Below are positions 1-64,000 of a stretch of 64,000 nucleotides of DNA, in pieces. The translations under genes and the position numbers were made by a program. Where the stretch lies: assembly GCA_947561715.1 (NCBI GenBank), contig OX387197.1, forward strand, positions 17,902,266 through 17,966,265. Direction: 5' to 3'. Within the stretch, counting starts at the first letter, position 1. Each line of letters starts with the position of its first letter. Source of the DNA: Ascidia mentula. Its lineage: Eukaryota; Chordata; Ascidiacea; Phlebobranchia; Ascidiidae. The notes under the pieces were generated by a model, which was not told the DNA's origin, did no database searches, and saw only the letters and a list, made by a program, of their open reading frames with translations.

Positions 1-469
1 TAGTTTGCAAAGACCGTGTTATTCATAGCATACAAAAGTATTGCTAAAGTAGCAAAAATTATTTGCCTTTGCTGTATGCGGCTTCTACCTACTCAAAACA
101 TAATTATACATAACTACAATACAGCTTACAATAATTTCATGACATTTTTATATTTATTCGGGCACTTGGGAGGTGTCCAGCAGCGAGTAACAAAAAAGAC
201 AAACAACAAGGAATCTAGCGAAAACAAAGGATAAACGGTATTTACAATATTTACAAAAAGAGAACGCAAGTAAAGGGGAGAATTACAAAAGGGAGGGGAA
301 GAAAGCGCAAATAAAGAGTAGCCTACACTCTGTGGGGTCCAGTTAAATATTCAAAAAATTCAAGGCTTTGGCAAGAACCGCCTCGAGGAGGGGGTCTGCA
401 TGGTCTTGTCCGCAGTAACCGATATTTAAAGTTGAGCGATTGACGGAAGGATTGGGTGAGATTTCTGTG
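1..469. other. Gene-free left edge
   Basis: No supported coding exon, RNA gene or clear repeat boundary is visible. The stretch from about 340 may be the untranslated 3' part of the LINE fragment that follows, but no A-rich tail or target duplication marks its end. Confidence 0.5.
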
Positions 470-555
470 TGTATTTTTAGCAAAATTGGGATTTTTTAAA
501 ATTTTGTTTCGGGTTTTCCATATTGTGTGGGTAAGGGTGGTGTTTATAATAATAA

Positions 556-1016
556 TCAGTGCTTGGGTGTATTATCGTCAAGCAGTTCGGGAAAATGTAA
601 ATAACTCGGATTATCGAAATAATAGGGGTTTTGTGGCATAAGTGCTCTGAGAACTGAAATAACCAAGGAACGAAGTGGTTGAATTTGGGAGCATTCAAAA
701 AATAAATGTTTGTTAGTTTCATATTTAATAGAACAAAAAGTACAAAAACAGTCATTGTCTAAAAGAAAGGGGGTATACGTTGACTTAGCGGGTAACAAAT
801 CATCAGCAATGCGAAAATTAAAAATCTTTAAATAATTGGGTAAAGAAGAATGATGAACTGAGGACCAATCTGTCAACTGAAAAAGGTTTGATTCAGGATT
901 TGTTAAACGTAAATAAAGGGGTTTTAACTTAGGAGAAAGTAGCTCAGATTCAGTGGGGGCAAACCTAAAAGTAAGGTCTAAAAGTAGAAAGAAGAAGGTG
1001 TTCTGGCATGAGGTAA
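556..1016 (-). pseudogene. LINE reverse transcriptase C-terminal fragment
   Basis: A minus-strand reading frame of roughly 150 codons stays open from about 1016 to the stop near 556. It contains a Cys-x2-Cys ... His-x4-Cys cluster (CTFCSIKYETNKHLFFEC), the zinc-binding region that follows the reverse transcriptase domain of many non-LTR retrotransposons. There is no upstream RT core or endonuclease in the window, so this is a 5'-truncated or decayed copy. A second LINE fragment with the same kind of zinc cluster lies at 41.0-41.5 kb but is a different sequence. I see no target site duplication here. The clade is not assignable from this piece alone. Confidence 0.6.
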
Positions 1017-1189
1017 ATTATTCTGTGTGCGTAAATTAAAAAATTTAGAGAGTGGTAAACCAATATTAAACTCAACAAAAGAAAGAACAGGGGTTGTGGG
1101 GGTATCCAAAATTCTATGTTTAAAATAGTTTTTGGCAGGAAAGAGGAAGAACAGTTTTGAGTAAAGTGGTATGTTGGCATAACGCCATA

Positions 1190-2039
1190 CCCGCCATGGT
1201 CACGCGACGCCGCCAGGGTTTGGATGGGAAGGGTAGGGTAGGATTGTGGTGACCCCCAACGAAGCCTGCCACATTAATTTTACTACATCAACGATTCGGT
1301 CGCAGCAGCCTTCATCCGGATATTGGAAGTTTACGTGTAAAAAAAATCATGCTGCTACCTCGTAGGGCGGCCAAGTAACCCGCGTTGAAAGTTTTGTTAA
1401 CTGGCGATTTTTTTTGTCAAATAACATCCCTTTGGTAATTTCAATACCTAAAAAACAAGAAAACAGTAATTTTACACAAAAAGGAGACTTTGTATCCATG
1501 CCTCTGCCTGTAAAATGACGTCATGATTACATCACTATATTTATTACGTCAACACAGTTATGTTGATACATACTGAAACCAAATATTATATAAGTTGGTA
1601 TACTTACACTTTAAAACTTTCATGTTCGACAAAACATCGTCGTATTTCGGAAAAAAAGTGGTAGGAAATGTTTAAGATTTTTATTTTATTGTAATCAATA
1701 AAGCACTAACTTGAACATAGTAAAACCTTAGCTCGAAAGTCTATACCCACGTTATTTTTGTATGATCACATGATAAAAACGCAGCACGACGCCATACAAG
1801 CAGCGTAAGATGCAGTATGTACCGCACATAATATAGCCTACCGTTGCATGGAAGTTATATGAGTCTTTTGCAGTCACACAGCAATACATGCTGTGACTTC
1901 CTACATAAGCATAGCGCTACAAGGTTCAGCAAATAACATTTTTTAATTCAAAGGAAAACAAATAATGCTTATTTCCACCGTTTTGTCTACATTGTTGTAC
2001 ATGAGTAAATATGTATTGTTCACAAATGGAAGAAAGACG
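1190..2039. other. Region downstream of GCLC, no gene
   Basis: There is no coding exon here. It contains a perfect TGACGTCA palindrome at 1516-1523, which matches a CRE consensus but may be chance. An ATTAAA-type signal on the minus strand (1942-1947) lies about 95 bases past the GCLC stop and could serve its 3' end. Confidence 0.5.
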
Positions 2040-5000
2040 TCAGTTTTCTGATGTGTCACCAAATAGCAATGGACATATCATTTCTCCCTTTTCAATCTGG
2101 TCACATTTCTTTACAAGGTCGTAGGCGATGGAATCGTTTACTTCGGAATTATGCTGGTATTCAGGGTGACGACGAACGAAATGTCGGATCCATTGCGCTG
2201 TAGTCATGCATTCACCTGAGAAATTAGAAAGTACCACATCGACATTCATCAAATCGAAGAGGGTTGTTCTATCTTCAATGTTCCCAGCATCATAAACTTA
2301 TATGCCTTAAACCAGTGCTTCCCAACCAGTGGGTCTCAACCCAGATCACGAAATTAATGCATTATAATTGTTTTTTATTCGTTTGGTCATATCTCATTGT
2401 GGGTCGCGCAATCAAACTTGCATTAAAAGTGGGTCGCGAACTGAAAAAGGTTGGGAAGCACTGCCTTAAACGATGGTTTGCCAGGTGGCCAATGCGCTGA
2501 CGTCTTGTAGAATTTGTTTGGTTGATGGTTAATGGTGTGTGTTATGAACTTGACAGACCAACGACTATTATCCAAAATTTCAGAAACAATGTTACTTAGC
2601 AAACATGCAGTAAATATGAAAGAGAATATACTTGATAACTGAACGTACTCACCAGATGCTCGCTTACTGATCAGATCACAGTATTTGTTAAGACGACTGC
2701 GAGCTTCAGCCTCGACGTCAACGCTGTCTAAAAATTTCTTTACTATCGGAATTAGGCCGGAAAATACATTTTTCTGCAAAATAAACATACAGTATTCTGT
2801 AAAACACAACCAAAAAAGATAATACTGCTATGAGATTACTTTGCCGTTGAAAACTTCGTCAGCAGTCATTTCTTCGAAGTGTGCTAGAACGGGAGGATTC
2901 ATCCCTAAAAATAAATGAGAAACCTTAGATTAGTCATTTGGAGTAAAAACACAACACTGATTGAACTTTGGATGGCATATATGTAAGTGTTGGCTTAAAG
3001 CGTTGTACTGCTATACCTTTGTTGCGATTTTTACATTGATTTTCTGAAGGCATTATGTTCGTACGGAAGTGGAAGGTTTGGTTAATCACCGCGTTGTTTT
3101 CTTGAGCTCGTGCCATGCCTTCTTCTACCTAGGAGGAAACATGTGAATTAACTGTTTTGCAAGAAACTTGTTCTTTCAAACACATTTAAACTCCTTACTT
3201 GAGACATTGGAATACGGAAATCCAACTTGTAGGTAAGAATGGCGCGTGTCAACAAAATGACAAACACGACGAAAGCTGCATTCTCGAAATCGGTGAGTTG
3301 TACATCCAGAACCCGAAACTCAATTCTCCAACCGATTGAAGAATTTGACGGGGGAGGTTTGAAGCGCAGAGATTGCCAGTTTGTCGATTGAATATTCTGG
3401 AAAAAAAACACATTAAAAAATCACGAAAAAACACAGTCGATTTGTTGTGGAAAATCTAAACGCCAGTTGCCTTAGTTGCCCAAGGTGAAAACACAATTAT
3501 TTCCAGCCAATATGGCTCATTTATAAATAAAGAAATTGACACTATCCCAGTGGTTCGCGACTTTCATTAACCACTGTTATAAAATAAAATGAGAATTTGC
3601 TCAGAAATGTTCACCTATTGCCATTGCACGGTTTAGCTTGTGGCAAACAAATGGAAGCTCGGGGTAATCTTGGAAAGACGATACAAGCAACTCCCCAACA
3701 GCATTTTAACGACTCATGCATCGCGACGCCCTATTTGGGAACCTTTTGCTGATTATTTTTTTGAAACATCGTTGCACTTATCGCAGTTTTTGTTTTAATG
3801 ATGCATGCACCAACGTACAAACTCTTGCCAATGTAAAGAACTTCATGTAACATTACAAAATCCTAAGTTGCTGAATCTGTTTTGGATGCAAACTCGTCGT
3901 CCTGAAAACATCGTAACTTACTTCAAAATGATCGCTATCGTTTTCGTCATCAAGTTCGATTTTCCCGGAAAACACAGACATAGGATCTCGTATCCATAAG
4001 TGGGCAATGTGATTCGCAAGTACTTCGTCGACACCTGAAAATTTAATACATCGCAGTAAAACCTCAGACTGCTGGGTCGTTTTGGCGAGGGCTTGAAAAA
4101 ATCAAAACCTGCGTCTGTGAGCATTTTTTTCGCATTTTCGTCTATTTCAAGCGGTGTGTCGTTGTACATTGTCGAATCCTCAGAAAGATAACAACTCACG
4201 GCGTCAAATCTCGACTTCCGTATCTTTTTTCTGCAGGAAAAGGTTTCCCAAAATATACTTCATCAAACAGAGTGCACCCAGATATACCACAGTACCCTGA
4301 GGTGTTGCTTTGATAGTTTTTGTTCAAAGGCAGCAATCCCCTTTCCTCTCTGGTTCGGTCGTCCACGCTCGCCATAATTACATTCCACCTAGTGTCGATA
4401 TCGGATAGAAAGCCGCGACAAATCGGTGACGAAGCGCTGACGGCCTGCTGAAATAAAAAGTCCGCACAACTTACAATAGCAAACAAACACAAACTGTGCA
4501 TACCACTGTATATCAGTGTATATAATAGTGCACAATCTTTTTCATGTGTTGATAACAATGCTGAGGAGCTTTAACATTTATGTTTAAACCTTATACTAAA
4601 TTTATTTCCAGCTGTGTGTTTTTTTACCATAACAGGGCAAATTGGAGCCAGTTGATCATAAAGCAACCGGGCTTCGTCGACATCGAATGCCTGGAAGGTG
4701 ACTTGAAGGCAACAATGACCCATGCCAAGTCCCATGCAGTCCATGTAAATGTGATCAGGTTTTGCTGCAGCGTCCGCTTCCGGGTCATTGAAAGTTTCGA
4801 TAAACGGGGACGGCGTGTGGACGTCTTTGAAAACTAAAGGTGTTGTACAAGTTGATGTAGTTGAACAAACACATTTCAACAGGAAGCGATATCAAGTGTG
4901 CACTTGCAAACCTACTCGGTATGTTGATGGCTATCTTCTCTCCCCTCCTTTTGCGAATGTTTTTGGTGAGATATCTGACAAAATACTTGAGTTTGTCGCC

Positions 5001-8000
5001 TGTTTGTCAACACTGTTTTTATCTTGTTTAAACTACGATCACGTACGGGAATCTCGGATGTCGAGTTATTCCCTGGTCTGGGAAAAACAACGACCTGGAA
5101 ACTGGATTCGATTCCGGACCGCTGATCGGATAATGAGGAACTGTAAAATCCCCACAACCTTCTCTGGAATGAAAGAAGTGTAATCATTTAATACAGTAAA
5201 CTGTCATTCGCTTCAACAGATGTACGGCGGTCAGTGGTTTGACAGGTATGTTGATTTGGAATTGTTAATAAAAACTTAAACTTGTGTAGGGTTGCCAAAC
5301 ATTGGAATTTTCCCTGGAACACTCGCTGTATCAGATATCTTAACCATTGTTGACAAACCGTGGGAAAACTGTAAGTGTCATGATCTGTTCGTCTGGCAAC
5401 AGGATCTTACGAACTTCCTTTCTTCTGCGTTACAAATTTCAAGCATGTTTAATTTCTTCAGTTTGTCGTGTCTGTCTCTGATCTATGACTATATGCTTGC
5501 TTGTGCACTGCTTTTATAAGAGACTGACTGTTAAACAACTTTATTCGCACGAGCTTTCGCGAGATTGATCTCGCTTCATCAGGTGCAGCAAAAAAAGCAG
5601 TGCTTCATCAGGTGGTTGTTTAACAGTCAGTCTCTTATAAAAGCAGTGCACAAGCAAGCATATAAGCATGTTTAAGCAACTCCTAATTTTCACAAAGGCG
5701 ACAGTTGACGGGTTAAAATCAATATAAAAACTACTTGATCATATGTAAAAAGTTCCTTGTTGAATTATCACCAGGTTTGGGTTTAAGTTTACCTTAATGC
5801 CATGCACTCCTCTACAGCATGCAACCGGTTTATATCACTGGAAAAGGGATTTGCCGGAGTCGATTCCAAAGTGTAACTGGCGTATTCTTGAGTCCACGCC
5901 GCTGTTGGACTGAATTTTTTTTACTTTGAAGAAAGCTTGCGAATAAATTTTTCGACCGTAAACTATTTATTGAGAAATGTTCGCAACAGAGGCATAAAAA
6001 ACATGACATGTTGTTACTTTGGCAAAACTCCATGAGGATGTTGTTTGTCATTTATTGTGCTATTCAGCTCCAATGCCTTTATATCCATGAAATGGTATCT
6101 ACCTTAAATCCTGAAAATCAATCTCTGTCTACATTTTATATGACTCTGCAACAATTTTTTTTAAACCTAAAATTTTCCGCCAGCTGCAGGGGCCTTATTA
6201 TTAAGCAGTGTCTTAATGTTTAACAACCATTTGCGAATTTTTGAAGAGGTCCTTACAAAACTTGGTGAATCCCCTTTGTGTAAAAATGACTTCCGACCTG
6301 TCCTGATTTCACAAAAAAAAAACATCAACAAATACAAACTTTTTTGTTTTAGCACTTTTTTCTCGCAGTTTGTTGCACAACTCTTCACCACGAATCGCAA
6401 GCCGCACCCTTTTGTTTTCGTGATCCAACTTCACAATCATGTATTCAACCTATAAAGAAAACAGCTAGTATATTTAGTTTATCCATAAACCCGATCGTAA
6501 AATGTCGGGGCCCGATATTGACAGTTAAAAGTTTACATGGCTTTGAATGCAGTGCGGTTAATTATTGTAACGCCTACTTCAGTGCTCCTGGTGGGCACAG
6601 ACGTCCACTCTGGTGCTTCTACGTAGATTCAAAAACGCGCCTGCCAGGTCCCAACTACAGGCTTCTTCCCACTAATATCCAACAAAATTCCAACAGTTTA
6701 TTGTATTAACAAAGCCCTTGTTGGCTTCAATTAGCGAGATGTACTTCACGGGATTAGGCGGACGGTTTTCTAAATGAAATATTGGGCCATGAGTACGATA
6801 GAAAAATGCCGGTTTCAAAGATAAAACATTCTCACCGAAACGTTTTGACCAGGACTTTAAACAGTTAATTTTCAACGAGCATTCAAGTCGAACTGCAAGT
6901 AACAAACAAAGTACACTTTAAACCAGGTTTGACAATTCAAGACAATGGCTATTGACATAAACACACATGCAAATAAAACAACACTTACCGAAAACAACTG
7001 GGTCACTAATTACTGTGAGACTTGATGTTCACAGCAATAAAAACAGGTTACTTAACTTGTTAAGAATAATTAACTTAAATTTCCTGCAAAACAAATAACA
7101 CAAGATTCGTAGACCCACGAAACTAACTACAGTTGTCAGCAAACTTGCCGAACACGAGGGGAGAATTTCTCCACGTGGAGGCGCTATTTATACAGAAATT
7201 TACCATTTGGGGAGACAGTAGATTTACGATGTAACATCCTCCCCCACAAATGTACGGCTCAGAAGAGTACATTTCCAATTCACAAACAAAAAATAACATC
7301 GTAAATCGCACAAGTTACGGAGACGAAAAATTTGCCAATTTCAATTGGCTAGTTGCAGCAAAGTCTGTATGAATAAACATGCGTGGGTGTTAGCTCAACA
7401 GCATAGCGTTCATTTCTTCATGTCTTCCTTCAATTTAGAGCACCACGCTCAATACTAGTAGTCGACGACTAGTTGTCGGAGCCTGTCGAATGCACTTGGG
7501 AACCGCTAGCCTCGAAAACAAGGCACAACTTTGCAATTGGCCTTTTGATTATGTTTGATTTCGTTTTGACGTCGACTTGTCTGACAACTCCATGTTTGTC
7601 CGGATAGGTATTTATAACTCGACCAAGGTCCCAGCCTCGACGGGGCATAGATTCGTTAACAACGAGAACAATATCGCCGACTTCGATATTTTTTCTTCTG
7701 TCTGGCCACTTTTGCCGCAAAGCGATGGTTGGCAAGTACTCATTGGTCCATCGTCTCCAAAATTCGTCAGCTAAGAACTGCACTTGGCGCCAGCGACGGC
7801 GGGTGTAGTTGTCCTTTTCGTCAAATTGCCCAGGTGCCATAATAGGGCTTGGCTTCTGTAACAGAATGTGATTGGGTGTCAAAGGAACGTCGTTGCTTGG
7901 ACTAAACGTGACGGGCGTCAACGGTCTGGAGTTGAGTATATTTTCAACTTCCACCATCAACGTACGTAGGGTATCTTCACTAATAATCGGGGACTTGTGT

Positions 8001-11000
8001 AGCATCGAGTTCAGGATTTTTCGTATGGAACGGATTAATCTCTCCCATATGCCGCCCATGTGACTTGCTGCTGGGGGATTAAACGCCCATTTTATTCCTT
8101 TCTGTTGAAGATGAGCTTCCAGCTTCTCCTTGTTCAGCTCCTCCAGGGCTTCGCGTAAAACACGCTCTGCTCCCACAAAATTCGTTCCATTGTCGCTATA
8201 AATTTCAACTGGCTTTCCTCTTCGGGCAATAAATCTTCTCAAGGCGTTTATGAACGAGTCGGTTGACAAATCTTCGGCAACTTCGATATGCACGGCACGC
8301 ATCGTCATGCAGGTAAAAATGCAGCCATATCTCTTTACTTCGCTGCGGCCGCGCTTCACTAAAAAGGGACCGAAAAAATCGATTCCGGTGTACGAGAATG
8401 GTGGCTCGTTCGGCTTCAAGCGTGCTGGTGGTAGATCTGCCATCAGTTGCTGACTGCGAGGCACGTTGCGTTTGCGGCAAGGTATACAGTGAACGAGAGC
8501 ACGACGGACAGCTGCACCACCCTTGACAATCCAGTACTTCTGGCGGATCGCCGTCCATGTATGTGCAGTCCCTGAATGACCGCCTTGCTCGTGGTAATGC
8601 GTAATAATTAGCTTTGTCAAATGGTGATTACTTGGTAAGATGATGGGATGTCTGGATTCAAAGGGAATGGGTGCGTTGTCCAATCTTCCTCCAAGTCGAA
8701 GGACACCGCTTATCAGTTGCGGGTTTAACTTGTTTAAGCACTTCGTTTGGTTAGACTTCTTCAACCAGCGACGACCCTTTTGATCTGTGCCTAAATTCGA
8801 CAGAGCTTCAAATGCAATTGGAAACGCTGACCTTTGGACATACTTCACCAATTCCAGCTCTGCCTGTAAAATCTCTTCAACAGTCAGTTTTCCCTTCTGA
8901 ACAGTTTTCTTCGAATGCAGGTAGAGTTTGTACCGCAATATCCAGGCTACTGCCTTCTTCAACTTAAACAATGACGAAAACCTGTTTATTAAAGTGTCAA
9001 CAGGATTGATTGTAGAACAGCAAGTTGCCATTGACTTCTTTACTTCAATTGGCTTAAATTCGTCTGGTACACATTCCTTAAGGGCAGGGTTACATGGCCA
9101 AGAACTTTCATGCTTCTGTAAAAATCTCGGACCCTTGAGCCATAAACTTGATCCAAGCAGCTTCTTCACTGAAATTCCTCGTGATGCTTCATCAGCCGGA
9201 TTCTGCTTGGTTCCTACATGCCTCCATTGGGATGTGGTAGTTTGCTGATGTATTTTTGATAAACGATTTGCCACAAATGTGGAAAAACGCTTTCTCTCAT
9301 TTGAAATGCTAAAAAGAACAGCACTTGAGTCAGTCCAAAATGTAGATCTACAATCAGGATAGTCCAAGTGTTCATGTAACCACTTGTCAGCTTTAACAGC
9401 AAGAACAGCTGCAACAAGTTCCAATCTGGGAATGCTTTCACTTTTTGGTGGAGTGACCTTAGATTTTCCACACAGAAAAGAACAATATACACAATGATTC
9501 TCATCCTCTTGTCGAAGGTAAGTAACAAATCCATAACCATTTACAGATGCATCACAGAAATGGTGGATTTGGCGTTCAATCACTCTTCCAAAATCTGGTG
9601 GGTTCAAACATCTTGGCAATAAAAGCTGCTTAAGTTCAGGCAGCTGACCACACCATTTTTTCCACTTTTCGGACAGGAATTCTGGGATTGTGTCATCCCA
9701 GCCCAACTTCAACTGAATAACTTCTTGCTGAATTCTTTTTGCAACTAAAACAACAGGTGCTGCAAAACCAAGAGGATCATATAGGGAATTAATGACCGAC
9801 AATAGTCTTCTTCTGGTAAGTCTTTGTTCGTCAATATAGCTTCTTGTTCGAAACCCAAACTTGTCCTCAAATACATTCCAATACACGCCCAGCACTCTTT
9901 CCTTGACACTTTCTTTCGGGCTGATATCTTTCATTGATTTTGCTATTTCAGTTTCAGGGATCCGGTCCAAAACTGCTTGGCTGTTTGAAATCCACTTTGT
10001 GAGACGAAAACCTCCCCTTTGTAGCAATTTACAAAGTTGGAAAACAGTCTTAATTGCTTCCTCTTCAGTAGGTGCAGATGCTAAACAATCATCTACATAA
10101 AAATTGTGCTTCACTATTTCAGACACATGTTTGTCAAACTCATGTCCAAATTCCTCAGTGGTGTGCTTCAAACAGAATGTAGCCATACATGGGGATGAGG
10201 TGGCTCCAAATATGTGGACTAACATTCGGTGAACTGTTGGCTTCTTTGTGAGATCACCTTCAGGCCACCATAAAAACCTCAGTAAATTTGAATCACTCTT
10301 CTTTACTCTAACTTGGTGGAACATAGCTTCCACATCACCAACAATTGCAATTTGATTCTTTCGGAAGCGGGTTAGCACACTGACCAGACTGTTAACAAGG
10401 TCAGGACCCTGCATGAGACTATCGTTTAAGGACACACCCTTTTGTGTTGCAGCGCAATCAAAGACGACTCTGACTTTGTCTGGTTTATGTGGGTGATAAA
10501 CTGGATGGTGAGGAAGGTACCACGTGGGGTCACTTGTTTGTAGTTCTTCAGTTGGCACCTGTTCAGCATATCCTTTGTCTATGTACTCTTGAATTCTTTC
10601 CACATATCCTTTGCAAAGGAAGTCATCCTTTTGCAAGCGCCTTTGCAAATACAGCAATCTTTTTTGCGCTGAAACTAAATTGTCTCCAGGTAATTTTACG
10701 CTATTCCTCTTGGGTAAAGGTAGGACAAAATGTCCATCCACATGTTTAACTTCTTCCTTCATAAACTTTAAAACCTTTCTGTCTTCCTTAGATGTGGGGA
10801 ATTGCAAATCTCCAGGTTCTTCACAAAAATCTTGGTACCATGACCTTTGTATTCTTTGATCCAGTTCCAATGTTCTGATTCGATTGGCTTGCACATACCC
10901 TTTATCTGGTGATGGACCAATCAACGACCACCCCAGTGGAGTTCTCGCAGCAAATGGCTCCTTTTTCCCTCCAGTTCGAATCTCCAGGGTGCGATGAGCA

Positions 11001-14000
11001 TACGGTGTATCGGTACCAATTAACAGCATAATTTCCTCACTGTCAACCTTTGGCATCTCAAGACCTTTTAGATGAGGCAAGCTTTGTAGATCCTCGTCAG
11101 TTGGGTAGGAGTATGGACTTACTGGAATATGATCCACGGACATGGCTTCTTCAATGTTGATGACTTCATTACCATCCATGGATACCACTTGTAAATCAAC
11201 ACCAATTCCTTCTAGCATCTTTGGCCTCCGCCCAAGTGTATCCATTTGAATGCGTTTGAACTTTCCCTTTAAACCAAGTTTTTCGATTAGCTTTGTATGA
11301 CAAAACGTAGCATCGGACCCAATGTCAAGAAAGGCATAGGACTCGAATTCTCTGCCATTGGCAACAAACTTTACAGGTAGGACACTCATATATGCACTCC
11401 TTCCATTCTTTGATGTGTTGCAACAAACCTTCCCTGTACAAGGCACATCACTTACAGATGAACTTACATTTCTTGCATCAGGATTTCTTATAGCTGATGC
11501 ACTTCTTGTGGGCAAATGCAATAATGCATGGTGCTTTCTTCCACAACCTTCTACAGAACAAGTAACAGCTTCTTTGCACTGCTTTGCAATGTGACCAGGA
11601 TTTAGGCAATTGAAACATAAATACTTCTCACGAAACCAGTTGGCTCTTTCTGAAACAGATTTTTTCTTCAAACTAGGGCAGTCAACGAAGGAGTGACTTT
11701 GGCTGCAGAACAAGCACTTCGAAACTGATTTTGTAAACCTGGTCTGTGTGGGCGCTCTATTCGCCTTGGTTACAACTGTGTGAACAGAACTCTTCTTGGG
11801 TGGCTTGTCCTGGGGCTTCCTTTCTTCTCTTTTGCGAGGTACCAGCAGTTTTGCAAAAACAGTGTTGGCAACCTCTGCTTCTTCTTCAACAAACTCCACT
11901 AAATGCTGGAAATTTGCTTCTTCACCCTTTTCTCGGAGAATAGTAGCCGCACGACGTTTCCACAAATTCTGTGAGTTGTATGGTAACTTCAATACCAACT
12001 CAACCAACCTGTCAGTGGTGTTCAGATCACTAAAATTTCCCAAGCCTTTCAAAATCAAAAGACATTTGCGCAGTGAAGTAGCAAACTGCTGCAAACCATC
12101 AGAATCATCTGGTTTGAGATTTGGACCACTTGTAAGTTGGCGAACAAAGGCTCTTGACACTATGTATGGTTTTCCGAAATTGTCATATAGAATGCTTTGA
12201 GCTTGAGCATATCCCAATTCAGGTGGCATAACTGTACAATGCTCAATTAATGAGTAAGCCTTTCCTTTGCAATAATTCATTAGATAGTTCATCTTTACTC
12301 GATCAGAAGGTGCCTTCTTTTCAATAGTGGCTTCGAAACTTCTGATAAATGGCCAATAATCCATTGGTTCTCCATGAAATTTCAGTGAATCTGTTTTTGG
12401 TGTAGACATTGCATCACCAACTGCTGCCATTATTCCACGCACAACAGCACTTTCAGGTTGTACAGTTTCTGCTTTAGATGGGTTTGCTGGGTCAGCTTTG
12501 TCCAGCGGAGAGGTGTACTTGGACTTGCAGGGCTTCAACAATAGAACTTCATTTTCTTCAGCAAGACCATTATGAAAAAGTTTTGGAATATCGGTTTCAT
12601 TTGATCTCATTTTCCCATCATCTAGAGACACATTAGAAGCTGCCTCCCAAATTTTAACTTCTGCTTCAGCTTCTTCAATTTCACACTGTGCTGCTAGTGT
12701 TTGCCTTTGAGCTTCAAGTTTTTGTTTTTCATGTTCAATTTGTTGTGTTTTCTCAACATGCCGTGATCTCACTTGAGCCTTTTCAAGACGAACCTTTGCT
12801 TCCAACCGCTTTACACTGGATGATGTACTTCCCTGTGTCTTTGTAGAGCTTCTTGAAAAATGGGTAGACTTGGAAGAGCTCGTCCTCGCACTTCGGGCCT
12901 GTTGCACAGCCGGAAAAGTACGAACAGCAACTGGAGATGTAACGAATGACGAAGAACTAACATCAATGTTCTCTCCAACCTGAATTTTGAAATTCGTTTG
13001 AAACTGACCAATTCTTGCTTCCATTTCCTTCTTACATTGAATGACTTCCTGTAACTGTAGTTGAAAGTCATCATGCCTTTCACCTGATGGCACCCACTCT
13101 AAAAGCTTAGAATATGTGTTTATCAAGCGAGTTGAAACTTCTTCAATACGTTTTGAAACAGAATTAACCAATGAAATATCTTTGTACATGATTGCATTTT
13201 CAGCAGTCTTATACCAGTCATTCAGTAATTCTTTGTCATGCTTCAGTTGGATCATTGAAGGTGCTGCATGTTTTTTCAGCACTACTTGGTGCCTAGATAT
13301 TGGTGATGAAAAGGATTGACCTCCTTCACTTCCAGGCATAGCTTCACTTTAAATCAAAAACGTTTGTTTTGCAAACGTTTCGAAAACTTCGAATGTAACG
13401 CCTACTTCAGTGCTCCTGGTGGGCACAGACGTCCACTCTGGTGCTTCTACGTAGATTCAAAAACGCGCCTGCCAGGTCCCAACTACAGGCTTCTTCCCAC
13501 TAATATCCAACAAAATTCCAACAGTTTATTGTATTAACAAAGCCCTTGTTGGCTTCAATTAGCGAGATGTACTTCACGGGATTAGGCGGACGGTTTTCTA
13601 AATGAAATATTGGGCCATGAGTACGATAGAAAAATGCCGGTTTCAAAGATAAAACATTCTCACCGAAACGTTTTGACCAGGACTTTAAACAGTTAATTTT
13701 CAACGAGCATTCAAGTCGAACTGCAAGTAACAAACAAAGTACACTTTAAACCAGGTTTGACAATTCAAGACAATGGCTATTGACATAAACACACATGCAA
13801 ATAAAACAACACTTACCGAAAACAACTGGGTCACTAATTACTGTGAGACTTGATGTTCACAGCAATAAAAACAGGTTACTTAACTTGTTAAGAATAATTA
13901 ACTTAAATTTCCTGCAAAACAAATAACACAAGATTCGTAGACCCACGAAACTAACTACAGTTGTCAGCAAACTTGCCGAACACGAGGGGAGAATTTCTCC

Positions 14001-15092
14001 ACGTGGAGGCGCTATTTATACAGAAATTTACCATTTGGGGAGACAGTAGATTTACGATGTAACAATTATACTTTACCTATGTTTATATTCCCATATTCTT
14101 TAAACCAAACAACACTTCACCTTACAATAATAAACAATGGATCAATATAGTGTGTCTCAACCTTTTGTCCACTGACGGACCTTTGTGATGATGTCACCAC
14201 ACTCTTCAGGGTTTTCGTAAGTCCGGGGTGTCGCCCATAATGCGATTGTTTGTATAATTGAATTTGTTTCTTTGTAAATGCGTAAAAACTTTTCAAGATC
14301 GAAGCCCAATCAGGTGAAATATGGTCAACTGTTTCCAAATGCGGTCCTGAGTTTATTCGTAAACCAGTTTAAATGCTCAAGTCGATACCTTTAACTTGGG
14401 TTTCCAGTTGATATGTGATTGTTGGTGTTGTGTTATTGTATCCTATAAGCCTATAGTTAACCCAACAAAGGGACGTTTTATGTTGGCATTATAATCAACG
14501 TGTCTTTGAAATATGGCTTGCGCCTATAACAAAACACACTGTTAGTGACTCAACAATAGGTTGTTATCGCTCAATTTCAGTTCATGGAATAATGGATGGT
14601 TCAATAATTATTCTGTTCAAAAAGTCTGAGTAAAAAACAAAAACAACTTTATCTATCGGCTACTGCATACTGCTAAGGTTTTGAATTGTTCATGACCTGT
14701 TTTCAACCACACGATGAACAAACCGGACCGGAACATTTTTTTGCTGCTTACATTTCCGCTCAATGACAAATGCTCAAGCAATGCATGTATTTTCTCTTAA
14801 ATGACTGAAAATAAGCACTGATGCAAATTTTCGCATACAATATGTCAGTCATCGATTGATAAGCCAAATACACTGCAAAATGTGTCTATTTTAGAGCTGT
14901 AAGCCCATTTTTCGTTGATCTATTTATGAATTGATTTACCTCATCACCCCACATCAAGTCATCTTTGGGTCTTGTCATAAGACGTTTGTAGTTGTAAAGG
15001 AACTGCAAAATTCCATGCTTCTTTATGTACTCGATCCGTGGCTGTATATCTTCCCAATCCAAAGGTTCTCCTTTAAAGTCAAGCAAGCCCAT
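2040..15092 (-). CDS. GCLC: Glutamate-cysteine ligase catalytic subunit, with a coding block not found
   Basis: Catalyses ATP-dependent ligation of glutamate and cysteine, the first and limiting step of glutathione synthesis in the cytosol. Exons read from phase and splice sites, 5' to 3': 14940-15092 (start [13 protein letters not shown]), 6356-6449, then 4628-4833, 4278-4447, 4109-4230, 3922-4034, 3199-3396, 3017-3128, 2840-2904, 2653-2773 and 2040-2215 (TGA). Family signatures include WGDE joined to [68 protein letters not shown] and ISKRASGE. The segment expected between human residues of about 85 and 195 (a conserved EYGSYMIEGTPGQPYGG-like stretch) is not recognisable between 6355 and 4834, although flanking phases allow a missing exon or exons. 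Intron 1 contains a full BEL/Pao element in the same orientation, and the last intron contains a hAT MITE. The 4278/4230 splice junction is the least certain. Confidence 0.9.
2313..2463. mobile_element. hAT-type MITE, 151 bp
   Basis: Terminal inverted repeats CAGTGCTTCCCAACC and GGTTGGGAAGCACTG are perfect over 15 bases. They are flanked by an exact 8-bp target duplication CCTTAAAC (2305-2312 and 2464-2471), the hallmark of hAT transposons. No coding capacity. It lies in the last intron of GCLC. Confidence 0.95.
5490..5664. repeat. 50-bp perfect inverted repeat with 75-bp spacer
   Basis: Arms 5490-5539 and 5615-5664 are exact reverse complements (for example TATATGCTTGCTTGTGCACT in the left arm). 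The spacer on the minus strand carries a CTGATGA, GCGAG/CTCGC hairpin and GAAA series, and CTGATGAAGC occurs twice. This resembles a hammerhead core, but no consistent stem III or cleavage site can be drawn, so I do not call a ribozyme. It lies in the GCLC interval where coding exons are missing. Confidence 0.85.
6566..7236 (-). repeat. 3' LTR of BEL/Pao element
   Basis: Same 671-bp sequence as the 5' LTR, with no difference seen. The AATAAA at 6702-6697 would provide the 3' end of the element transcript. It could also prematurely terminate a GCLC transcript reading through the intron. Confidence 0.95.
7237..7247 (-). other. Polypurine tract
   Basis: On the element's coding strand GTGGGGGAGGA directly precedes the 3' LTR. 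This is the expected place and composition for the plus-strand DNA primer of an LTR retrotransposon. Confidence 0.85.
7469..13339 (-). CDS. BEL/Pao Gag-Pol polyprotein (1956 aa)
   Basis: A single uninterrupted frame encodes the whole Gag-Pol set. Approximate order: a charged coiled coil (175-235); a DUF1759-type Gag region (315-480, [10 protein letters not shown]); CCHC-like zinc knuckles (545-620, [14 protein letters not shown]); an aspartic protease (about 670, FLDIGSD, the usual D-[ST]-G replaced by D-I-G-S as in family A16 relatives); reverse transcriptase with YVDD (about 1080); RNase H (HFCDAS about 1263, FWTDSSA about 1335); an integrase H2C2 zinc domain (about 1580-1622); an rve core with the first Asp in GIDFFGPF (about 1650), the second in YSDNGTNF (about 1715) and the acidic residue in GGIWERL (about 1765); and a C-terminal DUF5641-type domain. 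The order RT-RH-IN and the DUF1759/Pao peptidase make-up identify BEL/Pao. The leader between LTR and ATG is only 54 bases. Confidence 0.96.
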   Translation of the reverse strand: MPGSEGGQSFSSPISRHQVVLKKHAAPSMIQLKHDKELLNDWYKTAENAIMYKDISLVNSVSKRIEEVSTRLINTYSKLLEWVPSGERHDDFQLQLQEVIQCKKEMEARIGQFQTNFKIQVGENIDVSSSSFVTSPVAVRTFPAVQQARSARTSSSKSTHFSRSSTKTQGSTSSSVKRLEAKVRLEKAQVRSRHVEKTQQIEHEKQKLEAQRQTLAAQCEIEEAEAEVKIWEAASNVSLDDGKMRSNETDIPKLFHNGLAEENEVLLLKPCKSKYTSPLDKADPANPSKAETVQPESAVVRGIMAAVGDAMSTPKTDSLKFHGEPMDYWPFIRSFEATIEKKAPSDRVKMNYLMNYCKGKAYSLIEHCTVMPPELGYAQAQSILYDNFGKPYIVSRAFVRQLTSGPNLKPDDSDGLQQFATSLRKCLLILKGLGNFSDLNTTDRLVELVLKLPYNSQNLWKRRAATILREKGEEANFQHLVEFVEEEAEVANTVFAKLLVPRKREERKPQDKPPKKSSVHTVVTKANRAPTQTRFTKSVSKCLFCSQSHSFVDCPSLKKKSVSERANWFREKYLCFNCLNPGHIAKQCKEAVTCSVEGCGRKHHALLHLPTRSASAIRNPDARNVSSSVSDVPCTGKVCCNTSKNGRSAYMSVLPVKFVANGREFESYAFLDIGSDATFCHTKLIEKLGLKGKFKRIQMDTLGRRPKMLEGIGVDLQVVSMDGNEVINIEEAMSVDHIPVSPYSYPTDEDLQSLPHLKGLEMPKVDSEEIMLLIGTDTPYAHRTLEIRTGGKKEPFAARTPLGWSLIGPSPDKGYVQANRIRTLELDQRIQRSWYQDFCEEPGDLQFPTSKEDRKVLKFMKEEVKHVDGHFVLPLPKRNSVKLPGDNLVSAQKRLLYLQRRLQKDDFLCKGYVERIQEYIDKGYAEQVPTEELQTSDPTWYLPHHPVYHPHKPDKVRVVFDCAATQKGVSLNDSLMQGPDLVNSLVSVLTRFRKNQIAIVGDVEAMFHQVRVKKSDSNLLRFLWWPEGDLTKKPTVHRMLVHIFGATSSPCMATFCLKHTTEEFGHEFDKHVSEIVKHNFYVDDCLASAPTEEEAIKTVFQLCKLLQRGGFRLTKWISNSQAVLDRIPETEIAKSMKDISPKESVKERVLGVYWNVFEDKFGFRTRSYIDEQRLTRRRLLSVINSLYDPLGFAAPVVLVAKRIQQEVIQLKLGWDDTIPEFLSEKWKKWCGQLPELKQLLLPRCLNPPDFGRVIERQIHHFCDASVNGYGFVTYLRQEDENHCVYCSFLCGKSKVTPPKSESIPRLELVAAVLAVKADKWLHEHLDYPDCRSTFWTDSSAVLFSISNERKRFSTFVANRLSKIHQQTTTSQWRHVGTKQNPADEASRGISVKKLLGSSLWLKGPRFLQKHESSWPCNPALKECVPDEFKPIEVKKSMATCCSTINPVDTLINRFSSLFKLKKAVAWILRYKLYLHSKKTVQKGKLTVEEILQAELELVKYVQRSAFPIAFEALSNLGTDQKGRRWLKKSNQTKCLNKLNPQLISGVLRLGGRLDNAPIPFESRHPIILPSNHHLTKLIITHYHEQGGHSGTAHTWTAIRQKYWIVKGGAAVRRALVHCIPCRKRNVPRSQQLMADLPPARLKPNEPPFSYTGIDFFGPFLVKRGRSEVKRYGCIFTCMTMRAVHIEVAEDLSTDSFINALRRFIARRGKPVEIYSDNGTNFVGAERVLREALEELNKEKLEAHLQQKGIKWAFNPPAASHMGGIWERLIRSIRKILNSMLHKSPIISEDTLRTLMVEVENILNSRPLTPVTFSPSNDVPLTPNHILLQKPSPIMAPGQFDEKDNYTRRRWRQVQFLADEFWRRWTNEYLPTIALRQKWPDRRKNIEVGDIVLVVNESMPRRGWDLGRVINTYPDKHGVVRQVDVKTKSNIIKRPIAKLCLVFEASGSQVHSTGSDN
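13394..14064 (-). repeat. 5' LTR of BEL/Pao element
   Basis: The upstream LTR in element orientation, 671 bp, TGTTACATCG...GGCGTTACA. A minus-strand TATA motif TATAAATAG (14020 to 14012) lies near its start, and an AATAAA (13530 to 13525) lies about 490 bases further on. Together these outline U3, R and U5. Confidence 0.95.
14012..14020 (-). promoter_or_regulatory. TATA box in 5' LTR
   Basis: TATAAATAG on the coding strand of the element, about 45 bases inside the LTR. The identical copy in the 3' LTR is at 7184-7192. Confidence 0.6.
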
Positions 15093-15377
15093 ACTTTTCT
15101 GCGTCTACATGTAGGGATAAGTAGTTTTGGATATGGTTAAACAGCAATAGGGTACCATCGGACATGACTTATCTCGGACTGTAAGTTAAAACAAACGTTT
15201 TTTGTTTTTGTCACTAATAACTGAAAGTCGGCGCAATACTAGCATTGTGGCATTAGCGCATAAAATATTATTCAAGCTTTCTGAAATCGTGGCGTGGCCA
15301 CTTGTCGTAATGAATTTTCATTATCAACAAGATTTTCAAAGGCTTTGTGTCAAAATTACGAAAATACGGCCGTATTT

Positions 15378-15870
15378 AAGGCTCCAAATTCGCGTCTTCA
15401 ATGGGTCTGACGTCACAATGCTGCAGGTGAAGATTGGTGGAAAATGCTTGCATTGGTTTAGATTTTTGGTTTGCATTGATATGCGTGTTTACTGTGTCGT
15501 TAGTGGCGAAACTCGCAGCATATGAAACAAGTGTTCTCCTAATGCTTTAGTTTACTCTATCAAGATTTATTCGCCGCTGTAAAACCGCACACACCAGCTA
15601 AGTTGTTGCCCGGCGCGCCAGTTGCGGTTGATTCTAAACATTTTTCTTCGTCAACGCGTAAAGTTGTTTTTGGTGCTTGGTTCTTATATTGTTCGACAAT
15701 TTCTGCTATGCCTAAACGTAAATTTTTTCCCACAAAACGATTTAGGGTAGAGCTACACAGTTTTTTTGGGGACAAATGACTCCTATCTAAACCAATGCAT
15801 TTTGAGCCAATCTTTACCTGCAGCATTGTGACGACTGACCCATTGATGACGCAAAGTCGGAATCTCAAAA
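15378..15870. repeat. Imperfect fold-back element
   Basis: Arms of about 80 bases are reverse complements with scattered mismatches. The core CACAATGCTGCAGGT at 15415 is matched by ACCTGCAGCATTGTG near 15817. Similarity extends to CATTGGTTTA on the inner side and GCGTC..CAATGGG on the outer side. The spacer is about 325 bases and has no coding capacity. No clean terminal repeat or target duplication was identified, so the class is open. Confidence 0.65.
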
Positions 15871-17269
15871 TGCATTAAAAAATTACCGTTGGAAAAAATT
15901 TTCAACGGCCCGTCTACGAATGCGTGATTAGAAATACAACCAACCAACAGTTACTGTATTTTGATAAACTTAATCTGATATATAACCTCACACATACAAA
16001 TTGAAAATCTTCACTGATCTATTGATTTTTTCGATGAGTGTTTTTTAAGCAGACATGATTTTAACTCTAAACTTCCTGCTAACATTTGATGGAGACATAA
16101 AGCTTTTGTAAATGCAATTCAACAATACCTAATTGTGACGCAAAGCTCTCAGCCTCAGCACACATACCAATTACATCTATCGCTGAAATTCAAAGCGTTC
16201 TGAAACTGTTATTCTGGAGCGACGGAAGTTAAAAGCATGTGGTACGAGCGCCTGTGTCAAAACATAAATTGTTTCCCTGCATAAAATGTTGAGAAGAAAA
16301 GTAACTTCCTCACAATTTTCCCTTGTATAAGTGTTTAACTTATACAACATTTTGACTGCGTTACCATTGCTTAAAAATATTACAAGAGCAGTGTTTCTCT
16401 TCACCTATAGCTAGATGAAAAACCTATTTGCTTTTAGGAAACAACTTTTTTATCCAAAAAACATTGACACTCATCGGATTGATTGCCACACTGCCGCTTT
16501 GACATTATTTACTTGCGACAATTTATGTTTGTGACTGTTTACAGTTTACACCATAGTTACAAAAATTCGCATAGTTTTCTTATGTTTAACTTGACTAAAC
16601 ATTATAAAACAATGAATGCTGTGAACAAATTGTGCAATGCAAAAACCCTCAAACGTATAAGTTTTGGAATAAGTGTAACCAAAAAGGGTTAAGACACTCC
16701 GACTTGTAAAAACGATTTGTAGTCTGGCGTTCTACTGCTGTCCAGAAACCACGAAAGAGGGGGGTTTACCCATTGCGCCACACCAGGGACCATAAGCATC
16801 TAGGGGTCACATGAGTTTTAAACTTCGAAATAAAAATAATGCCTGGATTTTTGGTGAAGTCTGCTTTGCGTGATCTTGACTATAAACAAATGATATTGCA
16901 CCGTGAACAGACTTACTTTGTTGAATCGAAAGACACGTTGCGATACCATGCGGAGGGAATCAAAATGGGGTATTAGCGACAAAGAAATGCAAACTGCTGG
17001 TGACTTTTAGCGAACTAGTTTTAAAGTATAAGCAAGTCCAAGAGAGCGAGCATGCGAGTGAGCAAGAAACAAGTAAATAACTGGTAACTCCAGTAAAAGG
17101 ATTACAAGTGCCGCCGCTTGTTGAAAGGGTAAAGGGATTGCGATATCATTGTAGATAACTAAAATGGCCCTTCTCCTATTCTTTGTGGAAACTTGTTTGA
17201 AATCTTTTAGTGAAAATTGTCCTGAAATCAACATTTTAACATGTACACAAGCAACGAAGTTTGAATCTC

Positions 17270-17297
17270 TGATCTCTATGGCGTTAAATAGAGATCA
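17270..17297. repeat. Short palindrome TGATCTCTA / TAGAGATCA, copy 1
   Basis: A perfect 9-base inverted repeat with a 10-base loop. The same arms occur at 35858-35887 in similar context, so this is probably a dispersed hairpin-bearing repeat rather than chance. Confidence 0.6.
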
Positions 17298-17466
17298 GTC
17301 ATCGCAGCAGTTAACAGCTGATTAGGTCGACTCTGTAGAACAAAAGCGAGCCGGGCATCGTGTCCAAAAGACAGATCGTCTGCATGGAATGTCATAGTTC
17401 ACAATTTGGCCTGGACCTTTTTAAAGCTTAGTCTATCTTGACATTTTGGCACAAACTATAGTAAAG

Positions 17467-20400
17467 ATGGGAAACAAATGCCAATGTATGTGTGGAACGG
17501 ATGAGGATGGGCGTTTGAGACCGTGCTTCAGAAAGCCCAAACGGAATAAACGCTCTAAGGAAAATGTGTTGCCAGGTGACCTTCATTCTGGTGGTGGCCA
17601 TCTGTCTTCAGGTATGTCTGTAAAATGTAAAACGTTTTGATAAAGGAAGTTTACCAACCGGATGCAATTGTGTTTCTGAAGTTAAATTTGCTTTAGTTTT
17701 CTGTTCATATAGTAGGCCTACATGAGCTTCCTTCAAAACTACATTGCACCTCTTAAGTTACCTTGACTGTCATTTTAACATTTTATGGTTCGCTAAATGT
17801 TTTCTTTACTTCAACTACAGGAGGTTCAGGCGCTGGATTGCAACGTCCTGGAACCTTAAATGTCTCTGCTGCCAACCAAGGCACACATAACGATGCCACA
17901 TCCAAGTATGTGATATTTTGACACCTTAAGTACAAAGTTCAGTAGTAGAAGACCTATCGTTGTGGATTATAAAGGATTATAATTAGCATCCCATCATTCA
18001 CAGCTGTTTATTGTGCTGAGAGTGTTGACTATGCAACAGACAAAATGTAGATGTATTTAATAGAAGATGTTCTTTGTTTGAAGAATTTTGGAAAACTTTG
18101 CATTTTAAATAGGTTTCCAGCATTTCCCCTCCATGGAGTTCAAAAGACATCTCCAACTTTAGCTTCAGCAAGCACAACTCCTGGCCAAGTCGATAAAATC
18201 CGAACACCAATGGAGACTTTTGACCTGCAGAAAGTGGAGGCATTGTTTGATTCTTATTGTGATGATGCAGTAGCACAAGAGATTTTGGCCGATGGCACAG
18301 AAAAATTCTGCCAGGATTTGGAAGTGGATCCCACAGAGTTCATCGTGCTTGCTCTTGCATGGAAATTTAAAGCCTCAACTATGTGCAGGTTTACAAAGTA
18401 AGTTGTTTGCTATTGTTAGATGTTATTGTTTATATTTTGGAAACATGTGGTATTGGCATGTTGGTAACTACATGAAAAGCAGTATATTGTGAAGTTTTTT
18501 AGGCTATCTTTGTATGCTATGGCTTGTTTTGTTGTTAAACAGCCTGCAGTTAAACATATATATCTTTATAAACGCGAAGATAGGGAGTATAAAAAAGTGT
18601 TGGAATATTTCACATACCTGATAACCTGCGACGAGTAGCAATTGTCTAATTCAAAGTCACTGCATTTTTCTTACAAGTACATGTTTACTTGCAAGTGTTA
18701 TTTTAGTTTCGATCAATTGTTTCGTTTGTAAAGCTAATGTTTTATTCATGACCTAGGAAAGAGTTTGTCGACGGATTTATGACCCTACAATGCAGTTCAA
18801 TATCTTCACTGAAGTCATTACTTAAAGTTGTTGAAGCTGAAGCCGTGTCCAACTTCAAGGAGCTGTATCGATACACATTCCAATTTGCCCTGGATGCTGA
18901 ACAGGTACAATTTAACATGCACACACAGTACTGTGCCTAGTTTAGCAAACTAGTTTTGTCACACATGAATTTTTCATGAGGTTTTAAGCAGTCAGTTTAC
19001 ATAGTGCTACAATTTAATCTGTCAGTCATTTTGTTGAGTCTTGCATGTGCTTTACACCAGTATGCATGTATTCAGACATGCTGCCTTAGCATAAATTTGT
19101 TTAAATATCTGTTTATGAGGATGTTAAAGCAACCTTGTGTTTTGTTTTTCAGGGACAACGTTCCTTACCCTGCGACATTGCTATTGCAATGTGGAATGTC
19201 GTTTTCACTCGAAACACACCAAATCTACTCAGCTCGTGGATCAATTACCTTACTGAAAACAATGTAGGCAATATCAATGTGTTTTACTATCAATTTGTAG
19301 TAGAGCATGCCACATATTATATATACATGATGATGAGAACACCCCTTGAAGGGATTCTGCAAAGGCATGTTACAAACCTCAACCCCAGGTTATTGTTTAA
19401 TGCTTGGAAATAGCACTGGATACTTATCTCAGTTAAATGTGTTTGAAGAGGAATTCTTAAATGAACAGGGCAAGCTTCTGCATTTGAGGAAGTGACGAAA
19501 TGCCACCGCCAGACCCCGATTGTCTCATAATTGCTCCTTTCAGGGGAGTGACGTCCCATCTAATTGGAAACATTCCTTCGAAATCGCTTCCTCGTTCCGT
19601 TTCAGGTGCGGGGCATATCACGTGACACTTGGAGCATGTTTCTTTACCTGACTGAGGCACTGAGCGACGACCTGTCCAATTACAACGACAATGAAGCTTG
19701 GCCGAGTCTATTCGACGACTTTGTGGATTACCAAAGACAGAAGAACGTGGAAATGGAGGTATGGAGTTTAACAACCAAAAATGTACCCTACAATTAAGAC
19801 GAACGTATGTATTTTGCTTCGTATATCTTGATTACTCTCTGTGTAAGAGAGGTGCTGATAGATTGGGTCAATCTTGTCAAATGCATTATTATTAATATTT
19901 ATATATTAATTGTGAATCTTTCTAAACATTTTTGCGTTATTGCTTTGGGACTGCCAATTCTTGGCAGCAATTATCGAATCAATACGTGCATACGCCTATG
20001 CAGCGTTGCACGTGCATTCTTTGGCGTGTGTTTTAATAAGGTTTACCACAAACGACGCCCGTCATCGATCAAGCTTGCTGTCGTTATATGCCGAAATCCT
20101 TTAAATCTCTTGACTCTGGTACGGACGGCTTAATAAGATTCCAATATACAATCCTGCATCATTAGCGGTTTGGATGATGCTGTAACAGGGATTTTAGTGT
20201 AAACTTTTTTGGAAACACTTCATCTCGCCTCCCAAAAGGCCCGCGAACTCTCGCCCAAGCAATCATATAGTTCTAGCTATATACAATATACCAGCAGACA
20301 TTTAAAGGGAAATTTGCGTGCAAACCAGTCGTAACTAGTTGTCTGTGATGCAACGTGCAGATAATTTGCGTTGCGGCGTCGTTATTTGCATTAGACTGCA

Positions 20401-21173
20401 CTACCTCATGCCATGACGCGTCTGTTAACTGTCGCCTGCCCTAAATTACCAGTAAAAAGTGCGGGATGTCACCTGCTAATGAGCATTAGCTTCGACCGCA
20501 AATGCCTACATTAGACAATATGTGTCGGGGAAAAGCCCGGTCCCCTGTGGTACAACTTTATACCTTGCGCTTTTTTTGTGCTTATCTTTCATATGCGTCT
20601 TTGAACTGTAGCGCCACCCCGTGTTTGTTCAACAGCTTTTCAATAAATTGTTACTTTTCAAGTAAAGGTACAAATAATCCTGCTATTGTCGTGGTACCAG
20701 ACAAACTTTTTGCTCATTTTTGTGTTATTAAGAAACCCCCAGAAGTTTTTTTATCATATATTTAGAGATTTGTCGTCCAAATTCAATACATTTTGTACCA
20801 AAGTATAACATTTCTGTTACAGGCGGCCAAACAGCTTGCCGCCGAGGCTGAAAGTTCTTCACAGCACGAGGAGCAACAGAAGCAGTCCGAGACCGAAATC
20901 CCTGAAAGCAATATTGCTCCAGCGTCATCCGAAAATAGCCCTTCTTCCACACCCCAAAATGTGTCAACCGAGAAGCTTAGTGTAGCCGAGGTACCTGGCA
21001 TGATCGCTTCGTCTTCGGAAAACACCCCGCAACTGCGGGATTCAGACCCGGGGGCCTTGTTTGACGGTTCACCAGAAGACGCAGAGTCCAGTCTCCCTCG
21101 AATTCCTTCATCTCCGGGTGAAATACTCAGTCATTTGCACTCGGAACGCGACGACTCGACAGCCGGCGAATGA
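17467..21173 (+). CDS. DCUN1D3: DCN1-like protein 3 homologue (neddylation co-E3)
   Basis: DCUN1D proteins bind cullins and the UBC12 E2 and promote cullin neddylation. Member 3 is membrane-anchored by N-myristoylation. Exons: 17467-17611, 17821-17905, 18113-18397, 18757-18904, 19153-19263, 19606-19758, 20823-21173 (TGA), with phases 1,2,2,0,0,0. The product is 425 aa. It starts MGNKCQCMC, a myristoylation and likely palmitoylation signal, which decides the start. The potentiating-neddylation (PONY) domain covers about residues 120-300, with CQDLEVDPTEF, LALAWKFKASTMCRFT, ELYRYTFQFALD, ISRDTWSMFL and DEAWPSLFDDFV. Those features and the myristoyl start point to DCUN1D3 rather than the 1/2 or 4/5 groups. 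The tail of about 115 aa, rich in Ser, Glu and Pro, is longer than in vertebrate DCUN1D3. Confidence 0.93.
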
Positions 21174-21306
21174 AGCAACCTTCAGTTATGTTTTCTTTAC
21201 CATTGCGATTTCATTGAGTGTTAAAACATTTCGGTGTATTGATCTGTGACTGAAACAGCCACTGAAAGCTGATATAGTAAGTACGATGTTGACGTCTTTG
21301 ACCAAC

Positions 21307-21312
21307 AATAAA
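21307..21312 (+). terminator. Polyadenylation signal AATAAA for DCUN1D3-like gene
   Basis: AATAAA lies about 135 bases past the stop codon, giving a short 3' UTR. Confidence 0.6.
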
Positions 21313-22901
21313 AAATTTCTAGCCGGTAAGCATTATGAGTGAGTTAATGCCTTTGCAGTATTGCTCTACCGTAAAAAAACACATTTGTTTCTTTATTCTA
21401 CCTTGATTGTACTCTACCTTTGTTTAAATAACTTCGCGTTATGCATACACAACAAAAAAACTATTTTTTCCCGATTCGCATCAAACATGGTTTGTTTAAG
21501 CGCAATTTTCACACGTTTTCTGTGATTATTTATTTTCCAGTATGTATCCTTTTTCAATGTTTTTGTTCGTTGAAAACGTCCTTCCCTTCATCTGCAGTTC
21601 CGACACGAAATATTTTCGCATTCTTTGGGTCATTTTGACAAAATTCGAAGTTGCTTTACTGTGTTTCCATTTTAAGTTTACGCTGTGAAGTCTGTCAAAA
21701 TGAAATTTCCTGGTTTTAAAATAACTGTTTTGTCGCAATGCGAATAACCTTGCTTGGCTGTGTTCTCTTTTATAAACCGACCCGTTTAATCGCACTTTTT
21801 TCTCTACGTTTCTAGAGTTTGTTTTTGCATTTCTACACTCACTATAGCCAAACATCATTGCTTTCATCAAATTCGCTTTGTAATATATTACAATTAAATA
21901 AGTAGTAGCCAAACATCTTCATGCACATTCATCCTTAAATGACATATTCACATCCTCGCCAGGCAGTATATATTTGTTTAGTTTTGTTGTTTCCAGTGCG
22001 TTCTTGCCTGACTTTTTAGCATGGTTGCAACAGTTATCTCGTTGGTATTCTGTATGCCCAATATCTGCTATTGTCTAATACTTTGTTGAAAACAAAATAC
22101 AAAAACACACTTTTTGCTGTGGGCGCTACAGGTCCATGCATAAGCAGTATTTTACCAAGAAGAAAACCTTATCGGGATTAGTGGTCAAGGCAACCTGGAT
22201 TCGAATCCTGGTGTAGTACAGTGTTTCGTCTGTTTTAGTATACATACCAAGATTTTCTCAGCAAGAATATTTCCAGGGACACGATATTTGCAGTGTATTG
22301 CGTTTTTAGGCACAGGATTGTTATGAATACAAATCTTATGTAAAACCGTTCTGTCCATCAGCTAAAGCAATCAAGTTGACGCAGAGAATTGTTTCCTGTT
22401 CGCCAAACGTGATTCACAATCTCCGCTCCAGAGACCAGTTTTGTGCCTCTCGTATATACAGTTGCTTAAACTATTTGATAAAAAACAACAGCTAAGTTTT
22501 TTTGAGGTAGATTAGGAACTGATGTCTTGAACAGCTCAGAAGAAGTTGACTGAACTAAAAAATGATTTGCTGTGATCTAACAAAAGCACACAATTGTAGC
22601 TACAACCGTTAAGCCATGGATTAATTTAACCTAAAATTTGTGTTTGATCTTACAATGAAAATAAGATACTACTTTCTTAAATTATCGCGCTCGTTTACAT
22701 TTAGTTACACTCGCTGTACTTTTCTCTTTGTGACGTAACGCTCAAACGCGTGTCTTTATCGCTCCGGGCAAAAAAACAGCCAGCAAGTAACGGTGTTTCC
22801 GCAGTCACTGGCCATTCAGGTCTTCCCTAATCAGTTCAGCAATTCAAGTGTTACTTGCAACAGTTTATGATTGGTTCCAGGTATTCCCAAAACATATTAA
22901 G
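21313..22901. other. Intergenic region before BK-beta-like gene
   Basis: No coding exon is supported. A tRNA B-box-like string near 22198 was examined and not accepted as a tRNA or SINE. A non-coding 5' exon of the next gene ending before the acceptor near 22880 is possible. Confidence 0.45.
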
Positions 22902-25212
22902 ATGAGCAATAGTATTCACTTCAGGTACAGACCTCCGAAGAGAAAAACTTGTGAAGGTGCCCCTTGTGCCATCGCATTTGTTGTTGTCCTTTGTTTGGTG
23001 AGCGTGATAGCCCTGATCGTTTGCGGGTTGCTTTTCGCAAGACCTGGATTGCGTGCAGTCAACTACAAGGTAATTTTGTTTCATGAATATTATGGCTCTA
23101 ATACATGGCTTGTGCGTTTTGACCACGCAATATGGTAACAATCGTTAATTCTACTTTCATTGATTAAATCAGAAGATAATTATTATTTTCACAATGAAGG
23201 CAGTAAGTTTGGAAACGTATATCGTTAGGACTCCACTATCACCGATTTACAACTTATCGCATGCAACCAGAGATAGTTGTGATTTTTAAATTTTAAGATT
23301 TTTTGATTTTGTCACAACAAAGCACCGACAAGGCTAACCGCAGCTTTTTTATCGATGCTTACTCATTTTACTTTTCATAATTACTGTTCGTTTATGATGG
23401 ATCTGTTTAGTTATGCGAGAAAAATAAGTGTATACATATATCCCTACGCAACAATATACCTACACAACAACACAAGCTTCAACGAGAGCCCTTCTAGTTT
23501 TTCGGACGTAATTATATAGCTCAAACGGGTTAAACAAGTTCCGGAAAAGGGACAGTAAAGTTATATACTGCGACATACTTGAGGCATAACTGCATAAATT
23601 AAACTTTATTTGATTTTTTTTTATAACCCAGTAACAGTCTTGTAGCTATTATTGATTTTAGCTTTTCTAAATTAAAATAGCATTAAAATTAGAGCTACTT
23701 AGGATGGTTTGAATTATTCATGTACTTCCATAAATTTACCTTTTCGTATTTTTAATTGCAGGAAACTTGGTGTCATGTGCTGCGCTACCAAATTGTAGAA
23801 CACCGTCCATGCAAATGCTCAGGGCTGACCGACAGTAGTCCCTACTGCAAATCGACTTTTCCATGCATGCAAATTTATGTGAAGTACAACATTGATGGGC
23901 CATTCGTAAGTGTATTCATAAATACATGGCTATTGCCTTTTCTCAGCGGTTGATTTTTACAGATTTACAAGACTAGTTTTATGTAGAAAATATTTTTTAA
24001 AGGTGTCTTTTAAACATCATGGTTTTGAGGTAGAGCATTGTCGCCGCATTCGATAAATGCTTTGTACAATTATTGTAAATAATTATTCAACAGAATATTG
24101 TTTCTCGCGCAGGAAAATTCCACCTTAAATTCGATGATACACAGTGACGAAACAATGGCAATTTCTGGCAATAGCGATGTAAGTATGTAAACATAAATTA
24201 AATGCTTTGATGCAAGCTGTAAAAACCCATATGCGCAACAAGCACCATTTACATAGTGAAATTGTAGAGCGAATTCATTTTTACTTCTCAAGTCGAACCA
24301 AGGGACAAAAATCACAAAGCTGATAAACTGTATTTAAACACACGACCCTAAGAGGTTCCCAGTACAATATAGTGACTGATCGACTGATCTGTATTGGGGC
24401 CCTCTGGTCGTAGTGGGTGAAGTGGCTATGTTGCACTGGTCAAATATACAGTGGATATATACCGAAATTGATGTTAAACCCTGTTATCGATAATTGTTTT
24501 AAAACGCAGTGCTCGACACAAGTTTGCAAACGTCATAAGAAGCAGAATACGTTGGAAATCAACAACTTTTGGGACAAATACGGCGAACCCGGACACTCGT
24601 ATCACTGTATGTACAACCCCGATAACCCCAGTCAGGTACATACAACTCCATTTACAGAATTCAATTACAAAATCTTGAAATGAGCAAAGTTTTTGAATTT
24701 CGTTTTGCAAACCATAAAAAAGGCAATGCAGTGGTTGATAGATCTAACATTATTTCGGTAACATTAGTAAAATATTCGGAAATTAAAATGGCAAACAAAA
24801 TTTAATCTGTATCTCGCATTGATTTAAAGCTCAAAAAAACATTTTGGATCCCAATTTCATCCAAACACTCAACGTTTTCCCTCAACATAAATTAAGACTA
24901 TTCAATTCCATCCAGGTGATTATCTCACGCAACATCAGCCTCCTCCTCATCATCCTCTCGCTCGCGATCCCCGCCATCACCTTCGTCGCTTCCCTCATCT
25001 CGATATGTGTCCTCTGTCGGTTCGCTCGGAAACAGGACAAGAAGGATCAACCTCCTCCCCTGTCTGACTACAGGGGTTACCTCAACTTTGGAATGCCGGT
25101 CAAAGATCACAGGAAACCGGATCGCCAGCAAAACCGACCGTCCTCCCTTCCAGGATTTGAAAGGCCTGCGTCCAGGGAGTCGCACCGCAGCCACGCTACC
25201 CAGCGGATGTAA
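22902..25212 (+). CDS. Calcium-activated potassium channel beta-subunit-like protein
   Basis: Probable regulatory subunit of a Slo/BK channel at the plasma membrane. Exons: 22902-23069, 23762-23905, 24113-24178, 24510-24635, 24916-25212 (TAA), all phase 0, giving 266 aa. Layout matches the KCNMB family: a short cytoplasmic N-terminus, TM1 (about 22-45, CAIAFVVVLCLVSVIALIVC), an extracellular loop of about 115 residues rich in Cys, and TM2 (about 172-196, LLLIILSLAIPAITFVASLI). Loop signatures are the Cys pairs in CKCSG, a TFPCMQIYV string like the family's YPCLQVYVN, N-glycosylation sites (NSTL) and late Cys in CSTQVCK and YHCMY. The cytoplasmic tail (about 65 aa, Pro/Arg/Ser rich) is longer than in most vertebrate KCNMB proteins. 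The upstream in-frame ATG at 22848 would add 18 residues; I prefer 22902. The exact paralogue cannot be named. Confidence 0.78.
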
Positions 25213-25627
25213 TTGTTGTTGATTTATGTATGTTGTGAAACGATAATGGCGTGTGCCTTTTTTGAAAATTGTACGGACTATGAAGATGATTTTTTTTCTG
25301 ACTCCGAAACTACCTTTTGGGGTTTCGTAGTAAGTTATGAATTATGTGAACGGATGGCAATGTAATCACGTATGTGACGTACTATGAAGTCGTGGGATAT
25401 TTTTCTTTCCTTAAATTGACACTTACAATATACTTGTTTTCTAACAAAGGGACGTTATATACACACTTCTACTATACTCCTATTTTTGTTTCATTTGAAA
25501 TATTTTTGCTCTTTTGTAGACCCCATGATGCATATTAAACCAAAGTTAAGTGCTCTGTGCATTTGGTTAAAGATATAATGCTGATTTTATCCGTTGAACT
25601 TTCGTTGAGATAAACAATATTTTACAC

Positions 25628-25844
25628 TATTGGTTGAGCTTGCTTGGCCGTAGTGTTTCCACCTTGTTTGCTCCGTAAGGTTGCACCTAGTTTGGTGCCC
25701 AACGGATGACGGTGACTGTATAGTCACCACAAAGTGGAAGTCTTTGCTTGGCCGTTTGGTCAGCAAAGTCGTCTGATAGTCACACCAGCTGCACTGATGA
25801 GACCTTTTAGGTCGAAACAGTGGCCATCTGTCTGCAGCTTATAC
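25628..25844 (+). mobile_element. Short retroelement ending in a hammerhead ribozyme, copy 1
   Basis: A 217-bp insert flanked by an exact 14-bp direct repeat ACAATATTTTACAC (25614-25627 and 25845-25858), read as a target site duplication. A complete hammerhead ribozyme lies 6 bases from its 3' end. Its last part (from CAAAGTGGA near 25729) is shared with the shorter inverted copy at 60600-60721. Copies with a common 3' end and different 5' ends suggest target-primed reverse transcription with 5' truncation. No protein is encoded. Penelope-like elements and retrozymes are known carriers of hammerheads; which of these it derives from is not decided by this sequence. Confidence 0.8.
25787..25839 (+). 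ncRNA. Type I hammerhead ribozyme, copy 1
   Basis: All invariant positions are present. Stem I is AGCTGCA (25787-25793) with TGCAGCT (25833-25839), 7 perfect pairs. The core is CTGATGA (25794-25800). Stem II is GACCT/AGGTC with a 3-base loop (25801-25813). GAA plus A15.1 follows (25814-25817). Stem III is ACAG/CTGT closed by a 7-base loop. Cleavage residue C17 is at 25832. Stem I is open, which makes it type I. Predicted self-cleavage is after 25832. Confidence 0.93.
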
Positions 25845-26220
25845 ACAATATTTTACACGTTTGTTACCAAAGGGTTGAAATGTTTAAAACTATACACGAC
25901 AAATTTCTTGCAGAATCAACAACAAATATCACGCACAAAAGCATACAAAGTACTTCGTGACGAACCAAAAAGCTTTATCTGATTCCAAGGCACCACTTAA
26001 AACATCACTAGCCCACTTGATAAATAGTCCGAAGTGCTGAGTATCCAGCAAAACGTTTCAGGGTCATACAGTGGTCGTATAGGAAAACATATACGGATAA
26101 TAGAGATATGACCATGGAGATTTTCTGCGAATGTTTCATTACGACAGGCAAGAAAGGTGGCTTATACAGCTTCCACACAGTCGCTCGGTGTTTGAAATTT
26201 TTCAGTCGTCTCGTCCAGGG

Positions 26221-27925
26221 TTAGAAGTAGTCGACAGAGTTGCCTTCGCCCACGAAAGCGTTTTCCCTTTCCACGCTTAAGCCGGGTCCCACCACATTCT
26301 GGTTACTTCTGGCTGGCGCTTTTATGAGTTTCTCCACGAGGGACTTGGCCTTGTTTTCTGCGCAAAACTCATTTGCATGACAAGAGGCAAATTTTCGTAA
26401 CATGCTCAACTACCTATTTCACAACTTTTAATTGACATACTCTTATACGAGGCGATGTTAATCAAATTTTATTTTATTCTACTTTTTTTTATAAGTCACC
26501 AGTGTTGACCTATACTAAATACATTGGACCTAAACCAAACTTACCAGTGATTGGCAGCATTGGTTTGTTGTCGGGAATGATTCTTCTTGTCTGTTTTATT
26601 GTCCTCTGAATCATGGGCGAGTTTCGGTCGCCATCTTCGTTTGAGGCAGATTTAGACTTTTGGTGTTTTGTTCCACTTCAAATAACACAGGCCCACGTCC
26701 GTTGTTTATTATTTTTTACAGTTTGTTGGGTGCAGAGCTTTAATTTTACTATGACGTTGGAATGTCAACCGATCATCTTTGAAGATTTTCAGGCAACAAA
26801 AACTAATTAAACTATTTATAACTGCCGCATATATATATGTTACAACCAACTATTGTTGAATGTTTTAGTGGCTTGCATACCACTTACTTTTTGTGTTCGC
26901 CGTTTTTTGTGGGCAACGGTCTCGTCACAACTGTGTACGTCTCTGTCGGTACAGTGCTCGCTGGCGACTCCGCGCGGCGATGTTTGCTTACCGACTGGAA
27001 ATACATTTTATGACAAATTGAAAAACTGCAAAATTTCGAACCCTTCATTTTTTTTTCTTTTCGCATGATTTTAGTCACTTTTCGGGAGATTCCACTTTGA
27101 TTTACACCAGGGGTCGTCAACCTACGGCCCGGAGCCTCTTTGCAAACTTTCGTTACTATATGATTTGGCAAATGCTATCATCAAATCACTAAATCCAAAT
27201 AAGGAGATACTCTCGGTATACCTCCCCGCATTCGCAAGGTTTAACAACACCATAAACAGGGAAGGAAATGAAAATGTTATAGTGGAAAAATACTACGGAC
27301 CGCTGAGATCTTGCGCAGTTTGGTTTTGGCCCACGTCTGCGGTGGGATTGCCGACCCCCGATTTTTACAAATACGTCTTGTAATGAGTGTTTCCTGTGTG
27401 AACTGTGTGAAAACACCACATAAAATCACATCGAAACTGACCTTCTTGAATTTGGGCGAGTTTTTCAACCAGTCGTTGACCTTTTCGTCGGGGTCCATGG
27501 TTTGAGCTGAAGGAAATCTCTTCGGACGTTTTCGGAGACGATCCTGTTTACGAGGTTCTTCGGGCGGCGCCTCGTATCTTTTTCTGAAATGTTACGAGGA
27601 AACAAGAAAATAGGATGGTTAGATTACGGAGCTATTTAACTTAAAATATTTAAATATTTACAAGTTCCTACCATGTGTTTATTACTCAATTTATTGACCA
27701 AATAATCACCATTTTGTACGGATCTCCCTTCACTGTATATTTTTTCTAACCAGACACTGCCCAATATTTACTTTTACGGGAAGTTCGACCTACGGTTGTT
27801 TGGCGAGTTCCTGTTTCGGTTTACGGTCGTCGGCTTCCTTATCACTTCCCGTCGTTTCCTCTCTTATCGGAGAACATTCCCTGAAATCCCGGTTCCTTCG
27901 TCGATGTTTCTCGGCGTCTGAAGGA
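26221..27925 (-). CDS. Three-exon coding chain; alternative tail or separate gene
   Basis: Exons 27794-27925, 27442-27583 and 26221-26367 (TAA) join in compatible phases (2, 2, 0, end) to give about 140 residues. These are highly charged at first (SDAEKHRRRNRDF, KRYEAPPEEPRKQDRLRKRP) and end NSVDYF. They lie just past the terminal exon of the CUB/EGF membrane protein on the same strand. The chain needs an upstream donor in phase 2. Exon 30106-30266 of that gene ends in phase 2, so splicing from it would give an alternative cytoplasmic tail. Alternatively the chain belongs to a gene whose first exon I have not found, for example using the ATG at 28074. I recognise no domain. The acceptor at 26368 has a weak pyrimidine tract. 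Confidence 0.55.
27108..27360. mobile_element. hAT-type MITE, 253 bp, degraded
   Basis: Ends CAGGGGTCGTCAACC and its imperfect inverted match (CGGGGGTCGGCAATC on the other strand) are typical hAT termini. The flanking 8-mers ATTTACAC and ATTTTTAC match at 6 of 8 positions, as expected of an old target duplication. No intact transposase. It lies between tail exons of the minus-strand chain. Confidence 0.75.
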
Positions 27926-28266
27926 CTGAAGAAGAAAAATAGGAGAGTGTTGTTTTGTGAAACCAGAAGATAGTAGATCCTGACTTCATTATGTCCACTA
28001 ATGGGGAACGTATGTAGTGAAACCAAAACAGAAAACATTGAAATATTCACCAAAAGCAATTTGAAGTTCAACATGCGGTGTGGTTATTTAGCTCCTTTAT
28101 CTACAATAACAGCTGCTCTACACACTCCAAAACAAGTGCAAATGTTTATTAATCAAAATCACCCGCTTTTTAAACAACAATGCATGAATTAAGGCGCATG
28201 ACATCAATAATATCTAAAATATACAAAAAAATGAAACTACAATTTTGGTAAAATCTTTGGATACAG

Positions 28267-28272
28267 TTTATT
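28267..28272 (-). terminator. Polyadenylation signal AATAAA for CUB/EGF gene
   Basis: AATAAA begins 4 bases after the TAA stop of exon 28277-28474, marking that exon as one true 3' end. Confidence 0.6.
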
Positions 28273-28276
28273 TGCT

Positions 28277-31200
28277 TTACTCGTAAGAGCTTTGGAAACT
28301 TGTTGTGTCGTTTCTATGCTCCTGGTCGTCTTCATAGCGAGGTCGTTTGTGGTAAGCGTTCATCATTTTGGCGATCTCTTGTGGTCGAAGAAAGACGCTC
28401 TTTTCTCGATTCAAAGGCGGCCTATCGGATCCGTATAGACCGTTACGGACGTTGTTGATGATGTCCATTGCCTCCTATTAAGAATTGTGTCTAATTATTA
28501 TTCTTCATACAAAACATGCACACATGCTAAGTTCCTAACATTTCAGAGGGAATCGCGACATTATCAAATGTGTTAAATGTGACCTTTAGGTGACAAGAAT
28601 ATACTTTTGCCGCATGTGTTTCAAAAAAAACTTTGCCAAAACAACTTTGATATATATACAACTTTGGTGCAATTAGCAGGTCACATTGGTTTGTAGTTGA
28701 TCTGTTTATCTATATGTTTTTCTTGCGTTAAGTTAAGTAATTCATGTTCCTTACAACTATACGTTAAATCGATTGGTTTTTCACGAATTTTCATTTACAT
28801 ATCAACAATAAATTTGTACAATGCAATTTGTATTTCAGTAAAACAGCAAAACTATTCATCACGTGATGGTCACCTGGGAGGATACGTATCCCTTATGATT
28901 GGGCTTGGACGACAAAATATGATTCACCACCCCGGCAGCTTCCTCTGGACTCAGCTCCATGGTTTGATTCGTGTCGCCCTGCTGTGGGACCGTGCCATGC
29001 GGAACTGTGGCATGTGGCAACGGCGGAGGTTTGTATGGCATAGAATTTTGGAAAACCGCTGGCGGGTGATTTGGTTGCATTACGTTCGCCACTGTCGCGA
29101 CCGGCTGCTGGGGCGGGTAAACGTTGTTGTGAGGTTTCATATAATCCCCGGGAGCAACTGTAGATATCAACGAATTAGACAGACCGGAAAATACACACAA
29201 TCCTATGTACAGTTTACAATAAGACGATGTATGATGCAAACGTATAATTTTGTTATACATGCAAACGAGATTGCAAAGAATACGTTTTCTGTCAATGGCG
29301 GTTAATTAATCGTAGAAACGCGGGTTTGGAATTATTTAATACCTCTCGTAATAAGTGTATTAGCTAATGCTGAATTATATAGTTCAGCGCAAAAACCTAA
29401 TATCGAAAATCGAATTTTTTTAGGAATGACTCATTTTTTAAACTTACGTTGCGCAACAGCGTTGTGGAAATCGTAGTTTGGGGCTTCAGTTTGCTTCATT
29501 TGGTTGAAGAGACGAACTGCTGCGTCCGGGGAGACATATTGTGTGGGATAATAATGACCTGTAAGGTTAGTTCAGTTTACGATTCGCTCGGATAAAGTGC
29601 ACACAGCTTCAAATCGTATCATAGCTGTTGCGGAGATAATATTTTACCTCCTGTCTATTTTGAAATGCCTAAATACATTTGAAAACACAGCAGTAACGCC
29701 ATTGCCAGCAAAATTAGTGATGAATTATTCAACCATTGTACGTATAAAATACTACCGTGGACATAAGTAACGTGATTTATAGGATATGTTTTGCGGATTC
29801 GCGATGTGCAGAATAATACCTTTGGTAGGCGACGCGAACGTCCCGTTGTTGAAGGGCCTCTTGTCCAATTGACTCATTTCGTTGTGCGTAATGGGCACCG
29901 AGATTCTCCTGAATCGCATCGATTTTTCAATTAACACCCAAGTGCGACGGGGGTTCGGGTACTCGCTTATCTCTAAGGTTTTATAAATGCCAACACACTC
30001 TACTCCAACAGTTTTGAACTGTTCGCACTTGTCAAGCATGATAAATATTAATCACTTCATGGTTCAGATCGAAAAACAACCTCATAACATGACAAAGGTA
30101 CTCACTTCAGTGGTGATGGATCGGCCTGGTGGACCGCCGGTGCGGGATGACCTTGATACGGTAGAGCGGGGATTGTCTCTGGGGGCCTGTGGGTTCCACC
30201 TGGGTACGACGCTCTACCCATGATGTGTTGGGGGTGTGCGGCGCCGTAGGACCCAGGGTTTGGGCCCTTGTGAAACAAAATCGGATATTGAGAATACCGT
30301 ACGCTTTTTATATGTACGTATATACGCACGGTTGTTTTCAGCTACGTTATGCTTTAAAATGTAAAGGAAGCGCTGTACAGTATACGATAAAAAAGGTGAT
30401 TTGGGTTTATGAGAAGGCTTTTGTCTTTGAACGCACTCTACAAATTACAGGTTCTCGCCTGTGAATTCGGGTCCACTTCTTCCATTATAATTCCCGCTGA
30501 CATTTTCTTTAGTTTGCGAATAAGTTGGTCGTGTGTGTTTTTGGAATTTCCTTTCATCGTCACACTGTTGATCGAAGTTGTTCGAGAGTGACGTTTGCCT
30601 TCTTTGTCTGCATGTGAAGTCAAGTTAAGTTTGGCACCTGCTTAGTCGCAAACGCAAATCTTCAAAATCCAACATGCAACGCTTACGAGTATTCTGTATT
30701 TATTTTTTAACCTGTGTAACAAAAGCTGCAAACACTTTCTGATGCAATATTATTTTTTTTGCCATACCTGGAGGCAACTTGTTTTGAATTCGAATATATA
30801 CCGGAAAGCAAATACAAACTTGCATAGACTTTAAGAATAACGTGAATAACGGCACACGTCGAAGCGCAAGGTGCGTAACCCCATACCAGTTGTCTGTCGG
30901 GTCTGATATGCTATTTTTAATATCGTGTCTTACTTTCTCCGTGTTCTGACTTAGTCTTCATATTGATGAGCGTCACCTCCTTGTCAAGGGATGCTTTCGT
31001 ATCAGGGACGTCATTTCCATCACTTCTGTGAAACTTCCACCAATACCAGAGGAATACGGCCGCCAAGATGAGAGCAATGAGAATTATAATGACAATCGCT
31101 GCGATGACGGCCGAACTGCAAAGACATGGGAAAGTGATCTTTATGCGAAATATCGTCATCAAATAATAGTTTGGAACCAATTGGTCAAACCAAACACTAG

Positions 31201-34200
31201 GCGCTTTGGCATCGAAGAAATATTATTTCAAAATATTTGACGCTTGTGTTTAAAATTTTGAGAGATTCCGAGACATAGACCAAACATTATAACCCATAGA
31301 TTCAACAACATTCTAAACCTACTTTTGGTGTGCCGCAGGTTTTCCTCCGTCGTTGCCGGCGTCTGTGAAACAGGGATTACCAAGTTGAAACTTAAAAAGT
31401 CCGATCTAAATGTCCACCTACCTGGGGCCCCGGGCTCTGTCGGATTTTTTTCCTCTTGGTTCGCTCCAGGGTCCTCTCCATCCTCACTGGAGCTGCTAGG
31501 TGTGGTAACCTCCGCTCCTCCTGTGGGTGTCGTTGTCGGGCCAACCGTGGTGGTTGTAGTTGTGGTAGACGGTGGAGACGGAGTGGGAACTAAAAGTTTC
31601 AGGAAAATGTTTTTTTTTTTTTTTTAAAGGATTGCCTGTCAATTTCAATCGGAGAAAAAAAAACGCAGCAATCAACTGAAAGTTTTGTTTCATGTTTTTG
31701 TGTGTTTATACTATATAGCTTCACCACGGGTAAACTCTTTAACATGGGCTTACATGTCAATCAATAAACTATCAGACACAACTTTTTATTCCTCTTAAAA
31801 GGGTAATTATAGGTTGGTTATTGCAATGTAGACCACGTCAAACAAAACACAAACTTTTCACATTGGAACAATTGATCGTTGACGTGAAATGTGCCAGCAT
31901 GCAACAAACTTATAGTGATCACCATTCCAAATTATATCGAGTTACTGCAAATGCGAATGTATTTTTATTCAGCACGTACTGGCGTCTTCGCAATGGTCGC
32001 CCTGAAAATCGCGAGGGCAGGAGCACACGTAGTCGGTGGTTCTGTCAACGCACAAGCCCCCGTTGAGACAAGGCTCAGACAGACAGGGTTCAGGTTCTGC
32101 AGAACAAATGTTATACTTCACATACGTATCGATATAACTACTGCTGCAAATTTGTACTTATTTCACAATGATCTCCGTCAAACAGGTTGATGCATTCGCA
32201 GGAATATCCATTGACATCGTCCGCGCATTCTCCGCCGTTCTGACAAGGGTAAGACGCGCACTCGTCCTTGTCTGTTGCGGCAAAAGTGTGATTTAGTAAT
32301 TAGTAAAAATGGATTATAATTTATGTGACTTTAATAACTTTAGAATAACTAAAGAGTTATTATTTGCGTATTTAACAAAAATTTGTGGTGGAAACCATAC
32401 GATAACATAATATCGTGTTATGTTATCGCACACTCTTGCGATAACATAAATAGAATCACATGCACCAAGGAGCCATACCTATAGGTATGTGTATACGCAT
32501 TAAACAGGCCGTACGCCGGTGAATCCATTACTTACACAAAACAACTGATAAGTATCCACAGTGTTTTTAATAGAAACAAGGTTCATAAAAGTTTTGTTCT
32601 AAACCGAAACAAAAAAGTTTAAATTCGAATGTAAAAGAAACATTGCTAGAAATATCTAAAAGTTCTTTCATACCTATCTCGCAATTATAACCCGCATATC
32701 CGTTTGGACAAATACACTTGTAATAACCGGTGTAGGTTTCACATTCCGCGCCATTTTGACACGGCCCGGAGTCGCAAGGGTCAGGTCCGCTCAGTTCGAC
32801 TGCAACAACAAGTCGAACTCGCAATATTGTTATGCGTAAATGTGGAGACAATACTTACATTCAAAATCAAACTTAAACCCCTTCAGATTGTTGGACTCGT
32901 CGCTGACAAAGCCGACAATCAATGGGCCCTGTCCACGCAAATGGCCGTTGTTTACCTTTTCTAGGCCAACTCCACAGTATCTAGCAAAAAACATTTCTTC
33001 TGTTGTTACAATCATATCAAAAATTCGCCAAAAGCGAGAGTCCAACATTTAATACGCACTGTTTAAAAGCTTTTTTGAAGCCTAAATATATACGCAATGC
33101 TTTACGTTCAGCTTTCATTTCGGTTAATTTTGCTCATGTTAGCAGCACTACGGAATAAAGTATTGCAGCTTTGCAAGTGTGTGATTACTTGCACTTAGTT
33201 TCTACACGTTAATAAAAAAGCCTTTTCTTTTTCAACGCTAAAAGCAGTTCGGTTAGTTGCAAAAGCTGCATTATTCACTCCGTACTGATGCCCGCCTCAA
33301 AGACGAAGCTCCATGATCTTAAAACGGGGACCAGTTGCAACGAAAATAGCCTCTACCTCCAAAGCCTAAAGGCAATACAATGCTACGCTCCTCAGCTTTA
33401 ATTTTTTCAACATACTAATGAAGTTTTATTTCGGCTAGAGCATAAGGCAAGCGAATTAACATCGCCCGATGTTTGAAGCGATTAACGCCGGAATACCTAT
33501 TGGGACTTGGGGTCCGGGAGGTTGCGTTAAAGACAACGTTCAGGAAGTCGTATGTACAGTCGTCGCTTAGCTCGATCGCGAACGCTTCAAAGTACAACTA
33601 AACGTGCAAAAACAACAACAAAAATGAACACAAGTGCCAGAAGCGAAGTCACGACTACATAAGTTTTCAGTCGTCAGTAATTTGTTTCTTCTCCCTTGTA
33701 TGTATTTAAGGATCATGAGATTTAAAATTTTGATTGGAGATGGCCGAACTGCACTTTCAAATTTTTGCTCTCTACTTATTTTTTTTTCAAACTAAAAAAC
33801 TACAAGTTGCAAGTTCGCCTCGGCACTTGGAGCCTAAACTGTTGGCGGCCTTGATCTTACTTTGTCGAATTCGGTACTCTGCTGGTTGCATTAAAAACAA
33901 ACTCCAGCCAATCATAGCGACACTGTTCGCTAACTTCCATCGCAAAAGCTTCAAAGTAGATCTAGTTGTAGGTAAAAGAACTTCTCGTTTTACTAGTGAT
34001 ATATTTTATCATATATTAGAAAAATTTATGATGATTTGTCAATGAATTTTTGAGTGTGTGGTGACTTGTGCTACATTGCAGCTAAACGTTGAGCAGAAAT
34101 TCTTTGTTGCTTTCAAAACACATTTTCATGCAAGTAAAAGTGCACAAGTTACCTTTAACATCAAACGTGTTTTTTTCCAAAACCCGAGCACGGTCTATTA

Positions 34201-34851
34201 ATAAAGCTAAAAAATATTTTACCAATAATTGTTGATCGTTTACCAACCATGTCTATATGGTTTGCCCCAAACTTTATTGAATAATTGTCGTTATTTTTTC
34301 TGCATGTTATTTGATTGTTCAATGACAAATTCGTTGAAAAGTCAACACGTTTGGTTTGCTTTACTTACGTTAATGAAGTTGTTCGTCAAAATCCTGTAAA
34401 CACAATTTCGCTTGTCCGGATAGTTGTTGGGGTACTCCGGTGACGTGATGCTCCCTGTGGGCTCGTAGAACTCTCCTTCACATGGGGGCGGGGGTGGTTC
34501 AGTGGGCCCCGGAGGCTCGGTGGGGCCCGGGTCCTCTCCCTCGGCTGGGGGTTGTTCTGTGCCTTCCTCATCCTGTGCCGTTGCGAAGGATCCTGGACCA
34601 CAGGATAATATGGAGCATGAAATAATTTTTTTCAAATGTAGGCTACGAATCCCTTATTAGAGCCGCCACATTTACATCGTTATGTGTAGTTTAAACGAGA
34701 GCATATTTTTACTATACGCTTAGATATAAAATATACGTTATTGTATTAGCATATTTCTCAAAGGCACGTGTTGCATTTCAGGCAGCACATCCAGAAACCT
34801 ACCGACAAGAATGATCAGAATGAAGCAATGAACCAGAGTGTAAAACCTCAT
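28277..34851 (-). CDS. CUB and triple EGF-like single-pass membrane protein
   Basis: Predicted 744-aa cell-surface protein; not matched to a named family. Exons 5' to 3': 34803-34851, 34369-34592, 33497-33597 (or alternative 33861-33961), 32859-32980, 32674-32799, 32158-32271, 31980-32096, 31422-31589, 31323-31362, 30934-31115, 30459-30607, 30106-30266, 29820-29908, 29448-29558, 28874-29157, 28277-28474 (TAA); every junction keeps frame. Order: signal peptide (MRFYTLVHCFILIILV), a Pro/Glu-rich stretch, a CUB domain (54-165, four Cys, YPNNYP, YCG), three six-Cys EGF domains (about 168-285, CQNGAEC, CQNGGEC, CLNGGLC), a Thr/Pro mucin-like stalk, a TM helix (about 357-378, AIVIIILIALILAAVFLWYWW) and a cytoplasmic tail of about 365 aa rich in Pro, His and Asn. 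The donor at 30459 reads CAG|GCGAGA, a rare GC donor. Confidence 0.87.
33497..33597 (-). CDS. CUB exon 3, version b (downstream)
   Basis: 101 nt, phase 0 to 2, encodes LYFEAFAIELSDDCTYDFLN and on to the fourth strand of the CUB domain. Splice sites are TTTAG acceptor and AG|GTATTC donor. It is the near-twin of the exon at 33861-33961. Confidence 0.85.
33861..33961 (-). CDS. CUB exon 3, version a (upstream duplicate)
   Basis: 101 nt, phase 0 to 2, encodes IYFEAFAMEVSEQCRYDWLE and ends in NATSRVPNSTK. It aligns without gaps to the exon 263 bases downstream, keeping the CUB cysteine and the NATSR N-glycosylation motif. Acceptor ACTAG and donor AA|GTAAGA are intact. Including both copies would shift the frame (202 nt), so they should be used one at a time. 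Confidence 0.85.
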
Positions 34852-36240
34852 GATTTCGTCAATCTTCCATTCACATCATGTTGAACTATAGGTATTTCAC
34901 TTTCATGTTTCCAGTTTCCTATTGTGGGGTCACGCGAGGACACGCTGGTCGTTCACAAGGCGTTTGCTGAAAACTCTGATCTCTGACAGCGACTTTGGAA
35001 TGTTTTTACTTCAAACTTCAAGTTCGCTTAAACAATTTTAGTGCAAATATTCTCTTGGCTATATACACCTGCTAGTAGAAATTGTACCTTTTAACACAGT
35101 ACATTGGATTCAAACAAACCATAATTCTTAGTATGCATAGCTTTGCAAACTTTTATATGTACAAAGCGCTTTCACGAAGAGGAACAACTGCCGTATGGAG
35201 CATTTTTTCAATCCATTTTGTATTGTTAGGGAATCCAACACAAGAGGGCTCGAAATTATTGATTTTTAATTATTGAGTGAACATCGCCTCTTGACAAAAT
35301 ATTATGCTTAATCACATAGCGCGTGATAGCCGGTAGTTTTTGGCGGGCTTTTGGGTTTTGTTGTGACAACGTGTGCTGTGACAACAAATTTTTTTTTTAT
35401 GAATCAACCATTTTCATTCGGGTTTTTACAGACATGCAATATATGCTGGAAATGCACATCGAGTTTTTTCAAGATCCTACGATGAAAATACCCTTAGTTA
35501 CGCCTTAGATCAGTAAACATTTCTATGCTTTGTTTCGCTGGAAGCAGAAGACCATAGCACGTACAAATTTTGAAGACAATACCGAAATTTGCACTTCTGT
35601 TTTTAGATGATGTGAATGTTTAGTTAAAAAATAAAGCATCATTACATTCACTATTTAACATCTTCTTACCGACAAGTAACACGTCAATCAATGCATAATG
35701 GGGATTAGGTCAATTTTTTTCAGTTTGCCTGGTTTTTACCAATGTTGCTTCAAAACAAACAAATTTTTGACCCATATTTTGGAAAGAAATAACTTTGTTG
35801 GTGATATTAATCATAATGGAACACCAGGTACGACTGGCCTTTATAAACCCAAACCATTGATCTCTAATGTTTAATTAATAGAGATCATCAGTGCCATAGA
35901 ACAATGATTTGTTGAGGGAAAGCCCCTGGGACACAAATAAATCATATCGCTTGTGAGTTGAAGGTGTTATATTAGACATAAATCACAACACCGATTAATT
36001 TTTACTTTATCAAAATTTTATTTAATTGTTGGTATAGTAATAGGATTCTTAAGAGTGGACTAAGGTAATTTCAAACTAGGTTAATCTACATATTTTATGT
36101 TTTTATATGTTCAACGTTTTTAGTCCCAAATGTTGTCACTCGCGCGCAACGGAGTATCCCAACATCTCGGATTCACATGCATATCAGTGTTTAGTTCCCT
36201 AAAATAAATTTGACAAGTGTGGCATACAGGTTAAAACAAA
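34852..36240. other. Intergenic region between divergent CUB/EGF and HOIP-like genes
   Basis: No exon is supported. It should contain promoters of both flanking genes. The palindrome at 35858-35887 is the only structured element seen. Confidence 0.5.
35858..35887. repeat. Short palindrome TGATCTCTA / TAGAGATCA, copy 2
   Basis: Same 9-base perfect arms as at 17270-17297 with a 12-base AT-rich loop. On the minus strand both copies continue with similar TGA-rich sequence before the left arm. Confidence 0.6.
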
Positions 36241-39200
36241 ATGCAGAATGAAAATAACATCAATCATCTGTATGAGAAATTTGTTTATGCTGTTACGAAT
36301 TCGTTGCCAAAAGAAGAAGTAAAGAACTTGGTTGTAAACATGGTGTCTGCCTCCGAAACCTGGACATCTCGATATAGACGATTAAATGTGAAAAAGATTG
36401 TACAAGACAACTCAGATGGTAATGAAGTTAGTTTTCTGGAAATGGTTGGGGCATTAGAAGTGTTGGAAAAGTACGGCAAAAATTTGCTGAAAGAACCTCG
36501 ACCCGCACAATGGAAAACCATTCGCTTATCAAACTCAGTGTTTCGAAGGAAAGTTGATCCAATGATGGGTTCAAGACAAATTCTGCAGCAACTTGGATAT
36601 ACTAAACCAATAGTTGACGGTTATTCATTTCCTCCTGATGTTTTATCACCCAATGTAAGTGAAGTTATCTCAGTTACAGCAGATATTGTCCAATTAAAGT
36701 TTGAACTTTTAATGATGCACAAAGGTATTCATCCAAAAAGCCAAATATTCAAAACTCTTTTAAATCTGGAAGCTTCTTCCCAATCAACAAACCTGACTGC
36801 ACCAAATTCACCACAGAGTGAAACCCAAAACATTGACACATCAAATGAAGTTCAATATGGAATAGATGATATGTGTGTGGTATGTGGACTAAAGGTAGCT
36901 GAATTCCAGTGCAATACATGCAACAAGGTCCAGTGTGCAGAATGTGATAAAATTTGGCACCAATCTCCTGCCCGAGTAAATCACAAGCGAATTAAATATA
37001 AGCCTGCAGGATCTGCAGAAGAAGCACCTTCAAGTTCATCAGAGATAGCAGATGTAACACCTGTTACTGATGCAAATCCAGCAACTGATTGGGAAAAACG
37101 CATTTTGCAAATGGCAGACACACTTTTGGAATTAAATGATGCGGAAGAGAAAAAGGAACATCTTGTACGTTTTACCAGTTTAATCGATGAACAAATATCC
37201 AAATATAAGGATGGTTCCAGTAGGTTTACTTCTTTGCAATTATCCAATCATTTATTGGAGCGAGCAAAATCTCTTGAAACTGCAAAGGAAGACCTGATCA
37301 AACTGGCTTTTGGAGACCAGGAAAGTTCCTCACAGGCAGAGGATCATGGCTTCAGTATAGATATTAATATTTCTGATGTTCGCGGTCCTCCATCATCTCA
37401 TTATATTCCATCAGTTGTGTCGCTTCAGAGCTATCAGGAGGAAGTTTTATTTCAAGGAGGACAAAGTGGTGTGATTATTGCACAGATGCAACAATCTGTT
37501 TTTGAGCACACTGTAACAGAAACTGTGCAACAACCATCTACTAGTATTTTTCTGGCCAATGCAATGACAATACAAGATATCCATATGAAAACAAAACAGG
37601 AAGATAAACGACGTCAGTGTATTGAAATGATTGATATTTTAAGAGAAGCAGAAGGCAAAGGTTATAGTCCTGCAAATGTACAATCTGTGCTGAACAACTA
37701 TAACGCAGAAACACATGGTAGTCTGCAACGTTTCCTTTCAAAAGAATTATATGGTAAAAAATTTCCTCCTGCGCAAGAGGAAACTGGGACAAACGGAAGA
37801 TTTACTGAAGCTGCAAAGAGATTAGAAAAGAAGGGGGCATTTGCTTTGGATTCTGATTGTGTTTCAAAACTTCAGGGATTTTATTCAAGATTAAACAAAA
37901 AGACAACACTGAGACTTTCAGATTTTTTGAAAATGGACACAATGTGGGCCCATCGTGCTTTAATAACAATGTTTTCTGTGAAATCAGAACCAGTAAGTAA
38001 CATAATGCTTCTCTTGCTTACTCACTCCTGTGAGTCAGAGCCATTTTTAGCAACAACGATATGTGATTTTACTGATATATTTGAGGCTGCGCAAGCTTTC
38101 CCTGAAAACCTTGACGGGGCTGTGAAATATCTTAAAAAGCAGTGCATGGTCTGTTTTGAAATGTTTGCTCAAAGCAAAGTTGAGTGCATGACCACATGCA
38201 GTGATAATGAGTGCAAGTACTGCTACAAATGCTTGGAGTCATACTTGAGGCATCAGATAAAGGAAGGCAACATTCGGGACATTGTTTGTCCAGTCTGTAA
38301 AATGCCCGATATTGATGAGGATGAAGAAACAACCACAAACTACTTTAACTACTTGGATGTTGTGGTTAGGACCAGGTTAGAAAGTGAAGTTCACACACTT
38401 TTTCAGCAAAAACTTCGCGATCAAACATTGATGAAAATGCCCAACTTCAGGTGGTGTTCCCATTGCACCAATGGATTTTTGTTCGAGCTTGAAGAAACCA
38501 CCTTGAAAATGGTCTGCACCTCATGCCAGAAGGCCACATGCTACAGCTGCAAAAAGAGGTGGGAAGCACAACATGAAGGACTGTCATGTGAGAAATTTCT
38601 CCAATGGAAACAGCTGAATGATCCGGATTTTCAAGCCGCAGGACTTGCTGCACACCTAAAAGAAAATGGCATTGATTGTCCGACTTGCAAGTTTAAATAT
38701 GATCTTGCCAAAGGGGGCTGCATGCATTTTAAATGTCTAATGTGTTCATTTCAGTTTTGCAGCGGGTGCAAAAATCCATTTAAACAAGGCAAGGTGTGCA
38801 ACTTGCTTCCGTCGTGCCACAAAAAGGGTTTGCACGCTCATCATCCCAGAGACTGTTTGTTTTACTTGCGCGACATGGACGCGGACCAACTTAAGGAAAT
38901 TTTAAACGAATCCGAGATTGAGTTTGAAACTGAGAGTGTGGCAAGTGACTTGCCTTGTCAGGTTCGAGAACAAAAGGAAACGTCAACAGGATTAATAGAC
39001 GACGTTTGTGGCCGGGACGTTCACAACAGCAACACAGGTTTATGTTCACTGCACTATAAGGAGTACTTAGTAAATCTTATAAATAACAACAAATTGGATC
39101 CAGCATGTGTATTTTCAAAGGACGAGTTAATAACTTGTTTAAATCGTGTGGAAGGTACTGTACCGCAACAATTGACGACTCAATCGGATGAGGAGTATGT

Positions 39201-39264
39201 AAAATGTTTGTTGGATGAAGTGCGGCGGTTACCGCTGACTCACCAACTAGCGGGAAAGTCATAA
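36241..39264 (+). CDS. RNF31: HOIP-like RBR E3 ubiquitin ligase, intronless (copy A)
   Basis: HOIP is the catalytic subunit of LUBAC and makes Met1-linked ubiquitin chains in NF-kB signalling. This 1007-aa frame has no introns. Domains: PUB (about 15-140, LEMVGALEVLEKYG and SNSVFRRKVD, keeping the Asn used for OTULIN/CYLD binding in the family); a B-box-like zinc finger (about 211-250, CVVCGLKVAEFQCNTC); a UBA-like helical region (about 455-570); RING1 (from Cys635, CMVCFEMF); IBR (about 735-790, WCSHCTNGF); RING2 with the catalytic Cys at residue 827 in GGCMHFKC; and an LDD-like C-terminus (HHPRDCLFYLRD, CSLHYKEYLVNLIN) that specifies linear chains in HOIP. I see no Npl4-type zinc fingers, which vertebrate HOIP has. 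It lies in a tandem duplication with a broken second copy. Confidence 0.93.
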   Translation: MQNENNINHLYEKFVYAVTNSLPKEEVKNLVVNMVSASETWTSRYRRLNVKKIVQDNSDGNEVSFLEMVGALEVLEKYGKNLLKEPRPAQWKTIRLSNSVFRRKVDPMMGSRQILQQLGYTKPIVDGYSFPPDVLSPNVSEVISVTADIVQLKFELLMMHKGIHPKSQIFKTLLNLEASSQSTNLTAPNSPQSETQNIDTSNEVQYGIDDMCVVCGLKVAEFQCNTCNKVQCAECDKIWHQSPARVNHKRIKYKPAGSAEEAPSSSSEIADVTPVTDANPATDWEKRILQMADTLLELNDAEEKKEHLVRFTSLIDEQISKYKDGSSRFTSLQLSNHLLERAKSLETAKEDLIKLAFGDQESSSQAEDHGFSIDINISDVRGPPSSHYIPSVVSLQSYQEEVLFQGGQSGVIIAQMQQSVFEHTVTETVQQPSTSIFLANAMTIQDIHMKTKQEDKRRQCIEMIDILREAEGKGYSPANVQSVLNNYNAETHGSLQRFLSKELYGKKFPPAQEETGTNGRFTEAAKRLEKKGAFALDSDCVSKLQGFYSRLNKKTTLRLSDFLKMDTMWAHRALITMFSVKSEPVSNIMLLLLTHSCESEPFLATTICDFTDIFEAAQAFPENLDGAVKYLKKQCMVCFEMFAQSKVECMTTCSDNECKYCYKCLESYLRHQIKEGNIRDIVCPVCKMPDIDEDEETTTNYFNYLDVVVRTRLESEVHTLFQQKLRDQTLMKMPNFRWCSHCTNGFLFELEETTLKMVCTSCQKATCYSCKKRWEAQHEGLSCEKFLQWKQLNDPDFQAAGLAAHLKENGIDCPTCKFKYDLAKGGCMHFKCLMCSFQFCSGCKNPFKQGKVCNLLPSCHKKGLHAHHPRDCLFYLRDMDADQLKEILNESEIEFETESVASDLPCQVREQKETSTGLIDDVCGRDVHNSNTGLCSLHYKEYLVNLINNNKLDPACVFSKDELITCLNRVEGTVPQQLTTQSDEEYVKCLLDEVRRLPLTHQLAGKS

Positions 39265-40114
39265 GACGTTGCAGAATTTTTTTCATTATTTTTAAATCGA
39301 GAACTGTACCGTAAAATAAACTTGGTTGTGGGTTGTTTTCTGAAATACTGTAACGCGAAAAAACACGCACAAAACAGAAGTTATGGCGATATCTTCACGA
39401 AGCCCAGCGTTGCTTTCAAACTCCAGCCTTTGAGGTTTTGCAAACATACTCTATGCGTTTTATCGAGCACTTTTCCAACCGTATGTAATATACGTTTTTC
39501 AACCATTTTCATTCCGATGTTAATTTGTCATGCTTTTATATTAGATGTAACAAATTCGATTTTTCTCCTTGCGCAATTACTTGTTACGCTCGTTTAATTT
39601 TTGTACTACGGTTCATATGACTGACCTTTCAGTAGCCTATGCGGCCACTGCTGAAAATTAGTTGCTACGTGACACTTTCAGCGTACCATCCGATGTTTTT
39701 CATTCAAAACAAAATTTTTTTGTGCCATACTAATCGAAAGCATGTCACATCGACATTCTTGCGTAGAAATTATGGCTTGAAAAAACGCAAAACTGTTTAT
39801 TGTCTTACTTTCTTGCAGCGTATCTTCTGCTGACAAAGGAACATTGCTTTCTGGAGTCTTGGGTTTAATAAATAGGATTCAACGTGTTTTTTTTTGCAAA
39901 ATTTAACCTTGAATTATTAATCGTATGTGGAAACTCCTCTAGTTCTCCGCAACCGGTGTACCGTGATGTGATTAAGGTGTTTCGCATCAGCATAACTAAA
40001 CATTTGTTGTGGATTTTACCGTTATGCAAAGTTGGGCATTTGAACCAAACTCTTGCTAGACGACCAACTGCGCAGGTACATTATTTAATTACGGCTTAGA
40101 AAATTTGCACTTTA
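39265..40114. other. 3' flank of HOIP-like copy A
   Basis: Non-coding sequence nearly identical to 47313-48165 behind copy B. Short open frames in it are present in both copies but show no domain or codon structure. Confidence 0.6.
39315..39320 (+). terminator. Polyadenylation signal AATAAA for HOIP-like copy A
   Basis: AATAAA about 50 bases past the stop. The same signal is at 47363-47368 behind copy B. Confidence 0.55.
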
Positions 40115-42438
40115 GGACCTATATGGGTATTAGATTGGAGAAATCCTGTGTTCAAGGCCCTCGGCTGTAATGCATCTAGCGACTGTTCCGCTTGTTTCCC
40201 AATGACCGTTGATGGGTCTTGTGACTTACATAGGGACCTCAAATTCTACAAAGTTGAAAAAAAAAATTGCGCCTGGATGAGACTGTACAGAGCAAGGACT
40301 TTTTGGGCCTCCTGAAAGATCATATGACCAACAGGGGGGTATACCCAGCCCTTGGGGGAGGGCTTCGACACTTTTTCAGCAACTAAATTTGATGCCATCG
40401 CATAGAGAAGAGTTGGAACTTACAAAAAATGCAAATGAGTGGGTAGTTGAACGATTCATTATTCTGCAAAATCCAGTTCCATTTTTGGTTGCTCTTTTAA
40501 GACCGCATATCAGTAATTCTATTAGAATAGTTTTGCCCGCGGGGAATGCCCGTCTTGTACTCCTGCGTCATAGAGAGTCTCAGTTCCGTCACAAGGCAAC
40601 CGGTGATGCGTTGGGATCAATTTTCTGGTTGAATGAGCAAGAAGTCACGTGGTGTAGCCAGGGCGATTTTCAGCGTGTTTGGTGCAGCTTTAGTGCATTT
40701 TTTGCTCTTCTCAGTCAGTCAGACGTTTGGTGCAGGGTGCTGTGAAAAGTTTAGTTGAAAAACCACCAAAATGTTCAAGGGGATGTAGCTCAAAATTGAA
40801 TCACAGAAGTATACCTTAATTTGTGATTTTATGTTAGGCCCGCCTCTTGGCTACGCAGTATAAGGTTTTTTTTTATATTTTTTTTTTATATTTTTTTTTT
40901 TTTTTTTATATATTTTTTTTTTTATTGAAAAAGGACGCTAAAGGCGTACAATTGAAGAAAAGGCTAAGCAAGAAGACAAAAAACAATGGTTAAACACAAT
41001 GGCGAGAAATCAGCAAAAGAGAGTCAAGTTATTTGGGTATATGCTTCAAGCAGCGTATAGGACCACTTTCTTCTGTAATAATTCGTTTCGCTACAGTATT
41101 TTTCACTGGCGATGTTTAGTTCTATAGATCTTGTTTTTTGCAACATGTTAACAAATTCTGTTATTGTTGGTTTCCTCTTACCGTATTTGCATCGATAAAT
41201 CACAAATCTGGCACAAAGAAGAGCGCAATTTAAAAAGCATTCAAAAATATTGTTATTTTCATGTCTACCAAACAGTAAATGCGCACGAGAAAAATACAAG
41301 GGTACACGGAGTTTAGCGCTTAGCCAACTGCATACATTTTCCCAGTAATGTGCTGCGATAGGACAATTTACAAATAAATGTAAAACCGTTTCCTCGGCAT
41401 TTTCGCAAAAGACACATGAACCTGTTTCTATAAACTTCAGATCTTTTAACTTTTTATTGGTCACAATGGCCCTGAGATTTAGCTTAATTTGAAAACTTAT
41501 TAATTTAGTTTTACGCAGTATAAGGTGAAAATTAGTTGCAAAATAGTTGCTTAAAGCACCACCTAGGGGTCATTTAGGCCCCCGATCAGTCATTATTTTA
41601 GCTAAATGGGCTGCAAAAAAATGTAAGATGGTTTTGCGAAAAAATGAATCACAAAAACCTCATCCAATTTGCAATTTAATGTTGGCCCTAACCCTTTTCT
41701 ACGCAATAGCAAAATAAATTGTCACAGGAAAGTTGCTTTGGTTGCCCCCTGGGACTGTTTTTGCTATCCTATAGGTTTTTGCTATCCAAAAGATCCTCCA
41801 GGAGGCTCCTCAGATCCTTGCTGTGTTTTGGCGGATGCAGCTGCAATCAATTTTTTTTCTCTATGAATAGTACCAGTAGATCTTCATGGGTCACTGACCA
41901 CAGGAAATGTTGTTCGCAAAAAAGCAAATCACTCAGTATGGGTATTAATGGTGATAGCCTTCAAAACCAGATTTTGGGGATTTAATACTGATATGCGGCC
42001 TTAACCAAAATATTGAGTAACCAGGGGGGCAAATGGCCCTAGGGGGGTGGCTAAACCATTTTTTTGGAGACTAATTTTGATCAAAATTTGTAGATATGAA
42101 ATGGATCTTTCATAAAATCACAAATGATTGGACACTTAAACGATTCATTTTGCCCCAAACACAGCCTGATTTTTTTGTTCAACATAAATTTCAGCAGCAC
42201 CCACCAGCAAGTTACTACCTAATTGGAATAGCTCAAAACCCCACTAAAACTGCCCCAAACACCCTAAAATTCGCCATGACAACAGCACGCACATGTGCGC
42301 TCATTCAACCGCAAATTTAACTTAATTGCGTCACTGCTTTGCTTGGTGATGCATGACTTTGCATTGTGACACAGGTCTACACGGTGGGCATTTCCCAGCA
42401 CCAAAACTAATTTTCATAGAAATACCAATATGCGTCCT
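40115..42438. mobile_element. 2.3-kb TIR element of unknown class
   Basis: Ends GGACCTATATGGGTATT and, inverted, GGACGCATATTGGTATT (14 of 17 identical). Flanked by TTTA (40111-40114, 42439-42442). Unit B has the uninterrupted site with a single TTTA near 48154-48157, which proves an insertion. Without the nested LINE it is about 1.66 kb. The interior consists of diverged internal repeats and no long reading frame. The 4-bp (or 5-bp) target site excludes hAT, but the superfamily is not identified. Confidence 0.8.
40867..41511 (-). mobile_element. 5'-truncated LINE insertion nested in the TIR element
   Basis: A 645-bp insert flanked by an exact 15-bp target duplication TACGCAGTATAAGGT (40852-40866, 41512-41526). 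The A-rich 3' tail (T/TA-rich at 40867-40924 on the plus strand) is at the expected end. The 146-codon frame 41464-41024 holds a LINE C-terminal zinc cluster (CVFCENAEETVLHLFVNC). Truncation removed everything upstream. Confidence 0.93.
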
Positions 42439-42442
42439 TTAA

Positions 42443-43829
42443 AAACCTGTAGTTGCGTAAGTAGGTGTATCTTGAAGTTTGTAAGTGCGTCGTTAGCGTA
42501 GAAAAGGTTGCTAAGCACTGCTCATGTGTGAGGTAAACTTTCAGCGTGATCAGAATCCGCGTGCAGATCTTCATGATTTTTGAGCTTCGAACTAAGAAAA
42601 AGTTGCTCGATATTAAACAGAATTATAACTTACAAAAAAGCTGAGGTAGGTTTCATTGAAAATAACAATAAAAATATCTGCACTTTCATTTTTAAATGGT
42701 GTAAATGATTTTGACCGAACAACTCCAATCCTGTTTCTAATGCATAAAGTTCATATTTTTCGTTGTTAGTACCCCTTGTGAAATAGATGTTAGCATTTTC
42801 CAGTTACCATGTCTGCATTTTCCAGTTTTCCGTGTCTGTACAGCAATTGCGTAAGTTTTGATCTTTATGCGAACATACAGCATGTCGCAACCTCGCCACC
42901 ATGCCCGCAGGAACTGACGCTATTGACACTTCCATACATTTATTGCGCGAAATTTTCCTGTATATTCACACCACACGCTTTCCTGTACACGTCATTAAAC
43001 AAATAAAGAACTAGGGTACCCGTGAACGCACGCAGCTACGCACCAAACTGTGATAAAACAAACCCTGTCAATTGTTTTTTCGGACATTATTAGGAAATTG
43101 GTAAACAATATTCTGAACCAATTTATCAAGAGTTCTTATAAGTTATATGCATGTGGTGCGGAAAGCAGAAGCAAGCATAAGTTTCATTGTCAGTAACAAA
43201 CGGGCTTAAAACAAAGTCGTTTCGTTCACAAGATATGGCGGTCAGAAGAAAAAAAACATTCTTATTCCTCTTAATTTGGTGAATTTGTTGTTTTTATATT
43301 AGCACAGAATAAAAACTTCGCGTGTTCCGTCCTTCTCATGGGTGGCGCAAGCGATCCTTGGCGAATTTTGTTATTTATTGTTCGTGCTGAGAGCGAATAA
43401 TAATAAGACGCTTTTCGTAACAGACCGAGAGGTGATATTGTTTTGGTCTGCAGCATTCTTTGCTGCACCTTGTATAGAGTGCATAGTATGTAGCCGACGG
43501 CTGATACAACTTGCTTTTGTTGTCAGTCGACGAAGTTCGACCCTATCTAGAGATTATGTATTAGAAGAGTGCACTTTCTTTCATGCGCATTGAACGACCC
43601 TTCGTTAACTGTTGTAATTATAAAAGGAGAAGCCCAAATAAAACCTTCACAGAATAATCTTATTTTGCCATTGAATGTTGTTCAGGGATGCCAGGGAAAA
43701 ATTTTGTGGGGATAAGTTAAGTGTAGAAGTAACGGTCAAACACATTTTGGAGAAATTCATAGAACAGCTAAAATGCATCAAAATGTTCTGCATTGGTTTT
43801 CTCTGCTTGTATGAATAAGTGTTGGTAAC
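42443..43829. other. Non-coding part of unit A
   Basis: Parallel to 48160-49776 in unit B. Open frames containing CAPCIECIVCSRR-like strings occur in both copies but differ by indels, so they are not supported as genes. Confidence 0.5.
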
Positions 43830-44279
43830 TAGTGATGTTCCCAGTTGCAAATTATCCGACCCGGCCGGATCCGGATAGTTATCAATCAAATCCGGCCGGA
43901 TAACTTGGATCCGGCAGTTTGTTAACACCGATTCGTGTATTTTATCGGTATGGCAAAAATGTTTGATTGCCAAACAGAATGCTTTGTTTAGGTTAGCTTA
44001 TCATGAGTGGAAGAAATAAACGTGGGTATTTAATAATATGGTATAAGACGTCAAGAAAAAACCTTAATAACAAACATCCGAAAAATCGGAAGTCGGCGAG
44101 TTTCACAGACCGGGTCCCAAAAAACGTGTAATTTGCGAATGTTTGTCCGTTTTTAGGACAAAAATGCTTTCCCAACTATCCGGTAAAATCAAGTGTATTA
44201 TCGTGCCGGGTCCGGGTATTGAAAATTGGTCAATATCCGGCCGGGTCCGGGAACCCGGATCCGGCGCAAGACATCACTA
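43830..44279. mobile_element. hAT-type MITE, 450 bp, rich in CCGG motifs
   Basis: Terminal TAGTGATGT / ACATCACTA inverted repeats and an exact 8-bp target duplication TTGGTAAC (43822-43829, 44280-44287). Unit B shows the empty site with one TTGGTAAC (near 49773-49780). Both subterminal regions carry many CCGG-containing strings (CCGGCCGGAT, CCGGGTCCGG), a pattern typical of transposase-binding repeats. There is no coding capacity. Confidence 0.96.
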
Positions 44280-44377
44280 TTGGTAACCTAGGTGAATCGT
44301 GACTGCCGTTTTGGTACAGCATATTTGTCTGTGTTTCAGGGAAAAGTATTTGTTTTTTTAAGACTTTCTGGTTATGG

Positions 44378-47312
44378 TTGGTTGTAAACATGGTGTATTC
44401 CATCAAAACCTGGACATCTCACTATAAACAATTAAATGTGAGAAAGATTGTACAAGACAACTTAGGTGGTAATGAAGTTAGTTTTCTGGAAATGGTTGGG
44501 GCATTGGAAGTGCTGGAAAAGTACGGCAAAAATTTGCTGAAAGAACCTCGACCTGCACAATGGAGAACCATTCGCTTATCAAACTCAGTGTTTCGAAGGA
44601 AAGTTGATCCAATGATGGGTTCAAGACAAATTCTGCAGCAACTTGGATATACTAAACCAATAGTTGACGGTTATTCATTTCCTCGTGATGTTTTATTACC
44701 CAATGTACGCAAAGTTATCTCAGTTACAGCAGATATTGTCCGATTAAAACTTGAATGTTTGATGATGCTCAGAGGTATTCATCCAAAACGCGAAATATTT
44801 GAAACTATTTTAAATCTGGAAGCTTCTTCCCAATCAACAAACCTGACTGCACCAAATTCACCACAGAGTGAAACCCAAAACGTTGAAACATCAAATGAAG
44901 TTCACTATGGAATAGATGATATGTGTGTGGTATGTGGACTAAAGGTAGCTGAATTCCAGTGCAATACATGCAACAAGGTCCAGTGTGCAGAATGTGATAC
45001 AATTTGGCACCAATCTCCTGCCCGAGTAAATCACAAGCGAATTAAATACAAGCCTGCAGGATCTGCAGAAGAAGCACCTTCAAGTTCATCAGAGATAGCA
45101 GATGTAACACCTGTTACTGATGCAAATACAGCAACTGATTGGGAAAAACGCATTTTGCAAATGGCAGAAACACTTTTGGATTTAAATGATACGGAAGAGA
45201 AAAAGCAACATCTTGTACGTTTTACCAGTTTAATCGATGAACAAATATCCAAATATAAGGATGGTTCCAGTAGGTTTTCTTCATTGCAATTATCCAATCA
45301 TTTATTGGAGCGAGCAAAATCTCTTGAAACTGCAAAGGAAGACCTGATCAAACTGGCTCTTGGAGACCAGGAAAGTTCCTCACAGACAGAGGATCCTGGC
45401 TTCAGTATAGATATTAATATTTCTGATGTTCGCGGTCCTTCATCATCTCATTATATTCCATCAGTCGTGTCGTTTCAGAGCTATCAGGAGGAAGGTTTAT
45501 TTCAAGGAGGTCAAAGTGGTGTGATTATTGCACAGATGCAACAATCTGTTTTTGAGCACACTGTAACAGAAACTGTGCAACAACCATCTACTAGTATTTT
45601 TCATGGCAATGCAATGACAATACAAGATATCCGTATGAAAACAGAACAGATAGATAAACAACTTCAATGCATTGAAATGATTGATATTTTAAGAGAAGCG
45701 GAAGGGAAAGGTTATAGCCCTGCAAATGCACAGTCTGTGCTGAACAACTATAACACAGAAACACATGGTAGTCTGCCAGGTTTCCTTTCAAAAGAATTAT
45801 ATGGTACAAAATTTCCTCCTGCAAAAGAGGAAATTGAGACAAACGGAAGATTTACTGAAGCTGCAAAGAGATTAGAAAAGAAGGGGGCATTTGCTTTGGA
45901 TTCTGATTGTGTTTCCAAACTTCAGGGATTTCATTCAAGATTAAACAAAAAGACAACACTGAGACTTTCAGATTTTTTGAAAATGGACACAATGTGGGCC
46001 CATCGAGCTTTAATAGCAATGTTTTCTGTGAAGTCAGAACCAGTAAGTAACATGATGCTTCTCTTGCTTACTCACTCCTGTGAGTCAGAGCCATTTTTAG
46101 CAACAACGATATGTGATTTTACTGATATATTTGAGGCTGCACAAGCTTTCCCTGAAAACCTTGACGGGGCTGTGAAATATCTTAAAAAGCAGTGCATGGT
46201 CTGTTTTGAAATGTTTGCTCAAAGCAAAGTTGAGTGCATGACCACATGCAGTGATAATGAGTGCAAGTAGTTACAAATGCTTGGAGTCATACTTGAGGCA
46301 TCAGATAAAGGAAGGCAACATTCGGGACATTGTTTGTCCAGACTGTAAAATGCCCGATATTGATGAGGATGAAGAAACAACCACAAACTACTTTAATTAC
46401 TTGGATGTTGTGGTTAGGACCAGGTTAGAAAGTGAAGTTCACACACTTTTTCAGCAAAAGCTTCGCGATCAAACATTGATGAAAATGCCCAACTTCAGGT
46501 GGTGTTCCCATTGCACCAATGGATTTTTGTTCGAGCTTGAAGAAACCACCTTGAAAATGGTCTGCACCTCATGCCAGAAGGCCACATGCTACAGCTGCAA
46601 AAAGAGGTGGGAAGCACAACATGAAGGACTGTCATGTGAGAAATTTCTCCAATGGAAACAGCTGAATGATCCGGATTTTCAAGCCGCAGGACTTGCTGCA
46701 CACCTAAAAGAAAATGGCATTGATTGTCCGACTTGCAAGTTTAAATATGATCTTGCCAAAGGGGGCTGCATGCATTTTAAATGTCTAATGTGTTCATTTC
46801 AGTTTTGCAGCGGGTGCAAAAATCCATTCAAACAAGGCAAGGTGTGCAACTTGCTTCCGTCGTGCCACAAAAAGGGTTTGCACGCTCATCATCCCAGAGA
46901 CTGTTTGTTTTACTTGCGCGACATGGACGCGGACCAACTTAAGGAAATTTTAAACGAATCCGAGATTGAGTTTGAAACTGAGAGTGTGGCAAGTGACTTT
47001 CCTTGTCAGGTTCGAGAACAAAAGGAAACGTCAACAGGATTAATAGACGACGTTTGTGGCCGGGACGTTCACAACAGCAACACAGGTTTATGTTCACTGC
47101 ACTATAAGGAGTACTTAGTAAATCTTATAAATAACAACAAATTGGATCCAGCATGTGTATTTTCAAAGGACGAGTTAATAACTTGTTTAAATCGTGTGGA
47201 AGGTACTGTACCGCAACAATTGACGACTCAATCGGATGAGGAGTATGTAAAATGTTTGTTGGATGAAGTGCGGCGGTTACCGCTGACTCACCAACTAGCG
47301 GGAAAGTCATAA
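44378..47312 (+). pseudogene. HOIP-like copy B, frameshifted in RING1
   Basis: Second copy of the RBR ligase. The first about 29 codons are replaced by the duplication junction; the first in-frame ATG is at 44390. An out-of-frame ATG lies at 44374. The frame ends at TAG 46268-46270 because two bases are missing relative to copy A just after NECK in RING1; the rest (RING1 end, IBR, RING2, LDD) continues open in another frame to 47312. If translated, the product would be PUB, zinc finger and UBA only, without catalysis. It is about 99.5 percent identical to A over the C-terminal third but much more divergent in two patches around PUB. Either a pseudogene or a non-catalytic decoy; expression would decide. 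Confidence 0.88.
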
Positions 47313-49874
47313 GACGTTGCAGAATTTTTTTCATTATTTTTAAATCGAGAACTGTACCGTAAAATAAACTTGGTTGTGGGTTGTTTTCTGAAATACTGTA
47401 ACGCGAAAAAACACGCACAAAACAGAAGTTATGGCGATATCTTCACGAAGCCCAGCGTTGCTTTCAAACTCCAGCCTTTGAGGTTTTGCAAACATACTCT
47501 ATGCGTTTTATCGAGCACTTTTCCAACCGTATGTAATATACGTTTTTCAACCATTTTCATTCCGATGTTAATTTGTCATGCTTTTATATTAGATGTAACA
47601 AATTCGATTTTTCTCCTTGCGCAATTACTTGTTACGCTCGTTTAATTTTTGTACTACGGTTTATATGACTGAACTTTCAGTAGCCTATGCGGCCACTGCT
47701 GAAAATTAGTTGCTACGTGACACTTTCAGCGTACCATCCGATGTTTTTCATTCAAAACAAAAATTTTTTTGTGCCATACTAAATCGAAAGCATGTCATTC
47801 TTGCGCAGAAATTATGGCTTGAAAAAACGCAAAACTGTTTATTGTCTTACTTTCTTGCAGCGTTTCTTCTGCTGACAAAGGAACATTGCTTTCTGGAGTC
47901 TTGGGTTTAATAAATAGGATTCAACGTGTTTTTTTTTGCAAAATTTAACCTTGAATTATTAATCGTATGTGGAAACTCCTCTAGTTCTCCGCAACCGGTG
48001 TACCGTGATGTGATTAAGGTGTTTCGCATTAGCATAACTAAACATTTGTTGTGGATTTTACCGTTATGCAAAGTTGGACATTTGAACCAAACTCTTGCTA
48101 GACGACCAACTGCGCAGGTACATTATTTAATTACGGCTTGGAAAATTTGCACTTTAAAAGCCTGTAGTTGCGTTAAGTAGGTGTATCTTGAAGTTTGTAA
48201 GTGCGTCGTTAGCGTAAAAAAGGTTGCTGCTAAGCACTGCTCATGTGTGAGGTAAACTTTCAGCGTGATCAGAATCCGCGTGCAGATCTTCATGATTTGA
48301 AAAACGGATGTTAAAGTAGAATCATAATATTCCATATCACGTCACAAAAATGTCGCTAGTGTACAACAGACGATTTGGCGGTTACCTGTGATATCTGGAT
48401 AATTTTAAGCTTCGAACTAAGAAAAAGTTGCTTGATGTTACAAAGAATTATATAACTTACAAAAAAGTTAAGGAAGGTTTCATTGAAAATAACAATGAAA
48501 ATATCTGCACTTTCATTTTTAAATTGTGTAAATGTTTTTGACCGAATAACTCCAATCCTGTTTTCTAATGCTTAAAGTTCATATTTTTCGTTGTCGGTAC
48601 CCCTTGTGAAATAGATGTTAGCATTTTCCAGTTACCATGTCTGCATTTTCCAGTTTTCCGTGTCTGTACAGCAATTGCGTAAGTTTTGATCTTTATGCGA
48701 ACATACAGCATGTCGCAACCTCGCCACCATGCCCGCAGGAACTCACGCTATTGACACTTCCATACATTTATTGCGCGAAATTTTCCTGTATATTCACACC
48801 ACACGCTTTCCTGTACACGTCATTAAACAAATAAAGAACTAGGGTACCCGTGAACGCACGCAGCTACGCACCAAACTGTGATAAAACAAACCCTGTCAAT
48901 TGTTTTTTCGGACATTATTAGGAAATTGGTAAATCATATTCTGAACCAATTTACCAAGAGTCCTAACTTATTCTTAGTATAAGTTATATGCATGTAGTGT
49001 GGAATGCAGAAGCAAGCATAAGTTTCATTGCCAGTAATAAACGGGTTTAAAACAAAGTCGTTTCGTTAACAAGATGTGGCGGTCAGAAGAAAAAAAACAT
49101 TCTTATTCCTCTTAATTTGGTCAATTTGTTGTTTTTATATAGCACAGAATAAAAACTTCGCGTGTTCCGTCCTTCTCATGGGTGGCGCAAGCGATCCGTG
49201 GCGAATTTTGTTATTTACGCTTCGGTGCCGTCGGCTGACTGGTTTAAAGTCCCATTTTTTCTTCCAGCCATTGTTCGGCATCTGTCGGGTGTCGGCGCCG
49301 AGGAGAGTGCGATTGTTCGTGCTGAGAGCGAATAATAATGAGACGATTTTCGTAACAGACCGAGAGGAGATAGTGTTTTGGTCTGCAGCATTCTTTGCTG
49401 CACCTTGTATAGAGTGCATAGTATGTAGCCGACGAAGTTTAAGGCTTATACAACTTGCTTTTGTTGTCGGTCGACGAAGTTCGACCCTGTCTGGAGATTA
49501 TGTATCAGAAGAGTGCACTTTCTTTCATGCGCATTGAACGACCGTTCGTTAACTGTTGTAGAATTATAAAAGGAGAAGCCCAAATAAAACCTTCACAGAA
49601 TAATCTTATTTTGCCATTGAATGTTGTTCAGGGATGCCAGGGAACAATTTTGTGGGGTTAAGTTAAGTGTAGAAGTAACGGTCAAACATATTTTAGAGAA
49701 ATTCATAGAACAGCTAAAATGTATCAAAATGTTCTGCATTGGTTTTCTCTGCTTGTATGAAATGAATAAGTGTTGGTAACCTAGGTGAATCGCGACTGCC
49801 GTTTTGGTACAGCATATTTGTCTGTGTTTCAGGGAAAAGTATTTGTTTTTTTTAAGACTTTCTGGTTATGGTAG
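44378..49874 (+). repeat. Tandem segmental duplication, unit B
   Basis: Direct repeat of unit A, joined head to tail at about 44374-44380, where the sequence reads from the 3' flank straight into TTGGTTGTAAAC of the HOIP-like coding region. It holds two stretches of about 110 and 95 bases (near 48297-48405 and 49219-49318) that A lacks. Confidence 0.9.
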
Positions 49875-49942
49875 CAAGTTAATTCAATTTTAGTGGATTA
49901 CTACAAGTCACATTAAGTTGGCACATTCATGTACCAAGAAAA
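47313..49942. other. Region between HOIP-like copy B and receptor phosphatase gene
   Basis: Non-coding second copy of the duplicated flank. The last 68 bases before the phosphatase start codon are unique. The promoter of that gene should lie inside or next to the duplicated sequence. A TTTCAG|GG string near 49832 is a possible 5' UTR acceptor. Confidence 0.5.
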
Positions 49943-52900
49943 ATGGAATATGGGATTGTAAAAGCACTTTGGATAGCCAACATTATTGTTGCAGTGTTGC
50001 TGAAATGTTCCTATGCATCATCCTTGGCGTTAGGTAAGTTTTGACATGTGGAAAAATATTATCATGCCTTTATAAATATCATGTCTGATGAGGTCATAAA
50101 TAGCTGTTTGTTGTGTCACTAAGCTATGCGATATTGTTTAAGTAAAAATCGGCAATGGAATGGAAAATCTGAACGCGGGCTATTTGCGTCAAACTCCTTG
50201 TTTGTTGCTTTGTTTGGTGTCTTTCCCCGAGATGTTCTTCATAAACCCAACAGATTGTGCAAAGACAATGCAGCTGGGACGTCTTTTGTTGTGACTTGTC
50301 AGTGCATTTGTGGCCGAGGGATTAGTGCGTCACATGAAAGACATTTTCGGCTTTTCCCTAATTGTACCAGGCGAGTTGAAAAGAAAAGTGGGCGCAAGTC
50401 GCTAAGATATTCCGGTTGCCTTCTGTTTGAACAACTGCTCTTTGTGCGAAAGCGTTCGCGCAGTCTGCCACACTTTGTGCCATGTCCGCATTGGCTGATA
50501 TCTTGAGATAAAATTGGCATGCAAAACGCTGCGAAACCGGAAACACTAACATGCGCGTCCACGTTTGAAAAACTCCTCATAAACCGTTTTACAAATTAGA
50601 CAATGATGAAAAGCCTAATCGAGGAAGCTTTTGGGATATATTGGCCGACTATAACATTGGTCATCATGGTACTGTAAGTATTCCGATTGGCCGCAATATC
50701 AACCAATTCGTACAACGACTGCGCGTATTTTGTGTGCACTCGCCCTGGGGCCATCAGCAGGTTTGCGCGTGGAAATGCTACACCCGAATGGGCCATCATT
50801 AAATCGCCACTGAAAGACGTTTCTTGTTACAAATGCTAGCCGTCAATAACAGGCTTCGCAGTCTGCATTTACATCTGGGACAACACATTCTGACTATCAT
50901 TTTTACAGCATTCCTTACCCAATTCCTAGGCGCCCCCGAATGTGGCCCTGGTTTGGACAGCATGCTCCTTTCATTGGCTTTTGTCCCTCAAAGAGCACTT
51001 CAGTTGTCTTAATGGCTGGGGGACTGACCTAGATACTTAATATTATGCCTTTGTTTTAATATGGGTTATATTTCCCTTCTTAAATAGGCTTCTCTTGTGA
51101 TTTCTGTGTTGTGGTTTGTGTAGGTTCATTGCTTGCAAATATTGTGGTTCACTTCCTAATGTATGTTTGGTATTTTGCGCATCAAATCTTGCTCCAATAT
51201 ACACAAGTTATCCATAGCAATGGTATAATTTTGCACTTGGATCAGAGGAGATTTACTTTGTAAATTATCTGCATAGTTTCCCAAACAAAAATTGGTGTTA
51301 AACTGACATAAACACATACCAAGATTGTTGTCATTAACTTTTCTCTGTTGTTGGCAGGCTCCTGTAATTTTGAAGGTCGAGACCCACTGTGCAGCTATCA
51401 GCAAAGCCATGATGATAATTTTGACTGGCAACTTGAAGATGATGGAAAAGGAGGCCACTATATGCAAGTGCAGACACAAAAGCACACTGTTGGTCAGACT
51501 GCCAAATTGACAAGTCCTGAAATAAACCAACAGGTCTGTAAGAAATACTGATTTCAAACTGGGATTGTGCATTATTATTATTATTACCTGATGATTATGT
51601 TGATCTTTATTTCATTTTAAACAATTCAAAAATATCTTTCAGTTTTTGTGGTTTGGGTATATATTAATAAATATACTTCAGTAGGAATGCCAAGTCTTTT
51701 ATTGTGTGTTAGCAAGGAGAGTAATTTTCCATTCAAATGCTTGGTAAAATTGCTGACTTGCTATTGTTGTTGTTCAAAGGGCACTCATTGCTTTTCCTTC
51801 AATTTCGCCAACAAAGAAACCGTGGCGAAAAGAAATGACAATGACACTTCAGGTTCAACCAGTCCTCCTGGCAAACTCAATGTGTATGTGCTAGATGAAA
51901 CAAATAGCATAGACAAGCACCCTGTGTGGAGCAGCCCAGAAAAACAATACACCAGCTGGCAGCGAGTATTTCTTGCTCTTAGTCCCCAAGGCTACCAGGT
52001 GACTTCATGGCAATTACATCTGAATGACGCTGAATTTTTCACTGAATTGCCTGATAAATTATTAACCCCATGTGATATGCTTATGAGCACTAAGAATACC
52101 TTCGACAGCATGTATATATGAAGCGTCTAAAAATAATTGTATATCATATTAAGCATTGTACAGTTGGTGTTAAACAAATGCTTTATATTTAGGTCCAGTT
52201 TGAAGCTGTGGTTCGGTCAACAAGACCTGGCCAAATTAGCCTTGATGATATTGAAGTGAGTTCATCCGCATGTGGTAAGTTTTGATTCCCCTGTGTCTAT
52301 TCACAGATTTTTTTGCCAATTATTAACCCTGGTACTCTGTTAAAGAATCAACCCCACATTTTCTGCGATTGGGCGACAAAGAAGTCAATGCAGGCCAGAA
52401 TCAGACATTGAAGTGTTTATTGTGGGGTTATTCGAGTCCAAAAACACGGGTTGAACTCCAAAGGTCCTCTGGGGAACTATTTCAACCATCATCAGTGCAA
52501 GAATACGATGACCATCTAAGTGTGATGTTTAGGTATAAACATTGTGATTTTCCCTAATAAGTAGTAACAATGACAAATTAACTCATGCCAAAAATTTACA
52601 GTTTTTCAAATGTGAATACCTTTGATGCTGGCTACTACAGATGTGTTTCTGGCAACGAAACAAGCGTTGGGGTGTCCAATTTCGCCAGGCTGACAATCAA
52701 AGGTTCGTCATTTAACGGCTTTGTAACGTAGCTTCGGCATATGATTTCTTCCTACACAACAACACTTGAATTATATAGCACAGTGTATTGTCTGACTTAC
52801 AATACTATGTATTCTGATATGTTTCACAATTGTTTTCTGACTCTGCTTCCATTATGTAGAGCTTTAGGCTAGTTAATGGTTTCCGGTGCCAAAAGAAATG

Positions 52901-55900
52901 ACCTTTTTTAATGTTTGCCCAAATATTGTGAACTTGCTTTACCATTTTTATGTGATTTTAGTCCCCCCAACTCCTCAAAAGGCACCAAAGGTGGACAACC
53001 CTGGAGCCAACAATTTACAAATAGCCCTGAATGCCGACAACTTCACAGGAGATGGTCCAGTTGTGCAGAAAATTCTACATTACAGGCCTGTGGATGGTGA
53101 CTGGTCAGGTATGTCAATTTCACTGGATTGTCAGTCATGTAAATTTGTCTAAAAACACTGGTGTACAAATTTTGTTAAAAGAAAATATTCAAACAATCAT
53201 AGGTATACATATGGGAGTTATTCCAAGTATATATAATAGTAAATCTGAATTTTTGAACTGGTATTTTTCTGCTATTGGAACAGTGAGTTCAGGTAAGGTG
53301 GTTTGACGTCACTCCACATTCTTGTGAATTGTTTGACGCACGTTTAATGCATGCCTCACCTTCACCAGAACCAAGTTCAACGTTTAAACAATAGTTAGCA
53401 GTGTTTCATGAATTTCTACTTAATCAAATCACATTTGTTACTGCTGCGTATTGTTATCAGTGTGCTGTTAGTTATTCTGCGCTTTGCAACCGACACGTTT
53501 GTTCAGTAGGGTCAGTACAGTGTCATTCTTTGCTCGTTGGTAAATCGAAAGCTGTTCTGTCATACGGGTTCTGCCTCGCGCGTGTCTTGTCTAACATCGG
53601 CGCCCACATAAAGTCCTGTGTTTGTTCAAGACCTAAAATCCTGTGGCGCGCAGTTCATCAGATCTGTAATGTCTCTCTATGTACAGAGCCCCTGTACGTG
53701 TTATTCACGTTGCGGTGCGGAGTAAGATCTGTACTCACAGTATTCTTAAGTCGCGCCCAGTCAGAAATTTCAATTAACAAACCCAAATCAGCTTATGACG
53801 TGTTGGACGTCCTCGCCAGAGCGGAAATTTCGGTTACCTGGCATGTTGAGCGTTTACTTTCTCAAAACAGCTGCGATGTAATAGGATGTTGGCTAGGATA
53901 TAGGTCTCGTAAGTTTAACACTGTGTTTTGTTAAACGAACAAGTGACCGCATTTTAATATAACTGAACCCACGACAGACGGCAGGCAGCCGGCCACCGCA
54001 GTCTTTTCTTATTCCGTGTCCCGTGATCTTCCCCTTTATTTGTTCACTGCGAGACAAGCGTACGCCCACGAGCTGATCAAGCTTATGTGATATTTGCTGT
54101 TGCTCCATGCCAGAGCGAGGTCGGATCGTTAATAAGTAACACGGCCGAGTTCATTGTTGGCAATTGTAATCGACATTTACAATATAGTGGCGTTGCACAA
54201 TCAAACCAAATACTCAAGTTCAAGGTAAATTGACAATATCTTTTGAAATCCAGACGTTCACCACATCACTACAAACCAGTACAGCCTCTGGCACCTACAA
54301 CCAGACACTCGGTATGAACTTTCAGTGACGCTGGTGCGGGGTGGACCCGGGGGCGACGGCCCTCCGGGCCCCAAGACCCTCATCAAGACGAAATGTGGCT
54401 CACCGGCCCGATCGGTTGGCGCTGTCAAACTGGAACGTCTTGGTTCGGATAAAATCCGCGTCAAATGGGCGGTAAGAAGTTTTTAATTGCTGTTTTCTGT
54501 TTGTGTATCCCGGAAATATACAAAATAAAGAATTTGGGATTATGGTTAGTTGCTGTCGGTTTACTCAAGATATGTAAACGCCGTCAACGACCACGTTCAA
54601 ATGCAAAAAGTCGGCTGAACTTGTTTTCGAATGTTTCGGGTACCTTTTAATTAGTACAAGCAGCTTTTTATGATTGTTGGGTTATTTTATTTATTTCGGC
54701 CAAATTGTGTCTATATATCATTGCTTGGCTCTTTATGTTGTCGCTTTCGTCTGAAATATTCATTGAAGAATTCTCAACAACTCGACTGCTTATTCTCAGA
54801 TCCCAGACATCAGCGTTGCGCAATGCCGTCGTTTCTCGTTTATGGTGAAGTACCGAAAGCGGTCGGATAACGAAACTGTAGCGGGAGATGTGCAACTTGC
54901 CGAGTATGAAACCATTCCTGCTCAGGTAAACCAACTTTCAAAATAGCTTCAAGTTATTTACATATAACAGAACTCGGTCAATGGAAATGTCAACTATTAA
55001 TTATGTGTTGTTTTATTGTTGGAGACAACTTGGAGCGTAGTTGTCTTGTGATGGAATGTATCAAAAAGTGCACGATTAAGATTTTAGGAATTTCCGTACT
55101 TGTTTCCGTATCCAAGCATTTACAAAATCTCTTGGGAGTTTTTAATGTTCATTTTTGTCATCCTTTCGTGCCAGTTTCCACTCCGACCCTCCGTCTATTC
55201 CCGCATGACTTCTGTCCCTCCCGCTGGCAAAGTCGTGACGAATTTTTTCTCACAGCGTCACAATAAACGCACACAAACCGGCGTCCCGACGTCCTTGGGG
55301 AGGAAAATTATTCCCTGTGCGTTCCCAATTTTAAACGCAAATGTATTACGGACAGGGAGAATTATGTGTCAAAGCACTTTGCAAAACCAGGAAGTCTCAG
55401 AAAGTCGCAGTGGCGAATAATATGTATATCATGCCCAAGTCAGTATTAGTCAACTACGCCAATACTGTCGTTACACAAATCCGAAACACTAAATGGTAAC
55501 AATTACCAATATACTGGTCCTTGTGCACTGATGAGGAACCAGAATCTAACCGTATAAAAATGCATATTTTTTTGCAGCAAAATCGTAACGTGGTGATGTT
55601 GCGCGGACTTTCCCCCTATACATTGTACGGCATCAAAATCGAACTGAGCAACATCATCGGCTCTCAAGAGACTGGGGAGTGGACCGTAAGGACTCACGAA
55701 TCTGGTAAGAACCGACCACCTCAAGGCCACGCTCAATTTGCACCTGCATTGGTGGCCCAATCATAACGTTTGATCCGAGAACAAAGCCATGTTACAGGTG
55801 GCCTTACTGTGTGTATTACATTAGGTTCAGCGGGGCGTAAAGTAATTTACAACGTCATAACCCGGTTACATTGAGATACGTTGTAGCGTTATGTTGTATA

Positions 55901-58900
55901 ACGTTAGTCTTGATTGGCGTAATCCCAACTTAATACAGTGTGTTTCACTTTTCGATTTTTATTTAAAAGCAGATTGTTTGGCAAATACCCAACATATCGC
56001 GTTTCATTGATAGAGTTTCTGGTTTTGAGGTGAATTCCATTAACAATGCATTTTGGCATTCTGTTGACAAATTGCTTTAAATTGCTTGTAGCTCCCGGAC
56101 CAGTGCCACAGGATTCGTTCCGTGTTGTCCACTCCAACGAAACGACGATCACTCTGGTATGGGATGAACCCCTTCAACCGAACGGGAAACTGCGCAGTTA
56201 CAACGTAAGTCCCGGTATTTTGTCCATTCCACGTTGTATACAGGATGGTTGAGTGTTTGAACGCATATATATTTATATGTATTATGTACAGCATACATAC
56301 CAAGGATAAACGCACCACTGACCAACGGTTTATACCAAGGTTTACAGTTTAATGTTTATTAATTTGTAGTGTCTGAAACAGGGTAAAAAACCAGAAACTA
56401 ATGCTTTCGCGACGGATCCCGCCGTAAAATCAGCCCCGTCGGTTTCATTACCCAGACAAAAACCCTCTGGTGACCCTGACGCCTCAAATTTGATGGTAAA
56501 TTTCACGCCTCGACCGTTAGAGCCGCAAATTTCTGTCGATCTTCTTCGTCTGGTTTCCTTAACTCTTATCAACAGTGCGCGACAGTGCATAGTGTAGTCC
56601 ACGTGTGGATGCAAAGTTTGTTCTGGAAAGCCGGGGTGATCAGTTTCTCCATGCCACGTGCGAGACTAATTATCCGCAGAACTTCGGGGTTCGAACTGTT
56701 TTATGTCTATACTCCACAATTCCTGTGGTTTGGTCACCGCTTTCACTTACCTTTATGCATTTGTACAAAGAATAGATTGTTTGCTGTCTGCACTTTGAGA
56801 TTGAATATTTCGCTGCATGCCTGCATCCCCCTTATTCTTCACCAGCTTGAATATCAGACTTTATTTTGAAGATTCTGCGAATGATTGACAAAAACCCTAT
56901 GAGATTACGGTTCGAAGCGAAATAGCCCCAATATCACATATATTGAAGCGAACGACAACAACCCAATCCCTAGCAATCCATCAATATGTCGTGGATCGTC
57001 TGTAATCTCATACGCTAAGCAGTGTGGAGACCCCGAGACTGGGCGCACGTCAAGTACGCGTCAAATATTAGTCTGCCCACTTCAAAGCACCGACCCTGGG
57101 TGTAGGTTTATTATATACGCTTAAATGAGCGTGTGCGTTGTCGCACCAAAGGCTTCGCTCTGCCAAGTATTGTGGTGAGTCCTCACAAACGCGATGCGCA
57201 AATTAAACTTCACGCTTCAGTAGATTCCAAGTTTGGTCGTTGGTGGTGCAAATAGCGCACTCGCTTCGTACGCAATCAAATGCCCCTCTCCCGCCGCTAG
57301 TCGCGTATAATAACCTCCAAACATCCATAAACTCTCAATTAAAACATTCCGTCTGACACCGCGGGCACATTATTGAGTGTTGAATGAGGGGTTGTTGCCT
57401 GAACAGTGGTCGCTGGAATTTTACAACCTAAATTTTATTTGAGCCCGACCTATGAATTATATTATTATAAACTATGATTCCATATCAATGTACACCGATA
57501 TCCCATCGCACTCTGTGTGCGCGTATATCATTTCCAAACACTATCAACTTTCTACGAGAGCAATTATCAATAAAACGACAATTTTAAGCTTCACCCTCTT
57601 ATTTTCCCGCAGGTGCTTTACAAAGCGATCAGTTCCAACGACCCACACATGTCCATCGAAAATGAAACCGGTTTCAGGGAGGTCGAGGTCACTGGGCGCC
57701 GAGTGACCCTCGCCTTGGCGCCAGGCACCAGCTATTTGTTTCAAGTCCGAGCCAAAACATCAGCCGGAACGGGCCCCATCACCGAGACCACTGCTTCAAC
57801 GTCAATCGCAGGTTAGTGTGTGGTAATAATCCGCTTTTATGATGTCACAATGCCTATGAGAAGGGCTCTGAGTAGATTGCGCCATGTTTGTACAGTCCCG
57901 AGGGTCGTTAGGTAAATTTGTATAGTCGTACGGTGAGGGCAGACAAGCGCATTCACGGTACCAGAAACTGTTCCCGCACTCCATTATAAAACATAATATT
58001 TGGCGCTTGTTGGGTTTTAACTCTTTCTATTTTCTTGTCACATTTGTCGAAAGTTCAGTTATTTTGTTATGTCTTATTATTCTCAAAAATAATAACTCCC
58101 ACATCATTTCACAAAATAGCATTCAAAGCAATGTTTGAGGCCTTTCCATGGAACTTCTAGGTATTTTTTGACCAATTCGCACCGATCCCAACGCTTATTT
58201 CACTGGTTGTGATTCTCGTAGTTTACTTTCAAACATCGGATTGTTTGCGTGTTTTGAACGCACGCGCATCGTGTCGACCAGCGCATAGTTCTGGCACACG
58301 TTTTCCCATCGAACTCGGCCCTCTTAATCGACCGCATAGCTCCAGGCGAGATTCGTAAGCCGGCGTCATTCAAACGGGCGGTGAAGAGGCCACGTTTTAA
58401 TGCCAGCAGTTTAAATGCCGCTAGCCCTTCCCTAAACTGTTTGGGTAAACTAGCTCAAGCGTGATGGCGTGATGGGTTGTGCGGCTTGGCGTAATAACAA
58501 GTGATTGTGTTGTAAGCTATCTAAAAACCTAAAGTCTGGGCCATTTTTGTGTAAAGCAGCAGTTAACGGTCTGGCGAGTTTATTTTGCATTTAATGTCAC
58601 TGTATGGTCATTAAAATGTATTTGGGTGAATTAGCAGGACCTTTGCTTGCAAAAATGATGATTGTGGCTAAACAAAAGCATAGAAAATCGTACTATAAGA
58701 TTGCCAAGCTTTCGTGGCACGCTCAGTTGACCATGAAAATTGCCCGCTTCTGGGCATGCTTTCAAACAAAACCACCGACTTGGCGACCCACCGTTGCTCG
58801 TATTCGCCGCCGCATAAAACGATACCCCCGTCCTTCGTGATAACAATGCACCAAAACGATCGTTTGCAGTTGCGCACGTGTGAAATAGCACCGTTAGATC

Positions 58901-61900
58901 AACAGACGCTTTCGCCAGGCCGAAGAGGGTCGATATGCAGAACGCGGTACCCTGGGTTCGGTTTCCTGGCGTCCAGCTCCTGCAAGAGTCCTGCGATAAG
59001 CGCCACGCATCGATAAACACCAGCTATCCACTGCGTTTAAGGAGGTGACAACGGCAGGGTTGGTGTTTCCTAGGTTGGGACCCGGTTCATGGGTTGTTCT
59101 TCGTCTTGGTGGAAAACGGAAGCGACAAGCCTTTTAGGGCGCAGGTTGTTTATGGTGTCGTTTGTCATGCGAAGGATTTGCGTTTTTGTGGATGACCTTG
59201 GCAGTTTTAGACGGCCTGTATGTTTTGAACAGTTGTTTAAATTAAACGTGCCGTTTGGACGAGGTTCTGAACTTTCGGGAGTGGAGAAAATGGAGATTTT
59301 TTTACTTTTTTCCCTTTCATGTTGACAACAAAGTGAAAATAAACGCTGATGTCTGTTTTGACCTGTGCCAATTTTCAAAGCCCTTCAAAACTGTATATAC
59401 TTATTTATCCCGCAAACGTTAAACGCGATCCCAAACATCGCACCTCTGCGTGAATGTTTATTTGGGGTAGACACAGTCGATCGGGGTCACCGAGCCATCG
59501 CTTGCATTCCGCGTCTGTTTATTATCGCACGTCCATTGTGCGCCCGCCTCCGCGTTCGGTCAAGGCCGACAATGTTTGCGTTCGGGCGCTGGGTCACCGC
59601 CTGGATGTAACAATACATGGCCTATTACGAGCCGGCGACGGGCCTCTTATGCTCAAAGGTTCCGTGTGGATTTTGGCTTTGTCGACGCGATCACCCGTAG
59701 CGTTGGGGGCAGCTCGACTTCTGCGCTACTGATGCCATTCAGGTCACGCCTTGTTGCCACGTAATGTAATGTGTTTGTGTTAGGTATTGTAGCGAACAAG
59801 GTTTTATGACCAATGAACACGTAAAGGGTTTTTGTTGCTCATATGGGCGTTGCCATCTACGGGAGCGGTCGTCTGTATAATATCGTGTGTATTTTTTCTC
59901 CAATGGGGCTTCACAAAAGCGCTTGTCGTTCTTATTAAACCGAATACTCGATCAAAGCCACGTGAATACTTTTGTTTGACACAGCGCAATACGTACGCCC
60001 AATTGCAGTCAAAATTCGCGATCGTCTGTGTACATACATCTATCTGTTCGTTAGAACATAATAGTAGTTCGGCGACCTTTATGAAAAGCTCCATCTCGCT
60101 TTCTCATCCGTCATAATCCCCACTCTCGCATATTGGACTCGATACCCTAAAATCGCACTCCCTGAGCGTGTGACCTAATATTGGCAATTTCGCGCGCGAC
60201 GGCTCAGTGTTCTTTAACACTATTATCCGCGCTTGGCGAATCCAATTTATCGCGTTAACACTTCGCTTATTTGCACACAGCTCCCACAATGCCACAGTAC
60301 CCGGCCACACCGGCCAATTCGACTGTCTCCACTCCCACTACCATAGAAATCCTACTTATCCCGGCCGAGGGCAACGGTGCACCCGTCACCAATTATTACG
60401 TCATAGTGGAAGATGTCACAGCCAAGGTGGGTGTTAATAATTTGTCAGATAAAGAATGTTTGGGTAAGGTGGATTGCGGTAAATGCTAAATGGTTAACAC
60501 GATTTAACAGGCCCTCGATAGCGGTAAGAAAACCGGATCACAGAACAGAAGAAGCTCCGACAAAAAAGGTGACAGATTTGTTTCTAAACTATCTTATTAT
60601 TGGTGTATAAGCTGCAGACAGATAGCCACTGTTTCGACCTAAAAGGTCTCATCAGTGCAGCTGGTGTGACTATAAGACGACTTTGCTGACGGCCAATTCA
60701 TATTATTGGCTCCACTTTGCTTATCTTATTAATATTCTGTTAATACTCCATTTGTTTAGCGTATGTATAAATGACCAAAATGCTTTCTGACTTTATGATA
60801 TAAATTGATGTAATTTTGTGTTTCTTGAAACAAAACAAAAACGAATCAAAAACAAAACTTTAACATTTTTGCAACGCCAGGAAAACGTCGACGAAAGAAC
60901 AGGAACCGAAACAGGCGTTCAATCGGGTCGGTTCTTTCCAATCTCTTCCGCCAGCGGCGCCAGGCTGTTGTCAATGTGGCTGACGACAAACCCAGCGGTG
61001 CTTGCTACGACACTCCTGTTTCCTATGAGGATGCGCAGAAGAAAAATGCATCCGCGTACGCCGGAGCCAGGTTCGCCCCTGACGAGGTCACCCAGGTGCG
61101 ACTGCTGATTTAAACCGGAGTTGACCGGTTTGGTTTTGTGAATTACTTGCAAATCTGAAAAATGTTGTTGTATACTGCTGTTTTCAATTCTGATTAAATA
61201 ATGTTGTTGTATGTTGGCCAGTTTAAGTTTAAAAATGTAGTGTTGCCACGAGTAACACATACTTTTTAAAACTGGCTTGGCATCATTCAAAATTCCAGTT
61301 TTTGTAAAAACCTCATGTGATACAGTACCGAGTAACTGCGCTTTAAATATCATATCTACCTGTAAAGTGACTATACAGCAGTTTATCCATCACCTAAATT
61401 TCCCATCCGCTTCTCTATAGGAAATGAAGTTCGTGGTAGGAGCGGATTCTAACACAAACGGTTTTACAAACCCTCCCCTTGACCCAAACCGCGACTACAA
61501 TATCTACATACGGGCCGAGAGCAAGATTGGCAACGAGACAAAGATCAGTTGCGTCCTCGCAGCCACGAAGGCCCACGAGCCCCCGACATCGGTTCCACCG
61601 CCTGGCTCTGATGCCACTGCGGGCGGAGGGACGTCGATTGATCCCACAGATCCAGGTATGAATATTTTTACAAAGTTATTGCCACGCTAGTGCATTGTAT
61701 CTGGTTGATTGCAGTCTTTGCTGTAACACACTTATTCACTATATACTAAATTTGTACACACTCGGGAATTTGGTGTTTACAAAAACAGAGGGAGTTACAA
61801 TGTCACTGATAAAATGCAAAAAATCTGAATCCATTACACCGATAAACGAAACCAAAGATTGTTAGGCACGCTCAATTCGTATCTCATTATTTGGTTTTTC

Positions 61901-63217
61901 GAAACAATTTGTTGGTTTATTAGTCAAAAGTTGAGTGCATTTGTGACACATCACTTTTTAGATGGTCTTGACGTCATATTGGTTCCTAGCGACACCGACG
62001 AGAGAAACGGTGAAGATCAGGATGTGATGTTGTATGGTGCCATTGGAGGAGCTGCAGTCGGGCTTCTTATTATTTCTATCGCTGTTATCCTCGTGATCAT
62101 GAGATTCAAAACGTATGTAAATTTCAATAATTGAAATAGCCTCATCGAATAATCTATGTATCAATGTTTCAGTCTTTATTCAACAAACCTGCAACCTTAG
62201 CATTATCAGCAAGCACACAAATCTGATCCTGTAATTTTTTTAATTAAACGCAATCGCATAAAGGGCTTCATTCAATTCAAATTACAGGAACGAAGCATTA
62301 AATGGGATTACTTTGTTATTTAAAAAATATAGCAACCATGCATGTATAAATTTTTGAACAACCTTCAAACTGTGAGTAGTTTTAAAGCCATTCTGTGCTT
62401 CGCAACAAAACTTCGTGTAGCCGTAATACGAAACCCTATCCATGCCTCTCGCAGACATAAGAAAGGAGCTCGCAAAGACGAGGTCGTGAACCCTTTCGAA
62501 GTACGGATGATGATGTCCGACATCAGCCCCGCTCACACTTACTTACAGAGTAATGGATCACAAGAGGGCGCTGTTGAGCGCCAGCAACTAATGCCAGTTC
62601 CTGACGTAGTCGGCTACGAACCCCAAGGTGGGTAATAAAAATATATGGTTGAAAGTACTTCAATGAATGCCTTCGTTGTCATTTTTAAGCATATGCCACG
62701 TATACAAGTCTGGTATTATACATCAGGAGCTGGGTTTTTTTTTTCACTAAAAAATTTCTGTCAAATGACCGAAATGGCAGCAAAAATTTAGGACATTTTC
62801 AATTTATTTTAGTCATTTACGGTATAATACTTTGGTTCGCAAAAAAGTAAGCAAATTGAATAATCTACCAACCAATTTCCTTTGGGACATTGTGTCCAAA
62901 ATGGCTTTTATTTTTGTGACATTTCTAAAAAAATTGGGTCAATGACAAACAAATGACACAAAAAAAAACCCAGATCAGGAGTAATATTAGCATGGTAAAT
63001 ATGTTCATTTAGAACTGCCTTGTGGCAGAATAGGCCGTTTACAGGAAATGACATGATAGCATTTCTGTTCTTAGAATATCGTCACAGTTATCAGAGTTCA
63101 TCTTTGTGTTGTGTTAGGATATTAAGAATCTGGTAATACTGGCTTGAATGCCATATGTAGCATTTTATTAAGTTTTTAACGATTTTTATGTCCTTATTCC
63201 AGGATTCACCTCTCTGT
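49943..63217 (+). CDS. Type IIB receptor tyrosine phosphatase (PTPRM/K/T/U-like), N-terminal part
   Basis: Homophilic adhesion receptor with intracellular phosphatase; only ectodomain, TM and juxtamembrane are here (about 926 aa, open at the window edge). Exons: 49943-50033, 51358-51533, 51780-51998, 52193-52274, 52346-52532, 52602-52702, 52962-53108, 54254-54471, 54800-54925, 55578-55704, 56092-56204, 57613-57811, 60281-60426, 60511-60568, 60881-61095, 61421-61655, 61962-62112, 62455-62627, 63203-63217; all phases agree. Order: signal peptide, MAM (about 31-189, ISLDDIEV), Ig (190-285, PHFLRLGDKEVNAGQN), four FN3 domains, TM (about 837-858) and juxtamembrane. The PHFLRL...VN.GQN string and MAM-Ig-FN3x4 order define type IIB. 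In FN3-4 the small exons create a run of basic residues (KRRRKNRNRNRR, about 665-676), the position where family members are cut by proprotein convertases. The last exon is a 15-base microexon. Confidence 0.93.
60600..60721 (-). mobile_element. Short retroelement ending in a hammerhead ribozyme, copy 2
   Basis: A 122-bp insert on the minus strand between direct repeats TATCTTATTA (60590-60599, 60722-60731). It matches the last part of the element at 25628-25844 from AGCAAAGTGGA onward and ends just past the ribozyme, so it is 5' truncated. It lies antisense in an intron of the receptor phosphatase gene. Confidence 0.75.
60610..60662 (-). ncRNA. Type I hammerhead ribozyme, copy 2
   Basis: Same 53-base structure as copy 1: stem I AGCTGCA/TGCAGCT, core CTGATGA and GAAA, stem II GACCT/AGGTC, stem III ACAG/CTGT, cleavage C at 60617. 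It differs from copy 1 by one base in the stem III loop (TGGCTAT instead of TGGCCAT). All catalytic positions are intact. Confidence 0.93.
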
Positions 63218-64000
63218 GTAAGTATAAACGCAAGTGCTTTGCAAATGTGTGTGTTTTGTATGTTGGCGCAAAACGCGTTATTGCGTCTTTGCGCCCTATG
63301 TTGTACTTGATGTAGCATGCTTTGCACTTGTTCATATATGAACTATATTGCTATAGCAACGGCGTAGACCCTAGCAAATGATTGTGCAATGCGCAATAGA
63401 ACATGGCGAAAGGTGTAGCCTGTGGTCTTTAACGTAGGAGGTTTTAAGCCTTAATGGTGGAGGCCGTATACAGTTATATTGCTTTTTATTTTAATGAGTT
63501 TAAGCGTTAATTGCTGCCATAAAGTCACAAAACATCCATTGTGTAAAATTGCCGGCATTCCGTCGTAACTTTGTGTGGTCTATTGATCGTAGCGGTAATG
63601 TCTATTACGACCTGCCATCACAGCTACATATTCAAAGCCCCCAATCTACCCGTCACAGCTTCATGCACAACAGCGCCAACGCTCCCTTTGAGCAATTCGC
63701 ACGCCTGTTAAAAGCAGCAGTTTGCGTCGTCCATTAGGTAACAAATGCAATATCACACAACTGTCACAACGTCTTACTGAGAAACCGCGTAATGCGGGCA
63801 ATTATTGCCGAATAAAGCCTTCCCCGGTCGCCAGACGTGCTCTTGTACCTTTAAGTGGCAACACTTGCCTTGTAAGTCGGTTTAATTGCTCGCCGCTATA
63901 AGTAAGTAATACTGTAATTGCCGTTCCACGCAATCCTTCATCAAGTGCCTGGCGCGCGTTCCTTGTCCATCGCGACGTGTTAAATGTTGTTCTCTGTGAG
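63218..64000. other. Intron or right edge, no further exon seen
   Basis: Follows the 15-base microexon. No phosphatase-domain exon is recognisable before the window ends. The frames near 63.5-63.7 kb have no acceptor in the right phase or family motif. Confidence 0.5.

Follow-up and report, generated by a model that had tools for sequence, protein, structure and literature searches.

Genomic copies of a 284-nt hammerhead retrozyme in Ascidia mentula point to Penelope-type integration

Our analysis of the genome of the ascidian Ascidia mentula indicates that a short hammerhead-bearing element belongs to a family with a 284-nt unit that fits a metazoan non-LTR retrozyme, and we consider it likely that one circular RNA of this family is copied into both ends of a target break by Penelope-type machinery acting in trans. 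The family is new, its kind is already known, and the mechanism is unusually clear. The unit, its tandem and inverted structure, the target duplications, the target motif, two 3' end sites and the pairing of these sites are all seen directly in the genomic copies.

By the window we mean the whole stretch of DNA analysed here, 64,000 nucleotides long (positions 17902266-17966265 of contig C1); the genome searched comprises 195.8 Mb in 79 contigs. The features discussed below are collected in Table 1. The window also holds PUB and RBR E3 ubiquitin-ligase domains in two adjoining sets of open frames (36235-47308), apparently a tandem duplication, and a Pao-type retroelement with an open frame of 1,959 codons on the minus strand (7472-13348).

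Table 1. Retrozyme copies, their target duplications and a Penelope-type insert in the window
Feature	Position	Strand	Remarks
Penelope-type pLTR insert	5453-5663	.	12-bp duplication AAGCATGTTTAA at 5441-5452 and 5664-5675
Target duplication of copy 1, left	25616-25627	.	12 bp, AATATTTTACAC; AAC precedes
Retrozyme copy 1, one-armed	25628-25846	+	unit 1-219, 3' end class A
Type I hammerhead core with stems II and III, copy 1	25794-25832	+	predicted cut 25832/25833; core and helices read from sequence
Target duplication of copy 1, right	25847-25858	.	12 bp, AATATTTTACAC; GTT follows
Target duplication of copy 2, left	60590-60599	.	10 bp, TATCTTATTA, by eye; plus-strand AAC precedes
Retrozyme copy 2, arm A	60600-60690	-	unit ~132-222
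Hammerhead of copy 2	60617-60655	-	generic pattern match
Retrozyme copy 2, arm B	60695-60721	+	tail only, unit ~221-247; hand-trimmed at duplication
Target duplication of copy 2, right	60722-60731	.	10 bp, TATCTTATTA, by eye

The unit and its ribozyme

The original prediction was of a non-autonomous retroelement with a hammerhead, 217 bp long. The element is indeed of that nature, and the length has to be revised: the unit is of 284 nt, made up of the 217-nt query and a 67-nt spacer (as read in one array), and it repeats head-to-tail in arrays with a period of 284-285 bp, so that the 217 nt represent a 5'-truncated copy. Throughout, position 1 of the unit is window base 25628. With 40 of 2,011 candidates scored, the query 25628-25844 has at least 99 matches in the genome, at least 19 of which, the window copy among them, reach the top score, that is, identity over all 217 bases; a same-strand spacing of 284 bp is common among the matches. 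The 39-nt ribozyme core, with at most 3 mismatches allowed, matches at 1,462 places genome-wide (771 on the plus and 691 on the minus strand), a count of ribozymes and not of insertions, and the reversed core matches nowhere in the genome. Copies are single, tandem or inverted. The GC content of the unit is 47.5%, and the longest open reading frame over the forward array at L017 is 67 codons at most, so the unit carries no long frame and none for a reverse transcriptase (RT) or GIY-YIG endonuclease.

The core starts at unit position 167 and the predicted cut lies between 205 and 206. As read from the sequence, stem I (AGCUGCA/UGCAGCU) is open-ended and followed by CUGAUGA, stem II (GACC/GGUC) is followed by GAAA, and the short stem III (ACAG/CUGU, loop UGGCCAU) is followed by C17 and the predicted cut. 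Within the stem III loop lies the palindrome UGGCCA, and in a cofold prediction the stem III strand pairs with a second copy. A generic hammerhead pattern occurs at exactly two places in the window, one in each insert, and in none of 100 shuffles. The complete type I hammerhead and the common 3' part that had been claimed for both inserts are confirmed. In Rfam searches the hammerhead stayed under the gathering cut-offs (20.6 bits where the type III model requires 48.5, and 19.9 where RAGATH-1 requires 56.3), with one search giving no match, and the fold of a 60-nt stretch is no more stable than those of its shuffles (z -0.44). The identification of the hammerhead therefore rests on its conserved core and helices, and for the same reasons we speak of ribozyme activity as putative.

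Published metazoan retrozymes consist of tandem units, 150-450 bp in size, with a type I hammerhead (PMC7229834), and the suggestion that the element may be undescribed accordingly holds at most for the family itself. Beyond the tandem unit and the type I hammerhead, the family shares with the metazoan non-LTR retrozymes of that paper the absence of a long open frame, a GC content below 50%, target duplications of more than 4 bp and the presence of Penelope elements in the same genome (PMC7229834). Amphibian retrozymes have palindromic helix III loops and cleave better as dimers (PMC7229834), and the satellite-DNA retrozymes of newt and axolotl, as described, resemble ours in their short helix III, their palindromic loop and a similar tandem unit size; the roughly 126,000 ribozyme matches given for axolotl stand against 1,462 here (PMC7229834). 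Plant LTR retrozymes likewise are non-autonomous, with a hammerhead and a proposed circular template, but differ in having LTRs, a PBS and a PPT, type III hammerheads and 4-bp duplications (PMC7229834, PMC7761336).

A related retrozyme-like family with a different stem III loop occurs at L038 (1049-1190, with about 72% likeness to part of the unit) and at L003 (268-380). At L080 (C1:21259800-21268900) retrozyme copies recur within a higher-order repeat of 2.8-3.3 kb, and in most of these copies 18 nt replace unit 1-85. We considered whether this locus, with three copies 2.8-3.3 kb apart, might be a Penelope element carrying the retrozyme hammerhead, and rejected the idea because it holds no open frame of 150 aa or more.

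Target duplications and two 3' end sites

We read 85 clusters, including four duplicates and one piece of the related family (L003, 268-380). They comprise L001-L003, from the 8 loci returned for the query (L004-L008 repeat others); L017-L036, 20 places hand-picked from the 99 matches listed, many of them because they bear arrays; and L037-L096, around exact-core sites on C1 among the first 100 core matches listed, with the last five exact-core places on C1 left out. The duplicated segments L041, L046, L047 and L082 were dropped from the duplication, arm-length, pairing and motif-refined counts, leaving 81 insertions. The complex insertion L026 was dropped from the arm-length, pairing and motif-refined analyses, L026 and L041 from the template comparison, and L080 from all counts. 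After these drops C1, window included, contributes 57 insertions, 21 of them two-armed.

Each insertion was expected to have its own target duplication, and for most of them this is what we find: at least 8 identical bases flank 63/81 insertions, at least 10 flank 54/81 and at least 12 flank 48/81, against 3.4%, 0.5% and 0 in 1,598 mispaired flanks. Target sites read AAC^N12^GTT, a symmetric motif with AAC before the duplication and GTT after it. AAC stands at 42/108 boundaries untrimmed and at 66/108 after ambiguous bases are trimmed; since trimming favours any motif looked for, the untrimmed figure is the safer one. The commonest trimmed duplication is 12 bp (27/54). Three control motifs fit less well than AAC/GTT; ACA/TGT, which overlaps AAC, has 5-6 matching bases in 30/54 insertions against 38/54 for AAC/GTT. 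In the window, the direct repeats of 14 and 10 bases originally described are both present, but under the AAC/GTT motif only 12 of the 14 form the duplication of the first insert, and the 10 bases of the second were found by eye where the automatic search gave 6. Nor is the second insert simply 5'-truncated, as had been thought: it has a second, inverted arm B that stands head-to-head with arm A.

The 3' ends fall at two sites. Among the 54 motif-refined insertions, 46 ends (class A) lie at unit 217-225, that is, 12-20 nt past the cut, and 39 (class B) at unit 245-254, 40-49 nt past the cut; outliers end at unit 103, 191 and 258. A stem-loop is predicted at unit 224-257, with A just before it and B in its 3' strand. 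The ends had been expected to coincide near the cleavage site, with self-cleavage defining the 3' end of the RNA. Neither expectation holds, since at both sites the cDNA crosses the cut.

In 38/41 insertions with two head-to-head arms, the 3' ends comprise one of class A and one of class B. Of these 38, 35 have a duplication of at least 8 bases, L037 and L074 have a shorter repeat, and the second window copy was assigned by hand. There are no A/A and no B/B insertions among the 41, and in the remaining three (L031, L036, L095) one end lies elsewhere. If the sites were chosen independently, A/B would make up at most half of the insertions, and 0.5^35 is 3e-11.

The 5' ends of the arms vary. Only 1/121 lies in the region of the cut (204-208). 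Lengths of 274-281 nt, one 284-nt turn minus 3-10 nt, occur in six of the 64 A arms, and lengths of 231-273 or 282-302 nt in none. Some B arms are tail only, stopping at unit 221-231, and the interval 220-231 holds 12/121 arm 5' ends (p 0.005). A further 9/121 lie at 274-284 (p 0.046) whatever the 3' class, perhaps marking a transcription start or an RT stop. These windows were picked after inspection, and the sampling of intact hammerheads distorts the remaining distribution. At the 41 head-to-head junctions the arms overlap by 1-6 nt in 22 cases and by more in 3, abut without overlap in 2 and leave a gap in 14, a pattern that may reflect joining by microhomology.

One template per insertion

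In 12 arrays of at least three units, compared at unit 3-211 and 256-282, each variant is present either in all units or in a single one; an apparent exception in L073 is an alignment artefact, the same inserted T having been aligned differently. This all-or-one pattern suggests one monomeric template for each array, most simply a circle, and a homogeneous multimeric RNA could mimic such a circle. In L026, which was left out as complex, 114A is present in two units and absent from the third.

The two arms of an insertion also share variants. The private variants 160T in L018 and 148A in L073 are each present in both arms and in no other insertion, and the arms of L057 have 12 variants in common, two of them near-universal. 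At recurrent sites, arms of the same insertion differ at 0.53 positions per 100 nt against 1.67 in permuted pairs (30 insertions; lowest of 2,000, 0.80). With all variants counted, the discordance is 2.29 per 100 nt against a permuted mean of 3.60 and a lowest value of 2.09, so that the full set taken alone is not outside the permuted range. In these comparisons unit 212-255 was masked, because A arms run into the flanks there; without the mask the arms differed at 3.25 positions per 100 nt and permuted pairs at 5.13 (lowest of 1,000, 3.42). The arms of L040 have no variant in common and are discordant at 10 sites, including several recurrent ones; the arms of L050 and L054 disagree as well, and these three may be old or composite copies. 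Most insertions that can be judged derive from a single template, with L026 and L040 among the exceptions.

Penelope-type integration and its alternatives

Penelope elements have a published signature, 3' ends that stand head-to-head with a tail on just one of the two sides, and we conclude that Penelope-type machinery probably moves the retrozyme, the putative helper proteins acting in trans. The link to Penelope-like elements drawn in the original prediction is upheld, the 38 A/B insertions showing inverted arms and a one-sided tail. In Adineta, Penelope-like elements have inverted pLTRs with an optional 31-bp tail on one of them, and 8-10 bp duplications accompany several copies and are missing from others (PMC3846280). 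The Anolis element PAc cuts both strands. Its reverse transcription begins at two neighbouring sites, which mark the limits of the tail, and it does so most frequently within an AC-rich stem-loop that lacks homology to the target; the start sites are alike on both strands (PMC11167929). Since the accessible text of that paper gives no difference in start sites between strands, strict A/B pairing is not reported there for PAc; the later steps of integration are described in the same paper as not yet validated. The retrozyme shares with GIY-YIG Penelopes its head-to-head 5'-truncated arms, one-sided tail, target duplications and hammerhead (PMC3846280, PMC11167929), as well as two RT start sites at a stem-loop (PMC11167929). 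It differs in having no RT/GIY-YIG frame and in a hammerhead that has helix III, and its target is AAC^N12^GTT where that of PAc is an ATT motif (PMC11167929).

Elements of this kind are at hand in the genome, with at least 121 GIY-YIG matches (150 scored of 382 candidates). The Penelope-type insert of the window has head-to-head arms, of which just the left one carries a tail, about 38 nt long (by eye), and its target reads TTC^AAGCATGTTTAA^GCA; with its duplications (5441-5675) it bears a minimal hammerhead-like motif. A head-to-head GIY-YIG element on C69, the single GIY-YIG family resolved, has a tailless right end and a left end about 40 nt longer (by eye). It is flanked on both sides by CAAGCTTTATTAT (by eye), its target reading TTG^CAAGCTTTATTAT^ACA, a repeat that is only suggestive because the element lies in a satellite. 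Both inserts share the anatomy of the retrozyme insertions. As neither target is of the AAC/GTT form, neither element is shown to be the helper. The 3' end of the C69 element has only chance-level matches to the retrozyme unit (E 2.7 or worse). L015 (C72 near 14333103) is a further insert of the Penelope type. Its pLTRs are inverted, the right one tailed and the left one tailless (by eye), and its flanking repeat is short and imperfect. L014, tried as a Penelope partner with a similar hammerhead, was rejected: its decayed hammerhead lies about 450 nt past the Penelope frame and is probably an old retrozyme copy.

How could such insertions arise? In the mechanism that we favour, arrays would be transcribed into multimers, which the hammerhead would cut to monomers, and the monomers would be closed into circles. 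A Penelope-type endonuclease/RT acting in trans would make a staggered double-strand cut at AAC^N12^GTT with 5' overhangs, a cut pattern suggested by the duplications and the target motif. Both AAC-3' ends would then serve as primers on a single retrozyme RNA: synthesis from one of them would start at site A (near unit 220, before the stem-loop) and from its partner at site B (near unit 249). Each RT would travel round the circle, covering anything from part of a turn to several turns. The resulting pair of cDNAs would be joined head-to-head, often through 1-6 nt in common, and filling of the overhangs would give the target duplication. Extension of one end only would leave a one-armed copy such as 25628-25846. 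Against this mechanism stand the scores and fold of the hammerhead given above and the fact that no Penelope family here is shown with the retrozyme stem-loop or the AAC^N12^GTT target; against a single template stand the disagreeing arms of L040, L050 and L054, 114A in L026 and the all-variant discordance inside the permuted range.

A more specific version, which we put forward tentatively and rate slightly below an even chance, is that one circle is copied simultaneously from both break ends, a dimeric Penelope-type RT setting its primers at A and B, with the 5' end of the cDNA at A acting as a roadblock. This roadblock would stop the other strand, leaving tail-only B arms, and would stop the A strand itself after one full turn.

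Several alternatives have to be weighed against the circular template. Penelope-type machinery might instead use uncleaved linear multimeric RNA transcribed from the arrays, insertion having no need of the hammerhead. Such a template agrees with the Anolis element, which in vitro inserts unprocessed RNA, hammerhead mutants inserting equally well (PMC11167929), and with cDNA that passes the cut site; the slightly raised number of 5' ends at unit 274-284 could mark a transcription start, and the L026 variant is found in 2/3 units. However, the 12 other arrays lack variants common to some but not all units, and six A arms stop just short of a full turn, so we regard a linear multimer as unlikely. 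Still less probable, in our judgement, is that A is an RT start site and B the 3' end of a linear RNA, one arm starting inside the RNA and the other at its end. This too predicts that each insertion has an A end and a B end, and it fits 3' ends past the cut, but B ends scatter over about 10 nt just as A ends do, and in Anolis both start sites are internal and lengthening the RNA leaves the main product unmoved (PMC11167929).

Mobilisation by a LINE in place of a Penelope element is very improbable. RT domains are abundant, with at least 150 RVT_1 matches (150 scored of 1,254 candidates, all RT types together), but 3' ends that are paired head-to-head at two sites, with a tail on one side, are what Penelope elements leave behind, and we know of no LINE that produces them. 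Reported open frames of 3,977 to 19,197 aa on C15, C21, C49 and C51 hold RT matches and are perhaps masked stretches. Spread as a DNA satellite, by unequal crossing-over or extrachromosomal circles, might be suggested by the tandem units and by the copies carried in the higher-order repeat at L080, but we reject it as scarcely credible in view of the insertion-specific duplications, the two narrow 3' end classes, the 5' truncation and the A/B pairing.

The likely reading of one circle copied by Penelope-type machinery bears on proposals already in the literature. Circles of metazoan retrozymes have been measured in coral, mussel and axolotl (PMC7229834), and Penelope elements have been named as strong helper candidates, with circular templates inferred (PMC7229834; review PMC7761336). 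In these papers, as far as their accessible text goes, the enzyme that moves retrozymes and the use of circles as templates are proposed rather than shown. Beyond PMC7229834, the genomic copies here show two fixed 3' sites that are used as a pair, a motif at the target, and single-template identity; the retrozyme literature covered by our search, with most subscription journals and supplements outside it, yielded neither paired A/B ends nor single-template identity. The dozens of well-flanked copies read here, like the more than 1,000 ribozyme sites still left, each document the reaction, and the copies are strong evidence for Penelope-type integration. If one circle is indeed copied simultaneously by a dimeric RT, the A/B pairing would mean that the integration complex is obligately asymmetric. 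With these copies the idea of a Penelope helper becomes directly testable, and the family offers a sharp picture of Penelope-type integration.
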